A stretch of 64,000 nt of DNA from Pseudomonadota bacterium (lineage in GTDB: Bacteria; Bdellovibrionota; UBA1018; CAIMNF01). The DNA lies in assembly GCA_027491115.1 (NCBI GenBank), contig JAIXWV010000020.1, positions 1 through 64,000 of the forward strand, written 5' to 3'. The first letter of the stretch is position 1, and every line of letters starts with the position of its first letter. Both the position numbers and the translations under genes were made by a program. Of the stretch, positions 1 to 64,000 are shown in pieces. The notes below the pieces were generated by a model. That model was not told the DNA's origin. It made no database searches and saw only the letters and a program-made list of their open reading frames with translations.

Positions 1-60
1 AGAGGAATCCAGCAGAGATGGCTCACGATTGCAGTTAGGGTTCGGGCAGCGTCTTCTCAT
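1..60 (-). CDS. Possible N-terminus of a gene running off the left edge
   Basis: An open frame starts with ATG on the minus strand and stays open for its 20 visible codons to the window edge. The peptide begins MRRRCPNPNCN, so it has a CxxxC-like cysteine pair reminiscent of a zinc-binding segment. There is no clear ribosome-binding site and the fragment is too short to assign. It may be chance. The roughly 90 bases between it and the next gene show nothing else recognisable. Confidence 0.25.
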   Translation of the reverse strand, partial: MRRRCPNPNCNREPSLLDSS

Positions 61-152
61 GACCCAAGTCAACGCAAGAGAAAGGCCAATGAGCACACGC
101 ACTTAAATTTTTCAAGGAGCCAGGAAAGCGAAACATAAGGGGGCAGTTAGAG

Positions 153-791
153 TTAGAATTGGAGGTAGATCGCAGCCCCCACCGAGAAATAACTCAAACT
201 CGACGGCTCCGGTCCTGTTGTCGTCCCCGTGAACGAACTCCCCACTTCGCCTCGAACACCGTATCCCTTCGAACTGAGCGGGATGTCCGCACCCAATCGC
301 GCTCCAAGAAACAAAGCCGAAGCACTTAAGCTCGTGACCAGGTCGGGCGGTGCACGCTCGATTGTGCCACTCGCGAGACCAATCCCTGCCCCGACATACG
401 GGAGAATCCTTCTGACGAGGATGGTGGTCTCGGTTCCTGAATCACTCGAACCCCAGGACTGTTGGAAAAGATAATAGCGCGCAAAAAAACCGGTAAACCC
501 CACCCCGGCCGAGAACGGTCCTAGCCTAAAGCCCCTCGAGTGGCTGATCGCGGCAGTGAGTCGGTCGCTCAGGATCCTTTCGATCCCGATCTCCATCGTC
601 CCGATTCCTTCACTCCGGGTCACCAATCCCGGAACACTTGATGTCAAAGAGGAGTTTCTCTTGATACCGGCGCCCCCGAACCCGAGGCCGACCACTGCTC
701 GGTAATCACCCGCCTGTACATCCGTCGTCATCAGCAACAGCGGAATGAGCAGGAGCCTCGGATCAAGCCGCATTACGATCCGCCGAATCAT
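153..791 (-). CDS. Outer-membrane beta-barrel-like protein
   Basis: This 212-residue protein starts with a signal peptide (basic start, then LLLIPLLLM, ending near VQAG at about residue 28). The rest consists of alternating hydrophobic/polar stretches rich in Gly, Ser, Thr and aromatics and ends in the terminal pattern AIYLQF, with a C-terminal Phe as in Omp85-dependent outer-membrane barrels. Length and pattern fit a small barrel of eight or so strands. A GGGGA-type ribosome-binding site precedes the chosen start, which lies 29 bases inside the end of the upstream gene. An in-frame ATG at 773 is the alternative. Its position after a TPR lipoprotein and a bitopic inner-membrane protein suggests it is the outer-membrane part of one envelope assembly. 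The exact family was not recognised. Confidence 0.7.
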   Translation of the reverse strand: MIRRIVMRLDPRLLLIPLLLMTTDVQAGDYRAVVGLGFGGAGIKRNSSLTSSVPGLVTRSEGIGTMEIGIERILSDRLTAAISHSRGFRLGPFSAGVGFTGFFARYYLFQQSWGSSDSGTETTILVRRILPYVGAGIGLASGTIERAPPDLVTSLSASALFLGARLGADIPLSSKGYGVRGEVGSSFTGTTTGPEPSSLSYFSVGAAIYLQF

Positions 792-2574
792 CCTGGTCCC
801 CGAAAGATCCCTGATACGCCATGATCAATTGGATCTCACCTGCATCTACCAACTGCCGGACGCGGACCGCCAACTGGTTCAGAAGGATGTTCTGCTCCTT
901 CTCAGTGAAGCTGTTCTCACGTTCGAGGTCGTCAGAAGCGACGATCGCAGTCATCGGAGGACAAAGACCGATCACGCGGTCACGACTGTCCATCCGCATC
1001 CGCAAGAAAGCCACCACTTCATCCGGCATCGCCTTGGAAAACACCGGCCTCAAGGCCGAGTCATTCCACTCATGCAGGAAGGCCAGGCTGAACTGGGAGC
1101 ATTTGTATGCTTCGATGCCCGGACCCGAAAGCTGCGGCAAAAGCGCCATCTCCTCCATCGGAGTGAGGGCTGAGATCAATTTCTGCAGAGCCGACTCAAT
1201 GACCACCACGTCTTTGCGGTCATCCGGACGGATGCTGGAGCGGAACTGATGCTCGTAGTTTCTCAAGTCGTCGGTTGCGATCTCGCTCATGCTCAAGGCC
1301 TCTTTGAGGAGTTCCAACTTGGTTTCCTCGTCCTGGTTCGACACATACTGCTGTCTCAAACCTTCCGGCATGAACATCGCCACTAGGGTCTTCATCTTCG
1401 AGTTCTGCTGGATGAGAACCTCTTGAAGCATGTTGTTCTTCATCGAGGAAACATACGAGAACGGGCGTTCTAATGCCTCGGAACCGAGGTTCATCACCAT
1501 CATGATGTCCCAGTACACCTTTTTCAGGAGATCACGCTTCTCGATTGGAGAAACCTCAGGCATCTTACTGAATGCGTTAGAAAGATCTTTCATCGCATCG
1601 GCCGGGACGGGAAGTTTGCCCATCTCAGACCCGACTGCCTCCGAGAAGCAAGCCATCCGCATCATCCCCTCATCACCCATGTCACACCAAGAACGTACAA
1701 GTGTTTCTGATTCGCCAGCCAGTTTTGAAACAAGGTTGAGAAGACGCTTATTGTAATCGCGGATTTCTCGAACTGCCTTAGCTTCTTCAGCCTCGTTCCG
1801 TACGGTCTCGATCGTTCCGTCCGAGTTAGCACTCGCGGAGCCGGTTTGATTCACTGTACCGGCACTGGCACCTTCTGCAGCTGCTGCCCGCTCGGCCGCT
1901 TCCATCTTCTGGCTACGATTGTTGAACAAACCCCACATGAGCGCTGCGGCCAAGATGGCGAATGCGAGCACCAGTTGGCCCGCGAGGCCTTGGAATTGCT
2001 CGAGCTTCTCGAAGAAACTCCGTTGATTTTCAACCGGATCCGCATAGTACGCGACGGTAACGTTCGCGGAGCTCCCAAATTCGCCGCTCACACGTTGCTT
2101 GAGCCAGGTTTCGATCTGTTCTTTGGCTGCACTCTGGACCGAGGGTTTCAAGCCTACACGGATATTGGCCGTCTTGACGCGGTAATCTCCGACGAACTGA
2201 TTGATTTTTGCACGAAGCTCGGGAGTCATGGCCGCCTTCAGTGCCTCATCCAGGTCAATGGATCCGAGCAAGAGGTCTCCAGGAAGTCCGTTGTCTTCTT
2301 CTTCCTCTTCTGGCTTGTCGGTCTCACGGGCCTTTTCAACCAGAACCAATTCGGCACCCACCGTGAAACTCTGCCGGTCGATGAACGTAGAGAGACCTTG
2401 GGAATAACGCTTGATCAGGAGGTCCTCGAGCAGGGCCTTCGCAGAAATCGCCCCACCCTCGAGTCCGAGAGTATCTGAGCCCTTGACCGACGGCGCGGCG
2501 TCTGTCGGAGCAGCGTTCGCTGGGGTATGAAAAGGAAGAATGAACAGTGCGATCCAGAGAAAAAACCGGTTCAT
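763..2574 (-). CDS. Bitopic envelope protein with possible FliF/FliG-like regions
   Basis: The 603-residue protein has a signal-like N-terminus ending near ANAA, about 175 residues of periplasmic sequence, one transmembrane segment near 199-217 (QLVLAFAILAAALMWGLF), a low-complexity Ala/Glu linker, and a long cytoplasmic helical region. The final ~110 residues, ending FTEKEQNILLNQLAVRV then GEIQL, resemble in spacing the FliG C-terminal region (an aliphatic helix pair closing with GEI). The periplasmic domain plus one helix recalls the C-terminal half of FliF/YscJ ring proteins. This comparison is by eye and is inference. The ATG overlaps the preceding TGA as ATGA, with a GGAGG site in front. 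No flagellar genes are nearby, so a ring or motor role would be in another machine, or the protein is simply an unknown envelope protein. Confidence 0.6.
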   Translation of the reverse strand: MNRFFLWIALFILPFHTPANAAPTDAAPSVKGSDTLGLEGGAISAKALLEDLLIKRYSQGLSTFIDRQSFTVGAELVLVEKARETDKPEEEEEDNGLPGDLLLGSIDLDEALKAAMTPELRAKINQFVGDYRVKTANIRVGLKPSVQSAAKEQIETWLKQRVSGEFGSSANVTVAYYADPVENQRSFFEKLEQFQGLAGQLVLAFAILAAALMWGLFNNRSQKMEAAERAAAAEGASAGTVNQTGSASANSDGTIETVRNEAEEAKAVREIRDYNKRLLNLVSKLAGESETLVRSWCDMGDEGMMRMACFSEAVGSEMGKLPVPADAMKDLSNAFSKMPEVSPIEKRDLLKKVYWDIMMVMNLGSEALERPFSYVSSMKNNMLQEVLIQQNSKMKTLVAMFMPEGLRQQYVSNQDEETKLELLKEALSMSEIATDDLRNYEHQFRSSIRPDDRKDVVVIESALQKLISALTPMEEMALLPQLSGPGIEAYKCSQFSLAFLHEWNDSALRPVFSKAMPDEVVAFLRMRMDSRDRVIGLCPPMTAIVASDDLERENSFTEKEQNILLNQLAVRVRQLVDAGEIQLIMAYQGSFGDQDDSADRNAA

Positions 2575-3212
2575 GGATTACCTCCCTGTTTCGAAGCTGG
2601 GACCCTGCCCTGCTTCGCACGCGCGATCATTTTAATCGCGTCCTCCATCTTGGGATCGTATTTCAAGGCCTGCTCGTACCACTTGATACTTTCTGCGAAC
2701 TTGCCCTGCACAAAATAAATAGAAGCCCTCATGGACAGTGCTCTCGGAAAGTCAGGATATTCGGCGATCACCCGGTCGAGTTCGATCTGGGCCCGTTCGT
2801 ATTCTTTCTTCAGGGCGAACTTTTGCGCTGCAAAAAGACGGTCGAGTATCTCTCCGGCGATCTTCACCTGTTTGACATCGTCTCCCTCTTTCATCTTCAC
2901 ATCGACAGAAGTGAGCAGGGTCCCGAACCGGGTGGACGGAACACTTTGTTTCTGTGTCACGTAGCCCTTTTTCTCGACGATGAAGTTGAAGTACTCACCG
3001 GCGAGGATGTCCGGACCCGCCACCTCCTTCAGTGTGGAGGGGGAAATTTCCACAGGGGTCCTGCCAACCGACTTTTTCACCCCGGTCTTGGGGTTCTCCA
3101 CAAAAACTTCGGCGTCGATCGGATCGCTCTTCACTTGGAAGGAAGCACCCGCGCATCCGAGTGCGGAGATGATAGAAATCAGTACCAGTGAAACGAGAGT
3201 GTGTCTCATCAT
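2571..3212 (-). CDS. PEGA-TPR lipoprotein
   Basis: The protein has 213 residues. The N-terminus MMRHTLVSLVLISIISALGC is a type II signal peptide with lipobox ALGC, so it is probably anchored in the outer membrane. Residues ~25-105 look like a PEGA/carboxypeptidase-regulatory-like beta domain (VKSDPIDAEVFVENP, then GRTPVEI and an FIVEKKGY turn). Residues ~125-205 form two or three TPR-like helix pairs (ALSMRASIYFVQGKFAESI, YEQALKYDP). It is the first gene of a tight minus-strand trio and overlaps the next gene by 4 bases. TPR lipoproteins of this kind usually scaffold secretion, pilus or gliding complexes. The partner here is not proven. Confidence 0.75.
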   Translation of the reverse strand: MMRHTLVSLVLISIISALGCAGASFQVKSDPIDAEVFVENPKTGVKKSVGRTPVEISPSTLKEVAGPDILAGEYFNFIVEKKGYVTQKQSVPSTRFGTLLTSVDVKMKEGDDVKQVKIAGEILDRLFAAQKFALKKEYERAQIELDRVIAEYPDFPRALSMRASIYFVQGKFAESIKWYEQALKYDPKMEDAIKMIARAKQGRVPASKQGGNP

Positions 3213-3323
3213 ACCGGCTTCTTCGGCGGGCCCGCAGAAGATCTTGAGTGCGTCAAAATAACAGCGGTGTTTCAGGGAAATCTTTGCCCATTGTATCGTC
3301 TCGCCCCTGAGCTAAACTCATTC

Positions 3324-4718
3324 ATGACGATGCTGACCGAAAATGGAAAAACAGGATCGACTGCGACTGGAAAAACCCGGGCTACCGCCACGTCTTGGTA
3401 TTACCTGGATGGCGATGTCGAGAAGCGAATTTCTTGGGATGCCTTGCTGATGGCCTACGACCTCGGGCAGATTAAGGGCACCACCTTGGTTTGGTCCACC
3501 GACTTGAGCGGTTGGCAACGCCTTGAAACCGTTCTGGGTGAACGTTCGATCCGCCGTCCGGTCATGGGTGCCACTCAGCGTCCGCCATCTTCCCGTCCGA
3601 GTACTCCGACCGGCTCATCCCGCCCCCTGACCAGTGGCTCTGCTACCGTAGACGCTCCGGTTTATGCAAGTAACCGTCCAGAGCCAGCTCCTCGCTACAG
3701 CGAAACCACAGTGGAAGTCGCAGCAGCTCCGAGAAGAGCGTCCTATCCGGTCCGGATCATCGAGATTCCCAGGATCGAGGTCCGCACGGTTGAGTCCAAG
3801 CGGATCTCGATCCCCACTCAGCTCATTGGCGCGATTCTCCTTGTGGCTGGTACATGGTGGTACGCGGCGCCGAAGTCCGCACCTTTTGAGACCCTTCAAG
3901 CCGACATGAGCCAGGAAGACTACTTCAGGGTGAATGCACTGTTCAAAAGCACCGATGCCCGGAATGAGACCTTGATTGCAGCCATTCGAGGTAAGGGCTT
4001 CACTCCTGCTTTCCATGTTTTTTCGAAGCTTCCTGATCAGACCGAACTCCAGCTGTCTCTGAAAGGGGTCCCAGGAACCCTTCTGAAACAACCCAGATAT
4101 GAGTCACGTCAACGGGTGAAGATCCAGCAGGGACGCGCCACAAGCGAGAACTTCGTCAATCATGATGGGGGTCCCCTTCCCTACGGCGAATACACGCTCA
4201 GCGTGACATCTGTTGCGAATGGAGAGCTCCTTTCGGAACGGACTTATTTCATCGCGGGACAAAAGCCTGCCGACTACGAGAACCAATTGAAGGCCACTCT
4301 CGAGGCCCATGCACTGAAGGCCAAGAACGAGAAAAAAGAACTGATCCAGATTTTGAACCTCATCCGGAACCAGTTCGAACTGAACTCCTCCCGATTCAAC
4401 CACTACTACAACCGGGTCTCCGCGGGACAGACCATGATGACCTGGCCGAAATTCAGGGCAGAATGGGCGACGACCCAAGACCAGATCCGAATGACCCTCG
4501 AAAGCGGTAACCCGGCAGAAGTCCGGAACACCCGGATCCTGGAGCAGCAGCACCAAGGGATCCTCAACCTGGATAGAGACCTGCGTCAATTGCAGTCTGA
4601 GCAGGATCGCTTCCTGAACAATGGAGCAAATGACGCCGCGGGTCTGAATCGTCTCGAGTCCTTGTCTGAAGAACTCGCCGAGCAGATCTTCAAGATCCGT
4701 TCCAAACTGAATGATTGA
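3324..4718 (+). CDS. GYF_2-domain membrane protein
   Basis: From ATG 3324 the protein has about 464 residues (another ATG lies at 3330; the frame is open back to 3201, but that would overlap the divergent gene). Residues ~24-72 form a GYF_2/DUF4339 domain (SWYYLDGDVEKRIS, then a TLVWSTDLSGW core), which in other proteins binds proline-rich peptides. A Pro/Ser/Thr-rich linker follows, then one transmembrane helix at ~165-182 (LIGAILLVAGTWWY). The C-terminal ~280 residues, presumed periplasmic, end in coiled-coil-like helices. A cytoplasmic GYF domain, one helix and a periplasmic region resembles in outline the Myxococcus gliding/polarity protein GltJ, although no TonB box or zinc finger is seen. 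It is transcribed divergently from the lipoprotein/barrel trio. Confidence 0.65.
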   Translation: MTMLTENGKTGSTATGKTRATATSWYYLDGDVEKRISWDALLMAYDLGQIKGTTLVWSTDLSGWQRLETVLGERSIRRPVMGATQRPPSSRPSTPTGSSRPLTSGSATVDAPVYASNRPEPAPRYSETTVEVAAAPRRASYPVRIIEIPRIEVRTVESKRISIPTQLIGAILLVAGTWWYAAPKSAPFETLQADMSQEDYFRVNALFKSTDARNETLIAAIRGKGFTPAFHVFSKLPDQTELQLSLKGVPGTLLKQPRYESRQRVKIQQGRATSENFVNHDGGPLPYGEYTLSVTSVANGELLSERTYFIAGQKPADYENQLKATLEAHALKAKNEKKELIQILNLIRNQFELNSSRFNHYYNRVSAGQTMMTWPKFRAEWATTQDQIRMTLESGNPAEVRNTRILEQQHQGILNLDRDLRQLQSEQDRFLNNGANDAAGLNRLESLSEELAEQIFKIRSKLND

Positions 4719-4758
4719 GCCCTTCCGGACATTGACTCCCGGAAGCGGCTGACGCTTA

Positions 4759-6525
4759 ATGGGTGGAATGGCTCACCACTGGCGTAAAGCATTGATTTTG
4801 TGCGCTTCAATCCTCGCGTTTCCGGGTTGCGCCACTCCACCTGCACCCCGTGCCGGACTTCAGCCCACCCAGAACACCAGAGGGGAAAGTTCCTTCGAAT
4901 CGGACATCAAAAAAATCCAGGGATTGTACACCCGCGGGGAGTATGTCCGAGCCATCGAAAGCCTGAACCGGATTCACGAGCCTGAACTCCGGAATTCGGA
5001 AAAAACCGAGTACTGGAATCTGAAAGGACTGATCCGCCTGGCGGAGAAAAACCCGAGTGCGGCCATCATCAATTTCAAGCGGGCCCTTCAGTTCAATCCT
5101 TTTCCGGATCACCAACCCTACTATCAATTCAACCTCGCAACCGCCTATCTCGATGCAGGAAAACCTTCCGAATCCAAAAAGACCGCGGATTCCATCGTTA
5201 TCGATGAAATGGGGTCGACCGACAGGAAAAAAGTCATCGCACTCCGGGAAAGAGTGGACAAGATCCTCACCGGACAAGTCGACCACAAGGCAATCCCGGA
5301 GGGAGCACAAGCCACCCCCACTCCGGTGGCTATGGTCACACCCACTCCTCAGCCGGTTAAGGAACTCTACAATGGGCCCGTGAACCGTAAGCGCATCGGA
5401 GTGCTCCTCCCTCTAAGTGGAAAGTATGAGAATTTCGGAAAAAGAGTCCAACGAGCGGTGGAACTCGCATTTCAGAGTTCGACGGATGAGCAAAGCAAAT
5501 CGTTCGAATTGATTCCGGTAGACAGCGGAGATTCGGCCGAGAGTCACGAAGTGGCATTGAAGAAGTTGGTGGAAGAGCAGGAAGTCATCGCCGTCATCGG
5601 ACCCCTGCTCGGGAAACATCTCGATTCTCTGCGGAACAAAGCGGCTTTTTACCAAATACCCCTGATCTCAGTGGCGCAGGTCCAAGGTGACGTCGATCCT
5701 CAGATCTTCTCGTGCTCCATTTCAATTCAGGATCAGGCGGCAAAAATCGCAAAGTATGCAGTTCAGACCCTCGGCCTCAACCGCTTTGCGATTCTCGGGC
5801 CGGACAACAAGGCCGGAGAAGAAATGGCTCATGCTTTCTGGACGGAGCTGGAACGGCTTAACGGTGAAGTGAAAGCCTTTGAACTCTACGACCCCGACCT
5901 GACCGACTTCCGTGAGCCGGTAGACAAGACGCTTGGTCTCTTTTACACCGAAACCCGCGCGAAAGAGCTCCAGGAGTTGGCGGAAAAGCGAAAAGAACTG
6001 AACATCACCCGTAAGACCATGAAGACCCAACAGTACTTCAATCTTCCTCCGTTGGCGGACTTCGAGGCCGTATTCATCGCCGATGAGGCGAGAACAGCCG
6101 GCCAAGTCATCCCCACTTTCGCCTACCGGGATGCCAAAGGACTCAAATACCTCGGGATTTCATCCTGGAACTCCCCTCAACTCATCCAAAGGGCGGGAGA
6201 CCTGGTCGAGGGTGCGGCTTTTCCTGTGGCGTTCAACACCCTGAATCCACCCGAAGAAACGAAGCAATTTTACGACCTATTCCATCGGACCCACTCCAGT
6301 TATCCGGGTGAGCTCGAGGCCGTGGCCTTCGACGCCGCGGTCCTCGTTCTCGAGACTCTGAAAGAGACTCCCGGAACACGCGCTGAATTCACCAGTCGAC
6401 TCGAGGCTCGCAAGAATGTTCCGGGAGCGACCGGATCCCTGAATGTCGTCGGCCACCGTTGCTCGAGAAACCTCGACCTCTACCGGGTTAAAAAAGGCGC
6501 ATTCGAGCCGGTCGGAGAGCCATGA
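4759..6525 (+). CDS. TPR plus substrate-binding-fold lipoprotein, LpoA-like
   Basis: This 588-residue lipoprotein has lipobox FPGC near residue 23. Residues ~45-170 form TPR-like helical repeats (YTRGEYVRAIESLNRI, EYWNLKGLIRLAEKNPSAAI). After a Thr/Pro linker, residues ~210-585 have the type-1 periplasmic-binding fold of branched-chain amino-acid receptors (KRIGVLLPLSGKYENFGKR, later VIAVIGPLLG and RFAILGPDN). TPR followed by this fold is the architecture of LpoA, the outer-membrane activator of penicillin-binding protein 1A, and of related YraM-type lipoproteins. A role in envelope or peptidoglycan control is therefore likely; solute uptake is the alternative. It follows the GYF gene after 40 bases and overlaps the next gene by 4. 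Confidence 0.75.
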   Translation: MGGMAHHWRKALILCASILAFPGCATPPAPRAGLQPTQNTRGESSFESDIKKIQGLYTRGEYVRAIESLNRIHEPELRNSEKTEYWNLKGLIRLAEKNPSAAIINFKRALQFNPFPDHQPYYQFNLATAYLDAGKPSESKKTADSIVIDEMGSTDRKKVIALRERVDKILTGQVDHKAIPEGAQATPTPVAMVTPTPQPVKELYNGPVNRKRIGVLLPLSGKYENFGKRVQRAVELAFQSSTDEQSKSFELIPVDSGDSAESHEVALKKLVEEQEVIAVIGPLLGKHLDSLRNKAAFYQIPLISVAQVQGDVDPQIFSCSISIQDQAAKIAKYAVQTLGLNRFAILGPDNKAGEEMAHAFWTELERLNGEVKAFELYDPDLTDFREPVDKTLGLFYTETRAKELQELAEKRKELNITRKTMKTQQYFNLPPLADFEAVFIADEARTAGQVIPTFAYRDAKGLKYLGISSWNSPQLIQRAGDLVEGAAFPVAFNTLNPPEETKQFYDLFHRTHSSYPGELEAVAFDAAVLVLETLKETPGTRAEFTSRLEARKNVPGATGSLNVVGHRCSRNLDLYRVKKGAFEPVGEP

Positions 6526-7955
6526 GCCGTCCTGTCCACAGGATCGAATGGGTCGCCTTTCTCGTCCTCCTGGTCGGTCACGCCGTGGCCGCGTGGACCT
6601 CTTACGGCTACCACCATCCTGACGAGCACTATCAGATCCTGGAGTGGGCCAATTACTTTCTCGGTCTCAACCGGGACGCGTCCACACTGCCTTGGGAATA
6701 TGCCGCCCAGATCCGACCCTGGTTTCAGCCTTTGCTCCATGCAGGCTGGATGAAACTCCTGATCAGCCTCGGCATTTACGAGCCCTTCACAGCGGCCACA
6801 TTCGTACAAGGAATCTACGGTGCCCTGAACCTGTGGCTCCTAGTGAAAATCTGGAGATTCATGCGGGATCGCTACGGACTCGCGCCCCACGGTTCCCTGG
6901 CAATCGCGCTCCTCTGGTTCCTCCCCTACATCCATGTCCGGACCTCCAGTGAGAACCTCGCCGGCATCATGCTCTCATGGGGTCTGCTCGGAATGCTTCA
7001 GAGCCGGAGCGCATTTAGGAACGGTCTATTTTTCGGATTCGCTTTTCTGGCCCGGTATCAGATCGCCCTCGGTCTCGCGGGACTCGCCCTGGCTTTGGTG
7101 GTCCGAGCTAAAGGATTGAGGAAGGCCCACTTGGCCCTGCTTGGTGGATTTCTAGTCCCACTCGCGTTGGGAGTCCTGTTCGATCGAATCGGATACGGAA
7201 ACTGGGTGTTCAGCCCCTACCTTTACTTCAAGGTGAACCTGCTGGACGGAGTCGCCGCTCGTTATAATCCTTATCCCTGGTGGATGTATTTTGAGTGGAT
7301 CCTCCAGTTGAATCCGCTGGTTTCCATTCCCCTTTTCTTGGGTACACTCGGTTTCTACAGAAACGCCAAGGAGGAGGACGGGTGGATTCTTTCCTCCTTC
7401 GCGTGGTCATTCTTTGTGCTCCATTGCCTGATCACCAACAAAGAATACCGATTCCTCTTTCCCATTTTGAACTGGGTGCCCTTCATGGGGCTTGTTTATT
7501 TCCAGAATTTCTCGACCAAGATGGCTCGACCGGTCTGGTGGATCCCCTTCGCACTGGTCAATCTTCCTGCATTTGCAATCTCGACCCTCCACGGAGCTTC
7601 CATGCGCACTCTCGGTGCGCCATTCCTGGCACATAGGAATCTAGATCCCGCGGTACCGGTGGTGGCCAGCCGCGATTACCGGGGGCAGCCCCCCTACTAC
7701 ACTTTTCCAGAACACTCACTGACCGTCTTCGGGAGTCCTGAAGAGCTCGAAAAATCGCTTGAAAAGCCCGGGCCCACTCAGGTGCTCCTCGACGGCAAGG
7801 CGGGGGATCCCGCAATCGATCGGATTCGAATGACTTTGGAAAAAAGATCCTGTCATTTAAAGGATGCCGTGGTTCCCGAATGGCTCGGAAAAATCATTCT
7901 GAAAACACCCGCAGGACGCTCTCTTCCTCGGATTGAATGGCACTATTGTCCCTAG
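6522..7955 (+). CDS. GT22-like multispanning mannosyltransferase
   Basis: The 477-residue polytopic membrane protein carries the motif HPDEHYQ at ~32-38, just after the first hydrophobic segment. This matches the signature loop of GT22 polyprenyl-phosphate-sugar-dependent enzymes (Alg9, Alg12, PIG-B). Roughly ten hydrophobic helices follow, with a short soluble C-terminal tail (~390-477). Enzymes of this fold use lipid-linked sugars and act on the extracytoplasmic face. The acceptor in this bacterium is unknown. Its ATG overlaps the stop of the LpoA-like gene (ATGA), so the two are probably co-transcribed, which hints at cell-surface glycan work. Confidence 0.75.
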   Translation: MSRPVHRIEWVAFLVLLVGHAVAAWTSYGYHHPDEHYQILEWANYFLGLNRDASTLPWEYAAQIRPWFQPLLHAGWMKLLISLGIYEPFTAATFVQGIYGALNLWLLVKIWRFMRDRYGLAPHGSLAIALLWFLPYIHVRTSSENLAGIMLSWGLLGMLQSRSAFRNGLFFGFAFLARYQIALGLAGLALALVVRAKGLRKAHLALLGGFLVPLALGVLFDRIGYGNWVFSPYLYFKVNLLDGVAARYNPYPWWMYFEWILQLNPLVSIPLFLGTLGFYRNAKEEDGWILSSFAWSFFVLHCLITNKEYRFLFPILNWVPFMGLVYFQNFSTKMARPVWWIPFALVNLPAFAISTLHGASMRTLGAPFLAHRNLDPAVPVVASRDYRGQPPYYTFPEHSLTVFGSPEELEKSLEKPGPTQVLLDGKAGDPAIDRIRMTLEKRSCHLKDAVVPEWLGKIILKTPAGRSLPRIEWHYCP

Positions 7956-7973
7956 ATTGAACTGAGACCGCCC

Positions 7974-9653
7974 TCAGGCGCGGGCACTCTCAATCAGGTC
8001 TTTGGCGTTCTTCAATGCGGCCGGGGTGAGCTTTTCGGACCCGAGCATGCGAGCGATTTCATCCCTGCGCTCGGCATCACTCAAGCACCTCACCTCGGTG
8101 ACCGTACGCCCTTTCGAGGATTGCTTGCTGATGGACAGGTGGTGATCCGCAAAGCAAGCCACTTGGGGCACATGGGTGATGCACAACACCTGGTTGTAGC
8201 CGGCCACCGATTTCAATTTTTTGCCCACCGTGAAAGCGGTCTGACCACCCAGTCCTGCATCGATCTCGTCAAACAGATAGACTCCGATGCCACCCTTGTC
8301 CGCGATCACCCGGCGAATAGCCAGCATGAGACGGGACAACTCGCCACCGGACACGATCTTCTGGATCGGCTTTTTCTCCTCACCGAGATTCGTCCGGACC
8401 AGGAGCTCTGCTCCGGTCCCCAGGGACTCGCCGCCCCAGGAAGCCAGATCATCAGAAAAAACGAGCGAGAATCCCACCTCGGCGTCCTGCATCCGGAGCT
8501 CTTTCAGCTCTTTGGAAACGGCTTTGCTGAGACCTTCCGCCCCCTTTTTGCGTTTCTCAAAAAGATCCTTTGCGAGCTTGAGCGCCAGCTTCCGTTCTTC
8601 TCCGTACTCGTTCTCCAGTGAGTCCAAACGGGTCGAAAGATGCGTCAGGAGATCGATTTCCTCACGGAGCTTCGCCTGATAAGCGATGATCTCATCTAGA
8701 AGGTTCCCGTATTTCCTCTTGAGATTGGTGATCAAACTCAGGCGTTCCTGGACCTGCTCGAGTCGATGGGGACTCAAGTCCGCCCGTGATGTGTAGGCGC
8801 GTGAAGCGTGGGCCGCATCCTCCACCTCGGCCAATGCCCTCTCGATCGAGGACTGGAGGGACTCCACACCTTCATCCATCTGACAGAGTGACTTCACCTT
8901 CGAAAGAGCGATCCGGAGCGCATTGAGTGCCCCTTCCTCGCCATCCAAGGCATCGTGGACCTGGCTTGCGAGCGACATCCGTTGCCCGACAGACTGCAGG
9001 AGTCGTTTTTCAGTCGCAAGGGATTCGTCTTCTCCGGGGACCAATGCCGCCGCTTCCAACTCCTCGAGTTGAAACTGCAAAAACGCGAGGCGCTGGACCC
9101 GTTCCTCTTCCTTTTTCTTGAGCGACTCCCACTCCTCGAGCAAAGTCACGGTCTTGCGGTATTGGGTCGACGCTTTTTTCTGCAAATCTTCGATACCGGA
9201 AAAACGATCCAAAAGCGCGATCTGGACAACCGACTTGAAGAGCGACTGGTGTTCGTGTTGACCACACAGATCGATCAAATCCTCACAAACCGTCGAGAGC
9301 ATGTTCAAAGTCGCCAGTTGACCGTTCAAGAAAATCCGGTTTTTACCGCTCTTGCTGACCGTTCGCTTGATCAGCAATTCGTTTCCATCGCACTCGATAC
9401 CGATTTCCTGCAGCCGGACCTTGAGCCAGGGAAGTTGCTCAATATCAAAATACCCTTCCACCACCGCCTCGTCCGCTCCCGAACGGATGGTCTCGCTATT
9501 GGCACGTCCTCCAAGCAGAAGCGAAATCGCCTCGAGGACGATGGACTTCCCGGCGCCTGTTTCTCCGGACAGGATGTTGAGGCCCCGCTCGAAGGGGATC
9601 TCGGCATTCTCGATCAGGGCGAAATTACGGATCTTGATGGTCTGGATCATCAC
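7974..9653 (-). CDS. recN: DNA repair protein RecN
   Basis: This 559-residue SMC-like ATPase acts in double-strand-break repair. The Walker A motif GETGAGKS lies at 30-37, followed by two long coiled-coil arms. The ABC signature SGGELSRLMLAIR and Walker B with YLFDEIDAGLGG lie in the C-terminal lobe. The length is normal for RecN. The ATG overlaps the stop of nadK upstream by 4 bases. RecN and NAD kinase are adjacent in many bacteria. It converges on the glycosyltransferase gene with only 18 bases between the stops. Confidence 0.97.
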   Translation of the reverse strand: MMIQTIKIRNFALIENAEIPFERGLNILSGETGAGKSIVLEAISLLLGGRANSETIRSGADEAVVEGYFDIEQLPWLKVRLQEIGIECDGNELLIKRTVSKSGKNRIFLNGQLATLNMLSTVCEDLIDLCGQHEHQSLFKSVVQIALLDRFSGIEDLQKKASTQYRKTVTLLEEWESLKKKEEERVQRLAFLQFQLEELEAAALVPGEDESLATEKRLLQSVGQRMSLASQVHDALDGEEGALNALRIALSKVKSLCQMDEGVESLQSSIERALAEVEDAAHASRAYTSRADLSPHRLEQVQERLSLITNLKRKYGNLLDEIIAYQAKLREEIDLLTHLSTRLDSLENEYGEERKLALKLAKDLFEKRKKGAEGLSKAVSKELKELRMQDAEVGFSLVFSDDLASWGGESLGTGAELLVRTNLGEEKKPIQKIVSGGELSRLMLAIRRVIADKGGIGVYLFDEIDAGLGGQTAFTVGKKLKSVAGYNQVLCITHVPQVACFADHHLSISKQSSKGRTVTEVRCLSDAERRDEIARMLGSEKLTPAALKNAKDLIESARA

Positions 9654-10546
9654 TTTCCTCCGAAGTTGAGTTTTTCACGCAGCAGGGAAAAATAATCGCG
9701 GTTGGGTGAGGTTACGATCTTGAGTTTGTGTTTTTTGAATCTCGAAATGCGGATCAGATCTCCGTCCTTCAGGTCCAGACCATTCTGCCCGTCGAGGGTC
9801 AGGTACACATGACCGGGCATGGACTCGAGCATCAACTCGACATTCACATCGTCCGGAAGGACCAGCGTCCGCTGAGTCAGACCGTGCGGACAGATCGGTG
9901 TGAGCAACATGCACCCGAGTTGGGGCATGACAATCGGACCGCCCGCTGCGAGCGAATAAGCGGTCGAGCCGGTCGGAGTACTGATGATCATCCCGTCCGC
10001 ACGGACCGTATTGGCCCATTCGCCGTTGACATTGATCTTCACCCCGATGATCCGGGCGATGGCACCCTTGGAAACCACCGCATCATTGACCACCAGGTCC
10101 TTGAGCACGGTCTTGCCCTTCCGGATCACACTGACCTCGAGCATGACACGCTCTGAAATCGCAATGGATCCAGTGTTCAGGATCCGGTGGATGACATCGT
10201 GGAGTTCGTCCTTTCGCACCTCGGTGAGGAATCCGAGTGTGCCCATGTTGATCCCGAGAATCGGGATACTCACATCCTTCATCAGACGAGCCGCACTCAG
10301 GTAAGTGCCGTCCCCTCCGAGTACGACGATGAGGTCAACTTTGCGCGCCAGCCCCGACTTCTTGACCACTTTCAATTTCCGTAACCGCTCGGATCCGAGG
10401 GACCGGAGCACTTTGGCGCTTTCGTCACAGAAAAAGACCTGATAGCCCCGGTTCAGCAGGAGATCGGCCAACTCGAGCGACAAAGCCGCAGCTTCATTAT
10501 GATGGTGCTTGATGATGATTCCGAGACGCTGGACCTTAATCTTCAT
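9650..10546 (-). CDS. nadK: NAD kinase
   Basis: The enzyme phosphorylates NAD to NADP in the cytoplasm. The GGDGT motif (about residues 77-81), the NMGTLGFLTE loop and TPTGSTAYSLAAGG are all present, so catalytic and nucleotide-binding residues are intact. Length from ATG 10546 is 298 residues, normal for the family. The frame is open to 10606, but the extra 20 residues do not look conserved. The GGAG before 10546 is only two or three bases away, so the start is slightly uncertain. It is co-transcribed with recN through an ATGA overlap. Confidence 0.95.
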   Translation of the reverse strand: MKIKVQRLGIIIKHHHNEAAALSLELADLLLNRGYQVFFCDESAKVLRSLGSERLRKLKVVKKSGLARKVDLIVVLGGDGTYLSAARLMKDVSIPILGINMGTLGFLTEVRKDELHDVIHRILNTGSIAISERVMLEVSVIRKGKTVLKDLVVNDAVVSKGAIARIIGVKINVNGEWANTVRADGMIISTPTGSTAYSLAAGGPIVMPQLGCMLLTPICPHGLTQRTLVLPDDVNVELMLESMPGHVYLTLDGQNGLDLKDGDLIRISRFKKHKLKIVTSPNRDYFSLLREKLNFGGK

Positions 10547-10635
10547 TTCTCCACGTTTTCTCCCAAATCCCGCCAAATTGCCACATTGACAATCGGTTTT
10601 TGACATAGGAAAACCTTGGGTACAGGGGGTTGATT

Positions 10636-12321
10636 GTGCGCCGCTTCATTACTGGAATCGGTTCGATGCTAATCGGGCTGGGCATCGCCTGGGCTGCGCC
10701 AACCCATTCTAGCGCGGCTCCAGTCGAGCCGGACTGGTCCTCTACTGCACAAATCGATCCGGCCGGCAGACCGAATCCGTATGCCTGGTCCGAGGACGTT
10801 TTCGAAGAGAAAGTCCGCAAAGGTCGCCTGCACGCCCTTCAGTACCCCCTCGAGATCACCGGCCTCCTGGTCCCTGAACGTCAGTCATTACGTGTGCTCG
10901 ATTCCAAACCCGGTGACCCGCTTTTCGGACTGATGAGGTCTGTGCTGGCCCTCGGATCCGAATTCAAGGACTTCAAGGGATTCTGGAAATGGCTCGGTTT
11001 ACACGACTACCCTGAGCAAGAAGGGGAAATCCCCTTCCCGAAAGGTGTCCGCCCGACTCTTCCCATGGGGGTCTCCTTGATCGAACGCGGCTCCATCCGG
11101 GGGGTGACACTGAGCTGTGCTGCTTGTCACTCGGCGCAACTCTTTGGCCGTCCGATCCTCGGACTCACGAACCGTTTTCCCCGTGCGAACTCCTTTTTCA
11201 TCCATGGAAAACAGGCCACCCGCTGGATCCAGACGGGGCTGTTCGCTTCCATGACCGGGGCCAACCGCGAAGAAATCCGGATGTATGCCGAGACCCGCGA
11301 GCGGATCGCCTCTGTCGGATTGAAAATGCCGGAGGCTCTGGGACTCGACACCTCACTGGCCCAAGTCGCTTTGTCTCTTGCACGAAGGGCGGATACCCCG
11401 TGGGCCGAGCGAGATCCCGTGACTGCCGCTCGACCCCGTCCGAATCCACTTGAAACAGCGGTTGCAGATAGCAAGCCGGCGGCATGGTGGACAGTGAAAT
11501 ACAAAACCCGTTGGCTTTCGGACGGAAGCGTGATTTCTGGAAATCCGATCTTCACTAACTTCCTTTGGAACGAGATTGGACGTGGCGCCGACCTGCCGGA
11601 ACTCGTGAGCTGGATGGAACAGAACCGGGGGATCATCGAAGAATTGACCACTGCGGTTTTCGCCACTCGCGCCCCCAAATGGAAAGAGTTCCTTTCGGCT
11701 TATCCGATCGACCTTGAACGGGCCCAGCGAGGAGAACGTCTTTACCGGGATTCGTGCGCTGGATGTCACGGCCAGTATGAAAAAAACTGGAATGCTCCCG
11801 ACTCCGGAACCACCATCGGGGTCCGCTACCCGACCCGCACCCGGGTCAAGGATGTGGGGACCGATCCGGGGCGACGCTTGGGCATGAAAGAACTGGCCCG
11901 CGCGCTCAACCCTCTTCGTTTTTCACAGCAGTACGACATCGTGATCGAGGAACAAGCTGGATACGTGCCGCCACCGCTGGACGGAATCTTCGCCCGCTTC
12001 CCTTATTTCCACAACAACGCTGTCCCGAACCTGTGTGCCCTGATGACTCCTCCGGCAGAGCGCCCGAAAACCTACTATTCAGGTGAGGTCCTGGATCCAT
12101 CAAAGGACTTTGATCCGGACTGTGTCGGATATCCGGTCGGAACGAAAACCCCTTTGCACTGGCGGAATGCGAAGGATTCTGCAGAACATCTGTTCGACAC
12201 GAGCCGGCCCGGGCTTTCCAATGACGGACACTACCGGAAGATCTTCACTCGTGAGGACGGAAGTGAAAAATTCACCCCTGTCCAAAAGCGCGACTTGATC
12301 GAGTTCCTGAAGACACTCTAA
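10636..12321 (+). CDS. Secreted dihaem c-type cytochrome, RoxA/peroxidase-like
   Basis: The protein (561 residues) has a Sec signal peptide (ITGIGSMLIGLGIAWA) and two haem-binding motifs, CAACH near residue 160 and CAGCH near 370. Close to the C-terminus it has RFPYFHNNAVPNL, then PPAERPK, the pattern found after the second haem in the RoxA/RoxB rubber-oxygenase and dihaem-peroxidase-like group. It should be periplasmic or secreted. The substrate cannot be inferred; it could be a peroxidase-like electron carrier or an oxygenase. GTG 10636 is preferred over the TTG at 10630 because a run of Gs ends six bases before the GTG and directly abuts the TTG. Its stop overlaps the stop of the convergent symporter gene. 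Confidence 0.8.
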   Translation: MRRFITGIGSMLIGLGIAWAAPTHSSAAPVEPDWSSTAQIDPAGRPNPYAWSEDVFEEKVRKGRLHALQYPLEITGLLVPERQSLRVLDSKPGDPLFGLMRSVLALGSEFKDFKGFWKWLGLHDYPEQEGEIPFPKGVRPTLPMGVSLIERGSIRGVTLSCAACHSAQLFGRPILGLTNRFPRANSFFIHGKQATRWIQTGLFASMTGANREEIRMYAETRERIASVGLKMPEALGLDTSLAQVALSLARRADTPWAERDPVTAARPRPNPLETAVADSKPAAWWTVKYKTRWLSDGSVISGNPIFTNFLWNEIGRGADLPELVSWMEQNRGIIEELTTAVFATRAPKWKEFLSAYPIDLERAQRGERLYRDSCAGCHGQYEKNWNAPDSGTTIGVRYPTRTRVKDVGTDPGRRLGMKELARALNPLRFSQQYDIVIEEQAGYVPPPLDGIFARFPYFHNNAVPNLCALMTPPAERPKTYYSGEVLDPSKDFDPDCVGYPVGTKTPLHWRNAKDSAEHLFDTSRPGLSNDGHYRKIFTREDGSEKFTPVQKRDLIEFLKTL

Positions 12322-13775
12322 GCGGCTCTGCTTTTCCCGAAACCCAACGCCAACATCAAAAAGAGCCCTGCATTGACGGCGATCAACTCCACTCCGAGTC
12401 GATACCCGCTGAACCATTGTGTACTGTTTAGATCGAGAACAGCGGTGAGAGAGATCGCACCGAGACAAAGAAACGGCACCCGTGCCGGCTCGAGTCTCCA
12501 GGAAGTGAAGATCCCGATGCCGTAGAGCCCGATCAAGGGACCGTAAGTGTAACCCGAGCACCGGAGCACCAGATCGATCAGGGAACGTGCTTCGAGAGCG
12601 TGGATCACCAGAATCAGAAGCAGGATCACCACTGCAGCGAGGACATGGACCAATCGAACCGGAATCCTGTCCTTCAAGCGCTCCGGAAGCAGATCGATCT
12701 CGATCGAAGAGGCGATAGCAGGAAGAATCGTCCCAGCACTGCTGAAGGTCGCAGCAGAGAGTCCGATCAGGAACATCATCGCGGCCCCAGTCCCAAGAGA
12801 ACCCAGAGCCAGGGCGGGTAAAACTCGGTCGGAAGCGATGGCGCCGCCTGCCAAAGTTGGAAGGGCCAGGTTCCCGACCGCATAGGCCTCCCGGGTCAGG
12901 GCACCGAGGGCCATGAATACGAAATTGACGGCCACCATCACAAAAGCGAGGGTGAACATGTTCTTCTGCGCCTCTTTGAGACTCCGGCAACTCAGGTTCA
13001 TCTGCATGATGTTCTGATCGAGACCGTTCATGGAGCTCGTGATGAGCATGCCTCCGAACAAGGACTTCAAGAAAAAATCAGGCTTCATCGGATCCCAGGT
13101 GAAAATCCTCGGCGCCGCAACGGCCTTCAATGGATCGGGCGAGAGCTTCCAGAGTGCGACAAACAGGAACAAAACCGAAACAAGCAGAATCACTGACTGA
13201 TAAGCCTCGGTCCAAACCAGACTCTTGATTCCGCCCTTGTAGGTATAGAGGACGATCAGGGCCATGGCGAGTGCGAAAGAGAATGTCGGACTGAAACCAA
13301 GCCCCCCGAGCAGGCACTGGTGCAGGATCATCACCGAAATGTAAAGTCGGGCCGCCGAGCCGAAGGTCCGAGAAGCGATGAAAAGAAGTGACGCCGTCTT
13401 CTGGGCCGGAACTCCGAAACGTTCTCCAAGGTAGGAATAAATCGAGATCAGATTCCGCCGGTAATACAGAGGCAATAGCACTGTGGTGATGACCATGTAC
13501 CCGAGGAAATATCCGAGCACGATCTGGAAGTAGGAATACTCCTGGGAAAACACAGACCCGGGCACTGAAACGAAGGTCACTCCGGAGACCGAGTCACTGA
13601 TCATCCCGAGGGTGATCAGCCACCAGGTGGAATCGTGATTGCCAATGTAGTAATCCGACAAAGTGGCCGACCGCGAGCGGTAGAAAGCCAGGAGAAGCAG
13701 GCTGACAAAATAAGCCGAAAGTGCCGCCAGTCCGAGGCCCGGGTTCGAAAAACGGGTGAGTTCCATCATGGCCAC
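12318..13775 (-). CDS. Sodium/solute symporter (SSS family)
   Basis: The 485-residue inner-membrane protein has about 13 hydrophobic helices and the family hallmarks: SDYYIGNHDSTWWLITLGMI near residues 40-59, an intact DSVSGVTFVSVPG stretch, and RRNLISIYSYLGERFG in the loop after the third helix. The family imports amino acids, sugars, sialic acid or small acids with sodium; the substrate cannot be told here. It stands alone, converging with the cytochrome gene and divergent from the ABC ATPase gene across a ~90-base AT-rich gap. Confidence 0.9.
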   Translation of the reverse strand: MAMMELTRFSNPGLGLAALSAYFVSLLLLAFYRSRSATLSDYYIGNHDSTWWLITLGMISDSVSGVTFVSVPGSVFSQEYSYFQIVLGYFLGYMVITTVLLPLYYRRNLISIYSYLGERFGVPAQKTASLLFIASRTFGSAARLYISVMILHQCLLGGLGFSPTFSFALAMALIVLYTYKGGIKSLVWTEAYQSVILLVSVLFLFVALWKLSPDPLKAVAAPRIFTWDPMKPDFFLKSLFGGMLITSSMNGLDQNIMQMNLSCRSLKEAQKNMFTLAFVMVAVNFVFMALGALTREAYAVGNLALPTLAGGAIASDRVLPALALGSLGTGAAMMFLIGLSAATFSSAGTILPAIASSIEIDLLPERLKDRIPVRLVHVLAAVVILLLILVIHALEARSLIDLVLRCSGYTYGPLIGLYGIGIFTSWRLEPARVPFLCLGAISLTAVLDLNSTQWFSGYRLGVELIAVNAGLFLMLALGFGKSRAA

Positions 13776-13866
13776 AGTGTACGGTGGATTCGCAATTATT
13801 CAACCGTTTTGATTGAAGAAAATTCCTCTTGTGCTTTAACTGAAAAAAAGGGATAACTCGCCTGCC

Positions 13867-14631
13867 ATGACGCCTTTTGAATCCAACATCGATCGGAATG
13901 TCGACATCGTCATTGCCCGCGATGTCTTCAAAACATTCGAGAGTTTCGAAGCACTGAAAGGCATCAACCTCACCGTGAAAAAGGGTGAGGTCGTGGTGAT
14001 CATCGGACCTTCTGGATCCGGAAAGAGCACCTTCATCCGGACATTGAACCGCCTCGAGGGATTTGATCGAGGTGAGATCGTGATCGATGGCGTCCGCCTG
14101 GAAGACGGGGCGAATCTCGACACCATACGGCGTGAAGTCGGGATGGTTTTCCAGAATTTCAATCTCTTCCCCCACCTGACCGTCCTTCAGAACATCACCC
14201 TCGCTCCGGTCAAGGTCCGGAAAATGGATCCTCAGGTTGCCGAGCGCCTCGCTTTGGAACTTTTGAAGCGGGTCGGAATTGTAGAGCAGGCCCACAAGTA
14301 TCCTGGCAGCCTCTCCGGTGGCCAACAACAAAGGGTGGCTATAGCCCGAGCCCTCGCCATGCAGCCCAAGGTGATGCTGTTCGACGAACCGACTTCCGCG
14401 CTCGACCCGGAGATGGTGAACGAAGTGCTCGCCGTGATGAAGGAGCTCGCGCTTTCGGGGATGACCATGATCGTAGTCACCCACGAAATGGGGTTTGCTC
14501 GTGAAGTCGCGGATCGGATCATCTTCTTTGATCAGGGCCGGATCGTGGAAGAGGGATCCCCTGACAAGATCTTCAAGACCCCCTCTGAAGAGCGAACTCG
14601 GGCTTTTCTGGGCCAGATTCTGAGTCATTGA
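13867..14631 (+). CDS. ABC transporter ATPase, polar amino-acid (GlnQ) type
   Basis: This 254-residue nucleotide-binding subunit has Walker [11 protein letters not shown]-loop [12 protein letters not shown], signature [16 protein letters not shown], Walker [15 protein letters not shown] and the switch His in VVTHEMGFA. The NLFPHLTV and [11 protein letters not shown] sequences place it in the GlnQ/HisP polar amino-acid branch. No cognate permease or binding protein is nearby, so it either serves subunits encoded elsewhere or does a different job. It stands between the divergent symporter and dprA. Confidence 0.92.
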
Positions 14632-14672
14632 ATCGAACCCGTTCGTGGCACGGACCTTGAACTCTGACCGGC

Positions 14673-15560
14673 ATGACCGGCATGGAACCGATTCTCCACA
14701 AGCATTGGCGCATACTCTGCCAGGGTGCCCCGGAGCCCTGGCTCAAGGATCTTCCTGACACCGGCTTCTCCATTGTTGGGACGAGATCCCCCCAGAGTCG
14801 ATCGATCCGCATCGTGGATGAAACCGTTGACGCTCTCAAAGGGTCGGGATTGACCATCATCTCGGGGCTCGCCCGAGGAATCGACGAAGCCGCGCACCGG
14901 GCCGCACTCCGGGCCGGGCTCCGGACTCTCGCCATTGTCGGTTCGGGCATCGATGTGGATTACCCTGCCGGTTCTGCCCGACTCAAAGAGGACATTGTGA
15001 AAAGCGGAGGAATGATTCTATCCCCCTTTCCGGATGGAACCCCTCCGCTACCCAGACATTTTCATGAGCGAAACCGTCTCATCGCCGAATGGGCCCGAGC
15101 GGTATGGGTGGTGGAAGGAGCTGCGGTCTCGGGAACCTTGAATACCGCCCAATGGGCATCCAGACTCGACCGTGATCTTTACGCTACACCAGCTTTTCCC
15201 GGTGATCCCTGCTTCAGTGGCAACGAAAAACTGCTCTCAAGAACCCGACCGGACCGTCATCCCTTTGCGCTGCCCTTCTACGGAGTGAATAGCCTTCTCG
15301 ACACCTGGCCCAGCCTTTTTGAGAACCAGAAAAGCCTATTCCAAGCACTCCCCAATCATCCCTTGGATCGACTGGTCGCTCGCCTCGAGTCCGAGTTCGG
15401 CGAATGCCGGCTTCCCCTCTTGCAGGAACACTGGAGCCCAGACGATTGGAGTGGGTTCACTCGGGTGCTTCAAGAAGCGCTTGATGCAGGACGCATACGG
15501 ATCGAACCCACCGGACAGATCCGGCTTCAAATCCGTTCTCAAACTCCTGGAAAATCCTGA
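14673..15560 (+). CDS. dprA: DNA-processing protein DprA/Smf
   Basis: DprA loads RecA onto incoming single-stranded DNA during transformation. The Rossmann-like core is clear: FSIVGTRSPQSRS, ISGLARGIDEAAHRAAL, IVGSGIDVDYPAG, then HERNRLIAEWARAVWVVEGA and SGTLNTA. The N-terminal SAM-like domain is short or absent; the C-terminal ~70 residues could hold the winged helix. The length of 295 residues is at the lower end for the family. No good ribosome-binding site is visible, and ATG 14682 is an alternative start. The last 22 bases overlap the convergent regulator gene. Confidence 0.92.
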   Translation: MTGMEPILHKHWRILCQGAPEPWLKDLPDTGFSIVGTRSPQSRSIRIVDETVDALKGSGLTIISGLARGIDEAAHRAALRAGLRTLAIVGSGIDVDYPAGSARLKEDIVKSGGMILSPFPDGTPPLPRHFHERNRLIAEWARAVWVVEGAAVSGTLNTAQWASRLDRDLYATPAFPGDPCFSGNEKLLSRTRPDRHPFALPFYGVNSLLDTWPSLFENQKSLFQALPNHPLDRLVARLESEFGECRLPLLQEHWSPDDWSGFTRVLQEALDAGRIRIEPTGQIRLQIRSQTPGKS

Positions 15561-16711
15561 ATGCGAAGAATCTCTCCCGGTGCATGATCCACTGCTCTTT
15601 GAATGGCCCGCTCGAGCTCTCCGAGATTCCCGGGCCAATCACGTGAAACCAGCCATGACAGGACTTCCCGGTCGATCGACTTCACCGGGACCCCCCGACG
15701 CCGGCAAGCTCGGGAAAGAAAATAGGGCAATAGATCGGACTCAAGGTCCGCTGTCCGGTTCCGAAGCGGCAGGAGGCCGAGCACCGAAGCAGTGAGCTTG
15801 TAATAAAGCTCGACATGAAACAGACCTTCGCGAACATCGCGATCGAGATCCCGCGAACTGGTCGCAATGATCCTGAAGTCAGTCGGAAACAAACGGACCC
15901 CACCCACCCTCGAGAAACTCTCGGTCTCGAGCATGTTGAACACCGCATTCTGAGTCTCGATGGAAAGACTGTCGATCTCTTCGATGAATAAAGTCCCTCC
16001 TTGGGCCAGCTCAAAAACCCCGGGCTTACTGAAATGATTCACCGGACTCGCACCCTTTTCGACCCCGAACAGTTCTGTCAACTGAAAGACGGGAGGCAGA
16101 GTGGCGCAGGAAACCTGGACAAAGGCCTGGCGGGACCGATCGGACTTTCTGTGGATTTCATAGGCCACAGACCGCTTGCCTGTACCGACCTCACCGGACA
16201 TCCAGACCGAAGAATCGGTTTTGGCAATCCTCTCCACTTCCTCTCTCAATTTGACTGTGGAAGGCTCACGTCCGAATAAAGGTACGGGCACCGGGCCGAC
16301 TCCGACCGCGCTCATGATCTCTAGAGCGGGCTCACGGCGTCTGAACCGACGACTCTGGCAAGCTTTTTCAAGGGTTCGCAATAAATCCCCGTGATCGAAC
16401 GGTTTCACAACGAAATCAAAGGCCCCTGCTTTGAGCGCGGATACCGCGCGCTCGACGGTCGCGTAAGCCGTGAGCAGGATCACCGGAAGATCCGGGGTGT
16501 ATTGATGGCAATACTGAAGCACTTCCATACCGTCATGATCGGGCATCTGAAGATCGGTGAGCACCGCCGCGAGATCCTCGGTGTCGATGACATTCTTGGC
16601 CTCTTCGAAGCCGGAAAATGCCACGGCATCGTATCCGGCACGAACGAGTGTGGCCTCGAGAATCATCCGGAGATTGGATTCATCATCAATGATGACAACT
16701 TTATCGCGCAT
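15539..16711 (-). CDS. NtrC-type response regulator lacking GAFTGA and HTH
   Basis: From ATG 16711 the protein has 390 residues. Residues 1-120 form a receiver with phospho-acceptor D53 (VLTDLQMP) and Lys in VVKPFD. Residues ~145-375 form a sigma-54-activator-like AAA+ domain. Key positions deviate: the ELFGxEKGAFTGA loop reads ELFGVEKGASPVN (215-225), Walker A reads GEVGTGKR, and Walker B reads FIEEID instead of FLDEIG. The chain ends just after the WPGNLGELERAI segment, so the usual Fis-type DNA-binding domain is missing. The GAFTGA loop contacts sigma-54, so it should not activate transcription in the normal way. The start overlaps the kinase gene by 11 bases. Confidence 0.88.
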   Translation of the reverse strand: MRDKVVIIDDESNLRMILEATLVRAGYDAVAFSGFEEAKNVIDTEDLAAVLTDLQMPDHDGMEVLQYCHQYTPDLPVILLTAYATVERAVSALKAGAFDFVVKPFDHGDLLRTLEKACQSRRFRRREPALEIMSAVGVGPVPVPLFGREPSTVKLREEVERIAKTDSSVWMSGEVGTGKRSVAYEIHRKSDRSRQAFVQVSCATLPPVFQLTELFGVEKGASPVNHFSKPGVFELAQGGTLFIEEIDSLSIETQNAVFNMLETESFSRVGGVRLFPTDFRIIATSSRDLDRDVREGLFHVELYYKLTASVLGLLPLRNRTADLESDLLPYFLSRACRRRGVPVKSIDREVLSWLVSRDWPGNLGELERAIQRAVDHAPGEILRIQDFPGV

Positions 16712-18662
16712 CAGGATACCCCACTTCCACACGGGTGCCCTGCCCCGGCCTTGATTCAAGCTTGAGCCACCCCCGGTCGAACCGGATCAGGCGCTCACAA
16801 ATCGAAAGTCCCAGTCCGGTCCCGTTACCAGAGGATGTGAAAAACGGCTCAAGCACCCTTAACCTGACCGCATCGCTCATCCCGATACCGTTGTCTGTCA
16901 CCGAGAACCCCCCCGCTTCGACCCTCACGACGATTTCGGCATCTTGAACCCCCTCGAGGGCTTTGACCGAGTTCTGGATCAGGTTGGAAAGGACCTGCTG
17001 GATGGAATCTGGAACGACCTCCACCGAAACCGGGTGATCCCGCCCCTCAAAACGCAACCGAACGTTCGAAGGAACGAGGAATGCCGTATTGGTGATCGCA
17101 CGGGGAAGAAGCGCACAGAGATCGATCCATTGGCGTCCGCCCTGGGGATTTCTCGAGAAATCCAGGAACTGCCCCACCAGGCGATTCAATCGGGCGGTTT
17201 CATCCCGGATGACCTGGACGAAAGGACCTGAATCCTGAAGGAGATCGGCCGCCCCCCGGATCGAACCCAAAGGGTTCCGGATCTCATGAGCCAGACCGGC
17301 AGCCATCTCTCCGAGAAGGATCAATCGCTCGCGCTCACGGACTTCGCCGATCCGGGCCAGGCGGAAAACCTGGTCACCGAGTTCATTCATCAGTTCGGGT
17401 GCTGCCGGGAAAGGGAAAAAACGCTCGTCCGGGCTCCATCTCCCGGCTGGAAGGCGGATGCGGATGAGCACCACGACTTTCTCATTCGAATAAGCAGGGA
17501 GAATCCCGTCAAACCCTGCTGCGTCGAGATATTCGAGAATCATCTCGATCGGTCTACGACTCTCGCGGGTGTACAGGGCGTCCCGCTCCTGCTCGAGAAT
17601 CCCCCTGTGTAACACCGGCGGAAGGCCCTTCTCGCGGAGCTCGAAAAAATAGGATTCCACATTTTCGGGCAAATCCACTCCGGCGGGGTCGAGAGTGATT
17701 TCGACTCTCTCGGCTCCGTGGGTCTTCGTGAAGAATTGCCTCAGGCCCTCCTGCAAGTCTTCCAAAGATGTCACTGCGGAAAGAAGGATCCGAAACCGGT
17801 CGACGGTCTCCTTCACTTCGTCGTGCGTCCTTGGAAAAATCTTACGACCGATGAAGCGGAAAAAAGTCACCAAGGGACTCCAAAGAGCGAGCACCGCGAA
17901 GGAAATCAAAAAAGAGTTGAGTAAAAACAGAGGAAACGACCTGCTGATGGTGTTGTACAAGAGCGCGAAAAATCCGGTCAGCACGAGGGACAAGGTGAGA
18001 ACCGCCAAAAACCGCGAAACCAGGGAATCGAGACCGAAAAGTTTTCTCGGATTGATGATCTGGCTTGCGAACCCCAGATATACGGCGAACAGAAGGTTCC
18101 CGATCGAAGGAATGGTGGTCCCCATCCACGGAATGTGGTCGAAAGAGCAGAATGCGAGGGAGAGGATTGGACCGAGATAGAGGACCATTTTTCGGCCTCT
18201 GGGAAGATTTCCGGATCCGGATCCCGTGTTCCTGCGCGCCTCGAGCACCAAGAGATGGAAGTATTCGACCAGGATGAAAGAAGGCCAGAAACCGGTCGCG
18301 AGTTTGAATGCCTCACCATGACCAAGAGAAAACGCGATCAGAAAACACAGAACCCCGCCCCCGACCAGGGAGGTGAGGAAGAGAAGACGACTGAAAGCAT
18401 CGACCTTCCGGACGAGAAAGTTCGACATGAGCAGTACGCCGGCCGGCGCAAGCAAGACATTGCAGAATAGATGGATGTCGTAAGAAAGGCGCCCGAATAG
18501 CGTGGCATGGGACACGAAACTCAGGGCCCAGACCGAGACCAGAAAGCACAGAAAAGAAAAGAGAACGGAAACGCGGTTCCGCCAATGCCTGAAAAGGGTC
18601 CACACTCCGATCGTCAGGGCCACGAGACCGAGGATGAGGGAGGTCTGCTTCAGCAACTCCAT
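16701..18662 (-). CDS. Polytopic membrane histidine kinase
   Basis: The N-terminal ~270 of 653 residues form about eight transmembrane helices. A GAF-like region follows (~290-430), then HisKA with H459 in GLAHEIRNPLGS and a HATPase domain with SNLIQNSVKAL, DNGIGM and GTGLGLSI. All catalytic boxes are intact, so it should be active. It sits directly upstream of, and overlaps, the NtrC-like regulator, its obvious partner. The layout (multi-helix sensor, GAF, kinase, sigma-54-type regulator) recalls PrsK/PrsR of exosortase systems, but no exosortase is seen here, so that link is only analogy. Confidence 0.9.
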   Translation of the reverse strand: MELLKQTSLILGLVALTIGVWTLFRHWRNRVSVLFSFLCFLVSVWALSFVSHATLFGRLSYDIHLFCNVLLAPAGVLLMSNFLVRKVDAFSRLLFLTSLVGGGVLCFLIAFSLGHGEAFKLATGFWPSFILVEYFHLLVLEARRNTGSGSGNLPRGRKMVLYLGPILSLAFCSFDHIPWMGTTIPSIGNLLFAVYLGFASQIINPRKLFGLDSLVSRFLAVLTLSLVLTGFFALLYNTISRSFPLFLLNSFLISFAVLALWSPLVTFFRFIGRKIFPRTHDEVKETVDRFRILLSAVTSLEDLQEGLRQFFTKTHGAERVEITLDPAGVDLPENVESYFFELREKGLPPVLHRGILEQERDALYTRESRRPIEMILEYLDAAGFDGILPAYSNEKVVVLIRIRLPAGRWSPDERFFPFPAAPELMNELGDQVFRLARIGEVRERERLILLGEMAAGLAHEIRNPLGSIRGAADLLQDSGPFVQVIRDETARLNRLVGQFLDFSRNPQGGRQWIDLCALLPRAITNTAFLVPSNVRLRFEGRDHPVSVEVVPDSIQQVLSNLIQNSVKALEGVQDAEIVVRVEAGGFSVTDNGIGMSDAVRLRVLEPFFTSSGNGTGLGLSICERLIRFDRGWLKLESRPGQGTRVEVGYPDAR

Positions 18663-19361
18663 TCAAATCCCAAAAACTGTGAAGGCCACCCACAGCGCCA
18701 ATCCACTGACGAGGGGAATCGAGAAATTATCGTCAATGTCGAGCGGAATCATCTCCGCCCCACCCCCGGCCAAACCTCCGGCAAGGGCGGTCAGTGCCGA
18801 GGCGAAGACCGGTACTCCAGTGAAGACGAGATAGAAGAAGGCGATCACGGCGCAAATTCCCATACCTGCGGCCGTACCGATCAATGACTTTCCGTTTGAG
18901 AACCTCGGGCCTTTGTGTCCCCAGGTGATCCCGAAAATGGACGACACAGGGTCTCCGATGGCGAGGAAAAGGATCGAAAGGATGGCGATGGGTTTAGGGA
19001 AAATAGCCACCGACAGGAGTACCGATCCCACATAAAAGGGGGTTCCACTCACCCGGTTCACTTCACTGGACCGCATGATCGGTCCCATCACCTTGATGGC
19101 AATCGCATTCAGACGGGGAAACCTGAGTCGTGCGTACTCACCGGCGAGAAAAAAAGCGAGCCCTCCTAAGAGCAGACCAACGCAGACGCTTTTGGGAGTC
19201 CCGAGCCCGTAAACCAGAGCCATGAATACACCCATCCCGCAATGCCAAACCTTCCTTCCCAGGTGGAGATCGTTCCTGAGGCGCAAGCGCCAAGAGGGTG
19301 ACAGTGATGGACGGTCCTGCATGGGCAGATCGTATAACGAATGGATTTCCTTGACAATCAC
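18663..19361 (-). CDS. Polyprenol/diacylglycerol kinase-like membrane protein
   Basis: The protein has up to 232 residues and about six hydrophobic helices. The N-terminal NDLHLGRKVWHCGMG (RKxxH) and the central GDPVSSIFG, then GKSLIGTAAG, are the marks of the SEC59/DGK1/VTE5 family, CTP-dependent kinases of dolichol, diacylglycerol or phytol. The lipid substrate in this organism is unknown. It lies one base upstream of the kinase gene and is probably co-transcribed with it. The start is uncertain: the GTG at 19361 has GAGGG directly against it, and an ATG at 19322 has no ribosome-binding site. Confidence 0.75.
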   Translation of the reverse strand: MIVKEIHSLYDLPMQDRPSLSPSWRLRLRNDLHLGRKVWHCGMGVFMALVYGLGTPKSVCVGLLLGGLAFFLAGEYARLRFPRLNAIAIKVMGPIMRSSEVNRVSGTPFYVGSVLLSVAIFPKPIAILSILFLAIGDPVSSIFGITWGHKGPRFSNGKSLIGTAAGMGICAVIAFFYLVFTGVPVFASALTALAGGLAGGGAEMIPLDIDDNFSIPLVSGLALWVAFTVFGI

Positions 19362-19378
19362 CCCTCGTATTTTAGGCT
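19351..19378 (+). promoter_or_regulatory. Candidate sigma-70-type promoter for the MinD-like gene
   Basis: A consensus -35 box TTGACA at 19351-19356 is followed after 16 bases by TAGGCT (19373-19378), which keeps the first, second and last bases of the -10 consensus. Transcription would start near 19385, before ATG 19401. This argues against using the upstream ATG at 19341 as the translation start. Confidence 0.4.
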
Positions 19379-19400
19379 AAAAGGACAGGTGGTTTCTAGG

Positions 19401-20396
19401 ATGGAAACGAACATGTCACTGAAAGACCCACGCTCGATGACCCATGGTACGCAATTCAATTCCCGGAGTCCTTTCTTGAAGCAGCAGATCTGGGCGATCG
19501 GCGGCGGCAAGGGCGGCGTCGGAAAAAGCCTACTCTCCTCTTCACTGGCATTCACTCTCGCCAAAATGGGATACAGCACCCTGGTCGTCGATCTCGACCT
19601 GGGTGGCGCAAACCTCCATACCGTACTCGGACAGTCACCTCCGGCGAAATGCCTTTCTGATTTTCTGAACGGGTCCGCTCCCGAGCTGAAAGACTGTATT
19701 GTCCAGACCCAGTTCCAGAATCTCCAGATGATCGCCGGTGCCAAGGACGACCTCAAAATCACACAGATTTCAAAAGAAAAAATCCAAAGCATCCTCACGG
19801 CCCTCGACCGGATGAATCATCACTTCGTCATCCTGGATCTCGGAGCAGGCACGAGCGCGTACACCCTCGAGTTCTTCAATCACGCTGAAATCGGAATCAT
19901 CACCGCACTCCCGGAGCCGACCTCGATCGAGAACGCCTACCGGTTCATCAAGGCGAGTTACTACAGCCGACTCCTCGATGTTCCTCGTTTCGAAGGGATT
20001 CGCCCTCTGATCGAAGCCGCCATGACACCGAATCATCCGCTCGGGATTCAATCTCCCCAGCAGCTGCTCACCGAAACCAATTTCCAGAATCCGGCCCTGG
20101 CCATGGAACTGAGGAATGCCATCAAGAACTTCCGTCCCAAACTGGTGATCAACCAGACCCGGAGTCAGACCGACGTGGACGTCGGATTTTCTATGAAAAG
20201 TGTGGCGAAGAAGTATTTCGGCATCGATCTCGATTACCTCGGTTATATCGAGTACGAGCCGAACGTCTGGCAGTCGGTACGAAAAATGCGCCCGATTCTG
20301 GCCGAATATCCCCACTCCCGGATCGCGATCCACATCGACCGGATTGTCAATTACCTGTTGAAACAAGCCAGGATTGAACATACCCTTGCAGAATAA
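19401..20396 (+). CDS. MinD/FleN-like ParA-family ATPase
   Basis: The protein (331 residues from ATG 19401; ATG 19413 is possible) has the deviant Walker [11 protein letters not shown], the switch region VVDLDLGGANLHT and the Walker B-like HFVILDLGAGT. The DLDLGGANLHTVLG sequence places it near FleN/FlhG and MinD proteins that set the number or position of flagella, pili or division sites. No amphipathic membrane-targeting tail is obvious at the C-terminus. It precedes the J-like/HTH gene by 2 bases. No flagellar genes are nearby, so the cargo is unknown. Confidence 0.85.
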   Translation: METNMSLKDPRSMTHGTQFNSRSPFLKQQIWAIGGGKGGVGKSLLSSSLAFTLAKMGYSTLVVDLDLGGANLHTVLGQSPPAKCLSDFLNGSAPELKDCIVQTQFQNLQMIAGAKDDLKITQISKEKIQSILTALDRMNHHFVILDLGAGTSAYTLEFFNHAEIGIITALPEPTSIENAYRFIKASYYSRLLDVPRFEGIRPLIEAAMTPNHPLGIQSPQQLLTETNFQNPALAMELRNAIKNFRPKLVINQTRSQTDVDVGFSMKSVAKKYFGIDLDYLGYIEYEPNVWQSVRKMRPILAEYPHSRIAIHIDRIVNYLLKQARIEHTLAE

Positions 20397-20398
20397 AT

Positions 20399-21073
20399 AT
20401 GCACCTCAACGAGGATCCCCTCAGCCTGTATGACCTTCTGGAGCTCACGCCGGACGCAACTCCCCAGGAGATCCGTTCCGCCTATCTCCGGCTGAAATCG
20501 GCTTACGGCAAGGACAACATCGCCCATTACGGCGTGTTTTCAAGGGAAGAGACCGAGCAGATGCTCAAGAATGTTGAGAATGCCTACCTGGTGCTCTCGA
20601 ATCCCGAAAAACGTCGCGCCTACGATCAAGGTCACGGCATGAATCCGGGGATGCCCTCCTCTCCGGTCTCCATTCCAGAACCGGCAGGTGACTCCTGGCC
20701 CAACCCTTCGAGTGCCAGCCTGGCCTCATTGACCTTCGGCCGTTCTGACAGCCCGGTCAGTGTCGCCCCGGCCAAGGAAATCACCTCTCCAGAACCGGAC
20801 ATGGTCCTGGGTCCCGAAGAAACCTGGACAGGTCCAGTTCTCCGCAAGATCCGGGAATCTCGGAGGATCACTCTCGAGGACCTTTCGGATTACACGAGAA
20901 TTTCGAGATCTTATCTTCACGCACTGGAAGAGGAGAACTTCGCCAAGCTGCCTGCAGTGGTTTATGTGCGGGGGTTTTTGCAGCAGATCAGTAAACGCCT
21001 GAAGCTTCCGGTGGACCAGGTCACCCGGCACTACCTGGAACGGATGAAGGCGTCTCTTCCCGAAAAAGTCTGA
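20399..21073 (+). CDS. J-like domain fused to RodZ-type HTH
   Basis: The 224-residue protein has a DnaJ-like N-terminus (~8-78: SLYDLLELTPDATPQEIRS, then NAYLVLSNPEKRRAYD). The HPD tripeptide needed to stimulate DnaK is absent: the region between helices II and III reads KSAYGKDNIAHYG. After a linker, residues ~145-220 form a HTH_25 domain like the N-terminus of RodZ (LRKIRESRRITLEDLSDYT, then RSYLHALEEENFAKLP and YVRGFLQQISKRLKL). There is no transmembrane helix. It is tightly coupled to the MinD-like ATPase and the RluD-type gene, so it may be an adaptor or regulator rather than a chaperone partner. Confidence 0.8.
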   Translation: MHLNEDPLSLYDLLELTPDATPQEIRSAYLRLKSAYGKDNIAHYGVFSREETEQMLKNVENAYLVLSNPEKRRAYDQGHGMNPGMPSSPVSIPEPAGDSWPNPSSASLASLTFGRSDSPVSVAPAKEITSPEPDMVLGPEETWTGPVLRKIRESRRITLEDLSDYTRISRSYLHALEEENFAKLPAVVYVRGFLQQISKRLKLPVDQVTRHYLERMKASLPEKV

Positions 21074-21075
21074 AA

Positions 21076-22083
21076 ATGAGCCGGAAGTGGATCATTCTGG
21101 TCCCCGGAGATTTGACAGACCGAGCTGACAAGGCTTTGCTCCGTTTACTCGAAGACGAAGAGGGCGCCCCATCCTTGTCCCGCTCCCAACTGCAAAAATT
21201 GATGGATGCGGAGCAAGTCACCTCGGGAGGAACACCGGTCCGGGGAAAAGATCGGCTGATTCCCGGGTCCGAAATCGTCATCGAGATTCCAGAACCGACC
21301 CCCCTGGATGTGATCGCTGAAGACATCCCGCTCGACATCCTGTTCGAGGATGAGCACCTCCTGGTGGTGAACAAGCAGCCCGGACTCACTGTCCACCCCT
21401 CGGAGACCCAAAGGTCCGGAACCTTGGTGAACGCGCTCCTACACAGGATCAAGGATTTGAGCGGAATCGGCGGTGTCTTGAGGCCCGGAATTGTCCACAG
21501 GATCGACAAAGACACCAGCGGTGCTCTGGTGGTCAGCAAAACAGATGCTGCCCATGCGGGACTCGCGGCCCTCTTCGCCCGTCACGACATCGAACGAAGG
21601 TACTGGGCTTTTTGTTACGGATCCCCCCGGTGGGAGGATGAATTCCGCTTCGAATCGACCCTCGGGCGCAGCCAACAGGATCGGAAAAAAATGGCCGTGA
21701 ATGTCGAAAACGGCCGAAAAGCCGTCTCGATATTCCGCAAAATCGGTGAGTATTCGCTAACCGGAAAATCCCCGTTTGCCAGCTGGATCGAGGCAAGTCT
21801 CATGACCGGTCGGACCCACCAGGTCCGCGTGCACCTCACCCACCTCCACCATTCCTTGCTGGGCGATCCGGTGTACGGAACTCCCACGGATTCCCAAGCC
21901 AAATGGAAACTGCTTCCTCTAGAAATTCAGCGGGCGGTGAAGGCACTTCCCGGACAGGCTTTGCACGCCCGTATTCTTGGATTCCGGCATCCAGTAACCG
22001 GGCAGGAACTCCGCTTCGAAGCCCCTCTTCCCACGGCCCTCCAGGCCTTGGTGGATCGACTCGGCCACGATCAGAATAGTTGA
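21076..22083 (+). CDS. RluD-family 23S rRNA pseudouridine synthase
   Basis: This 335-residue enzyme has an S4-like N-terminus (SRSQLQKLMDAEQVTSGG) and a catalytic domain with the active-site Asp in HRIDKDTSGALVVSKT, plus LVVNKQPGLTVHPS and MTGRTHQVRVHLTHLHHSLLGDPVYG. All RluA/C/D motifs are present. Position and order of domains fit RluD, but substrate specificity between RluC and RluD is not decidable by eye. It starts 2 bases after the J/HTH gene and lies upstream of lon. Confidence 0.93.
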   Translation: MSRKWIILVPGDLTDRADKALLRLLEDEEGAPSLSRSQLQKLMDAEQVTSGGTPVRGKDRLIPGSEIVIEIPEPTPLDVIAEDIPLDILFEDEHLLVVNKQPGLTVHPSETQRSGTLVNALLHRIKDLSGIGGVLRPGIVHRIDKDTSGALVVSKTDAAHAGLAALFARHDIERRYWAFCYGSPRWEDEFRFESTLGRSQQDRKKMAVNVENGRKAVSIFRKIGEYSLTGKSPFASWIEASLMTGRTHQVRVHLTHLHHSLLGDPVYGTPTDSQAKWKLLPLEIQRAVKALPGQALHARILGFRHPVTGQELRFEAPLPTALQALVDRLGHDQNS

Positions 22084-22177
22084 CTGTTTTGGTTTAAAAA
22101 CAAAGTAAAAACAAATCCCTAAAGCAAACCTCCGGGCTCTCCGAACTGTTCCTTGAGTACAACCTGTTGGAGGGTAA

Positions 22178-24658
22178 ATGGTAACTAACTACGACGGCGA
22201 ACAGATTGAAATCCCACAAACACTACCGATGCTTCCTGTAAGGGATATTGTTGTATTTCCCTATATGATCATTCCTTTATTCGTGGGTCGTGATTCTTCC
22301 ATCCGTAGCGTGGAAGAAGCGCTTTCCAAAACCGACCGCCTGATTTTCTTGTCTTCCCAGAAGAACATCGCGGACGAACAACCGACTCCGGACGGAATTT
22401 ACGAAACCGGGACCGTCGCCATGATCATGCGCATGCGCAAGCTCCCCGACGGTCGGATCAAGATCCTGACTCAGGGCCTGTGCAAAGCCCGTGTCAAGAA
22501 ATTCACTCAAACCGCTCCATTCTACGAAGTGCAAGTGGAACAGGTTCAGGAAATGGCCAATGAAAAGAAGGCCGAATCCGAAGCTCTCATGCGCACCATC
22601 AAGGAGCAGATCGAGCGGATGATCAGTCTCGGCAAAGTCCTTGCCCCTGACATCATGATGGTTCTCGAGAACATCACCGAGCCCAGCCGCATGGCGGACC
22701 TGGTCGCCTCCAACCTTGGACTGAAGGTCAGCACGGCACAGGATGTACTCGAAATCCACGATCCTTTCGTCAAACTCCAGAAGATCAACGAGATCCTGAC
22801 CAAGGAAACAGAAGTTCTGAGCATCCAAGCGAAGATCCGTTCGCAAACCAAGGATGAGATCAGCAAGTCGCAGAAAGAGTACTTTCTCCGCGAACAGATG
22901 AAGCAGATCAAGAGCGAACTCGGCGACAATGATCCGAAAGGAGAAGAGATCAACGAACTCCGCGAGAAGATCATGAACGCCAAGATGCCTGCCAATGTCG
23001 AGCAAGAAGCCATGAAACAGCTTCAGCGTCTCGAACGCATGCATCCTGAAAGTTCCGAAGCTTCAATGATGCGGACCTACATCGAGTGGATGACCGATAC
23101 CCCTTGGGGTAAGGCGTCTGTCGACAATCTCGATCTCGATCATGCCATGGAGATCTTGGACGACGACCACTACAAGCTCGACAAGATCAAAGAGCGGATC
23201 ATCGAGTTCCTCGCGGTCCGTAAGCTGAAGAAGGACAACATGAAGGGGCCGATCCTGTGCTTCTCGGGTCCTCCTGGTGTCGGTAAGACCTCGCTCGGCA
23301 AGTCCATTGCCAAGGCCCTCGGTCGTGAGTTCGTCAGGATCTCCCTCGGTGGAGTGAAAGATGAAGCTGAAATCCGCGGTCATCGCCGGACTTACGTCGG
23401 CGCCCTCCCCGGTCGTATCATCCAAGGTTTGAAGCAAGCGGGAACCAACAACCCTGTCTTCATCCTGGACGAACTCGACAAGATGGGAACCGACTACAAA
23501 GGCGATCCTTCGGCCGCATTGCTCGAAGTGCTCGATCCGGAACAGAATTACGCGTTCCGCGACCACTACCTCAATGTGCCGATCGACCTGACCAATGTCA
23601 TGTTCATCACCACTTGTAACGCCCTCGAGCAGATTCCGGCGCCTCTCCGTGACCGGATGGAAGTGATCCAGCTCTCCGGATACACCCAGGAAGAAAAGCA
23701 CTTCATCTCTCGCAGGTACTTGATCGAGAAACAGATCCTCGAGAACGGACTGACCTCCGATCAGATCGAGTTCACCGATGCCGGTATCAGTGCCATTGTC
23801 GAGAACTACACCCGTGAAGCCGGGTTGCGGAATCTCGAACGTCTGGTGGGAACCGTTTGCCGCAAGACCGCTCGCATGGTGGCTGAGGGCAAGACCGACA
23901 CCACGGTGATCGATCCTGTGATGGTGGCTAAGTTCCTCGGACCAGCGGTTTACTCCCGCGAAGACGAGCAGGAAAGGGACGAAGTCGGCATTTCGACCGG
24001 ACTCGCCTGGACCTCGGTGGGTGGCGAGATCCTCTATGTGGAAACCGCTACAACCCGCGGCAAAGGAGGCATGCTCCTTACCGGCCAGCTCGGCGATGTG
24101 ATGAAGGAATCGGCACAGGCCGCTCTCGGTCTGATCCGTTGGCGCGCAGCCGACTTCGGAATCAACTCCGACGTGCTCAGCGAAACCGACATCCATGTGC
24201 ACTTCCCTCAGGGTGCCATCCCCAAGGACGGACCTTCAGCCGGGATCACCATGGCGACAGCCATGATCTCCCGCCTGACCGGAATCCCGGTCCGCAGGGA
24301 TGTGGCGATGACCGGTGAGATCACCCTCACCGGACGCGTGCTCCCGATCGGCGGACTGAAGGAGAAATCCCTCGCCGCAATGAGACACGGAATCAAGACC
24401 ATCATCATTCCGGAGAAGAACCGGAAAGACCTGGAAGAGATTCCTGAAGAGTACCGCAAGCATCTCAACTTCGTACCGGTGAAATCCATCGATGAAGTCC
24501 TCGAGGTGGCCCTTACCGAGAAGGTCCTTCCGATCGAAGGAAACCTCCCCGGTGCCGGCGGCGAGACTCACGAGACCCGTCCTACCAAGACCAAGAAACA
24601 AAAACCGGTAGCAGCAGCCGAACCTGCTGTAGCCAAAGCATCCAAGCGTGCCGCTTAA
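22178..24658 (+). CDS. lon: ATP-dependent protease Lon
   Basis: The 826-residue protein has the LonN substrate-binding domain ([20 protein letters not shown]), a coiled-coil middle, an AAA+ module (Walker [14 protein letters not shown], Walker [12 protein letters not shown]) and a LonP protease domain with the Ser-Lys dyad in [11 protein letters not shown] and the later Lys segment [10 protein letters not shown]. The C-terminal ~35 residues are a low-complexity Lys/Ala tail. GGAGGG lies just before the start codon. The ~95-base leader upstream is AT-rich and begins with TTGACT, which could be a -35 box. A strong hairpin follows the gene. Long minus-strand frames inside lon are shadows. Confidence 0.98.
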
Positions 24659-24685
24659 TACCGGCAGTTTGTACTCAATCCGGGG

Positions 24686-24714
24686 AGCCCGGGCCGATCA
24701 CATTGGCCCGGGCT
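24686..24714 (+). terminator. Rho-independent-type terminator after lon
   Basis: A perfect 10-bp stem AGCCCGGGCC/GGCCCGGGCT encloses a 9-base loop and is followed by TTTCCT. The T tract is short, but the stem is very GC-rich and lies 28 bases after the lon stop, before the next gene at 24737. Confidence 0.75.
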
Positions 24715-24736
24715 TTCCTCATGACAGAACCGGGAC

Positions 24737-25714
24737 ATGACACTTACCAGCACCCTTCTCTGTGTGTTGTTGATCAGTTGCTCCTTTGTGCTCTCCTCGA
24801 GTGAGATCGCACTCTTCTCGCTATCCCGGGTCCAACTCAAAAGGATCAAGGATGAGTCAGAACCGCTATTTCGGCGCATCCGTACCCTGATTCAGGACTC
24901 GATGGGCCTCTTGATCACCGTTCTTCTGTTCAACGAGATCGTGAACATCTCGCTCGCCACCATCCTCACCACCCGGATCGTTGAGCCCATGAACCTCGAT
25001 TGGAAGATGAGCGCCCTACTCGGGATCCTAATCACCACTCCTGTCATGCTCATCGCATGTGAGCTGACCCCGAAGGTGATCGCCAGCAAGGCGAATCAGA
25101 TGATCATCTCCATCTTTCTCCCGCTTGTTTACCCACTCTACCTCGTGATGCGCCCAGTGGTCTCCATCATCCGGTTTTTCATACCCGCCCCTCCGGTGAA
25201 AGAGCTTCATCAACTCCACGAAGAGGACTTCATCATCCTTGCGGAAGAGCAAACGGAAACGGGCCACTTACACGAGACCGAATTGGAGCTCATTAAAAAC
25301 GTTTTCGAAATGGACGATACACGGGTCGATCAGCTCGCCACACCGATCAAAAAAATCATCACGGTTCCTTCTAGCGCGACTCTCGAGCAAGCCTGCATGA
25401 TCATCCTGAAAGACCGGATCTACTCACGGATACCGGTTTATGACCGGAATCTCGATGACATTGTAGGAGTCATCAACTCAAAGGACCTGGCCGAACTCAA
25501 GGTACGCCCCGAGATGCGGAATGAGAATGTCATGACTCTCGCCAATGAGCCGCTGACCGTGGCGAGCACTCTCACCATCGATTCCTTGTTCAGGAAGATG
25601 AAGTCGAAGAAAATTCAGGTCGCCTTCACCCGTGGATCGAATGGAAAGATCGCCGGAATGATCACCCTTCAGGATATTCTCGACACCCTGATCGAAGAGG
25701 CGTTCGAAGAATGA
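24737..25714 (+). CDS. CNNM/CorC-type protein (DUF21 plus CBS pair), short form
   Basis: The 325-residue protein has a DUF21/CNNM membrane domain (~1-175, starting with SSSEIALFSLSRVQLKRI, then four helices and ELTPKVIASK) and a CBS pair (~200-320: DTRVDQLATPIKKI, then RIPVYDRNLDDIVGVI). It stops after the CBS pair and lacks the C-terminal CorC_HlyC domain found in the next gene. Family members move or sense divalent cations such as magnesium or cobalt. It overlaps the next, paralogous gene by 4 bases. Confidence 0.88.
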   Translation: MTLTSTLLCVLLISCSFVLSSSEIALFSLSRVQLKRIKDESEPLFRRIRTLIQDSMGLLITVLLFNEIVNISLATILTTRIVEPMNLDWKMSALLGILITTPVMLIACELTPKVIASKANQMIISIFLPLVYPLYLVMRPVVSIIRFFIPAPPVKELHQLHEEDFIILAEEQTETGHLHETELELIKNVFEMDDTRVDQLATPIKKIITVPSSATLEQACMIILKDRIYSRIPVYDRNLDDIVGVINSKDLAELKVRPEMRNENVMTLANEPLTVASTLTIDSLFRKMKSKKIQVAFTRGSNGKIAGMITLQDILDTLIEEAFEE

Positions 25715-26976
25715 TTGCGCTCTCGCCTGGAACCATTGCCATTGTTTTGATGTTCATCCTGATCGAGGGATTCTATTCAGGGAGCGAGCTCGCACTGTTA
25801 TCGATAGACAAGCTCACCCTGAAACGGAAGGGCAAGCAAGGAAATCGGGGAGCTCAACTGGCTCTCCGGCTGCTCAAATCACCCGACCGGATCCTCTCGT
25901 CGACCCTACTCATGACCAGCACCTGTGTCATGGGGACTTCAGTCGTGCTCACTCTCGAGTTCCGTAGACTGATGGGCGAACACGGAGAAGCCTATGCAGC
26001 GACGATCGGGTCTCTGCTGGTAATTATCTTCGGTGAACTGATCCCGAAGTTCATGTACAGGCGCTTTGCAGACGTCCTCGTACCCAAGGTCGCCTACCCC
26101 ATTTTTCTGACCCAAAAGGTGCTTTCGCCCTTGATCCGCCTGATGACTCTTTACACCTCGCAGATCACACGGATCGTGACCCCGATGGAACTGGTCTGGA
26201 GCGGAAAGAAGCAGAGCGTGAAAGACGAACTCCATGGACTTCTCACCTCGGACTCAGGAGACACCCAGATCAAGTCCAACGAGAAAAGACTCATCCGCAA
26301 GATTCTACGTTTCCGGGATCGGATCGCGAAAGACGGATTGGTGCCTTTGGTCCAGGTCGACGCCATCGAGAAGCAAAGCTCATTGCTCGAGGCCTTCGAA
26401 CTCTACCGTGAAAAGAAGCACTCCCGGATTCCGGTATTTGACGAGCGGATCGACAACATCATCGGAGTGCTCGAACTGCACACCATCTTTCGCCAAAGTG
26501 ATTTGAGACAAAGAATCGATCGGTTCATCAAACCCGCGGTCTATGTCGCTGAGAACCAAAAGCTGGAAGAGATTCTGAATCGGATGATCGAGGAGGACTT
26601 TCAGCTGGCGGTGGTCGTGGACGAGTACGGAGGGGCGATCGGGATCCTGACCCGAGAGGACATTTTCGAGCAGATTGTGGGCGATCTCGAGGACGAGGAC
26701 GATCTCGAGAAAAAACTGATTCGAGGCACCTCCGAGACCTCTTGGATCATCAAGGCAAGGGCGACGATCACGCAAATCAACGAAGAGCTGCAACTCGAAA
26801 TCCCGGAAGGCGACTACGACACCCTGGGCGGCTTCCTGTTGCGTCAATTTTCTCGCATCCCTGAGCCGGGCGATGAGCTGTATTTCGAAACACCTGCTGG
26901 GAACCTTCGATTCACCGTCAAGGATGCGACACGCCGGAGAATCGAGAGTGTCAGCATTGAAAGAATCCCTTCTTGA
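25711..26976 (+). CDS. CNNM/CorC-type protein with CorC_HlyC domain
   Basis: This 421-residue paralogue of the previous gene has DUF21 (~1-185: GSELALLSIDKLTLKRKGKQ), a CBS pair (~200-320: SRIPVFDERIDNIIGVLE, DEYGGAIGILTREDI) and a C-terminal CorC_HlyC domain (~330-415: SWIIKARATITQINEEL, TLGGFLLRQFSRIPEPGDE). It is full length for the hemolysin-C/CorB family, which is linked to magnesium and cobalt efflux or homeostasis. The tandem arrangement with overlapping ATG/TGA suggests that the two form a heteromer. Confidence 0.92.
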   Translation: MIALSPGTIAIVLMFILIEGFYSGSELALLSIDKLTLKRKGKQGNRGAQLALRLLKSPDRILSSTLLMTSTCVMGTSVVLTLEFRRLMGEHGEAYAATIGSLLVIIFGELIPKFMYRRFADVLVPKVAYPIFLTQKVLSPLIRLMTLYTSQITRIVTPMELVWSGKKQSVKDELHGLLTSDSGDTQIKSNEKRLIRKILRFRDRIAKDGLVPLVQVDAIEKQSSLLEAFELYREKKHSRIPVFDERIDNIIGVLELHTIFRQSDLRQRIDRFIKPAVYVAENQKLEEILNRMIEEDFQLAVVVDEYGGAIGILTREDIFEQIVGDLEDEDDLEKKLIRGTSETSWIIKARATITQINEELQLEIPEGDYDTLGGFLLRQFSRIPEPGDELYFETPAGNLRFTVKDATRRRIESVSIERIPS

Positions 26977-27004
26977 GCCTACACTGATTGATGAGGGGTG
27001 CCGA

Positions 27005-27415
27005 ATGAAGGATGCATTCAAAACCGTTCTGATCGCTGATGATATTCCCTATGTCCGCAAGACTCTGAAGCAGATCCTTCAGAATCGCGGTTACCGGGTG
27101 GTGGGTGAGGCTGAAAACGGAGATGATGCCGTCCGCCTCTACTTCGAAACCAGACCGGACTTGGTCATCATGGATCTCGTGATGCCGAAGATGAACGGTG
27201 TGGATGCCACGCGGGTGATCCTGAAGCGCGATCCTGATGCGAGGATTGTGATTCTCTCCGCAATGACCCAGGAGAATCTGGTGACCGAGGCCATCCAGGC
27301 CGGCGCCAAGGATTATGTGATCAAGCCTTTCCAGACAGACGAGGTCATGAGGGTGCTTCAGGAAAGCCTTTCCACAGGCACAATTCAAACCGCCGCTGCC
27401 GGCGGGGCCGCCTGA
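27005..27415 (+). CDS. CheY-like single-domain response regulator
   Basis: The 136-residue receiver-only protein has the acid pair in LIADDIPYVRKTL, phospho-acceptor D57 (VIMDLVMPKMNGVD), Thr/Ser-type LSAMTQE and the Lys in DYVIKPF. There is no output domain; the tail is Ala/Gly-rich. ATG 27005 has AGGGG six bases upstream. The frame extends to 26873, but that would overlap the CorC gene. Such proteins act by protein contact (motility, polarity, c-di-GMP systems); the cognate kinase is not adjacent. Confidence 0.93.
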   Translation: MKDAFKTVLIADDIPYVRKTLKQILQNRGYRVVGEAENGDDAVRLYFETRPDLVIMDLVMPKMNGVDATRVILKRDPDARIVILSAMTQENLVTEAIQAGAKDYVIKPFQTDEVMRVLQESLSTGTIQTAAAGGAA

Positions 27416-27425
27416 GGTTGGGTGA

Positions 27426-27716
27426 ATGTTTTCTTTGCTCTCGACGATTCTGAAATATTCGATCTTCGCGCTGGCAGTCCTCGTGTTCTCCCATGTGATC
27501 GAGATTCAGGGGGTCACGGTTTCACGTCATGTCGAGAAGTGGGTGAAGATCGCAGGGGTCTACAACCCCGAGAAACAGGCCAAATTACTCACTGAAGAAT
27601 ACAAGGCCAGTCTTGAAGCCAGAATGCAGGAACTCCACAAACTCGATGCTGACATCAGTCCCGAAGATCAAAAAGCATTGAGGCAGATCATCGAGCGTTC
27701 GGAACAAAAAAAGTAA
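27426..27716 (+). CDS. Small single-pass membrane protein
   Basis: The 96-residue protein has one N-terminal hydrophobic segment (~8-24, ILKYSIFALAVLVFSHVI) and a charged, helical, probably coiled-coil remainder (KQAKLLTEEYKASLEAR, then SPEDQKALRQIIERSE). No family was recognised. It starts 10 bases after the CheY-like gene and is probably co-transcribed with it, so it may be that regulator's membrane target or anchor. That link is inference. Confidence 0.65.
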   Translation: MFSLLSTILKYSIFALAVLVFSHVIEIQGVTVSRHVEKWVKIAGVYNPEKQAKLLTEEYKASLEARMQELHKLDADISPEDQKALRQIIERSEQKK

Positions 27717-27729
27717 TGGTCGATCCGGA

Positions 27730-27909
27730 TCACCGGCCGGAGCCCGCGTTCTGAGCCGAGCGTCCTTTTGCCACCGAGAGTGAAGCCAAGACCAGATCTG
27801 CACGGTTCTTCGAGCAGAGCGCCTTGCCACCTTGTTTGCTCGAAACCACTGCAGCAGAAGCGGAAGAGGCGAAGGCAGTCAGGAGGGCGATCAAAGTCAT
27901 GATTTTCAT
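27730..27909 (-). CDS. Small secreted peptide A (sigma-54 controlled)
   Basis: The peptide has 59 residues. The signal peptide MKIMTLIALLTAFASSASAA is followed by a 39-residue mature part starting VVSSKQGGKALCSKN and ending NAGSGR, with a single Cys. GGAG lies five bases before the ATG; longer in-frame starts have no support. It is a paralogue of the gene at 28149 (shared VVSSKQxGKAxCxKN and AGSGR ends). A sigma-54 promoter lies 64 bases upstream of the start codon. The function is unknown; a secreted signal, modified peptide or surface component is possible. Confidence 0.75.
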   Translation of the reverse strand: MKIMTLIALLTAFASSASAAVVSSKQGGKALCSKNRADLVLASLSVAKGRSAQNAGSGR

Positions 27910-27972
27910 AGTCACTCCGATGGGGTGGGAAGATTCCCGTTCTCGCACAACGTACCGCTCACCCAAAGATAA

Positions 27973-27988
27973 TGCACGGGGTGTGCCA
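27973..27988 (-). promoter_or_regulatory. Sigma-54 (-24/-12) promoter for peptide A
   Basis: Read on the minus strand the sequence is TGGCACACCCCGTGCA: the invariant GG and GC are correctly spaced (TGGCAC, five bases, then GTGCA). The same layout precedes peptide B at almost the same distance from the start codon, and both are followed by the shared AGCGGTACGT around the expected transcription start. The DNA upstream (28003-28050) is AT-rich, as is common where DNA bending helps sigma-54 activators. Confidence 0.8.
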
Positions 27989-28051
27989 AAAATCAAAATC
28001 CGGCCCCAGAGTGAATTAATAAATAATTACAATCATTTAAGGAAATAAACC

Positions 28052-28125
28052 CATTCCGTTTCTACTCGGAATGACTAACGGGAAGACGACGACTGTCTTA
28101 GATTTAGACAGTGTCTCTTCCCGTT
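28052..28125. other. Two hairpins between the peptide genes
   Basis: The first hairpin is CATTCCG (28052-28058) with CGGAATG (28067-28073) around an 8-base loop; on the minus strand it is followed by GGTTTATTTCC, so it could end transcription of peptide B. The second is compound: AACGGGAAGA (28077-28086) pairs perfectly with TCTTCCCGTT (28116-28125), and inside it ACTGTCT (28092-28098) pairs with AGACAGT (28106-28112). Possible roles are a terminator, an mRNA-stabilising 3' end or a small RNA. Confidence 0.55.
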
Positions 28126-28148
28126 TCCAAGATGATGTGACTTCAGTA

Positions 28149-28334
28149 TCAGCGTCCAGATCCAGCTTGAGTGGATTTAGCTACCTGTGCTCCGGAACCA
28201 GCAGCAATTTTGACCTGATGGTCTTGCTCGTTCTTGGTGCAATGGGCCTTCCCGGATTGCTTACTCGAAACGACTCCACCGATGGCAGGGGATGCAAATG
28301 CTGTAAAAAGGGCCAAAAGGGTGAAAATTTTCAT
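28149..28334 (-). CDS. Small secreted peptide B (sigma-54 controlled)
   Basis: The peptide has 61 residues. The signal peptide MKIFTLLALFTAFASPAIGG is followed by a mature part with VVSSKQSGKAHCTKN and ending TQAGSGR, again with one Cys. GGAGG lies four bases before the ATG. It is clearly paralogous to peptide A; the signal peptides and first 15 mature residues are most alike, the middle differs. A sigma-54 promoter lies 62 bases upstream. The function is unknown. Confidence 0.75.
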   Translation of the reverse strand: MKIFTLLALFTAFASPAIGGVVSSKQSGKAHCTKNEQDHQVKIAAGSGAQVAKSTQAGSGR

Positions 28335-28395
28335 ACGTCCTCCGACGGTTCTCATTCTCTCAACTTCCACTCGACGTACCGCTTGTCTGGGTTAT

Positions 28396-28411
28396 TGCAG
28401 AGGATGTGCCA
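28396..28411 (-). promoter_or_regulatory. Sigma-54 (-24/-12) promoter for peptide B
   Basis: On the minus strand the site reads TGGCACATCCTCTGCA, with the same spacing as the promoter of peptide A (TGGCAC, five bases, CTGCA). It is followed downstream by AGCGGTACGT at the same place as in copy A. Conservation of both boxes and of the start region between two otherwise diverged leaders supports function. Confidence 0.8.
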
Positions 28412-28590
28412 ATCTAAAGAACCCAGGAAAAGCCATGACAACCCCACGAGAAATCTCGGGAAAAATCATTGAGGTGATACCAGATCATTTTCGCAGAGAG
28501 AGCGGGACCCTCGACAAAAACTGACAGCTGTCCAAGAACCGTACAGATTTTCATTCGCGCCCGAAGAAAAACGACATAGGTTAAAGAAGC

Positions 28591-29232
28591 ATGCGCACCA
28601 GGACCAAGATCGTGTGGGGGGTGTCCTTGTTCGGACTGGCAGCCCCCCTTTACCTCATTCCCAATCATTATCCCGTCTTCTCTCCTGTGGAATTGCCACT
28701 GACCCGGATCGACACGGCCATACCCTTCATCCCTGAAACCATCTGGGTTTACTTGAGTGAATACCTGCTCCTGATTTCCGCCTTCGTTGCATCAAAAAGA
28801 CCGGAAGTCCTGAGCCGATATGTGAGGGCCACGCTGGTGGTGCTCTTCACCAGCGCCCTCATCTTCACGTTATTCCCGACAACCTACCCGAGAGATCAAT
28901 TTCCCTTACCACCCGAGCTCGATCCCTTGAGCCGCTTTCTTTTCGAACTCCAACGGACAGGGGACTCTCCCCTGAACTGTTTTCCCAGTCTTCATGTGGG
29001 ATCGGTATTGACCTCGACTTTGCTGCTCAGGGATCGACCGAGGCTCTTCCTGATTTTTCTCGGATGGGCCACTCTGATCTGTCTTTCGACCCTGACGACC
29101 AAACAACATTACACTTGGGACGTACTGGGGGGAGCAATCCTCACTTGGCTGAGCGATCGATGGTTCCGTCCCAGCTCTCGAGCTCCCGAACCAAACGGGA
29201 CTCCCATAGAGAACGCCAGTCCGGCCCCTTGA
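28591..29232 (+). CDS. PAP2-superfamily membrane phosphatase/transferase
   Basis: The 213-residue protein has about six membrane helices. The PAP2 catalytic motifs are CFPSLHVGS (~130-138) and KQHYTWDVLGG (~171-181), with both catalytic His. The first motif, KxxxxxxRP, is not evident, which is usual for the PAP2_3/inositol-phosphorylceramide-synthase-like branch. The likely substrates are lipid phosphates. Its last 92 bases overlap lipB on the opposite strand, an unusually long convergent overlap. Confidence 0.8.
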   Translation: MRTRTKIVWGVSLFGLAAPLYLIPNHYPVFSPVELPLTRIDTAIPFIPETIWVYLSEYLLLISAFVASKRPEVLSRYVRATLVVLFTSALIFTLFPTTYPRDQFPLPPELDPLSRFLFELQRTGDSPLNCFPSLHVGSVLTSTLLLRDRPRLFLIFLGWATLICLSTLTTKQHYTWDVLGGAILTWLSDRWFRPSSRAPEPNGTPIENASPAP

Positions 29233-29845
29233 GATCGGATGAGATCCCCTCCAGGTCGGAGATCCGGGTCATGACTTCGCCTCTGAAACCGCAGGGAGAG
29301 AAATCCGTGAAGGGCTTCAGATCATTCACCACGTTCATGGCGAGCCCGTGGTAAGTCACCCACTTCCTGACCGCCACCCCGACCGATGCGAGCTTGCGCT
29401 TTCCAGACCATACCCCGCTTCCAGCTGAATCCCGATGAACAAGGACTTCCTCGCGAGCGAGCACGCGGATCCACCACTCCTCTAGGAATCGGACATATTT
29501 TTCAATATCCCGGCCCAAGTGTGCGCCCCAACGGCCCGTGCCTCCCAGTGAAAGGATCGGGTACACCACGAGCTGCCCGGGCCCGTGCCAGGTCAGATCC
29601 CCTCCCCGCTCGATTTCCACATAATCCGTTCCCACGGGAACAAGCGGAGGCGGCATGGCCCGATCGGATCTTTGAGCAGACCACTGGAGCCCACGCCCCC
29701 GGGTGATCACCGGGTGGTGCTCGCAAAAAATGAAGGTATCCGAGATCTCTCCCCGGACCCTCTTTTCCAGGAGCTCCAACATGAGAGCATGGACTTCGGA
29801 GAACTTCCGGGTTCCTGGAAGCGAAAGGACCTCGAAATCCCTCAT
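29141..29845 (-). CDS. lipB: Octanoyl-ACP:protein N-octanoyltransferase LipB
   Basis: LipB moves octanoyl groups from acyl carrier protein to lipoyl domains. Visible motifs are RGGDLTWHGPGQLVVYPIL, the catalytic Lys region GKRKLASVGVAVR, YHGLAMNVVNDL and the catalytic Cys in SPCGFRG. The length of 234 residues is normal. The C-terminal ~30 residues lie in the overlap with the PAP2 gene. It is the last gene of the lipA-E2-lpd-lipB operon and overlaps lpd by 4 bases. Confidence 0.95.
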   Translation of the reverse strand: MRDFEVLSLPGTRKFSEVHALMLELLEKRVRGEISDTFIFCEHHPVITRGRGLQWSAQRSDRAMPPPLVPVGTDYVEIERGGDLTWHGPGQLVVYPILSLGGTGRWGAHLGRDIEKYVRFLEEWWIRVLAREEVLVHRDSAGSGVWSGKRKLASVGVAVRKWVTYHGLAMNVVNDLKPFTDFSPCGFRGEVMTRISDLEGISSDLKGPDWRSLWESRLVRELESWDGTIDRSAK

Positions 29846-31254
29846 TTCTTGGGCTTGAAAATATGGATCGGATGCCCGAGTGCGACCTCGGCCGCTTCCA
29901 TGATGGTTTCAGGAAGCGTGGGATGGGCATGCACCGTCAAGGCGAGATCCTCGACATGCGCTCCCATCTCGATCGCCAGAGTTGCCTCCGCAATCAAATT
30001 CGAGGCTTCGGCCCCGACAATGTGGCAACCGAGCAAGGTGCCCTTTTTGGCATCACTCACGAGCTTGACCATTCCGTCGGGTTCTCCCACCGAGAGCGCC
30101 CGTCCGTTGGCAGCGAACGGGAACACACCGACCTGGACTGTGAGACCTTTAGCTTTCGCCTCAGCTTCGGTCAACCCCACGGTCGCGATCTCAGGATCGG
30201 TGAAGATCACGGCTGGCATCGCACGCACATCGTAGATCGTTTTCAATCCTCCGATTGCCTCGGCTGCAACCATGCCCTCTTTCGAGCCCTTGTGGGCGAG
30301 CAGCGGTTGGCCAGCCACATCGCCGATGGCGAATATATTGGGCACCGAGGTCCGGCGTTGGGAATCAACGGGAATGAATCCCTTCGAGTCTGTCTTCACA
30401 CCGGCTTTTTCCAGGCCCAGGCCTGCGGTGTTGGGCGTGCGTCCGATGGTCACCAATACCCGGTCGAACTTTTCTTTTACCTCACCTGCGGCAGAAGAAA
30501 ACACCACCTCGACGGAGTTTTGGAGCTTCTTCACCGACTTCACCGTGGTCGAAGTTTGAATCTTCACCCCACGCTTTTCTAGGCCTTTTTGAACCACTCG
30601 GACCAGATCCGGATCGACGATTCCGAGAAGAGCAGGACCCGCCTCCACCACCGTCACCTTGGATCCCACTTTGGCGTAAAAGGTGCCGAGCTCGAGACCG
30701 ATGTATCCGCCGCCTACACACAGGAGGCTCTCTGGAACCGCTTCTTGGGCGAGTCCGCCGGTAGAATCCAGAACGAGCTTCTGATCCACTTCGAATCCGG
30801 GAATCTCAGCAGGGCGCGAGCCCGTCGCGATCACGGCTTGTTTGAAACGGACCTTGTCTTCCCCGTCCTGTGTTTTCACCGAAAGCTCCGTGGCAGACAG
30901 GAAGCGCGCCTCTCCGGCCACTACACTGCAACCGTTGGCCTTCAGGAGCTGGGCCACGCCACCGGTAAGTTTCTTCACCACTTCGCCCTTCCAGCCCTGG
31001 AGCTGCTTCATGTCGATCTTGGCAGAGTCGGTGCCACTGATTCCCATGGATCCGGCGTGCCGGATTTTGTCGAAGGTGCTTCCCGCATGAATGAGTGCCT
31101 TGGACGGAATACAGCCCACATTCAGGCAGACGCCTCCGATTTGAGCGCGCTCCACGACAACGACTTTTTTACCGAGTTGGGTGAGACGGATCGCACAGAC
31201 ATACCCTGCAGGTCCCGCACCGATCACCACCACATCACAATCATGATTTTTCAT
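29842..31254 (-). CDS. lpd: Dihydrolipoamide dehydrogenase (E3)
   Basis: The enzyme re-oxidises dihydrolipoyl groups of E2 with NAD. The 470-residue protein has the FAD-binding GAGPAGYVCAIR, the redox-active disulfide in GGVCLNVGCIPSK, the NAD-binding GGGYIGLELGTFYAK, the second FAD motif AIGDVAGQPLLAHK and the C-terminal base HAHPTLPE. All catalytic residues are present. It overlaps the E2 gene upstream and lipB downstream by ATGA junctions, which ties it to the same complex. Confidence 0.97.
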   Translation of the reverse strand: MKNHDCDVVVIGAGPAGYVCAIRLTQLGKKVVVVERAQIGGVCLNVGCIPSKALIHAGSTFDKIRHAGSMGISGTDSAKIDMKQLQGWKGEVVKKLTGGVAQLLKANGCSVVAGEARFLSATELSVKTQDGEDKVRFKQAVIATGSRPAEIPGFEVDQKLVLDSTGGLAQEAVPESLLCVGGGYIGLELGTFYAKVGSKVTVVEAGPALLGIVDPDLVRVVQKGLEKRGVKIQTSTTVKSVKKLQNSVEVVFSSAAGEVKEKFDRVLVTIGRTPNTAGLGLEKAGVKTDSKGFIPVDSQRRTSVPNIFAIGDVAGQPLLAHKGSKEGMVAAEAIGGLKTIYDVRAMPAVIFTDPEIATVGLTEAEAKAKGLTVQVGVFPFAANGRALSVGEPDGMVKLVSDAKKGTLLGCHIVGAEASNLIAEATLAIEMGAHVEDLALTVHAHPTLPETIMEAAEVALGHPIHIFKPKK

Positions 31255-32504
31255 TTTCGCCTCCGGCCCGATAAGAGCGTTTCAAGGAGCAGAAGCCCCG
31301 GATTTTCGATGTACTCGATGAAGGTCTTCATGAACTCCGCGGCCTCAGCTCCGTCGATGATCCGGTGATCCAGGCTCATGGAGAAATAAGTCCAATCCCG
31401 GATGGCGAGACGCTCACGTCCGTTCCGGTTCACCACGACGGGTTTGCGGAAGATCTTGTTGAATCCTAGGATGGCCACTTCCGGATGATTGATCACGGGA
31501 GTCGCAAAGAGTCCTCCGATCGAACCCGCATTGGTCAGTGTGATGGTGCTGCCCTGGAAGTCTTCCATGGTGAGCTTTTTCTTCCGTGCACGGTCCACCA
31601 CCTCGGCGATTTCGCGGGCAAGCTCGAAGATCGACTTTTGCTCGACGTGCTTGATCACTGGAACCGTGAGCCCGTCTTCGGTCTGCACCGAGAGAGAAAT
31701 GTTGAAGGTGTGATGGGTCAGGATCTCCTGGGCGGCCTCGTCGACCGTGGAATTGATCCGAGGATGTTGTTTCAGCGCAGCGACCATCGCCTTCAGGATG
31801 AACGGCAGGTAAGTCAGCTTGATGCCTTTCTTTTCGGCAATCAACTTGGCTTTCGCCCTCAGCTTGACGAGTTCGGTTGCATCCGCCTCTTCCACATAGG
31901 TGAAGTGGGCCGCTTTGTCCTTGGACTGGCGCATCTTCTCGGAGATTTTCTTGCGCATCCCGCGGATCGCAGTGCGTTCAACAGATCCGGCGGCAAACGT
32001 TTTGGTAGCCGAAGCCGGGGCCGCGCTCAACGATTGCTCGAGATCCGCCAAAAGCACTCGCCCGTGGGGCCCGGTTCCGCGGACACGACCGAGATCGATG
32101 CCCTTTTCGCGGGCCGCCTTACGGGTCGCAGGGGAGGCGAGGACTTCGTTCGACGCCGATGGGGGCGCAACTGGAGCCGCAGGAGAAGGAATCGCCGCTT
32201 TGGCTGTTGCCGCTGCCGGAGCAGCCGCATGGGCAGAGGAAGGAGCAGCAACTGGGGCGGCTGCTTTTGAACCGCTCACCTCGGCAACCAACATCAACTG
32301 GTGGACCTTTACAATCTCGCCCTCTTTGGCAACCAGTTGGCGGATCGTGCCCGAGAATGGAGAAGGAATTTCAATCGTGGCCTTGTCGGTCATCACTTCG
32401 CAAAGCGGCTGATCGTCCCGGACGGATTCGCCCTCCTTGACCCTCCACTTGACCAATTCACCTTCGTTCACGCCTTCTCCGAGTTCGGGTAGTCTGAATT
32501 CCAT
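31251..32504 (-). CDS. 2-oxoacid dehydrogenase E2 acyltransferase
   Basis: The 417-residue protein has one lipoyl domain (~1-78, lipoyl-Lys in VMTDKATIEIP), an Ala/Pro-rich swinging linker, a peripheral-subunit-binding domain (~125-160, SPATRKAAREKGIDLGRVRG) and a catalytic domain with DHRIIDGAEAAEF carrying the HxxxDG motif. The family is clear; pyruvate versus branched-chain substrate is not decidable by eye, and E1 is not in the window. AAGGAGAG lies four bases before the ATG. It sits between lipA and lpd. Confidence 0.93.
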   Translation of the reverse strand: MEFRLPELGEGVNEGELVKWRVKEGESVRDDQPLCEVMTDKATIEIPSPFSGTIRQLVAKEGEIVKVHQLMLVAEVSGSKAAAPVAAPSSAHAAAPAAATAKAAIPSPAAPVAPPSASNEVLASPATRKAAREKGIDLGRVRGTGPHGRVLLADLEQSLSAAPASATKTFAAGSVERTAIRGMRKKISEKMRQSKDKAAHFTYVEEADATELVKLRAKAKLIAEKKGIKLTYLPFILKAMVAALKQHPRINSTVDEAAQEILTHHTFNISLSVQTEDGLTVPVIKHVEQKSIFELAREIAEVVDRARKKKLTMEDFQGSTITLTNAGSIGGLFATPVINHPEVAILGFNKIFRKPVVVNRNGRERLAIRDWTYFSMSLDHRIIDGAEAAEFMKTFIEYIENPGLLLLETLLSGRRRK

Positions 32505-32528
32505 GTTTCTCTCCTTGTGTTTCGGGCC

Positions 32529-33491
32529 TTATTTGTTTTGTCTGATCAAACCTTCGAGGAACAGCTCTGCCGCCTTGTAACTCGAGCGCACCATCGGACC
32601 TGCGGCAACATACAGGAATCCAGCGGCTTGAGCCTGTTTTTCAAGTGTGGCGAACTCTTCGGGCGAGAAATACCGCTCAACTGGCAAATGACTGAGGGAG
32701 GGCCGCAGGTATTGGCCCAATGTGAGCACATCCACCCCTGCCTCCCGCAAATCTGAAAAAGCCGTCAGAATCTCCGGCTCCTCTTCACCGAGTCCGAGCA
32801 TGATGGCACTCTTCGTGTGAAGCGTCTGTCCCCGGGATCGGGCATGGCTCCCAGCAAAGCGAAGGGTTTCGAGGCTCTGCGCATATCCGGCTCGTGGATC
32901 ACGGACCCGGTACTGCAAGCGATAGACGGTTTCAATGTTGTGAGCGTAAACATCGAGCCCGGACTCAACAATGGTGGCGACATCCGCCTCATTTCCACGG
33001 AAATCCGGAACCAATGCTTCCACCAGGAGATCGGGGTCGAGTCGTTTCAATTCCTTGATCGTGGTCGCAAAATGGGAAGCGCCCCCGTCAGGGAGATCAT
33101 CCCTGTCGACCGAGGTGAGGACCACGTACTTCAACTTCAGGGCGGCAACCGCCTCTGCGACCTTATACGGCTCTTCCGGGTCGAGCGGAGGTGGTCTGCG
33201 AGCGGTCTTCACCGCACAAAACCGGCAAGCCCGTGTACAGACTTCGGTCCCGAGCATGAACGTTGCGGTCCCACTTGCCCAACATTCCGCCACGTTCGGA
33301 CAATGGGCCTCCTCACAAACCGTATGAAGCCCTCGCTCACGGAGAAGCCCCTTAATCTTGGAGTAATTCTCGCCTGCGGGAGGTCTAATTTTCAGCCATT
33401 CAGGTTTCCGCAAAGGAGCAATCATCCTTGCCTCGGAAGGAAGCAAGGGGCGCTCTTGATCAGAACGGGAATCGGGAAGCTTGGACGACAT
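32529..33491 (-). CDS. lipA: Lipoyl synthase LipA
   Basis: The radical-SAM enzyme inserts two sulfurs into octanoyl-E2. The auxiliary cluster cysteines are in [12 protein letters not shown] and the radical-SAM cysteines in CTRACRFC. The substrate-binding end RSSYKA, typical of LipA, is also present. Length from ATG 33491 is 320 residues; GGAG is five bases upstream, so the GTG at 33497 is not needed. It is the first gene of the lipoate operon. Confidence 0.97.
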
Positions 33492-33576
33492 CAACACTCC
33501 GCACTAGAATTTAGGGAAATCCCCCTTATCCTAGCGGAGACGATGTGCGTCACTCAATGAAAAACGAGGCGATGAC

Positions 33577-33792
33577 TCACTTACCCTCTGCCGAATCACC
33601 CGGCTTCTCAACCTTATCACCGGGAGATTGGGCCACAACTTGGTCGGGATTGTTTCCAGAATCAGGCGCACACCCTCCCTGATCCACCCCGCAGGTCTTA
33701 CAGCAGGTGCTCGACTGGTTTTCAGCCTTCGCAGCGGCCCAAGCCGAATTTGTACCGACCAGAAGGAAGCTCAATACCAGAATTACTTTCAT
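33577..33792 (-). CDS. Small secreted Cys-rich protein
   Basis: The protein has 71 residues. The signal peptide MKVILVLSFLLVGTNSAWA is followed by a short acidic mature chain with STCCKTCGVDQGGCAPDSG, that is four Cys within 12 residues, then a Pro/Asp/Glu-rich tail. The Cys cluster could bind a metal or form disulfides. AGAGGT precedes ATG 33792. It lies after the Tad/YD-repeat block but has its own candidate promoter. No family was recognised. Confidence 0.7.
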   Translation of the reverse strand: MKVILVLSFLLVGTNSAWAAAKAENQSSTCCKTCGVDQGGCAPDSGNNPDQVVAQSPGDKVEKPGDSAEGK

Positions 33793-33815
33793 GCTTACCA
33801 AACCTCTCTCTAGCA

Positions 33816-33844
33816 GTTTAACCAAGACACAGAACGTTGGTCAA
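33816..33844 (-). promoter_or_regulatory. Candidate sigma-70-type promoter of the Cys-rich peptide
   Basis: On the minus strand, TTGACC is followed after exactly 17 bases by TTAAAC, and transcription would start about 15-20 bases before ATG 33792. It lies directly after the weak hairpin that ends the upstream operon, as expected for an independent unit. Confidence 0.45.
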
Positions 33845-33856
33845 TAATAAACAATA

Positions 33857-33873
33857 TCCATTTATCAAATGGA
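33857..33873 (-). terminator. Weak hairpin at the end of the Tad block
   Basis: On the minus strand, TCCATTT and AAATGGA form a 7-bp stem around a 3-base loop, followed by TATTGTTTATTATT. The stem contains the end of the YD-repeat gene, with the stop codon partly in the loop. The stem is AT-rich, so termination would be inefficient, but it is the only candidate at the end of the ~16-kb minus-strand block. Confidence 0.4.
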
Positions 33874-35556
33874 CATGGTGACACCCGCCGGTGCGGTGAT
33901 GTCAATGAGGCTCTGGAGAGCCCTCATCACCTCAACCGATACGCTGGCGCCGCCATTACTATCCACCTTGTCCACCTCACCGCTGTTCTTGTAGGTGAAC
34001 TTGACTGTCCCAAGCTTGGCGTCCCTGATCTCGACTGGCTTGGAGAGCTCATTGTATTTGAACATGAGCTGGCGACCGGCTTGATCCACCAGGGCGCTGA
34101 TTCTGCCTTGGGCGTCATAAATCAATTTCACTAGCTTCTTGTCACTGTTACGCGCAACGAGGAGGTTCCCGGTTGCCTTGTCGTACTCGAACTCGCTCCA
34201 AATCACCGTACCGCTGGTCACCTTTTTGACAACCTTGGAGACCTTCCCGATCACCGGATCGTAAGTCAGTGTTGTGGTATGGAGCGGAGTCACCTTCCGG
34301 ATCATCCTACCCTTCACATCGTACTCCATGGTGGTGATCTTTCCATTCGCAGCAATCTTCAGTGGATAACCGAGCTTCTCGTCGTAGACGGTCTCGGTTT
34401 TTTCGCCGTCCACCGTGGTGACCATTCGTGCGGTGAACTCCTCGCCGCTCGGCTTGGTCTTGTAAAAATACTCGTACTTAGAATCGTTGAGTTTTGCACC
34501 TGAGGCGTCTTTCAACACCACGCGGACGGAGTAATAGCCGGGGGTCTTCCCAGCAAGCTCGTACTCATACTCATTCACCGTGCCGTCCAGATTCACCACC
34601 GATTTCACGCTGGAGTTCTTTTCTGACCCGTAATAACTCACGATCATCCGCTTCGGTTCGCCCTTAGCGTTTCGCTCATTAGGATACCCGATCTCTGAAA
34701 GGTTCCTGTACTGATCTGCCGTGTACTTGAACGTGTTCTCGACACCGGCATCATCCTTGCTGTAAACCAGAAACCCCTCTTTCGAGTACTTGAATTCGGC
34801 TTTCTTCCCGCTTTCTCCGGCAATTCGTTCCACCAGACCGAACTGGTTGTACGAGAAAACCATCTTCCGATTCTGGTTGTCGATCATCTGCGCCACCCGG
34901 CCGTTCGAGTCATAAGAAAAATTCACGAAGTTCCGGTTGCGATCCATGATCTGAACCAATCGTCCGGATTCATTGAATTTCTGGATCATACCCGCTTCCA
35001 TGACCCGGGTGTACCCGCCCTTCACACGGGTGAGGTATTGGTATTGATAATCTGTGGAGATGAACTGGGTATTTTCGGCAATCACTTTGCGCTGGAGCGA
35101 CCCTTTGTTCACGAAAATGGCATACTGTTTCGACCTGAAATCGGGATTCTCTTTAAGGCGCTTTCGGTATTCCTCGAGCCCTTTGGCACTGGTGATGGTC
35201 CCTGCCTTCTGAGCGGCACTCACGACTGCCTTGATCCCTTCGTCTACGTCGTTTGTAGAGTAAGTTTTTGGGCTGAAACGGATGTTCGCACCTCCGCCAT
35301 ACTCGCTCAGAAGCAAGCTCCCGTCTGGATCGAATGAAAGACGGGTTTCGTATTCGGTGCCCCAGCTGTAACCAAACATGCCATGAAAATCCGACTTCGA
35401 ATTATAGACCCGTTCGATTTTCGGCTCCATTCCACCCGGGTAGGAAATATCCCTGAGTGACACGAAAAAATTTCCGTTCCGAAGACTCACATCCGCACGA
35501 GCAAATGCGCTGGACACCGAAAGCAATGCTCCCAACAAGATCAAAACTCTGGTCAT
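33865..35556 (-). CDS. Secreted YD-repeat (RHS-like) protein
   Basis: From ATG 35556 (GAGGTGAG five bases upstream) the protein has 563 residues. A signal peptide (MTRVLILLGALLSVSSAFA) is followed by a DUF6531-like start (YPGGMEPKIERVYNSKS, GMFGYSWGTEYETRL) and then YD-type repeats along the whole chain (NFVNFSYDSNGRVAQMIDNQ, TTMEYDVKGRMIRKV, VKLIYDAQGRISALVDQ). It lacks the RHS core boundary and any C-terminal toxin domain, so it is a short beta-rich shell rather than a polymorphic toxin. It begins 11 bases after the tadB stop and is probably the last gene of the Tad operon, perhaps a pilus-associated adhesin or tip protein. Confidence 0.8.
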   Translation of the reverse strand: MTRVLILLGALLSVSSAFARADVSLRNGNFFVSLRDISYPGGMEPKIERVYNSKSDFHGMFGYSWGTEYETRLSFDPDGSLLLSEYGGGANIRFSPKTYSTNDVDEGIKAVVSAAQKAGTITSAKGLEEYRKRLKENPDFRSKQYAIFVNKGSLQRKVIAENTQFISTDYQYQYLTRVKGGYTRVMEAGMIQKFNESGRLVQIMDRNRNFVNFSYDSNGRVAQMIDNQNRKMVFSYNQFGLVERIAGESGKKAEFKYSKEGFLVYSKDDAGVENTFKYTADQYRNLSEIGYPNERNAKGEPKRMIVSYYGSEKNSSVKSVVNLDGTVNEYEYELAGKTPGYYSVRVVLKDASGAKLNDSKYEYFYKTKPSGEEFTARMVTTVDGEKTETVYDEKLGYPLKIAANGKITTMEYDVKGRMIRKVTPLHTTTLTYDPVIGKVSKVVKKVTSGTVIWSEFEYDKATGNLLVARNSDKKLVKLIYDAQGRISALVDQAGRQLMFKYNELSKPVEIRDAKLGTVKFTYKNSGEVDKVDSNGGASVSVEVMRALQSLIDITAPAGVTMSI

Positions 35557-35566
35557 TTTTCTCACC

Positions 35567-36442
35567 TCAGACATCGATTTTTGTCACCTTCTTGATTACA
35601 AAATAAGCCACGATCATCAAAATTGCCACGGTAGAGAGACCCAACCAACCGAGCCAAGTCTCGAACATGGGCCTCATGAGCTCCGGGTCGGACTGGGAAA
35701 GCGTCAATCCCATAAAGGGAGGAACGCCCAGCAAAATCATTCCCTGCCAGAAAGCGGAAGCGGTCATCGCCTTGATCTTGTTCTCCACTTTGATCCGTTC
35801 ACGAATCAATGTGGTGATGGTATCAAAGGTTTCCGCCAAATTTCCCCCGGTCTCCTTCAGAATGACCACCGAAGTCACGAACATCTCCACTTCGTCCGCA
35901 ACGACCCGCTTGGACAGATCGATGAATGCAGACTCGAGCGAGGAACCGAGTTTATTCTGGTTCAGGACCAACTCGAACTCTGACTTGATTGGCTCTGGCA
36001 TCTCTTGGGCAACGAGACCCATCGCCTGGGAGACCGAGAGCCCCGATCGCATACCGTTCGACATGAGTCCGAGTCCGTCGACCATTTGTTCGACGAATCG
36101 ATCGACACGCTTCTGGTAAAGTACGTTCACGATCGGTTTCGGAAGAAACCAGGCCGCAACAGCGACCATTCCCCCGAGTGCGCCACCCGCCTTAATATTG
36201 GGCAAACAAGCCAAAAAAACCAAGCCCCCCAGACCAGAGGAGAATGCTACTTGATACATGAGGATCTTCTCGAGGGGAAGATCGATCATCATCAACTTGA
36301 GTTTGTCAGCAATGTAGTCTCGGGTTCCTATGGAGTGGAACCTCACCCAGTCGAGAATACGTCCTGAAAACTGGTAGGCGACCAGCAACGCCGAAACAAA
36401 TACGACGAGGCCGAGCAGCCAATGAGGAATCACGAAACTCAT
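35567..36442 (-). CDS. tadB: Tad pilus platform protein TadB
   Basis: The 291-residue inner-membrane protein has a T2SSF domain (~110-245: MVDGLGLMSNGMRSGLSVSQA, then a long helical hairpin ending with GGNLAETFDTITTLI, RERIKVENKIKAMT). There are membrane helices near the N-terminus, around 60-100 and in the last 60 residues. The RERIKxxxKIKA turn is typical of TadB rather than TadC. It lies 18 bases after the TadZ-TadA fusion ATPase, its expected partner. TadC is at the other end of the block. Confidence 0.88.
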   Translation of the reverse strand: MSFVIPHWLLGLVVFVSALLVAYQFSGRILDWVRFHSIGTRDYIADKLKLMMIDLPLEKILMYQVAFSSGLGGLVFLACLPNIKAGGALGGMVAVAAWFLPKPIVNVLYQKRVDRFVEQMVDGLGLMSNGMRSGLSVSQAMGLVAQEMPEPIKSEFELVLNQNKLGSSLESAFIDLSKRVVADEVEMFVTSVVILKETGGNLAETFDTITTLIRERIKVENKIKAMTASAFWQGMILLGVPPFMGLTLSQSDPELMRPMFETWLGWLGLSTVAILMIVAYFVIKKVTKIDV

Positions 36443-36460
36443 ACCACCATGATACTGAGG

Positions 36461-38614
36461 TTATTTGACCGCGAAAAGACCCCGAGAGATTTTCATTCCT
36501 TTCGCCTCCATCTCTTCCACGAATTTAGGGATGAAACCGGTGGGAACGAACCTGCCAATAATCTTACGGTTCTTGTCTAGACCCTCTTGCTTGTAAATGA
36601 AGATGTCCTGGATGGTCACCGTTTCGCCCTGCATTCCCAGCACCTCCGAGACATACGTGACCTTCCTCGTTCCGTCAGTCAGACGGGATTGCTGGATGAT
36701 GAGGTTGACGGCACTGGCAACCGTTTCCCGGATAGCCTTCAGCGGCAACCCCATACCTGCCATCATCACCAGGGTCTCCAGACGGCCAATGCATTCTCTC
36801 GGGTTGTTGGCATGGACGGTGGTCAATGAGCCTGAATGACCCGTGTTCATGGCTTGCAACATGTCCAGAGCCTCTCCACCCCGGCACTCCCCGACCACGA
36901 TCCGGTCAGGACGCATCCTGAGGCAGCACTTGATCAGATCCCGAATGGAAACCTCACCCTCACCTTCAATGTTTTTCGGACGAGTCTCTAACCGAACCAC
37001 GTGTTCCTGCCCGAGCTGCAGCTCTGCCGCATCCTCGACTGTGATAATCCTTTCGGTCGCAGGAATGAAGTTCGATAACACATTGAGCAAGGTGGTTTTA
37101 CCCGAACCGGTACCCCCAGAAACCACGATATTGAGCTTGGCCTCGACACAAGCCCGAAGAAAATCTGCGATCTCCTGAGTCATTGAACCGAACTTCACCA
37201 GATCCGAAGCCATGATCCTTTTCTTCGGAAACTTCCGGATGGTGATCGTAGGCCCCCTGAGTGCAAGAGGTGGAATGATGACGTGAACCCGGGAACCATC
37301 CGCAAGTCGGGCGTCCACATAGGGCGTCTTCTCATCAACTCGGCGACCGAGGGGCGTCACAATCCGCTCGATGACATTCATCATCTGCTGTTCGCTCGAA
37401 AAGGTGACCTTAGACAATCCCGGCTTACCGCCCTGTTCAACATAGATCTGGTCCCGAGCATTCACCATGATCTCGGTCACAGAATCATCGGCCAAAAGGT
37501 CCTCGAGTGGTCCGAGACCGAGCGCTTCATCGAGAACTTCTTTGACCAGCTGGGCTCTGAGCTCACGAGTCGGACAAAGTGTCGAGACATCCTCCTTGGC
37601 CAAAACATCGAGAATCGCCTTCTGGGTCTTCTCGCGCAGGACTTCTCGTTGTTTGGAGTCCGCCACATCAGCGTTCATTTTCTTCATGTCGACGACATCG
37701 ATGAGCGCCTTGTGGATCCGCAGTTTCATGCTCGTCCAAGGATCGGTTGGAGCCGATTTGGATCGGGCTAGTAATCCGCCCCCACTTTCTCCGCCGCCAT
37801 CAGCGGCAACCACGGCCGCCGATCCCGCCTTCTGGGCAACACCAGTGGGCTTGTTCAGTTTAGCCAATTGATCGAGCATTTTACTCTGATCCATCCGGCG
37901 AACCAGATCGGAAAACGCCCTAGAAATCGCAGCTCCCGGATTAACCATGGTGAACGGCTGACTCTTTGTGAGGGAATTTTCACACGTGGCGGCATCCTCG
38001 GGAATGGCGAAGTAAGGAGCCTTATTGATACTCTTCTGGATGATCTGAGGATTGATTACATTATTCGGAGAGTAGCGGTTGACCACCACTTGGACCATTT
38101 CCTGCGGAAAAAGCAGTTCCTGGACCTTTCCAAGAATCCGACGAGTCTGATTCAGTACGATGACATCGGGAGTGGTCACGACAAAAATGAGGCTCGCCTG
38201 CTCCATCGCCTTCAAGGCATGAGGATCGGTTCCGTTTCCACAATCAATCACCACCCAAGGGAAGATACCGACTGCCGCTTTCAAGAATTTTCCAAGACCG
38301 TCGAGATCGATATCCTTGGCCAAGGCCGCCTCACGTGGTGCTCCGATGAAGCTGAAACCCTGCGGAGAGTTCGCGAGAAAAGGAGTCATCGCTTTGGGAT
38401 CCCAGGTTCCCACCTGGGCTTTCGTCACATCCACGATGTTCTTAGCCGGGTTCATGCCGAGAATGATGTTTTGGTCTCCCAGACTCTGGAAATCAAGATC
38501 AAGAATCAATGAGCGCTGCTTGAAATTCATCTGGTAGGCGATAGCGAGGTTAGCAGCGAAGACACTCTTCCCGACACCTCCCTTTCCTCCAACCACTGCG
38601 ATGATGTGTCCCAT
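36461..38614 (-). CDS. TadZ-TadA fusion: MinD-like domain joined to pilus ATPase
   Basis: The protein has 717 residues. Residues 1-245 are a ParA/MinD-type ATPase with deviant Walker [10 protein letters not shown] (9-17) and [11 protein letters not shown], as in CpaE/TadZ, which localises Tad machines; the receiver-like domain of CpaE is absent. A Gly/Ala-rich linker spans ~246-295. Residues ~296-717 are a complete CpaF/TadA secretion ATPase with Walker [10 protein letters not shown] (500-508), Walker B in [15 protein letters not shown] and [10 protein letters not shown]. In usual tad loci these are two neighbouring genes. No stop or frameshift separates them here, so position and energy supply are physically coupled. 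Confidence 0.93.
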
Positions 38615-38632
38615 TGATTCTTTTTCCCTTCT

Positions 38633-40339
38633 TCAGCGGGTGCTCGATGTCATCCGAAAATTCTTTTTCAAATCTTCCGTACCTTCGGAGGCGTTGTCGA
38701 TGATCTGCGGGTTCACAAAAATGACAAACTGACCTCTGGACTTCGACATGTTCTTTGAACGCTGGAAACTAAAGAGCGGTTTAGTCTGTGCCGCTCCTTG
38801 GGTTTGCTGGAATGCTCCCGGGGCGGCATCATCTCGATTGAACGAAGTGGCAACATCCTGCTTGTTCACAGCCGTCAAAGCCGCGGTTTCCCCGGACTTC
38901 AGATACAAACGGGTTTTGACTTTGTGACTGGCCACAATCGGTGTGCCATTAGCGCCCTTACCAACCTGGTTGCTTTGTTCAATGTCCACATTCACATCGA
39001 CGTCCTGACCTTCAAGAATTGAAGGGGTCATCTTGATGTGGAACCCGACCGGTACAGGCTGACCATTACCCTGGGTTCCACCCTGCCCGAGCGCTTGTGT
39101 CGGAACCTGAACCTGGTCCCTGACCTCACCTTCCTCCCTGTTCTTAACGATGATTGTCGCTGACTTCATGATTCGACCATAAGACGCATTCGACGGAGGA
39201 GAACTGATGGTCGGAAACAGGGAGGTCAACGTCCCGCTAAAGGTGAACCCACCGCCATTGGTACCCACCCCCCCGGTCGCCGTCGTCCCGACACTGATAC
39301 TCGGGTCCGATGCAAATCCTGGCTGCCACTTGAAGCCAAAAGCTTTGAGGAAGTCCTTGCCCAATTCCACGAAGTAAACAGTCATCCGAACCAACTTACT
39401 CTCGCGCTTAGGGGGCGGTGCCTGAACCGTGATATCGGACTGGAGGATGAAGGTTTTCTTGTCTTGTTCCATCTCAATCACATTCTGGTCACTCCCGACA
39501 TTCTCCTTGAACCTGACCATCGGAAGATAATAATACGCGCGATTGTAAGCGCGTTGTTTGGCACCTTCACTGTCAACGGTACCCTCGAGGATGATTTTTC
39601 CGTTGATCACCGACGCACGTACGGTCGGCGCAAACACTTGAATGTCCTGTTCGATCCGTTTTGCCAGGAAGTTCAGGGTGACAGGCGACATCTTCACTTT
39701 GTTGATCACCTCTTTGCCGTACAGATCGCCAGACAACTCATTGTTGACGGTACTGAAATCGGCAGTAGTGAGAACCTCTCCCCGAAGTACGATATTTTTC
39801 TCTTCGATATTGATCGTGATCCCCTCGACCTCTTTGAGATTGTCGCGCAACCGTTCGAGATTCCGAATCTGGTTGGCCTGAGCGACAATCACCTCAAAAA
39901 TCAGACGCACGTTTCCGGCATCATCACGCACAGTGACGTTCGTCTCTCCAACTGCAGCTGGCTTGAATATCAGCTGCTTACGTTCCCCGGCGATCACGGG
40001 AAGAACATTGACGACAGACACGTTTCCGACCAGAACCTTTTGCGACGTATCCCCAGTAATTTTCAGATTCGCTTCAAGATCAACGGTTTTGTCCACTCCG
40101 GCAGTCAAAAGGAGGGCTCGTCGATCTGCCTCAGCCTCACTCCGATCGGCGGAATATCGAGACCGGGCGTAAGTAGCCTTCTCCTCGGGGGCACGACGAC
40201 GCTTCCGCTCTTTCCGCTCCTCGTTTGTACTTTCCGGATTGCCCTCCCCAGAAGACGGAGGGGCCGATTCCTGCTGTGCCAGGGTTTCAACCGGAAGGTA
40301 AAGCACACCGAGCAGAAGCCAGACGGGAACTTTCAACAT
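38633..40339 (-). CDS. cpaC: Tad pilus secretin CpaC/RcpA
   Basis: The 568-residue outer-membrane secretin has a signal peptide ending near TLAQ, a Glu/Arg/Lys-rich linker, a pilus-assembly N-terminal domain (~80-155: VDLEANLKITGD, AAVGETNVTVRD), one or two BON-like modules (~165-275) and the secretin domain (~310-550: TVYFVELGKDFLKAFGF, Gly-rich gate, VKTRLYLKSGETAAL, FVIFVNPQIID). It forms the pilus pore. It starts two bases after the cpaB stop. Confidence 0.92.
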   Translation of the reverse strand: MLKVPVWLLLGVLYLPVETLAQQESAPPSSGEGNPESTNEERKERKRRRAPEEKATYARSRYSADRSEAEADRRALLLTAGVDKTVDLEANLKITGDTSQKVLVGNVSVVNVLPVIAGERKQLIFKPAAVGETNVTVRDDAGNVRLIFEVIVAQANQIRNLERLRDNLKEVEGITINIEEKNIVLRGEVLTTADFSTVNNELSGDLYGKEVINKVKMSPVTLNFLAKRIEQDIQVFAPTVRASVINGKIILEGTVDSEGAKQRAYNRAYYYLPMVRFKENVGSDQNVIEMEQDKKTFILQSDITVQAPPPKRESKLVRMTVYFVELGKDFLKAFGFKWQPGFASDPSISVGTTATGGVGTNGGGFTFSGTLTSLFPTISSPPSNASYGRIMKSATIIVKNREEGEVRDQVQVPTQALGQGGTQGNGQPVPVGFHIKMTPSILEGQDVDVNVDIEQSNQVGKGANGTPIVASHKVKTRLYLKSGETAALTAVNKQDVATSFNRDDAAPGAFQQTQGAAQTKPLFSFQRSKNMSKSRGQFVIFVNPQIIDNASEGTEDLKKNFRMTSSTR

Positions 40340-40340
40340 A

Positions 40341-41198
40341 TCACTTCAAACCTCCGCCACTTGCCGGCAAGCGCTGTCCTTCCGACAAGACATCAGTGGC
40401 ACGGGAAGGCGCACTGATAGCCACTCGATCGGCATCATCATTGTTTCTGAGTGACAGAATCAGGCGGTTTGAGTTGTCGGTGTATATGGCAGCCACCAAC
40501 TGGGCTTGAACTGGGTCGAGCTCGAGAGTCACGGAACTGTATCCGTCATATTCGGTCAGAGACCGTACGCGAGCAGCTCCGCCCATGTCGACCTCCACAC
40601 GACGAGCCACATTATTTGCAATCGAACGACCCACCGCAAGAATCACCACGTCTTGGAATACAGTTTTTGCCGTTTTGACATCGCGGCCACCCACCCCCAT
40701 GGACTGAACGACTGCAATGACATCCACTCGATCCCCTGGCTTCACCAGTTTTGCGACACTGGTCGACTCGTCAATCGGAACGGCAATGGCACGTTTGCCC
40801 GGTGTCACTTGCGGAGCCAGACCGGTACGCATGCTGGGCTCAGTGATTTTGTTCAAAGTCAGCTGCTCACCTTTTTTAATCGCTACAATCGCCACATTCC
40901 CAACGATCCGTTTAGATTGTATGGAATAGGCCTTGGCACCCTCTATGGACTCGACGTCCAGTTTCCCGTCAAACTTGACGGCAGTGGGCTCAACAAAGTT
41001 TCTCGGTACGGACTTAGCCTCTACCATTCCATCTAGAATGGTCGCCATTTCACGAATGTCTTGCTTTGCGACCAAGACAGTGACTTCGTCCCCGTATTTC
41101 ATGGTGGCACTCTGTTCAATACTCGAGACGGAACTCATCACAAAGAAAACGGCGACCCCTGCCATCACCAACGACAATGTCATTGCTCTGCTATTCAT
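40341..41198 (-). CDS. cpaB: Tad pilus assembly protein CpaB/RcpC
   Basis: The 285-residue protein has one N-terminal membrane anchor (AMTLSLVMAGVAVFFVM) and a SAF-like beta-clip domain (~45-125: VLVAKQDIREMATI, KRIVGNVAIVAIKKGEQL), then the RcpC region (GKRAIAVPIDESTSVAKLV, PGDRVDVIAVV). It acts in the periplasm with the secretin. ATG 41198 overlaps the previous stop by one base (TGATG), with GGAG seven bases upstream. Confidence 0.93.
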   Translation of the reverse strand: MNSRAMTLSLVMAGVAVFFVMSSVSSIEQSATMKYGDEVTVLVAKQDIREMATILDGMVEAKSVPRNFVEPTAVKFDGKLDVESIEGAKAYSIQSKRIVGNVAIVAIKKGEQLTLNKITEPSMRTGLAPQVTPGKRAIAVPIDESTSVAKLVKPGDRVDVIAVVQSMGVGGRDVKTAKTVFQDVVILAVGRSIANNVARRVEVDMGGAARVRSLTEYDGYSSVTLELDPVQAQLVAAIYTDNSNRLILSLRNNDDADRVAISAPSRATDVLSEGQRLPASGGGLK

Positions 41199-41722
41199 CA
41201 CTGATCTCCGATCCAAGACCCGTCATACTGACAGGCCATTTTTCTGAACGGCCAACGTTGATTCGCCAAGGCAGTGACCTGAAGTGAATCCATCGCAGTC
41301 CCCTTAGTCACCGAATTGCTCTGGGTACAAATGGCCGCTGTCCCTCTGATACGAACATCGGTCCTGGATCTCACTTCTCCACGCTCATTACTGCCTCTCG
41401 ACTTTTTATTTCCAATCGACTGTATTTGAGGAATCGCGGGCATATCGCCATCAGACGCCGCCTCTTCGATTGCCAAGGGATCCGACACACCCACCACCAA
41501 CATGTCGTGTGCATTCTTCACAAGGCGACTCTTCCTAAGCTGCAAACGAGGGTATTCAGGAGAATTGTTTGTCAGAACAAACAGCTGCGCTCTGGCGTAG
41601 CGAGCATTGTTGATCGCCATTTGGATCCCCGTGTTCATTCGGATCAACAAACCCACCAAAATGAAGAGGAAGGGAAGAAATAAGATGACTTCCAATATGC
41701 TTTGGCCTTCATCAGCATCCAT
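41198..41722 (-). CDS. TadE-like pseudopilin 2
   Basis: From ATG 41722 (GGAG seven bases upstream) the protein has 174 residues. It has a very short leader MDADEG, then QSILEVILFLPFLFILV: a prepilin-type site (cleavage after Gly, Glu at +5) with the Pro seen in TadE hydrophobic segments. The rest is a soluble domain ending CQYDGSWIGDQ with two widely spaced Cys. TadE/TadF minor pilins are processed by the TadV peptidase, which is not in this window. It overlaps the previous gene by 11 bases. Confidence 0.8.
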   Translation of the reverse strand: MDADEGQSILEVILFLPFLFILVGLLIRMNTGIQMAINNARYARAQLFVLTNNSPEYPRLQLRKSRLVKNAHDMLVVGVSDPLAIEEAASDGDMPAIPQIQSIGNKKSRGSNERGEVRSRTDVRIRGTAAICTQSNSVTKGTAMDSLQVTALANQRWPFRKMACQYDGSWIGDQ

Positions 41723-42257
41723 TGTCCCACTCCACCTTGACGTTTTGAACACCGGTCATCGCCTCAATCCTGGCTTTCGCCCTTTGACATTCATCTTCAC
41801 TGCGCTCACGAGGCATCCAGCTTTCACTGGTCAGATCCAACATCACCGCCTGGTCATTCGCACTAAAGGGGTAAAAAGAGAGTTTGGCCGAAAAATGATA
41901 GGACGCACCATGGTTCCACTCCTCGATCGGACCGAGGCTTGTAAAATAGTTCCCATCGCCCACGAAAATACCGTCACCTGACTTAGCTTGGATCAGCCCT
42001 TTGAATTTGCCACTCACCATGGTCTGAAGGACCTGCTTGGCATTCTCTTCCTGAACCATCTGGTCTTTGGCCGAAGATGCCAGGGTTCGTGCTGACATGA
42101 AGGTCGCGTATTGGATGTAGTTTGAGATTGCAAAGACAGCGCTGAGGCGGACATAAAAAAAGAAAAACGAAATGACAATGAGGAGCCCGAGTATGAACTC
42201 GATCACCGCTTGTCCTTCATTGTTTTTCTCAATGTTTTCACACACCATCTCATTCAC
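41712..42257 (-). CDS. TadE-like pseudopilin 1
   Basis: The protein has 181 residues. A leader ending NNEG is followed by QAVIEFILGLLIVISFFFFYV, again Gly-Gln with Glu at +5. It lacks the Pro of classical TadE helices. The soluble C-terminal domain contains a Cys pair (DECQRAKARIEAM and the terminal DNGC). The start overlaps the preceding stop as ATGA; ATG 42248 is an alternative. It is probably a minor pilin in the same series as its neighbours. Confidence 0.78.
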   Translation of the reverse strand: MNEMVCENIEKNNEGQAVIEFILGLLIVISFFFFYVRLSAVFAISNYIQYATFMSARTLASSAKDQMVQEENAKQVLQTMVSGKFKGLIQAKSGDGIFVGDGNYFTSLGPIEEWNHGASYHFSAKLSFYPFSANDQAVMLDLTSESWMPRERSEDECQRAKARIEAMTGVQNVKVEWDNGC

Positions 42258-42541
42258 TCTATCGTCGGATTGTAAAAAATCCTGAAGTTCTGCTCGTCGT
42301 ATCCCTTACTCTGAACTGTCGGAATGTTGACAGGTCCTCCATCGTCCATCCCCTTTGCTTTGGGGTGCCCGTACCGGTAAGTGTTGCTGAAGTCCTTGGT
42401 TAGAGGTTTTTGCATCTTCTGAAAGATCTCACGATCACCAAGCTGACGGATCAATGCCCCATACAGTCCGACCAGAATCGCCAAAAGAATAATGTATTCG
42501 ACCACGGCTTGTCCTAGGTCGTTCCGCTTCACTTTCTCCAC
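42254..42541 (-). CDS. Flp-like pilin 2 (GTG start)
   Basis: The protein has up to 95 residues. Leader MEKVKRNDLG, cleavage after Gly, then QAVVEYIILLAILVGLYGAL with the Glu-Tyr pair typical of Flp pilins. The ~60-residue hydrophilic C-terminal part (KDFSNTYRYGHPKAKGMDD) is longer than in classical Flp. The start is GTG at 42541 or, with better spacing from GGAG, GTG at 42532. It overlaps the preceding pilin gene by about 13 bases. Confidence 0.78.
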   Translation of the reverse strand: MEKVKRNDLGQAVVEYIILLAILVGLYGALIRQLGDREIFQKMQKPLTKDFSNTYRYGHPKAKGMDDGGPVNIPTVQSKGYDEQNFRIFYNPTIE

Positions 42542-42720
42542 ACTCCCGCAGAGGCGGCCCCGGTCCGGAGTTGCCGCTCGACTTTTCCACCTATTCCCAG
42601 AACCGCTTTGTCAAACGAACCGTTCAAAGTTCGCAAGAGCCCCACCATGATCAATACAACCATGGATAGGAGTAAGATGTATTCAACGATGGCTTGCCCC
42701 GATCGACTTTCCCGAATCAA
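42529..42720 (-). CDS. Flp-like major pilin candidate (TTG start)
   Basis: At 63 residues it has the size of a Flp pilin. Leader MIRESRSG, cleavage after Gly, then QAIVEYILLLSMVVLIMVGLL with the Glu-Tyr pair, and a short basic tail. The start codon is TTG with AGGGGG four or five bases upstream. This Shine-Dalgarno partly lies in the 3' arm of a perfect hairpin, so translation may be controlled. It is the best candidate for the main pilus subunit in the window. Confidence 0.8.
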   Translation of the reverse strand: MIRESRSGQAIVEYILLLSMVVLIMVGLLRTLNGSFDKAVLGIGGKVERQLRTGAASAGVWRK

Positions 42721-42727
42721 GAGACCC

Positions 42728-42749
42728 CCTGTGTAGATTGTTACACAGG
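42728..42749 (-). other. Hairpin over the pilin ribosome-binding site
   Basis: CCTGTGTA and TACACAGG form a perfect 8-bp stem with a 6-base loop in the 39-base gap between the PP2C-like gene and the first pilin gene. On the minus-strand transcript the 3' arm ends in AGG, which is the start of the AGGGGG Shine-Dalgarno of the TTG-started pilin. It could attenuate translation, or be an RNA processing site that adjusts pilin dosage. Confidence 0.55.
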
Positions 42750-42759
42750 TGTCGTATAA

Positions 42760-43488
42760 TTAAAAGCCGAGCCAAATCATCGACGCATTCCCAGGGGACC
42801 GAGCAGACTCCAATTGATCCTTGAGTCCATGAGGATCATTGAGGGCGTGGATTTTCTGACGTAAGGTCTGACGCACGCCTCCGCTTTCAAAAAAAACCTG
42901 ATCTCCCGCCCTGAGTTCAAGCTCAGTCATTTCGGGCTCGAGAGAGCGGGCCGTCCCGAAACTCATGAGCGGCACGGAGTCGCCGGGACCTTCTTCACTC
43001 ATGGGATCGGTCTGCCTCAATAGACTCCTTGCAGGGATGAGTTCCTTCAACTGACCGGCACGCTTGAGCCTCAGGCGACAGGCTCCCACCCGCGCTACAG
43101 ACAGGAGGCGCCCCTCCAGATAGCCTGCAACCAAACTCGCGCCGCCAGAATCCTGCCAGTTTCTTCCACGGTTCATCTCGAGAATCTTCTGATTTGCGAA
43201 AGCCACAGCATTGAACAGGACGTTCCCTGCGAGCGAGAAGTACGGCCGCAACTCGAAAGGCATGGTCGCATCGAGGTCACCCGCCTCATGCTCCAGGTAC
43301 TGACGAACTGATTTGACTACCATCTCTGCGGCACGAAATCCCAGTGCTCCACCGAAGCCGTCGGCCAATATGTAGATACCCCGCTCTGGATTCAGCTCGA
43401 AGTAGTCTTCTTGCACAGGAGCATCACCTTGAATCTGGAAACCTTCTGCAAAACGGAGTTGAATCCGGGAGCGTGGAACGGTAGTCAC
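42760..43488 (-). CDS. PP2C-like pseudophosphatase
   Basis: The 242-residue protein has the order of PP2C motifs: QEDYF (26-30), ILADGFGG (40-47), DSGGASLVAGYLEGRLLSV (113-131). Several metal-binding positions are replaced: VGDS becomes VGAC (134-137), SDG becomes SGG (202-204), and the terminal DN becomes GN (233-234). Only the first aspartates remain. It is therefore probably catalytically dead or very weak and may bind a phosphoprotein without cleaving it. It overlaps the upstream double-FHA gene by 4 bases, which supports a phosphothreonine-related role in pilus control. Confidence 0.75.
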   Translation of the reverse strand: MTTVPRSRIQLRFAEGFQIQGDAPVQEDYFELNPERGIYILADGFGGALGFRAAEMVVKSVRQYLEHEAGDLDATMPFELRPYFSLAGNVLFNAVAFANQKILEMNRGRNWQDSGGASLVAGYLEGRLLSVARVGACRLRLKRAGQLKELIPARSLLRQTDPMSEEGPGDSVPLMSFGTARSLEPEMTELELRAGDQVFFESGGVRQTLRQKIHALNDPHGLKDQLESARSPGNASMIWLGF

Positions 43489-45740
43489 TTTCCGCCCTCC
43501 TGCGCCTTACGGAGAGTCGTGAAAACTTTCAGCCTCGCCTTGGCTTTAACATGATAAGAATTGTCGGCTGGAACCGTATCAATCACTTCTCGATATTTCT
43601 TCTCGGCAACATCATAGTCACCGAACCCTTCCGCAATGACACCATCCGAATAAATTGCTTTTGCCGCGGAGTTCAACTGACCCTGTATCCTCTTGATGCC
43701 GGCAGGGCCCTCGGCGTCCGACGGATCAATAGCCATCGCCGCCTTGTATTCACGATGTGCTTCCCCGAGCTTACCCTCTGCCTCAAGTCGCTTTCCATTC
43801 TCGATGTGCGGGTCGCGCTCGGCTGCCATCAATTTTTCAATATCCCGAATACGTCCTTCCACCTGCTTCAAAAACTTAGCATCCAGATCAGTCCGCTCGA
43901 CCACATCGTCCAAGATCTCAAGTGCGTCCACATAGCGCTTCTCTTTGAAGAGACCTTCGGCCGTCTCGACATCCGCCTTGGCTTTAGAGAGGATGCCGAC
44001 TAGACGCTTCTTGTTCTCCTCTTCAACTTTCCGCTTTTCGCTCTCTTCCAGGATCTTCTTTCTCCAGGCTGAAACCGCGGCATTTTCAGGCTCCAAAATC
44101 TCAATCTCAGGAAACAGCTCCTCCGCCTCCAAGTACTTTCCTTCTTCCATCAAGCTACTGGATCGACTCAACAACTCTTCGAGCTTGAGCTTGGACTGTC
44201 GCTCCTGTTCCTTTCGCTTTCTGTCTTCTTCCTGAGCCTCAAGGCGTCGCTTGGCTTCCCTGGCATAAGTCTCGATCTCCCTGGCACGCTTGTGCTCCTG
44301 GACAATCTTGAAAATCTTGTCGAGCTCAAATAGCGACTTGTCATAATCGCGATTCTTGTAATGCTCGAAAGCCAAATCATACTGCGCGTCGACATAGTCC
44401 TTCTGGTCCTTCGTCAACATCTCGTAAGTGACACCACCACCAGGTTTCTTTTCGGTCTTCTTCTGGGCTTTTCTCTGCTCGGCAACTGGATCCACTGCAT
44501 TGACCGGTGGAGGTGGCTCATCGAAAATAAAATACATCCCGGCCAACACCACCAGTCCGTAGATCATCTGCTGTTTGGTGTTGAGCATCCGGTAACGCTG
44601 GATCAGGCGACCGAGCAAGGACTGGGTCTCTTCCTCGGGAACAGTGAAATCGGGAGCCACCGGTTCGGAAATCTCCGGACCCACTTGAGGTATCTCCTGG
44701 GTGAAAGCAGGAAAGCCTCCGCCCAGACCCGGGGCGGGCATCGCGGGAATCGGTGCATGAACCACGGACGACGGGAATCCCTCTGACATGACAGGAGATA
44801 GAGGCTCCGCCGGGACCTGAAAGAATTCCGCCTTTTTCTGCTCGTAGTCGCTTTGGACCACTTTGAAGGTGAATTGGGTGTCGCCGATCCGAATGACATC
44901 TCCGCTGTGCAGCTCCTGCTCATCGACTTTTTCACCGTTCAGTAATGTTCCGTTCGCCGAGCCGAGATCCTTCAGGTGGTGCTTGCCGTTCTTCTGGACG
45001 ATAATTGCGTGTTTTCTTGAAGAACGCTTATCTTCGAGCACAACGTGACACTTCTGGGAACGTCCAATAGCAATCTCAGAGTCGACGATATCGTAGAACC
45101 CCATACTCGCTGTTCCATCACCGAACTCAAGAATGGGCTTCATGACTCGTGAAGTATTCTTGAGCACCCGTGTGGCAGCATCCTGATCGACCTCTGAAAA
45201 ATCAAAACTCCGGGTCGCTCCTGACGGTGCTGGTTCATGGTCTGGGGTCTGGAACGGATCTGTCGCACTCGGCGAGAACACTTCCGCCTGTTGCGAAGCA
45301 ACCTCGAAGGGATTGTCCTCGCTCGAAGCTTGGGCCTCAATCACCTCCGAAGCAGGGAATGCGGGGGCGGTGATTGCGGGCTCCGTCACCATTACGGGGG
45401 GGGGCGCTTGAACCTCCTGTTGTCCTCCTTTGGCTTGAACTGCCGCCTCTTTCACAAATCGTATTTCAAAGGAACCCAGCTCGAGCCGCTCGCCCCCTTG
45501 AATGAGTGCATGTTCGGTTTCTTTACCATTGATCCGGGTCGTTCCAAATTTGGACTTTTTCTCGAACTCAATACCGTTTGATGTCGAGCGGATGAGTGCG
45601 TGCTTCCGCGAGATGGCCCGATCATCCAACCGGACTATACATTCTTCGTCTCTACCTAGCCAAAGCTCCTGACCATCAAAAGGAATGGTTCGGAGGAGTT
45701 CACCGTTCTGGAAAACTTCGAGACGTAAGGATCCGCTCAT
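43485..45740 (-). CDS. Double-FHA membrane protein with TPR-like tail
   Basis: The protein has 751 residues. The first FHA domain spans ~1-98 (LGRDEECIVRLDDRAISRKH) and the second ~205-298 (AIGRSQKCHVVLEDKRSSRK with HAII, DLGSANGTLLNGEKV). Both keep the Arg, Ser and His that read phosphothreonine, and the second also the SxxNG. Long Pro-rich linkers follow, one membrane helix at ~391-406, then a charged coiled coil (~440-620) and TPR-like repeats (~640-740). FHA faces the cytoplasm; the tail is probably periplasmic, where TPR proteins such as TadD act. It overlaps the neighbouring FHA and PP2C-like genes by 4 bases each. Confidence 0.88.
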   Translation of the reverse strand: MSGSLRLEVFQNGELLRTIPFDGQELWLGRDEECIVRLDDRAISRKHALIRSTSNGIEFEKKSKFGTTRINGKETEHALIQGGERLELGSFEIRFVKEAAVQAKGGQQEVQAPPPVMVTEPAITAPAFPASEVIEAQASSEDNPFEVASQQAEVFSPSATDPFQTPDHEPAPSGATRSFDFSEVDQDAATRVLKNTSRVMKPILEFGDGTASMGFYDIVDSEIAIGRSQKCHVVLEDKRSSRKHAIIVQKNGKHHLKDLGSANGTLLNGEKVDEQELHSGDVIRIGDTQFTFKVVQSDYEQKKAEFFQVPAEPLSPVMSEGFPSSVVHAPIPAMPAPGLGGGFPAFTQEIPQVGPEISEPVAPDFTVPEEETQSLLGRLIQRYRMLNTKQQMIYGLVVLAGMYFIFDEPPPPVNAVDPVAEQRKAQKKTEKKPGGGVTYEMLTKDQKDYVDAQYDLAFEHYKNRDYDKSLFELDKIFKIVQEHKRAREIETYAREAKRRLEAQEEDRKRKEQERQSKLKLEELLSRSSSLMEEGKYLEAEELFPEIEILEPENAAVSAWRKKILEESEKRKVEEENKKRLVGILSKAKADVETAEGLFKEKRYVDALEILDDVVERTDLDAKFLKQVEGRIRDIEKLMAAERDPHIENGKRLEAEGKLGEAHREYKAAMAIDPSDAEGPAGIKRIQGQLNSAAKAIYSDGVIAEGFGDYDVAEKKYREVIDTVPADNSYHVKAKARLKVFTTLRKAQEGGK

Positions 45741-46792
45741 TGCGCCTCCGTTTTCTTCAACTCTTTCAATGCCGTCTCACACTCGACAAATAAAGGATTT
45801 TCTCGATCAAAATACAAGTGCCTGATCGCAGTCTCGTACAATCCGATAGCCTTGCGATTCCGTCCAAATTCTTTGGCAATTCTGGCGGATTCTACAATCT
45901 TACGAATCTCTTCACGATTCTCGTGTTCAGAATGCATCAAGTAGTATCTGGCCCGACCATGATGGGGATTGACCTGCAAAGCGAGTTCGAAGGCCTCCTT
46001 AGCACGAAGGTAATTCCCTGCGGTGTACTCGCGGAAACCCAAGGCAAAATGCTGCTCCGCAGTCTTTTCGACCTCACGAGAAACAGTCGGGGGAGCAAGA
46101 GAGGCAACATCTCTGACTTCCGCGTCCTTCTTGTCCGAACCTTTCCGGTTTTTTTTGGCACTGCCGTTTTTCGACTTGGGCGTTTCAGGAAGGAGTTCCG
46201 CAACTATCCCAAGACCGAAATCCTCGAGTAATGGTCGGGCCTCATCCGGATAAAGGTAGGCTGCGACAGCGAGACCAATGCCGGCGAGAATCAGAGGACT
46301 CCGCTTCTCCTTCTTCTTTTTTTGTATCCCGGCAACAGGCCGCGAAAAGTTCTTTACCTTAACTTTCTGCTGGGCAAGGGCCACATCGAGTCGCTCGATA
46401 TCTCGGTTTTCTTTGACCGGTGCCATCAGGGCCCGATCGGACTCCCGACTCATCAGAAATTCCAGAACACTGTCACCGATGGTGAAATGATCCCCACTCT
46501 TCAATTTGAACTTCCGTACGAACTCACCAGAATAGAATATACCGTTGGCAGACCCGAGATCGCTCACCATCCAACCCTCATGGGTGAATTCGATCCGCGC
46601 ATGACTCCTGGATGATTTCGGATCAGCCAGGATGATATCCACCGTTTCGCCTCGACCCACGGTAAAGATTGATTCTTTGACTACAAAAGTCGCTCCGACA
46701 TCGGGGCCCTTGATGACCCGCAAGCGCGCAAACTCACCCGCTTGGCGGGGAACCTCGGCCTTATTGAATCGGAAGACCTTGTCGCGAATCAT
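45737..46792 (-). CDS. FHA membrane protein with TPR-like tail
   Basis: The protein has 351 residues. The FHA domain covers ~23-115 (VGRGETVDIILADPKSSRSH, then VSDLGSANGIFYSG), with all phosphothreonine-binding residues. A Lys-rich stretch precedes one membrane helix (~165-181). The C-terminal ~110 residues hold TPR-like pairs (AEQHFALGFREYTAGNYLRA, KEAFELALQVNPHHGRARYY). It is a shorter relative of the next gene's product. It starts three bases after the upstream FHA gene's stop and overlaps the downstream one. Confidence 0.88.
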   Translation of the reverse strand: MIRDKVFRFNKAEVPRQAGEFARLRVIKGPDVGATFVVKESIFTVGRGETVDIILADPKSSRSHARIEFTHEGWMVSDLGSANGIFYSGEFVRKFKLKSGDHFTIGDSVLEFLMSRESDRALMAPVKENRDIERLDVALAQQKVKVKNFSRPVAGIQKKKKEKRSPLILAGIGLAVAAYLYPDEARPLLEDFGLGIVAELLPETPKSKNGSAKKNRKGSDKKDAEVRDVASLAPPTVSREVEKTAEQHFALGFREYTAGNYLRAKEAFELALQVNPHHGRARYYLMHSEHENREEIRKIVESARIAKEFGRNRKAIGLYETAIRHLYFDRENPLFVECETALKELKKTEAQ

Positions 46793-46795
46793 GGA

Positions 46796-48463
46796 TCAGG
46801 TTTCCTTCTTTCTGAACAAAAGCGCGATACCCGCCTGATCCCTAGGTCCGACAAGGGTGGCAACCACGGAATAATCGATTCCCTGGAATTCGAACTTGTC
46901 GGTGGCGGTTCGGTTCCCGGAGCGCTCGGCATTGCCTTTCATTTCGGTCACAAGTGAATTCATCGCCTGATCACCGACCTGGGCCAGGGTTTGACCCACC
47001 GAATCCGTGCGGATTCCGCTCAGTTCCGAGAAAAAGGGATTGACCGTCACGAGTACAAGATTCGAATCAAATCCGATCAACCCCATTTGACCGGAATCGG
47101 TGATCGCGAGCCAGGGTGCGAACTCGGTTTCCCACATCACGACACCCTCTTCCCCTGATGGATCGCCCTTACCCATCCTCTGGACCGCGGCATTGACGTT
47201 GTCCCACAGCTTTTCTATCGGTCCGACCTTAAATTCCTTAGTTACTCTCGGGATTTCCCCCCGCAAAACCTGGTCGAGGTCGTCGTTCATGACCTCGTAA
47301 GGTTTCTGAATCAGTCGCAAGAGTATGAAGTAGAACATCAAGCCAATGATGGCGGTATAGATGATGGCTGAGCCATAAGCGATCTCCAAGCCACCTGCAG
47401 TCACCATGTTCCGAGAGAAGTCGATCGAAATCAGGGCAAGGGCCACCACTTCATTGGCGTAAGTTCGTGGATCGGCCGCCTTGATGGGTTCGACATGCAC
47501 ATAGGTGTTAGTGTCGAGGAACATCCCACCACCTTTTTCGCGTCCCTCTCGGTACTCCTTGACCATCCTCCTGGCAAATGCAGCCTCACCACCGACCGAA
47601 AACAGCTGCCCCAATCGGGACTGTGGGGCCACAATATTGAGATCCATATTTAGCAGAGCGACTATTTTGATGCTCTCTTCCTGATTCAGTAGGGAAAAAT
47701 CGATTTGGGACTCTGTATGATTGACAAAATGGGGGGCATAGCGATCCGCGATCTCCCGAGCCAGAACGGTTCCACGAATCTTTGCCTCGCGCTGGATTCC
47801 TTGTTCGGCCATGTTCTCCATGGGCATGACCGATGCAAAAACCGCGATGAGCAGCGTGACTCCTAGGAGACCTGCAACAATGTTCGAGAGCTCGCTCTTC
47901 ATCAACATGCCGTAGAATGTAGGCATGATCTTCCCCTCGAAAAGGAATTTTAGTTTTCCGGGAAGATCTTCCGGGAGCTCTTGACTGGGAACAAGATCGT
48001 CGAACTTGGCTTCTTGAAGACTCGCAGGTCCTGACTTCAACGGGCTTTGTGAGGCTCCGGGCAAAGACAAGGCCCCAGCACCACCTGAGAGATCGAATGG
48101 GTTTGAGGGAAGAAGTCCAACTTCGAGTGAATTTGAAAATGAACCGGTTTGCCCTGTCGAAATTTGAGCCGAGGCTCCGGAACGCACCAATTCGAGGACG
48201 AACTCGCCAACTCCCAGTTTGTCTCCGGGCTTCATTGTATGGCGACGAGCAAGCGCACCGTTTACGAATGTCCCGTTGGTGCTCCCTTCGTCCCTCAAGA
48301 TGACTTCCTGGCTAGTGACCAATATCGCACAATGACGTTTCGAAACCTTCGAAGACGTCAACACAATGTGGTTGTCCATTTGACGACCGATGGTGTTTTC
48401 ACCTTCGATCAGGGAAAAAGCACTCCCTCGATTTGGACCGGCGACGATCACGAGGCGATGCAT
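46796..48463 (-). CDS. FHA transmembrane sensor with PAS-like domain
   Basis: The 555-residue protein has an N-terminal FHA domain (~1-95: NTIGRQMDNHIVLTSSKVSK, RDEGSTNGTFVNG), a linker, a first membrane helix (~194-213), ~150 residues of periplasmic sensor region, a second helix (~363-384), a HAMP-like stretch and a C-terminal PAS-like domain (~435-550: LIGFDSNLVLVTVNPFFSEL). It has no kinase or other catalytic output. It could transmit an envelope signal to the pilus through its FHA domain. GGGGAGG precedes the ATG, which lies 16 bases inside the DUF192 gene. Confidence 0.82.
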   Translation of the reverse strand: MHRLVIVAGPNRGSAFSLIEGENTIGRQMDNHIVLTSSKVSKRHCAILVTSQEVILRDEGSTNGTFVNGALARRHTMKPGDKLGVGEFVLELVRSGASAQISTGQTGSFSNSLEVGLLPSNPFDLSGGAGALSLPGASQSPLKSGPASLQEAKFDDLVPSQELPEDLPGKLKFLFEGKIMPTFYGMLMKSELSNIVAGLLGVTLLIAVFASVMPMENMAEQGIQREAKIRGTVLAREIADRYAPHFVNHTESQIDFSLLNQEESIKIVALLNMDLNIVAPQSRLGQLFSVGGEAAFARRMVKEYREGREKGGGMFLDTNTYVHVEPIKAADPRTYANEVVALALISIDFSRNMVTAGGLEIAYGSAIIYTAIIGLMFYFILLRLIQKPYEVMNDDLDQVLRGEIPRVTKEFKVGPIEKLWDNVNAAVQRMGKGDPSGEEGVVMWETEFAPWLAITDSGQMGLIGFDSNLVLVTVNPFFSELSGIRTDSVGQTLAQVGDQAMNSLVTEMKGNAERSGNRTATDKFEFQGIDYSVVATLVGPRDQAGIALLFRKKET

Positions 48464-48813
48464 AGCACCTCCCCGTCACGAATATTGAGGCGATCGACGG
48501 TCCCGGCCGGTAGCTCGAGAACATCCTGAGCTTTTCCGTTACCGACCGGAAGAATTTTCCATGGTCTCAGGCGCGGATGGGTACTCACGACCCTCCATCC
48601 GGATTCGCACTTTCCTAAGAATACGGCATCGATGGGTATGCTCATCATCCACATGTGAATGTTATTGCAACGAGGGAAAAGCAGACCCTCCCCTTCCGGA
48701 AACTCTGTGGTTCCGATCAACCCAACCAAACGACTCAGAAAACCGTCCGCGACGCGGGCACGGTGGGCCACCACCGTTCCATCCTGTTGTCGGACGATCC
48801 GGAGCTCGCGCAT
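48448..48813 (-). CDS. DUF192 protein
   Basis: The 121-residue protein fits the DUF192 family: GFLSRLVGLIGTTEFPEGEGLLF, HMWMMSIPIDAVFL (typical HMxxMxxPID), VLELPAGTVDRLNIRDGE. No signal peptide is seen, so it looks cytoplasmic, although many relatives are secreted. DUF192 genes often accompany Tad loci (next to tadC); the function is unknown. ATG 48813 shares one base with the tadC stop (TGATG), and its end overlaps the FHA sensor gene. Confidence 0.85.
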   Translation of the reverse strand: MRELRIVRQQDGTVVAHRARVADGFLSRLVGLIGTTEFPEGEGLLFPRCNNIHMWMMSIPIDAVFLGKCESGWRVVSTHPRLRPWKILPVGNGKAQDVLELPAGTVDRLNIRDGEVLCIAS

Positions 48814-49736
48814 CAGCCGTCCCCCCCGCTCAAGTATGCCTGCAATCCGAAAGGCATCAACATCATGATCAGAATCGCTGGAAGAATCAGCGCGAAGGTT
48901 GGAAACATGAGCTTTTGAGCCGCGATCGCACCGGCTTTCTCCGCACGCACGAAACGCAAAGTCCGGATCTGGTCAGACTGCTGACGAAGAACTTTTCCGA
49001 TCGATGCTCCCATCTGGTCCGCAGAACACAATACGGCGACGAAGGAATTGACCTCTTGGAGGTTGATCCGAAATGCCATTTCGCGGAGGGCTTCAGAGCG
49101 CGAGGATCCGACCTTGATCTCTTTCAGCACTTGTTCCATCTCGTCAATGAAAGGTCCCGGCGCGGCTTTCTCGACAACCTTTTGGATCGCACCGATGAAG
49201 TCGAGACCAGCTTCGGTAGACAACGCGAGCAAATCCACAACAAAGGGCATGGACTTGATCACTTGGGCATGACGGATTTTGATCCTCCCATTCACCCAGA
49301 AGTCGGGATAGAAGTAACCGACGAGCGGGAGGAAGAACATCACGTAGTTGGGAATGTCTGCGAGATCCAATGCACGAATAAATCCACCCACGATGGGAAA
49401 AACCACCACGAGCATAATCTTGAATGCGATAAATTCATCGGCGGTGAGCTCGTCTTTCAGTCCACCACTGATGATTTTTCGTCTGTATTTCAGCCTTGCC
49501 TCGTCAAATCGAGATTTGCTCCGGATGGCTGGAACGATGTATTGCGAGAAAAACGGACGGGTGAGACGGACGAAGTCGTTCGAGGTTTTCTTTCCGTCGA
49601 GTTGACGGAGATTCTCGCTCGCATTCATGTTCTCCTGCTCGGAAAGCAACATGTTCCCGAGAATGAACGTGGCCAAACCGATCAAGGCGTAGCCTGCATA
49701 TAGAACCAATGTGCGGTACTCGATCAACGCATTCAT
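48813..49736 (-). CDS. tadC: Tad pilus platform protein TadC
   Basis: From ATG 49736 (GGGAG six bases upstream; ATG 49742 abuts it) the protein has 307 residues. It has membrane helices near the N-terminus, at ~115-155 and at the C-terminus, and a T2SSF domain (~165-285: PFVVDLLALSTEAGLDFIGA, LRFVRAEKAGAIAAQKLMFP). The RAEKAxxxAAQKLMFP end is characteristic of TadC. It is the first gene of the Tad block; a weak promoter candidate (TTGAGG, 17 bases, TTAAGG) lies at 49768-49796. Its partner TadB is 12 kb downstream. Confidence 0.88.
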   Translation of the reverse strand: MNALIEYRTLVLYAGYALIGLATFILGNMLLSEQENMNASENLRQLDGKKTSNDFVRLTRPFFSQYIVPAIRSKSRFDEARLKYRRKIISGGLKDELTADEFIAFKIMLVVVFPIVGGFIRALDLADIPNYVMFFLPLVGYFYPDFWVNGRIKIRHAQVIKSMPFVVDLLALSTEAGLDFIGAIQKVVEKAAPGPFIDEMEQVLKEIKVGSSRSEALREMAFRINLQEVNSFVAVLCSADQMGASIGKVLRQQSDQIRTLRFVRAEKAGAIAAQKLMFPTFALILPAILIMMLMPFGLQAYLSGGDG

Positions 49737-49823
49737 GTGCATCTCCCGTCAGCTCTTCGGCATCTTTCCTTAATAACTGAAATGAGTTAGCCTCAAGATG
49801 AAACCCCGCCCCCGGAGGCCCCT

Positions 49824-50537
49824 ATGTCAACTTTCCACCGCCTTCTCCTCGCACTGCTCCTTCCCATCACTTCCTCTCATGCTGAAGTCCTCTGGGACAA
49901 TTGGTACGTCGAGTCAGAAGGCGGGACCCCACAGAACTACTATAACGAAAAAGCTGAAACGAAGGGAGACCGGGCCAAAATTCAAGTGAACAAGTGGATT
50001 CGGGAGGGGAAGCGGGTCCGCAGCGAAAACCTGGGGGCAACCGCCAAAAACTCGCCGCTCCTCGAGCCCCTATTCTACAATTTCAGAACCCAGGTAAACG
50101 GAGAAGAGAAGATCATCGACGGCACGGTTTCAGAGAACGGCAAGGTGTTCTCGGTGAAATCTAAAGTGGGTATCCGTCAGAGTCGCCCCCTCCGCGCCGA
50201 AATGGTCCCGAAGCTTTTTTTCTCCTCTTTCTTTCCGGTCTGGATTCACAAGAACGCGAAACGGATCTCGGGAGTCCAGCCCATTGAGTTCCAGTCCATT
50301 GTCGAGGACCAAATCGATGACCAGATCCCGGTGTACAGGGGAAGTGCTTACGAGATGAAGCCGGACGCTTTCGCGAAGGAAACGCGAACCAGGAAGTTGA
50401 GAATCGAGTTCAACCGGATCGTCGCAATCTGGTGGGTCACACCCAAAGGAGACGCAGTTAAGGTTGAAGTTCCCGCTCTCGGGAAGACTGTGGTTCTGAC
50501 CACCCGGGAGAAAGCCGAAGCCTCACTCCAACCATGA
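49824..50537 (+). CDS. Secreted protein of unknown function
   Basis: The 237-residue protein has a signal peptide (MSTFHRLLLALLLPITSSHA) and a beta-rich mature domain starting EVLWDNWYVESEGG. Length, and the pattern of alternating hydrophobic strands with few Cys, suggest a periplasmic domain, but no family was recognised. It is not a type-2 substrate-binding protein. GGAGG lies five bases before ATG. Its stop overlaps the start of the DppB-like permease, so it may work with that transporter. Confidence 0.7.
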   Translation: MSTFHRLLLALLLPITSSHAEVLWDNWYVESEGGTPQNYYNEKAETKGDRAKIQVNKWIREGKRVRSENLGATAKNSPLLEPLFYNFRTQVNGEEKIIDGTVSENGKVFSVKSKVGIRQSRPLRAEMVPKLFFSSFFPVWIHKNAKRISGVQPIEFQSIVEDQIDDQIPVYRGSAYEMKPDAFAKETRTRKLRIEFNRIVAIWWVTPKGDAVKVEVPALGKTVVLTTREKAEASLQP

Positions 50538-51367
50538 GAGCCCTCTTTCGGATCCTAATCGTGAGCGCCTTGGTGTGGACGGTGTCACGCTCTGTCGTTT
50601 ACCTTTTGCCGGGGGATCCGGTGGACTTTCTCGTTCATGAGTCCTTGATCAAAATCGATCCAGACGAATTGCGTGAGCAGATGGACCTGAGCGGATCCCC
50701 GATGGACCGGGTTTTTTCATTGCCCACTGGAAGGTCACTCATCAAGCAGACTCCCATGAGCCGTCTCCTTTCGGACGCTCTCGGAAAGTCAGGGATCCTG
50801 GCCGTCCTGACCCTCATTCTGAGCATTCCATGGGCACTTGCTCTCGCTTTCTTTCACTTCAGGTGGCCGGACTTCCGCCGGTTCACCCATGGTTTCTCGA
50901 TCCTGTCCGCTTCACTTCCCCTGTTTGTCCTCGGCCCTGTCCTCCTCCGAAGCCTTCCCTTTCCCAATCCCTGGCTTCCGGCACTGACTCTTTCCTTCCA
51001 CTTGTCGGGTTTCTGGTACCGAGCCATCTCGAAAAAGCTCGATGGATTCCTTCCTCACAGTCCTGTGGCGGGCGCAAGAGCGCTCGGTTTTCCTGAAAAC
51101 AGGGTCTTCTTCAGGGCTTTGCTCGCACCAGTCTCCGGATCCCTCCTCCTGTATTTCGGGACCCAACTCGGAACCTTGCTAAACGGAAGTCTCATTGTTG
51201 AAGTACTGTTCCAGTGGAGAGGCCTTGGCAGTCTCCTTGCAGATTCAATCTTGAGTCGGGACTACCCGGTGATCGAAGTCTGCATCCTGTCGGCAACCCT
51301 TTTGACCCTCGTGTCGCAACAAATCGGGATCTGGCTTCAAAACCTTTGGGAGCCCAGACACAAATGA
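50534..51367 (+). CDS. DppB-type ABC permease
   Basis: The 277-residue protein has about six helices, the N-terminal periplasmic-loop sequence LLPGDPVDFLV typical of DppB/OppB/GsiC, and the EAA-like loop AGARALGFPENRVFFRALL in the middle of the C-terminal half. It is shorter than the usual 305-340 residues. It is coupled to the secreted protein upstream and the DppC-like gene downstream by 4-base overlaps. No ATPase or binding protein is nearby. Confidence 0.85.
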   Translation: MRALFRILIVSALVWTVSRSVVYLLPGDPVDFLVHESLIKIDPDELREQMDLSGSPMDRVFSLPTGRSLIKQTPMSRLLSDALGKSGILAVLTLILSIPWALALAFFHFRWPDFRRFTHGFSILSASLPLFVLGPVLLRSLPFPNPWLPALTLSFHLSGFWYRAISKKLDGFLPHSPVAGARALGFPENRVFFRALLAPVSGSLLLYFGTQLGTLLNGSLIVEVLFQWRGLGSLLADSILSRDYPVIEVCILSATLLTLVSQQIGIWLQNLWEPRHK

Positions 51368-52125
51368 AAACCATCCCGATCAGGGGCGTCGCATGGATTT
51401 GGCTTTCGATCTCAGGTGCAGCGGCGGCAATCTCATCGCTTCATCGAGACCGCATCGAGGCCCACCATCTGGAGCGGGCTCTCGCTCCCGGGTTCGATGC
51501 TTTCGGACGCTCCTGCATGGAACTGGTGGCTCTGTCCGCCGGGCAATCTGTCCGACTGATGATTCCGGTTGCCTTCGTTTGCATCTTGTTCTCTTTGACC
51601 CTTTCGTCAGTCGCCTTGCTCAGGAGTTCACGACTTGAATTCTTGCTCAGGGCTCTCCTGGATTTCTTGAGTGCGCTTCCAGGTTTTCTGATCGCACTCG
51701 CCTTCGGCATTTTTCTAAGGGATGCTTCCGGGACATTCCTGCTGGGCGCCTTGTTGCTTGCCGCCCCAACTTTGACGCGCTTCTTCGAAAGTCAACTGCG
51801 GCACCTGAGACTCGAACCCTACATCCAGGCATCCGAGGCACTCGGAGCAGGCCCCCTCCACCTCTGGATCCGTCATTATCAGCCCGAGCTCATCCGGATG
51901 CTCCGGGCCATCCTGCCTTTTCTCGCTTTAAGACTGATCCTTCTCGAAACCTCTCTCAGCTTCTTGGGTCTCCAACAGGTACCCGAGCACGAAACCTGGG
52001 GTCGGATGCTTCATCAAGGGAAAGACTACCTCCTGGAGGCTCCTTGGATCCTTTACTGGTCGGCGATCCCTCTCGCTCTGACGCTGACCTCATTCCACTT
52101 GCTAAGCCGGGAAGATCCTCACTAG
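51364..52125 (+). CDS. DppC-type ABC permease
   Basis: From ATG 51364 (ATGA overlap with the dppB-like stop) the protein has 253 residues. It has about five or six helices and the EAA-like loop ASEALGAGPLHLWIRHYQPE, then LETSLSFLGLQQVPEHETWG, the typical DppC ending. Like its partner it is somewhat short. Together they would import oligopeptides or muropeptides. The nagZ gene ten bases downstream favours muropeptides. Confidence 0.85.
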   Translation: MKTIPIRGVAWIWLSISGAAAAISSLHRDRIEAHHLERALAPGFDAFGRSCMELVALSAGQSVRLMIPVAFVCILFSLTLSSVALLRSSRLEFLLRALLDFLSALPGFLIALAFGIFLRDASGTFLLGALLLAAPTLTRFFESQLRHLRLEPYIQASEALGAGPLHLWIRHYQPELIRMLRAILPFLALRLILLETSLSFLGLQQVPEHETWGRMLHQGKDYLLEAPWILYWSAIPLALTLTSFHLLSREDPH

Positions 52126-52134
52126 ACTGGGGGC

Positions 52135-53217
52135 ATGAATTCAGCTGATTTCGACGTTTCCGAATTGGTCATGATGGGGTTCGCCGGTCCGACCCTTTCA
52201 CCCGAGACCCTGAGGACCCTCCGCACCGAACGTCCCTCGCTCTTCATCCTGTTCGCCCAGAATTATCAGGATCCACGCCAGCTGATTGCGCTGACTGAAG
52301 AACTGCAAGCCCGATCCCGGGAGTCAGGTCTCACCACTCCCGTCTTGATCTCCGTCGATCAAGAGGGGGGACGGGTCCAACGCTTCAGAAGCGGATTCAC
52401 GCTCCTTCCCACCGCACGAAAAGTCGGAGAACGGGACTCGCCTGAACTCGCTCTCGAACTAACCCGGCTTCAGGCGAGGGAACTCCATGCAGCCGGCTTG
52501 CAACTCAACTTTTCACCTGTCTGCGATGTGAACACCAACCCTGCCAATCCTGTGATCGGCGACAGAGCCTACGGTGATACCCCGGAACTTGTCGCGAACA
52601 TCGCCATGGCAGTAGTGAGAGGACACCTCGAAGAAGGTGTCGAAGCCTGCATCAAACACTTTCCCGGACACGGTGACACCCATCTTGACTCTCACGAGTC
52701 GCTACCGACCGTTCACACTCCGCTCGAGACCTTGCGGGTACGCGAGTGGCAGCCTTTCAGATCGGCGATTCAAGCCGGATGTCGATTCTTGATGAGTGCA
52801 CACATCCTGCTTCCCCATCTGGATGCGGTCAATCCGGGAACCCTTTCTCCCACCTTCCTCAAACGCTATTTGCGTGAGGAGCTGGGGTACAACGGCATCA
52901 TCACCAGTGACGACATGGAGATGGGGGCGATCACCAAAAACTACGGCGCGGAAGAGGCGCCCCTCCGGGCGCTCGAAGCGGGCTGCGACATCCTCTGTTA
53001 CCGCTCAGAGTCGGCCGCTTTGGTCGCCATGGAATCGATTCGAAAAGCCCTAAAGGACGGCCGGATCAAACCGGATGCTTTAAGACCCTCTGTGGAAAGA
53101 AACCGGGCTGCACGTCAGCGGATCCGCCTCGCCTCCCAAACTCTGAGCATCGAAGAACGACTGGCTCGGATCGGGAACCCGGAATCGACCCGCTTCATCC
53201 AAGAACGGTTCAACTGA
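52135..53217 (+). CDS. nagZ: Beta-N-acetylhexosaminidase NagZ (GH3)
   Basis: The enzyme releases GlcNAc from 1,6-anhydro-MurNAc muropeptides in the cytoplasm. The catalytic loop KHFPGHGDTHLDSHESLP and nucleophile region IITSDDMEMGAI are intact, and DQEGGRVQRFRSGFTLLPTA marks the family. The length is 360 residues, and there is no signal peptide, as expected. It follows the DppB/DppC-type permeases, consistent with peptidoglycan recycling. Confidence 0.95.
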   Translation: MNSADFDVSELVMMGFAGPTLSPETLRTLRTERPSLFILFAQNYQDPRQLIALTEELQARSRESGLTTPVLISVDQEGGRVQRFRSGFTLLPTARKVGERDSPELALELTRLQARELHAAGLQLNFSPVCDVNTNPANPVIGDRAYGDTPELVANIAMAVVRGHLEEGVEACIKHFPGHGDTHLDSHESLPTVHTPLETLRVREWQPFRSAIQAGCRFLMSAHILLPHLDAVNPGTLSPTFLKRYLREELGYNGIITSDDMEMGAITKNYGAEEAPLRALEAGCDILCYRSESAALVAMESIRKALKDGRIKPDALRPSVERNRAARQRIRLASQTLSIEERLARIGNPESTRFIQERFN

Positions 53218-53220
53218 ATC

Positions 53221-53559
53221 ATGAACCCGAAGCCCCACCCTTGCCTCACTTGTGGCGCCTGCTGTGGGACTTTCCGGGTTTCCTTCTACTGGTCGGAACC
53301 GGTCCCCGTTGAACTCACCGAGAAGGTCAACGACTTCCGGGCCTGCATGAAGCATGCTCCGGATCCCGAACGTCCGCGTTGCATCGCTCTCGGGGGTGAA
53401 ATCGGAAAAGAAGTGGCGTGCACGATCTACGAAAGCCGCCCGACACCCTGCCGGGACTTCGGTGCGTCCTACGAATCCGGGGAACCGAACCCTCGCTGTG
53501 ATCTGGCGAGAAGCCGCTACGGACTCCCTCCGCTCACCCCTCGGGATTGGATCGCTTAA
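53221..53559 (+). CDS. YkgJ-type Cys-cluster protein
   Basis: The 112-residue protein has CLTCGACCGTF near the N-terminus (CxxCxxCC type) and further Cys in PRCIAL, VACTIYESRPTPCRDF and NPRCDLA: the YkgJ/FliB-like metal- or Fe-S-cluster pattern. The biochemical role is unknown. It starts three bases after nagZ. Its last 26 bases overlap a second protein of the same superfamily on the other strand. Confidence 0.82.
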   Translation: MNPKPHPCLTCGACCGTFRVSFYWSEPVPVELTEKVNDFRACMKHAPDPERPRCIALGGEIGKEVACTIYESRPTPCRDFGASYESGEPNPRCDLARSRYGLPPLTPRDWIA

Positions 53560-53974
53560 GAATCTCCTCGATCTCTTCGCGCGTGTAGAGGCGGCCTTTT
53601 CCGACTCCTGGACAAAAGGAAGCGATCTCACGCCGCCAAGTCTTGGCCTTCATGTTCTCGGGCCAGAAGGGCCAGGTCCGGCACTGCTCGGGACGGGCTT
53701 CATAGGTGCCACAACGATTACCGTCCTCGAGAAATATGCAATCACCCGACGCCTGTGGAGGATCTTTCAAAAACACATGCCCGTCTTTCGAATCACAATA
53801 CTGCCGGGTAAACTGAACGGTCGACATTCCGAAGAAGTCGGCAAAGCGCTTGCGATCCTCGAGCGTGAGGTAGACATAGCCGTAAGACCCCCTTGAAGTG
53901 CAACACTTTCCGGACCCCTGACACTCGAACCGGATGCCTTCATGGTAAAACGGCTTTGGACCCGGTTTACTCAT
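53534..53974 (-). CDS. YkgJ-type Cys-cluster protein, longer form
   Basis: The 146-residue protein has CQGSGKCCTSRG, then DCIFLEDGNRCGTYEARPEQ with CRTWPFW and SFCPG: the CxxxCC ... C ... C ... C pattern of the YkgJ superfamily (zinc or iron-sulfur binding proposed). It is a more typical member than its convergent neighbour; the two are not close paralogues outside the Cys pattern. Its ATG shares one base with the methylmalonyl-CoA mutase stop (TGATG). Confidence 0.85.
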   Translation of the reverse strand: MSKPGPKPFYHEGIRFECQGSGKCCTSRGSYGYVYLTLEDRKRFADFFGMSTVQFTRQYCDSKDGHVFLKDPPQASGDCIFLEDGNRCGTYEARPEQCRTWPFWPENMKAKTWRREIASFCPGVGKGRLYTREEIEEILKRSNPEG

Positions 53975-55557
53975 CAGAACCCCGAATATTCCTGATATTC
54001 ACCGAACACCGACCGGAGCGAATCGGAGATCTCACCCAAGGTACATTCACTCTTCACACATTGATGGACGAGAGCCATCAGGTTCGCCTCACCCTTCGCC
54101 CCATCGGAAAGCGCCCGAAGCGCATCGCGGGCACGTCCTTCGGAACGCTTGGCCCGATAAGAACGGATGCGTTCAATCGCACGGGTCTCGAGCTCGGCTG
54201 GAACTTTCAGAATTTCGATTTTCTTCGAGGATCCGGTTTCTTGATGAACGTTGACCCCGACCACTTCGAGCTCCTTCGAGTCCATCCGTTTTTGATCGTC
54301 ATAGGCCGAATTCAGGATCTCATTTTGAATGTAGCCGCTCTCGATGCAGGAAACGGTCCCCCCTTTTGCCTCGATCTCGGAGAGGTACTTCCAGACTCCG
54401 TCTTCGATGGTGGCGGTAAGGGACTCGACAAAGTAGCTGCCGGCGAGCGGATCGACGGTTTGGGTCACCTGGGTCTCGGAGGCGATCACCTGCTGGGTCC
54501 GGAGCGCGATCAGGGCCGCTGACTCACTCGGAAGTGCAAGAGCCTCATCCATGGAATTGGTGTGAAGGGACTGGGTGCCGCCCAACACGGACGCGAGCGC
54601 CTGAACCGCGACCCGCACCACGTTGTTTTCGGGCTGCTGGGCCGTGAGGGTGGAGCCGGCCGTCTGGGAATGGAACCGCAGCATCTGTGAACGAGGATCC
54701 TTCGCTCCGAAACGCTCCTTCATCAGACGCGCCCAGATCCTGCGTGCAGCGCGGAACTTGGCGATTTCCTCGAAGAAATCATTGTGGACGTTGAAGAAGA
54801 AACTGAGTTGTCCGGCGAAGGCATCGACATCCAACCCTGCCTTGACGGCCGAATCGACGTAGGCGATGGCATTGGCGAAGGTGAAGGCCAATTCCTGGAT
54901 CGCGTCTGACCCGGCCTCGCGGATGTGATACCCGGAGATGCTGATCGGATTCCACTTGGGCGTGTTTTTCGAACACCAATCGAACATGTCGGTGATGATC
55001 CGGAGCGCCCCCTTCGGCGGGTAAATGTAATTCCCCCGGGCGATATACTCCTTCAGAACGTCGTTCTGGACGGTCCCCCGGAGTTCGTCGACCTTGGCAC
55101 CCTGCTCTTCGGCAAGCACCGTGTAGAACGCTAGCAGGATCGGAGCGGTCGCGTTGATCGTCATCGAGGTGGAAACTTGCGCAAGCGGGATCCCCTTGAA
55201 CAAGGTGCGCATTTCGTCGAGTGTCGAGATCGAAACTCCCACTTTTCCGACCTCACCTTTGGAGCGGGCGTGATCCGGATCATAACCCAGCTGGGTCGGC
55301 AAATCGAAAGCGACCGAGAGTCCCATGGTGCCTTGGGAAAGCAGATAATGATACCTTCGGTTCGACTCCTCGGCGGTCCCGAAACCGGCGTACTGCCGCA
55401 TGGTCCAGAGCCTGCCCCGGTACATGGTCTTTTGCACACCACGAGTGAAGGGATACTGGCCGGGAAGCGCCAAGCGCTCGGAAAGATCGGCCGGCAAATC
55501 CCCGGGACCATAGACTTCTTTGACCGGAATCTTGGAGCGGGTGACGAAGGATTTCAT
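53974..55557 (-). CDS. Methylmalonyl-CoA mutase, catalytic subunit
   Basis: The 527-residue protein covers the substrate-binding TIM barrel only: [102 protein letters not shown]. The YAGF Tyr and the following Arg region fit methylmalonyl-CoA rather than isobutyryl-CoA chemistry, but this is not certain by eye. The C-terminal B12-binding domain (DxHxxG) is absent, so a separate small subunit must exist elsewhere. No MeaB-type chaperone is nearby. Confidence 0.92.
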
Positions 55558-55664
55558 GCCGCCTCAGCATACACGCGCCCCCCCCTCTTTCCAATGGTTT
55601 CGGATTAACAAAACCGGACTTTTCTGCTAGCGTTTAGGCACCTGATCCCCCACCAAGGAGTCCT

Positions 55665-57146
55665 ATGCTTTCTCCCATTGAAGCCCTGACTTTCGACGAT
55701 GTGCTCTTACTTCCGGGATACTCGGAGGTTCTTCCCTCGCAGGTGACCACCCGGGTCGCGTTTACCCCGAAAATCACCCTCAATATCCCGATCCTTTCGG
55801 CTGCGATGGATACCGTGACCGAGAGCCGTGCCGCGATCGTCATGGCCCAAGAAGGAGGACTCGGTATTCTACACAAGAACCTCACCATCCAGGACCAGGC
55901 CTTCGAAGTCGAAAAAGTGAAAAAGAGTGAGTGGGGCATGATCCTCGACCCCGTGACGATCGGGGAAGACGAACCTCTTTCACGGGTCCGGGAACTGATG
56001 GAGACCTACAAAATCTCGGGGGTCCCGGTCACTCGCGCAACTCCAGAGGGAAAACAACTGATCGGAATTCTGACCAACCGGGACCTCCGTTTCGAGGAGG
56101 ACTTCAGTGCCTCCGTGGGGAGCCGGATGACCCGGGCCCCTCTCATCACTGCGCCCGAAGGAACGACGCTGGCCGAGGCGAAGGAAATCCTCCGCAGACA
56201 CCGGGTTGAGAAACTCCCGGTGGTCGATGCGAATGGACATTTGAAAGGATTGATCACCATCAAGGACATTCAGAAGCAACGCGATTATCCTCAAGCCAAC
56301 AAGGACCGTTACGGACGCTTGGTGGTCGGAGCGGCCGTGGGTGTGGGCGAAGAAGCCTTCCGTCGGGCTGATGCGCTTGTGGAAGCCGGCGTGGATCTGC
56401 TGTGTGTGGATTCGGCACACGGACACTCCAAGGGCGTGCTCACGGCAGTGAAACATTTCCGCGATCGCTATGGCGATCGGATCGAAATCATTGGTGGCAA
56501 TGTCGCGACTCGCGAAGGAACCCTGGCCCTGCTCGAGGCGGGGGCGAACGTGGTCAAGGTCGGCATCGGACCCGGTTCGATCTGCACCACCCGTGTGGTT
56601 TCGGGAGTCGGGGTGCCCCAACTTTATGCCATCCAAGAGTGTGCGAAAGCGGCGAAAGAAAAAGGCGCAACCATCATCGCCGATGGCGGGATCAAGCTCT
56701 CGGGCGACGTCACCAAAGCCTTGGCTTGCGGAGCCACAGCCGTGATGATTGGATCGCTCTTTGCCGGAACGGATGAATCTCCGGGCGAGATCCTTCATTT
56801 CCAGGGACGCTCGTTCAAGATGTACCGAGGAATGGGTTCTCTCGGGGCCATGGCCCAGGCCCACGGCTCCAAAGACCGCTATTTCCAAGCCAGTGTCGAA
56901 GACGCCGGTAAACTGGTGCCCGAAGGAATCGAGGGACGCGTTCCGTATCGCGGAAGCCTGTCTTTCAACATCCACCAGATGATCGGCGGCCTTCGTTCCG
57001 GTATGGGATATGTGGGCGCAGCCTCGATCGCCGACCTCTGGCAGAAAGCGAAGATGGTCCGAATCTCGAATTCAGGTCTGGCGGAATCGCATCCTCACGA
57101 CATCGTGATCACCAAGGAAGCCCCGAATTACCGCACCAACAGCTGA
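55665..57146 (+). CDS. guaB: IMP dehydrogenase
   Basis: The enzyme converts IMP to XMP with NAD. The 493-residue protein has the N-terminal barrel part ([19 protein letters not shown]), a CBS pair (~95-205), the catalytic Cys loop [18 protein letters not shown], the flap MGSLGAM and the Arg-Tyr region KDRYFQ. AAGGAG lies four bases before the ATG. It is followed after 7 bases by guaA in the classical guaBA order. It is divergent from the mutase gene. Confidence 0.98.
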
Positions 57147-57153
57147 GGTCCCC

Positions 57154-58731
57154 ATGAACAAGATCCTGATTCTCGATTTCGGCTCCCAGTTCACCCAGCT
57201 CATTGCGCGTAGGATGCGGGAGCTCGGGTATTACTCTTTCGTATTGCCAGGCAACGCCTCGCTCTCGAGAATTCGTGAGTTCGACGCCCGAGCGGTGATC
57301 CTGTCCGGGGGTCCCGCTTCAGTCTACGAAACAGACAGTCCGCAACCCGCGGAAGGTTTCTTCGAATATGTCGCGAATTCGAACCTTCCCTTGCTCGGGA
57401 TCTGTTACGGGATGCAGCTCATGGTGCAGCACGGGCAGGGCGAGATCCGTCCGGCTCATAAGCGCGAATACGGGCGGATGAAGGTGCGCACCCTGGGTGA
57501 TTCGCCGCTCTTTTCGGGCATCCGCGAGTTCGAGGCTTGGATGTCCCATGGTGACGAGACCACCCGTCTTCCCGCCGGGTATCGACTGTCCGCCGAGAGT
57601 GTGGAAGGCGCCGTTGCCGGGATCTCCCATGAAACACGGGCCTGGCATGGCTTGCAGCTGCACCCCGAGGTGACTCACACCGAGCATGGAATTCAAATCC
57701 TGCGTAATTTTTTGCAAGGCTGTGCCCGCCTGGAAGCGGACTGGAAAATGAGTTCCGTAATCGAGGAGCAGATCGCCAAGATCCGCGCCTTGGTGCCTGA
57801 GAACGCCCACGTCCTCTGTGCCCTCTCTGGTGGAGTGGATTCCACTGTGGCAGCCACACTCGTTCACCGTGCGATCGGGGACCGACTTCATTGCGTGTTT
57901 GTCGACACCGGACTTCTCCGGTACCAAGAAGGCGATCGGGTGATGAAGCTCTTCACCGAAAGCCTGCACCTGCCCGTCATGCGGGTGAATGCTGAGGCCC
58001 GTTTCTTGTCCAAACTGGCAGGTGTCGAGGATCCCGAGAGGAAACGCAAGATCATCGGAGCTGAATTCATCGCGGTCTTTGATGATGCCGCAACCGAGAT
58101 TGAAAGCATCATCGGCGTCAAACCGTCCTTTCTGGTGCAAGGGACCCTGTATCCGGATGTGATCGAAAGCTCCCCTGCTCCACAATCAGGAACGGGCGCC
58201 TCCCATTCTCACACCATCAAATCCCATCACAATGTCGGGGGATTGCCGAAAGACCTCCAATTCCAACTGATTGAGCCCTTCCGCGACCTCTTCAAAGACG
58301 AAGTCAGGGAAATCGGACGTACACTCGGGGTTCCCGAAAGCTTCATCGGTCGCCACCCGTTTCCGGGCCCGGGACTGGCTGTCCGGATCATCGGAGAAGT
58401 GAACAAGGAAAACGCAGACCTGCTTCGTGCGGCGGACGAGATTTTCATCCAGATGCTCCGGGATGAAGGCCTGTATCCCAAGATCTGGCAAGCGATGGCC
58501 GTTCTACTTCCCGTGAAGACCGTCGGTGTTCAAGGGGACGGCCGGACCCATGCCAAGGTGGTGGCTCTGAGAGCGGTCACGAGTCAGGACGGGATGACCG
58601 CCGACTTTTATCCCTTCGATCTCGGATTCCTCGGGCGCGTATCGACCCGCATTTGCAACGAAGTCCGGGGAATCAATCGGGTGACCTACGACATCACCTC
58701 CAAGCCGCCTGCGACGATCGAATGGGAATGA
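57154..58731 (+). CDS. guaA: GMP synthase (glutamine-hydrolysing)
   Basis: The 525-residue protein has a class-I amidotransferase domain with nucleophile Cys in LLGICYGMQLM and the His/Glu in QLHPEVTHTEHG, an ATP-pyrophosphatase domain with P-loop LSGGVDSTVAATL, and the C-terminal dimerisation domain (RHPFPGPGLAVRIIGEV ... KPPATIEWE). It is complete and standard. Its stop overlaps the start of the DNA methyltransferase gene. Confidence 0.98.
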   Translation: MNKILILDFGSQFTQLIARRMRELGYYSFVLPGNASLSRIREFDARAVILSGGPASVYETDSPQPAEGFFEYVANSNLPLLGICYGMQLMVQHGQGEIRPAHKREYGRMKVRTLGDSPLFSGIREFEAWMSHGDETTRLPAGYRLSAESVEGAVAGISHETRAWHGLQLHPEVTHTEHGIQILRNFLQGCARLEADWKMSSVIEEQIAKIRALVPENAHVLCALSGGVDSTVAATLVHRAIGDRLHCVFVDTGLLRYQEGDRVMKLFTESLHLPVMRVNAEARFLSKLAGVEDPERKRKIIGAEFIAVFDDAATEIESIIGVKPSFLVQGTLYPDVIESSPAPQSGTGASHSHTIKSHHNVGGLPKDLQFQLIEPFRDLFKDEVREIGRTLGVPESFIGRHPFPGPGLAVRIIGEVNKENADLLRAADEIFIQMLRDEGLYPKIWQAMAVLLPVKTVGVQGDGRTHAKVVALRAVTSQDGMTADFYPFDLGFLGRVSTRICNEVRGINRVTYDITSKPPATIEWE

Positions 58732-59657
58732 AAGAGAAACAGAAATCGCGTGCTCCGCGGAATCGAACCCTGTCCGTAGAAGCCGGAGAAATTCCACGGT
58801 TGAAGAGATCCTTGATTTCTGCAGCCCGCCTGAAACCCTCACACCGGAACCGGATCGTGCAGGGTGATTTCGAATCGGCCTTGGAAGGAATCACCAACCG
58901 TTCCGTGGATCTGCTCTTTCTCGACCCTCCCTACAATCTTCACAAGGATTTTGGTGGCTGGGCCTTCAAAGAACGCTCGATCGATGATTACGCCGTCTAC
59001 CTCGATGAAGTGATCGGCGCTCTCGTACCGAAACTGAAATCCACCGCCACGGTTTACATTTGCGGGGACTGGAAGACCTCGGTTTCGATTCCCTCGATCG
59101 CAGGGAAGTATTTCCGGATCCGGAACCGGATCACCTGGGAAAGAGAAAAGGGGCGCGGTGCACGGACCAATTGGAAGAACTGCAGCGAAGACATCTGGTT
59201 TTGTACGGTTTCGGACCGCTACACCTTCCACCCGGATCGTGTCAGACTCCGCCGGAAGGTGATCGCACCCTATCGGGACGGCACCGGTGCACCGAAGGAC
59301 TGGGAATCGGGAGCAGAGGGGAGCTTCCGTGACACCGCCCCTTCCAACCTCTGGACGGACATCACCATCCCTTTCTGGTCGATGCCGGAAAACACCGACC
59401 ATCCGACACAAAAAAGCGAGAAGCTCCTCGCAAAACTGATCCTGGCCAGTAGCGACCCGGGACAGCTCGTGCTCGACCCGTTCCTCGGCAGCGGCACCAC
59501 TGCCGTCGTCTGCCGGAAATTGGAGCGGGATTTTCTCGGGATCGAGCGTCACCCCGATTATTGTCTGATTGCACAAAAAAGGCTGATTCACGCCCGCCCC
59601 GGCGGTCCGATCCAGGGGTGGGATGGCGGCGTATTCAAAGAAAGAAACTCGAGATGA
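58728..59657 (+). CDS. Orphan beta-class DNA methyltransferase
   Basis: From ATG 58728 (ATGA overlap with guaA; ATG 58722 also possible) the protein has 309 residues. The catalytic motif LFLDPPYN lies at ~63-70 and the AdoMet motif LDPFLGSGTTAVVC near the C-terminus, preceded by HPTQKSEKLL: the order catalytic motif, target-recognition region, AdoMet motif defines the beta class (CcrM, YhdJ and some N4-cytosine enzymes). DPPY favours N6-adenine. No restriction enzyme is adjacent, so it may be an epigenetic regulator. The recognition sequence cannot be predicted. Confidence 0.88.
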   Translation: MKEKQKSRAPRNRTLSVEAGEIPRLKRSLISAARLKPSHRNRIVQGDFESALEGITNRSVDLLFLDPPYNLHKDFGGWAFKERSIDDYAVYLDEVIGALVPKLKSTATVYICGDWKTSVSIPSIAGKYFRIRNRITWEREKGRGARTNWKNCSEDIWFCTVSDRYTFHPDRVRLRRKVIAPYRDGTGAPKDWESGAEGSFRDTAPSNLWTDITIPFWSMPENTDHPTQKSEKLLAKLILASSDPGQLVLDPFLGSGTTAVVCRKLERDFLGIERHPDYCLIAQKRLIHARPGGPIQGWDGGVFKERNSR

Positions 59658-59680
59658 ACCTGTACGATGGGAAGACGCTT

Positions 59681-60868
59681 ATGAAACCTTTGATCCTGCT
59701 GTCGATCTGTTGGCTTGTCGTGTCCTGCTCGAGTGTCCGTCCCTCTCCGGATGCTGAGGCAGGACTCCCGTTGAGCTGGGTCTCGCTCGGCCCGAACGGG
59801 TCTGTCGTGGTCAGGCACCTGACCCGTGAAGCCTCGTGCCCGACACTGAAAACCGAGTCTAAAGAAATCCCTCTTCAAGCGAGGATCGATCATAATGACC
59901 GCCCGGAGTTCGAGATCCGGATTTGTGAGGCGGTACTCGATCGGTCCACCCGGAGTGCCGAGATCAACGGACTCGCTCTTGCCCTTCCAAAAGCGGCTCC
60001 GGAGAGAATTGTGATCATCGGAGACACCGGATGCCGGGTGAAAACCAAAAAAGGGAAATCCGACTGGATCCAGGATTGCTCGAATCCTGAAGCCTGGCCG
60101 TTCCAGAAAATCTCGGAGGTCGCTGCCCGATTGAATCCGGATTTGGTCATCCATACGGGGGATTATCTCTACCGCGAATCCGCCTGCCCCGGAGGAGCGA
60201 AAGGGTGCGAAACCTTCCCTTCCGGCGACACCTTCGCTTCCTGGAATGCGGACTTCCTCACTCCTGCCCGATCCCTGCTGACCCGAGCTCCTTGGATTTT
60301 CGTCCGGGGAAATCATGAATCCTGCACCCGCGCGGGAGAAGGTTACTTCAGATTGCTCGATCCGCAGCCTTACAATCCGGTCTGCATCGAGGAACCGGAG
60401 CCCTACCTGGTCGCGTTCAGTTCCATTCGCTTCGCGGTTCTCGACACCTCTCTGAAGGCGGTTCGTACGGAACGCATTCGTGCATTGAAGCCGTTGAAAC
60501 TCTCATCCGACATCCTCCTGAGTCACCGACCACTTTGGGGTGAGGAGAATCCGGAAACGCTCGGACCGGTTCCAGGTGCAAAGCTTGTTTTTGCGGGGCA
60601 TTGGCACCTGTTCCACCTCTCCACCTACGAAGACGGACGGGCCATGCAAGTGGTGGTCGGAAACAGTGGAACAGAATTGATCAAGAATCCCCGACAAACT
60701 CCGACCGGTACGGAAGTCGACGGCACCTCATTGAAGGAATCGAGTCTGATCCCGGGATTCGGTTTCACCGTTCTGGAAAGAACCGGAGGCCATTGGGAAC
60801 TCCAGGCCAGGGATGTCACCGGTCAGGTGAAGATGCGGAAAAAAATCCGACTCACTCCTTCACCCTGA
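59681..60868 (+). CDS. Metallophosphoesterase lipoprotein
   Basis: From ATG 59681 (GGGAAG about eight bases upstream) the protein has 395 residues. Lipobox VVSC near residue 16. A beta-rich N-terminal domain (~20-110) precedes a calcineurin-like phosphoesterase domain with IGDTG, HTGDYLYR, VRGNHESC, LLSHRPLW and FAGHWHLF: all metal ligands are present. It is expected to be an envelope phosphatase of unknown substrate. The N-terminal region includes Cys that may form disulfides. The last 17 bases overlap a convergent gene. Confidence 0.85.
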   Translation: MKPLILLSICWLVVSCSSVRPSPDAEAGLPLSWVSLGPNGSVVVRHLTREASCPTLKTESKEIPLQARIDHNDRPEFEIRICEAVLDRSTRSAEINGLALALPKAAPERIVIIGDTGCRVKTKKGKSDWIQDCSNPEAWPFQKISEVAARLNPDLVIHTGDYLYRESACPGGAKGCETFPSGDTFASWNADFLTPARSLLTRAPWIFVRGNHESCTRAGEGYFRLLDPQPYNPVCIEEPEPYLVAFSSIRFAVLDTSLKAVRTERIRALKPLKLSSDILLSHRPLWGEENPETLGPVPGAKLVFAGHWHLFHLSTYEDGRAMQVVVGNSGTELIKNPRQTPTGTEVDGTSLKESSLIPGFGFTVLERTGGHWELQARDVTGQVKMRKKIRLTPSP

Positions 60869-61301
60869 AATTCGTCATTTCGCCAGTCTGGGTCTTTCCG
60901 AGCAGACGGGTGGCGATGTTCAGACGGATCGAGCAATTGTATTCGCTGACGGATTCACCTTCCTGGTTCCGGGTGATGTGATAACAGGCGGAATCGCCAC
61001 CACTCTCGCCGAAGAACTTAACCTCTCCTCGGGTCCTTCCTGTCCAGTCTCCCGGAGCGGCCGGATCCTTGATCGCCGAATAAAGGTCTTTCGCAGCAGT
61101 TCCGTTGCAAATCAGCACGAGATACCTGGAGTAGCCGTCTTTCCCTTCGAACTCAGGCACCTGATAGAGAGGATGTTCCTTCGACAATGCCTGCCTCAGG
61201 CAGGATTTGACATCCACCTGGACCCCGTTCGCACTCGCGCTTCCGGCGGAAAGGGCCAACCCGAACAAAATCAGAAATAGCATCCATGAAGTCTTCATCA
61301 A
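60852..61301 (-). CDS. Secreted protein of unknown function
   Basis: The 149-residue protein has a signal peptide (MMKTSWMLFLILFGLALSAG, ending near ASA) and a small mature domain with four Cys (VKSCLRQAL, VLICNGT, SACYHITR, EYNCSIRL), which may form two disulfides. No family was recognised. It converges on and overlaps the metallophosphoesterase gene and is divergent from trhO. Confidence 0.7.
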   Translation of the reverse strand: MMKTSWMLFLILFGLALSAGSASANGVQVDVKSCLRQALSKEHPLYQVPEFEGKDGYSRYLVLICNGTAAKDLYSAIKDPAAPGDWTGRTRGEVKFFGESGGDSACYHITRNQEGESVSEYNCSIRLNIATRLLGKTQTGEMTNFRVKE

Positions 61302-61379
61302 TGTTCGTTTCGGAGCCCCTCACCGAAGACTGAAGTGCTTTAAGGTTGACCGATATGATCGGCTTTGAATCATCTGGAT

Positions 61380-61440
61380 CTCAGGTCGGAACTCCGGCAT
61401 AGTCCTGCACCTGAGAACCACCACCGGGTTTGGAGCCCGG
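61380..61440 (+). promoter_or_regulatory. Possible structured leader of trhO
   Basis: CTCAGGT (61380-61386) can pair with ACCTGAG (61409-61415), and CCGGG (61424-61428) with CCCGG (61436-61440), the second stem ending just before the AGAGGAG ribosome-binding site of trhO. A TTGACC at 61345 could be the -35 box of the promoter. No known riboswitch consensus was recognised. Confidence 0.3.
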
Positions 61441-61453
61441 AGAGGAGTGATCC

Positions 61454-62374
61454 ATGACCCACCATATTTCTGCATTTTATCATTTCATGCCCCTGACTGA
61501 CCTCGAGGCGTTGAAAAGCGAGATTGAAGGCCAAGCCCGCTCGCTTGGCATCAACGGCCTGCTCATTCTGGGGCCGGAAGGCATCAACACCACCTGTTCT
61601 TCTCCTTCAGAGGAGAATCTCACCCGCTTCAAGGAGTGGATCATCGGGCGTTTCAAATGCCCGGGGATTCGCTTCAAGGATGCGACGAGCGAGACCCCTC
61701 CCTTCCGTCGCTACAAGGTCAAAGTCCGCGAAGAAATTTGCACGACGGGGATTCCGGGCGTCCTGCCTCCGGAAGGGAACAACCGTCACCTGACACCTGA
61801 TGAATGGAACCGGGTGATGGAGGAAGAACCTGACACCGTCCTGATCGACACCCGGAACTGGTACGAATACCGGATCGGGACTTTTCGAGGAGCTCTGAAT
61901 CCGAACATCGAGAAATTCACGGACTTTCCGACCTACATCGAAAAACAGGGGATCAAGAAGGACCAGAAGATGCTCATTTTCTGCACGGGTGGAATCCGGT
62001 GTGAGAAAGGGATCCTCGACCTCGAGCAAAGCGGTTATACGAACGTATTCCAGCTGGAAGGCGGGATTCTCAACTACCTCGAGCATCATCCGAACGATAA
62101 GTTCGAGGGAGAATGTTTCGTCTTCGACCAGCGAGTGGCTGTGGACCAGGACTTGAAACCCTCACAACGCTACACCCTCTGCCCGCACTGTGGACAACCT
62201 GCGGATGTGAAAATCGACTGCGCCCGATGCGATCATCCGATGACCATTTGCCCGGAATGCTCAGCCCTGCCGGTCAAATCGGTCACCTGCTCGAAGAACT
62301 GCGCCCACCAGTGGGAACTCCACCCTGGAAGAAAAGGCAACCGTCAGATTCCGGCGTTCACTTCGAATCACTGA
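61454..62374 (+). CDS. trhO: tRNA uridine(34) hydroxylase TrhO (rhodanese-like)
   Basis: TrhO makes 5-hydroxyuridine at tRNA position 34. The 306-residue protein has the UPF0176 N-terminal domain (~1-90: LEALKSEIEGQARSLGINGL, GPEGINTTCSS), a rhodanese domain with active-site Cys in FCTGGIRCEKG, and a C-terminal Cys-rich tail with several CxxC pairs (CPHC, CARC, CPEC) as in the family. AGAGGAG lies six bases before the ATG. Its last 17 bases overlap a convergent gene. Confidence 0.92.
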   Translation: MTHHISAFYHFMPLTDLEALKSEIEGQARSLGINGLLILGPEGINTTCSSPSEENLTRFKEWIIGRFKCPGIRFKDATSETPPFRRYKVKVREEICTTGIPGVLPPEGNNRHLTPDEWNRVMEEEPDTVLIDTRNWYEYRIGTFRGALNPNIEKFTDFPTYIEKQGIKKDQKMLIFCTGGIRCEKGILDLEQSGYTNVFQLEGGILNYLEHHPNDKFEGECFVFDQRVAVDQDLKPSQRYTLCPHCGQPADVKIDCARCDHPMTICPECSALPVKSVTCSKNCAHQWELHPGRKGNRQIPAFTSNH

Positions 62375-62747
62375 TCGAACAACATCCGGAGAGGATCACT
62401 CCGTCCACATCTGCCTGGACGTGATAAGGATCATTGCGATCACTCATCCCATCACTGCATTGATCGGCGGAGTCGCGAAAAATGGCGAGAGAAACCCGCT
62501 GTGTGCCCTTTCCCCGGGAAGCTTCGATCTTGAAAGAATAGCCTGCGGCCATTCCGGCAGACTCACGGGTCCTGACTCCGAAATAGCGTACGTTCTTTTC
62601 TCCGCCGAGATTGACTGCGACATACTTCTCCTCGACCCGGATCCCCCAGAACGGCTCCGTCCCCGAACACTGCAAGCGATAGGCACTCGCGTCAGCGGCA
62701 GAGAAGAAGAGAGAAAAAAGAATCGGAAGAGAGAAAGTGTTTTTCAT
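62358..62747 (-). CDS. Small secreted protein (COG3650-like)
   Basis: From ATG 62747 the protein has 129 residues. Signal peptide MKNTFSLPILFSLFFSAADA, then YRLQCSGTEPFWGIRVEEKY: the CxGxEPFW sequence resembles the COG3650 group of small envelope proteins. The C-terminal part has SDGMSDRNDPYHVQ and paired Cys (SGCCS). The function is unknown. Longer in-frame starts are unlikely because they would place charged residues before the signal peptide. The upstream DNA (62760-62810) is AT-rich and could hold promoters for both divergent genes. Confidence 0.7.
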   Translation of the reverse strand: MKNTFSLPILFSLFFSAADASAYRLQCSGTEPFWGIRVEEKYVAVNLGGEKNVRYFGVRTRESAGMAAGYSFKIEASRGKGTQRVSLAIFRDSADQCSDGMSDRNDPYHVQADVDGVILSGCCSISDSK

Positions 62748-62897
62748 GAGCTCGCGTAGTCTGACACTTTTTACACAAAAATACAATAAAAAATATCGTT
62801 CATTAACGATCCTCATGGATTCCTCGCATCTCCCGAGTCCACCCTCCCGATTCAATTCGGGATGATCTATAATCATGATCAGGGGAAGGTAAGGGGT

Positions 62898-63728
62898 ATG
62901 AAGTTACTGATCGGAATGGTTTTGGGAGTTCTGTCGGTTGATTCTCACGCAATGGCACTGAAACGTGGAAGAGTGTCAGCGCAGAAGAGCAGTGCTGCGG
63001 TTTCGGTCGGGGCGAAACCCCCCGCAGCTCCCCGGAGCCCGGCTGCAAGTGACCCAAAGGGCTCCGATGATCGCGGCATACGGGACATGGGTTGCAACGA
63101 TCGGGACCGCAAAGATCCGAGCAAACCATGCAAGAACGGTGTGCCCGTTGCGGCCACCCCTGTTCCCAAACGGACTCCCGCTCCCGCGCTCCCAGTGGTG
63201 ATCTCCACACCGGTTCCCCCCCCACCGCCTCCAGTATTGTTACCGCCTCCGGCGGCTCCGGGAGTGCCTGAGTCTTGTGCCCGCTTCCACCCGAGTTTCG
63301 GACAGGAGGTTCCGCCTGAAGCAAAAAACGGAGCCGAGTTCGAGTACCGGAGAGCGCGCGATCAAGCGCTCTCACTGTCGGATGCAGACTTGACGAATCT
63401 CCTATTCAAGAAGGGAGTCGGTGCCTGCAGACTCGTTGGATCACGGCCCCAATGTCCTCAATGTTTCTGCGATTACTATTTCCAAACACGCGCAGGGACC
63501 TGGCACGGGTCAGGAGGCTGGCCTCTGAATCCCGCCAGCCGGGCGAGCACAGGTTGCGTTTCTGAAATCCAATGGGGGGGCTACTTTCCTTCGATGGCAA
63601 CCTCTGACCTAATGAAGAACGCAGCGGAACAAGCAAGACATGCTCTTTGCCATCCTGCTGATCCATGTCGACTGCATCCGAAAAACCTCGGAGTGCCGAT
63701 CCACAACAGCGATGTCCTCGGTCAGTGA
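62898..63728 (+). CDS. Secreted proline-rich protein of unknown function
   Basis: From ATG 62898 the protein has 276 residues: signal peptide (MKLLIGMVLGVLSVDSHA), a low-complexity Ala/Pro/Ser region up to ~125 including STPVPPPPPPVLLPPPAAP, then a globular part with several Cys (VPESCARF, GACRLVG, CPQCFCDYYF, TGCVSEI, ALCHPADPC) likely to form disulfides. The pattern suggests a periplasmic or surface protein with a Pro-rich spacer across peptidoglycan. No family was recognised. Its last 17 bases overlap the next gene. Confidence 0.7.
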   Translation: MKLLIGMVLGVLSVDSHAMALKRGRVSAQKSSAAVSVGAKPPAAPRSPAASDPKGSDDRGIRDMGCNDRDRKDPSKPCKNGVPVAATPVPKRTPAPALPVVISTPVPPPPPPVLLPPPAAPGVPESCARFHPSFGQEVPPEAKNGAEFEYRRARDQALSLSDADLTNLLFKKGVGACRLVGSRPQCPQCFCDYYFQTRAGTWHGSGGWPLNPASRASTGCVSEIQWGGYFPSMATSDLMKNAAEQARHALCHPADPCRLHPKNLGVPIHNSDVLGQ

Positions 63729-64000
63729 GCTCCGGATCATGCTGGTCGGAGCGAGCGGACTGACGGGTCAGTCTGTGCTCCGTCTTCTATTGGCGGATGA
63801 GCGAGTCAAGGAAGTGCACACTCCCCACCGCGGACCTTCTTCCATCGACCACCCGAATCTCCGCCCGCATCCCTGGCAGGAAAATCCTCCCCGTTTCGAT
63901 AGCCTTCCGGACATCCCCTTCGACGTTGTCCTCTGCTGTTTGGGTACCACCCTCAAAAAGGCCGGTAGTCGGCAGGCCTTCCAGAACATCGATCGGGACG
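63712..64000 (+). CDS. NAD(P)-binding Rossmann protein, truncated by window edge
   Basis: An open frame begins with ATG 63712 and runs off the right edge (96 codons visible). LRIMLVGASGLTGQSVLRLL is a GxxGxxG dinucleotide-binding motif, and VVLCCLGTTLKKAGSRQAF matches the second strand region of the HTATIP2/YbjT-like atypical short-chain dehydrogenases. The overlap with the upstream stop suggests translational coupling. Confidence 0.8.
   Translation, partial: MSSVSELRIMLVGASGLTGQSVLRLLLADERVKEVHTPHRGPSSIDHPNLRPHPWQENPPRFDSLPDIPFDVVLCCLGTTLKKAGSRQAFQNIDRD

Follow-up and report, generated by a model that had tools for sequence, protein, structure and literature searches.

The locus analysed here raises the question of what three FHA proteins and a PP2C-like protein are doing within a gene cluster for a Tad pilus, and whether they could form a phosphorylation-dependent switch of that machine, as was proposed in the initial annotation. 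The window (the whole stretch of 64,000 nucleotides that was analysed) is part of contig C30; the draft genome measures 2.55 Mb and is 98.7% complete. On its minus strand, to which all Tad and cassette genes described below belong, the three FHA genes and the PP2C-like gene (42760-48463) indeed lie between tadC plus a DUF192 gene and the pilin genes. The tadC product (48813..49742) is a T2SSF inner-membrane platform protein (Pfam T2SSF, E=2.3e-15) and a conserved neighbour of the cassette; the DUF192 protein (48448..48813; Pfam PF02643, E=3.5e-16) likewise holds a conserved position and occupies the orthologue slot of Bd0471. On the other side of the cassette lie flpA (42529..42720), a small Flp-like pilin recognized by a profile match; flpB (42254..42541), a Flp-like pilin with a weak Pfam match and synteny; a TadE-like minor pilin (41712..42257; weak Pfam TadE match, synteny); a second minor-pilin-like protein (41198..41752; synteny); rcpC/cpaB (40341..41216; Pfam RcpC, E=6.1e-20); the secretin gene rcpA/cpaC (38633..40339; Pfam Secretin, E=4.1e-12, with BON); a TadZ-TadA fusion (36461..38614; a single ORF that matches both Pfam CbiA and Pfam T2SSE); and tadB (35567..36442; Pfam T2SSF, E=7.7e-18). 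The presence of TadA, TadB, TadC, RcpA, RcpC and Flp genes in one locus identifies a Tad (type IVc) pilus, the Flp assignment in the window being made from a weak Pfam match plus synteny. TadV, the dedicated prepilin peptidase, was not found in the Tad locus, and Bdellovibrio is likewise reported to lack it (PMC5430801); the sole Peptidase_A24 match of the genome (G000:C30:186421-186750) is about 140 kb off on the same contig. The MinD-like TadZ and the TadA ATPase form one protein of 717 aa, a fusion that recurs in related loci of the class. The flpA gene encodes 63 aa, overlaps the start of flpB and is easily missed by length cut-offs. An RHS-repeat/DUF6531 protein (33865-35574) comes right after tadB with an 8-base overlap.

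The first cassette protein, FHA1 (46796..48463; orthologue of Bd0472), was identified by Pfam FHA, AlphaFold2 and Foldseek. Its FHA domain (48206..48394; PF00498, E=3.6e-17) is followed in the AlphaFold2 model by a disordered linker, a transmembrane segment (TM), a periplasmic domain, a second TM, and HAMP-like and PAS-like domains, which agrees with the periplasmic sensor and PAS-like domain annotated earlier; the pTM of this model is low (0.38), and the domain order alone is taken from it. FHA2 (45737..46792; orthologue of Bd0473; Pfam FHA and TPR_2, synteny) consists of an FHA domain (46475..46663; PF00498, E=1.9e-16), a TM and a C-terminal TPR-like region. FHA3 (43485..45740; orthologue of Bd0474; two Pfam FHA matches and TPR_2, synteny) carries two FHA domains (45474..45659, E=6.7e-9, and 44883..45071, E=3.0e-21; both PF00498) on either side of a linker, followed by a TM and a TPR domain. 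The TPR-like tails ascribed to two of the proteins are real in FHA3 and weak, with a single Pfam repeat, in FHA2. Similarly, the 4-base overlaps said to join the genes exist between FHA2 and FHA3 and between FHA3 and the PP2C-like gene, whereas FHA1 and FHA2 are 3 bases apart and DUF192 and FHA1 overlap by 16.

The idea that the cassette is peculiar to this window was discarded, as its synteny extends over the whole phylum. DUF192, FHA1, FHA2, FHA3 and PP2C follow tadC in this order in 81 of 88 loci, the 88 being those with at least 6.5 kb following tadC; the figure counts loci rather than independent genomes (the two locus sets share some genomes), and the training data of the profiles were a part of the same set. 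The same order is also seen in loci picked by tadC alone. Judged by their titles and gene content, the best 80 loci of the tadC scan apparently belong to Bdellovibrionota, although a few titles (Nitrosovibrio, Lysobacteraceae) clash with the gene content. Most of the named loci that share this tadC are records of Bdellovibrionales, Oligoflexia, Bacteriovoracaceae and Halobacteriovorax, which places the window's genome in the Bdellovibrionota. A search for relatives in which the FHA genes are not conserved next to tad genes left the association standing, with tadC as the fixed neighbour. The cassette is followed by the pilin, secretin and ATPase genes in the class to which the window belongs; the Bdellovibrionaceae, Bacteriovoracaceae-like and some other families do not have these genes there, yet keep tadC attached. 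Since tadC alone stays linked across the phylum, the partner of the cassette is probably the TadC inner-membrane platform.

The Bdellovibrio predation operon Bd0470-Bd0475 has the same order, tadC-DUF192-FHA1-FHA2-FHA3 (two FHA domains plus TPR)-small protein, and the same domain layout. In the HD100 locus (L186), the slot protein has 228 aa (as does Bd0475), FHA2 has 387 aa counted from the first start (Bd0473, 386 aa), and FHA3 has 674 aa, with Ala673 at the published end of the last domain of Bd0474 (PMC12034629). From these matching lengths and positions we conclude that the window cassette is orthologous to Bd0470-Bd0475, although in HD100 the pilin, secretin and ATPase genes are not next to the operon (bd0109-0119, PMC5430801). 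Transposon mutants of Bd0470 (tadC) do not attach to prey, and those of Bd0474 (Bd0474::tn) attach but neither kill nor round the prey (PMC6561027); these phenotypes come from Bdellovibrio mutants, the window's genome being a MAG. Full-length Bd0474, whose TPR domain is extracytoplasmic, binds another TPR protein, Bd0075, in two-hybrid assays; a signal came from Bd0075 with the TPR Domain-C and none from Domain-A by itself. In an AlphaFold-Multimer model the two proteins touch through their extracytoplasmic C-terminal domains, and another model pairs Bd0473 with Bd0475 (PMC12034629). The initial annotation suggested that the TPR-like tails may replace TadD; the reported partner of the FHA3 orthologue is instead Bd0075. 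The window's genome encodes a distant Bd0075-like protein (E=2.5e-21). Within the window, a GYF_2-like membrane protein (3201-4718) and a TPR protein (2571-3212) are adjacent; Bd0075 also has a GYF-like domain.

Of immediate interest for a switch is whether the FHA domains can read phosphothreonine. All four domains, in three proteins, score above Pfam's cut-off and carry the Arg, S-x-x-H and Asn pocket residues, as annotated from the start; they account for four of the six FHA domains in the genome. Arg, Ser, His and Asn are all kept in FHA1 in 39/40 loci, and are retained in FHA2 and in the second FHA domain of FHA3 in most of the aligned loci. In the first FHA domain of FHA3 the Asn is lost in several of the aligned families, the second FHA domain of Bd0474 has Gln in place of His, and the loss of Asn or His from one or the other FHA3 domain in some lineages counts against a phospho-dependent hub. 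Structural FHA folds, such as that of YscD, manage without the Arg, Ser, His and Asn residues; their retention here therefore favours phosphothreonine binding, and by their residues the FHA domains of the cassette appear phospho-dependent.

A candidate ligand lies within FHA3 itself. The linker between its FHA domains has 103 residues with a median column share of 0.175. Thr190 (codon 45171..45173) is Thr in 39 of 40 aligned FHA3 proteins, with a gap in the remaining one, and is never Ser, as FHA readers specific for phosphothreonine would demand. Thr190 precedes the second FHA domain by about ten positions; its surroundings are acidic, and position +2 is hydrophobic. Its equivalent in HD100 is Thr133 of Bd0474, in the motif DEKTMIG (DEKT133MIG). 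This resembles Thr14 of the HD100 enzyme DgcB (tail MAHNDDNSDNLEKTSIV; motif NLEKT14SIV, LEKTSIV): both sites have E-K-T-x-I in common, and in DgcB as in FHA3 an acidic-K-Thr-x-Ile motif precedes an FHA domain, to which, in DgcB, phosphorylated Thr14 binds in a crystal structure (PMC6733907). DgcB is an FHA-GGDEF protein of B. bacteriovorus that makes c-di-GMP; FHA3, in contrast, sits in the membrane and carries a TPR domain; that it is phosphorylated is a prediction. Given the shared E-K-T-x-I, the simplest inference is that one kinase writes both marks. A motif like that of DgcB Thr14 occurs in 78/80 FHA3 linkers and on average in 35.7/80 shuffled ones; as shuffling often yields so loose a motif, the strength of the claim lies in the fixed Thr column, not in the pattern. 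No conserved Thr was seen in the linkers of FHA1 and FHA2, where one was sought, and our literature search found neither a report of the FHA3 Thr190/Bd0474 Thr133 site nor a Bdellovibrio phosphoproteome. The window's genome has its own FHA-GGDEF orthologue of the predation enzyme DgcB (L002:8992-9921), with the tail DRTAIL.

The pocket residues and the invariant Thr also weigh on the alternative that survives best, namely that the FHA domains are purely structural and, independently of any phosphorylation, surround TadC with a ring or scaffold in the inner membrane, like SctD/YscD of the type III secretion machine. Pfam also matches Yop-YscD_cpl (the cytoplasmic FHA-fold domain of YscD), Foldseek lists YscD, and FHA2 and FHA3 have an FHA-TM-periplasmic layout in common; against this, the pocket is retained across the phylum and the FHA3 linker has its invariant Thr, and we hold this alternative to be unlikely.

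The second question is whether the fourth cassette protein (42760..43488; Bd0475 slot) could erase such a signal, as its first description as a PP2C-like protein implied. It has no PP2C match in Pfam; nevertheless the PP2C/PPM fold is borne out by NCBIfam (Stp1, E=3.7e-11), by a PDB profile search (E=5e-29) and by an AlphaFold2 model (pLDDT 90.9) whose best Foldseek match is tPphA (TM 0.79). The metal site is degenerate: Asp28 and Asp43 are kept, and Ala136, Gly203 and Gly233 stand where active PP2Cs have Asp, so that, of the metal-site acidic residues in the five motifs NED, DG, GDSR, SDG and DN, the three Asp of GDSR, SDG and DN are gone. In the Bd0475 slot of HD100 and its relatives every metal ligand is lost, the HD100 protein being tied to the PP2C family by profile comparison only (probability 99%). 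An active eraser was accordingly rejected for this genome, and the matching eraser originally envisaged finds no support in either the window or Bd0475.

That the slot protein is nonetheless an active phosphatase erasing the signal locally draws on its intact fold and on the four Asp of the two-metal core, which are kept in 35/72 relatives (missing in 37/72) and in 25/27 members of one large lineage. Besides the losses in the window and in Bd0475 and its kin, the GDSR Asp is absent from every PP2C-fold member of the cassette, and the four-Asp core changes state 9 times (at least 5 on well-supported branches) on the tadC tree, a quick tree containing one very long row; the title of a PDB entry further reports that tPphA needs three metals for efficient catalysis. 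We regard local erasure as quite improbable. The simplest reading of the residues is a catalysis-free binding role for the PP2C-fold protein, with phosphatase activity possible in the four-Asp lineages. In the lineages of L102, L176 and L184 the FHA cassette is present, and no gene with a PP2C fold turned up behind FHA3.

Least probable of all is that the FHA set regulates something besides the pilus and neighbours tadC by operon history only. In its favour, several lineages have their pilin, ATPase and secretin genes at other places, and DUF192 has, to our knowledge, no pilus role. Against it stand the persistence of tadC alone beside the cassette over the phylum and the predation defects of both Bd0470 (tadC) and Bd0474 mutants (PMC6561027).

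There is indeed no Ser/Thr kinase in the window, but the inference that the kinase is missing did not survive a search of the whole genome. Its single PF00069 match, a canonical Ser/Thr kinase of 667 aa, lies on contig C18 (L001:8594-10597), which also carries, about 12 kb from the kinase, a canonical PP2C (L104:1372-2142) with all motifs present. A further protein (L105:943-2319) has PP2C, with the full set of motifs, fused to a cyclic-nucleotide-binding-like domain. At least one PF00069 kinase is found in 139/143 relatives, exactly one in many of them, including HD100; the other 4/143 lack a match, which speaks against the hub, but they are drafts; two of them (G056 and G057) keep FHA1 of the cassette. 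The kinase of the window's genome is 42% identical to that of HD100 across 355 residues. The latter is at 3.06 Mb, a position compatible with Bd3148, which it may be; Bd3148 has been put forward as the candidate kinase of DgcB (PMC6733907).

Of the switch as first proposed, what stands is a phosphothreonine-reading module tied to tadC across the phylum, in an operon whose Bdellovibrio orthologue takes part in predation; the PP2C eraser and the absence of a kinase find no support. We consider it reasonably likely that the cassette is a phospho-dependent hub on the TadC platform, and are less sure of each partner named below. The hub would read phosphothreonine on the cytoplasmic face of the platform in a predation-type Tad pilus. 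A signal would arrive, perhaps by way of FHA1's periplasmic domain; the single canonical Ser/Thr kinase, encoded elsewhere, would then phosphorylate the linker Thr of FHA3 (Thr190; Bd0474 Thr133) and probably also DgcB, the FHA-GGDEF enzyme, in its tail. The phosphothreonine would be bound by an FHA domain of FHA1-FHA3 or of DgcB, which may lock the membrane complex and license a pilus step after attachment. The main role of the PP2C-fold protein in this genome would be to bind without catalysis, and the phosphate would be removed by the canonical PP2C whose gene lies near that of the kinase. More tentatively, and with doubts on our part, a phosphothreonine code written by one kinase might run predation as a whole: FHA3 and DgcB would both be marked (acidic-x-Thr-x-Ile/Val), pilus licensing would be coupled to c-di-GMP at prey contact, and the PP2C-fold pseudophosphatase would serve as a phosphopeptide- or FHA-binding subunit.

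Comparable arrangements are known from other secretion machines. Type VI secretion has a PpkA-PppA-FHA switch (PppA structure 6jkv) which, like the window, places FHA and a PP2C-fold protein on a secretion machine, and PppA is among our Foldseek matches; unlike that switch, the window cluster lacks a kinase and its PP2C-fold member is degenerate. The Kil system of Myxococcus xanthus is an FHA-rich Tad-like machine; those who described it include Bdellovibrionales in its range and propose a signalling cascade set off by contact (PMC8460266). Compared by description, the two machines are both Tad-like and rich in FHA proteins, and for Kil no TadD is reported; the Kil-like over-representation of FHA is found in the window locus, which holds 4/6 of the genome's FHA domains. 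Kil has a short secretin without N0; the window secretin is 568 aa long, with BON and a sub-threshold pilus N-terminal match. KilF, however, has an N-terminal FHA domain, whereas the window TadA is fused to a TadZ/MinD-like domain and is without FHA. A protein elsewhere in our data (L003:5415-7340), FHA with a TonB-like C-terminus beside a large TPR protein, resembles gliding-motility proteins of Myxococcus. In T7SSb, the FHA domains of EssC and the pseudokinase EssB (described in PMC11217815) again pair FHA domains with a catalytically degenerate enzyme fold; EssC FHA is without the phosphothreonine site that the window domains keep, and the degenerate partner in the window has a phosphatase fold.

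The association of FHA proteins with Tad genes is thus already known in outline, because the Bd0470-Bd0475 operon and the FHA richness of Kil have been published. Three points appear new within the literature we searched: the invariant Thr of FHA3, the resemblance of its site to that of DgcB Thr14, and the putative identity of the Bd0475 slot as a degenerate PP2C. These bear on the switch from attachment to killing in Bdellovibrio-type predators and on the kinase that licenses DgcB. From the data come a candidate for the marked residue (Bd0474 Thr133), a single candidate kinase and a phosphatase that is probably dead, and the match of the FHA3 Thr to phosphorylated Thr14 of DgcB makes it a directly testable candidate phosphoswitch.
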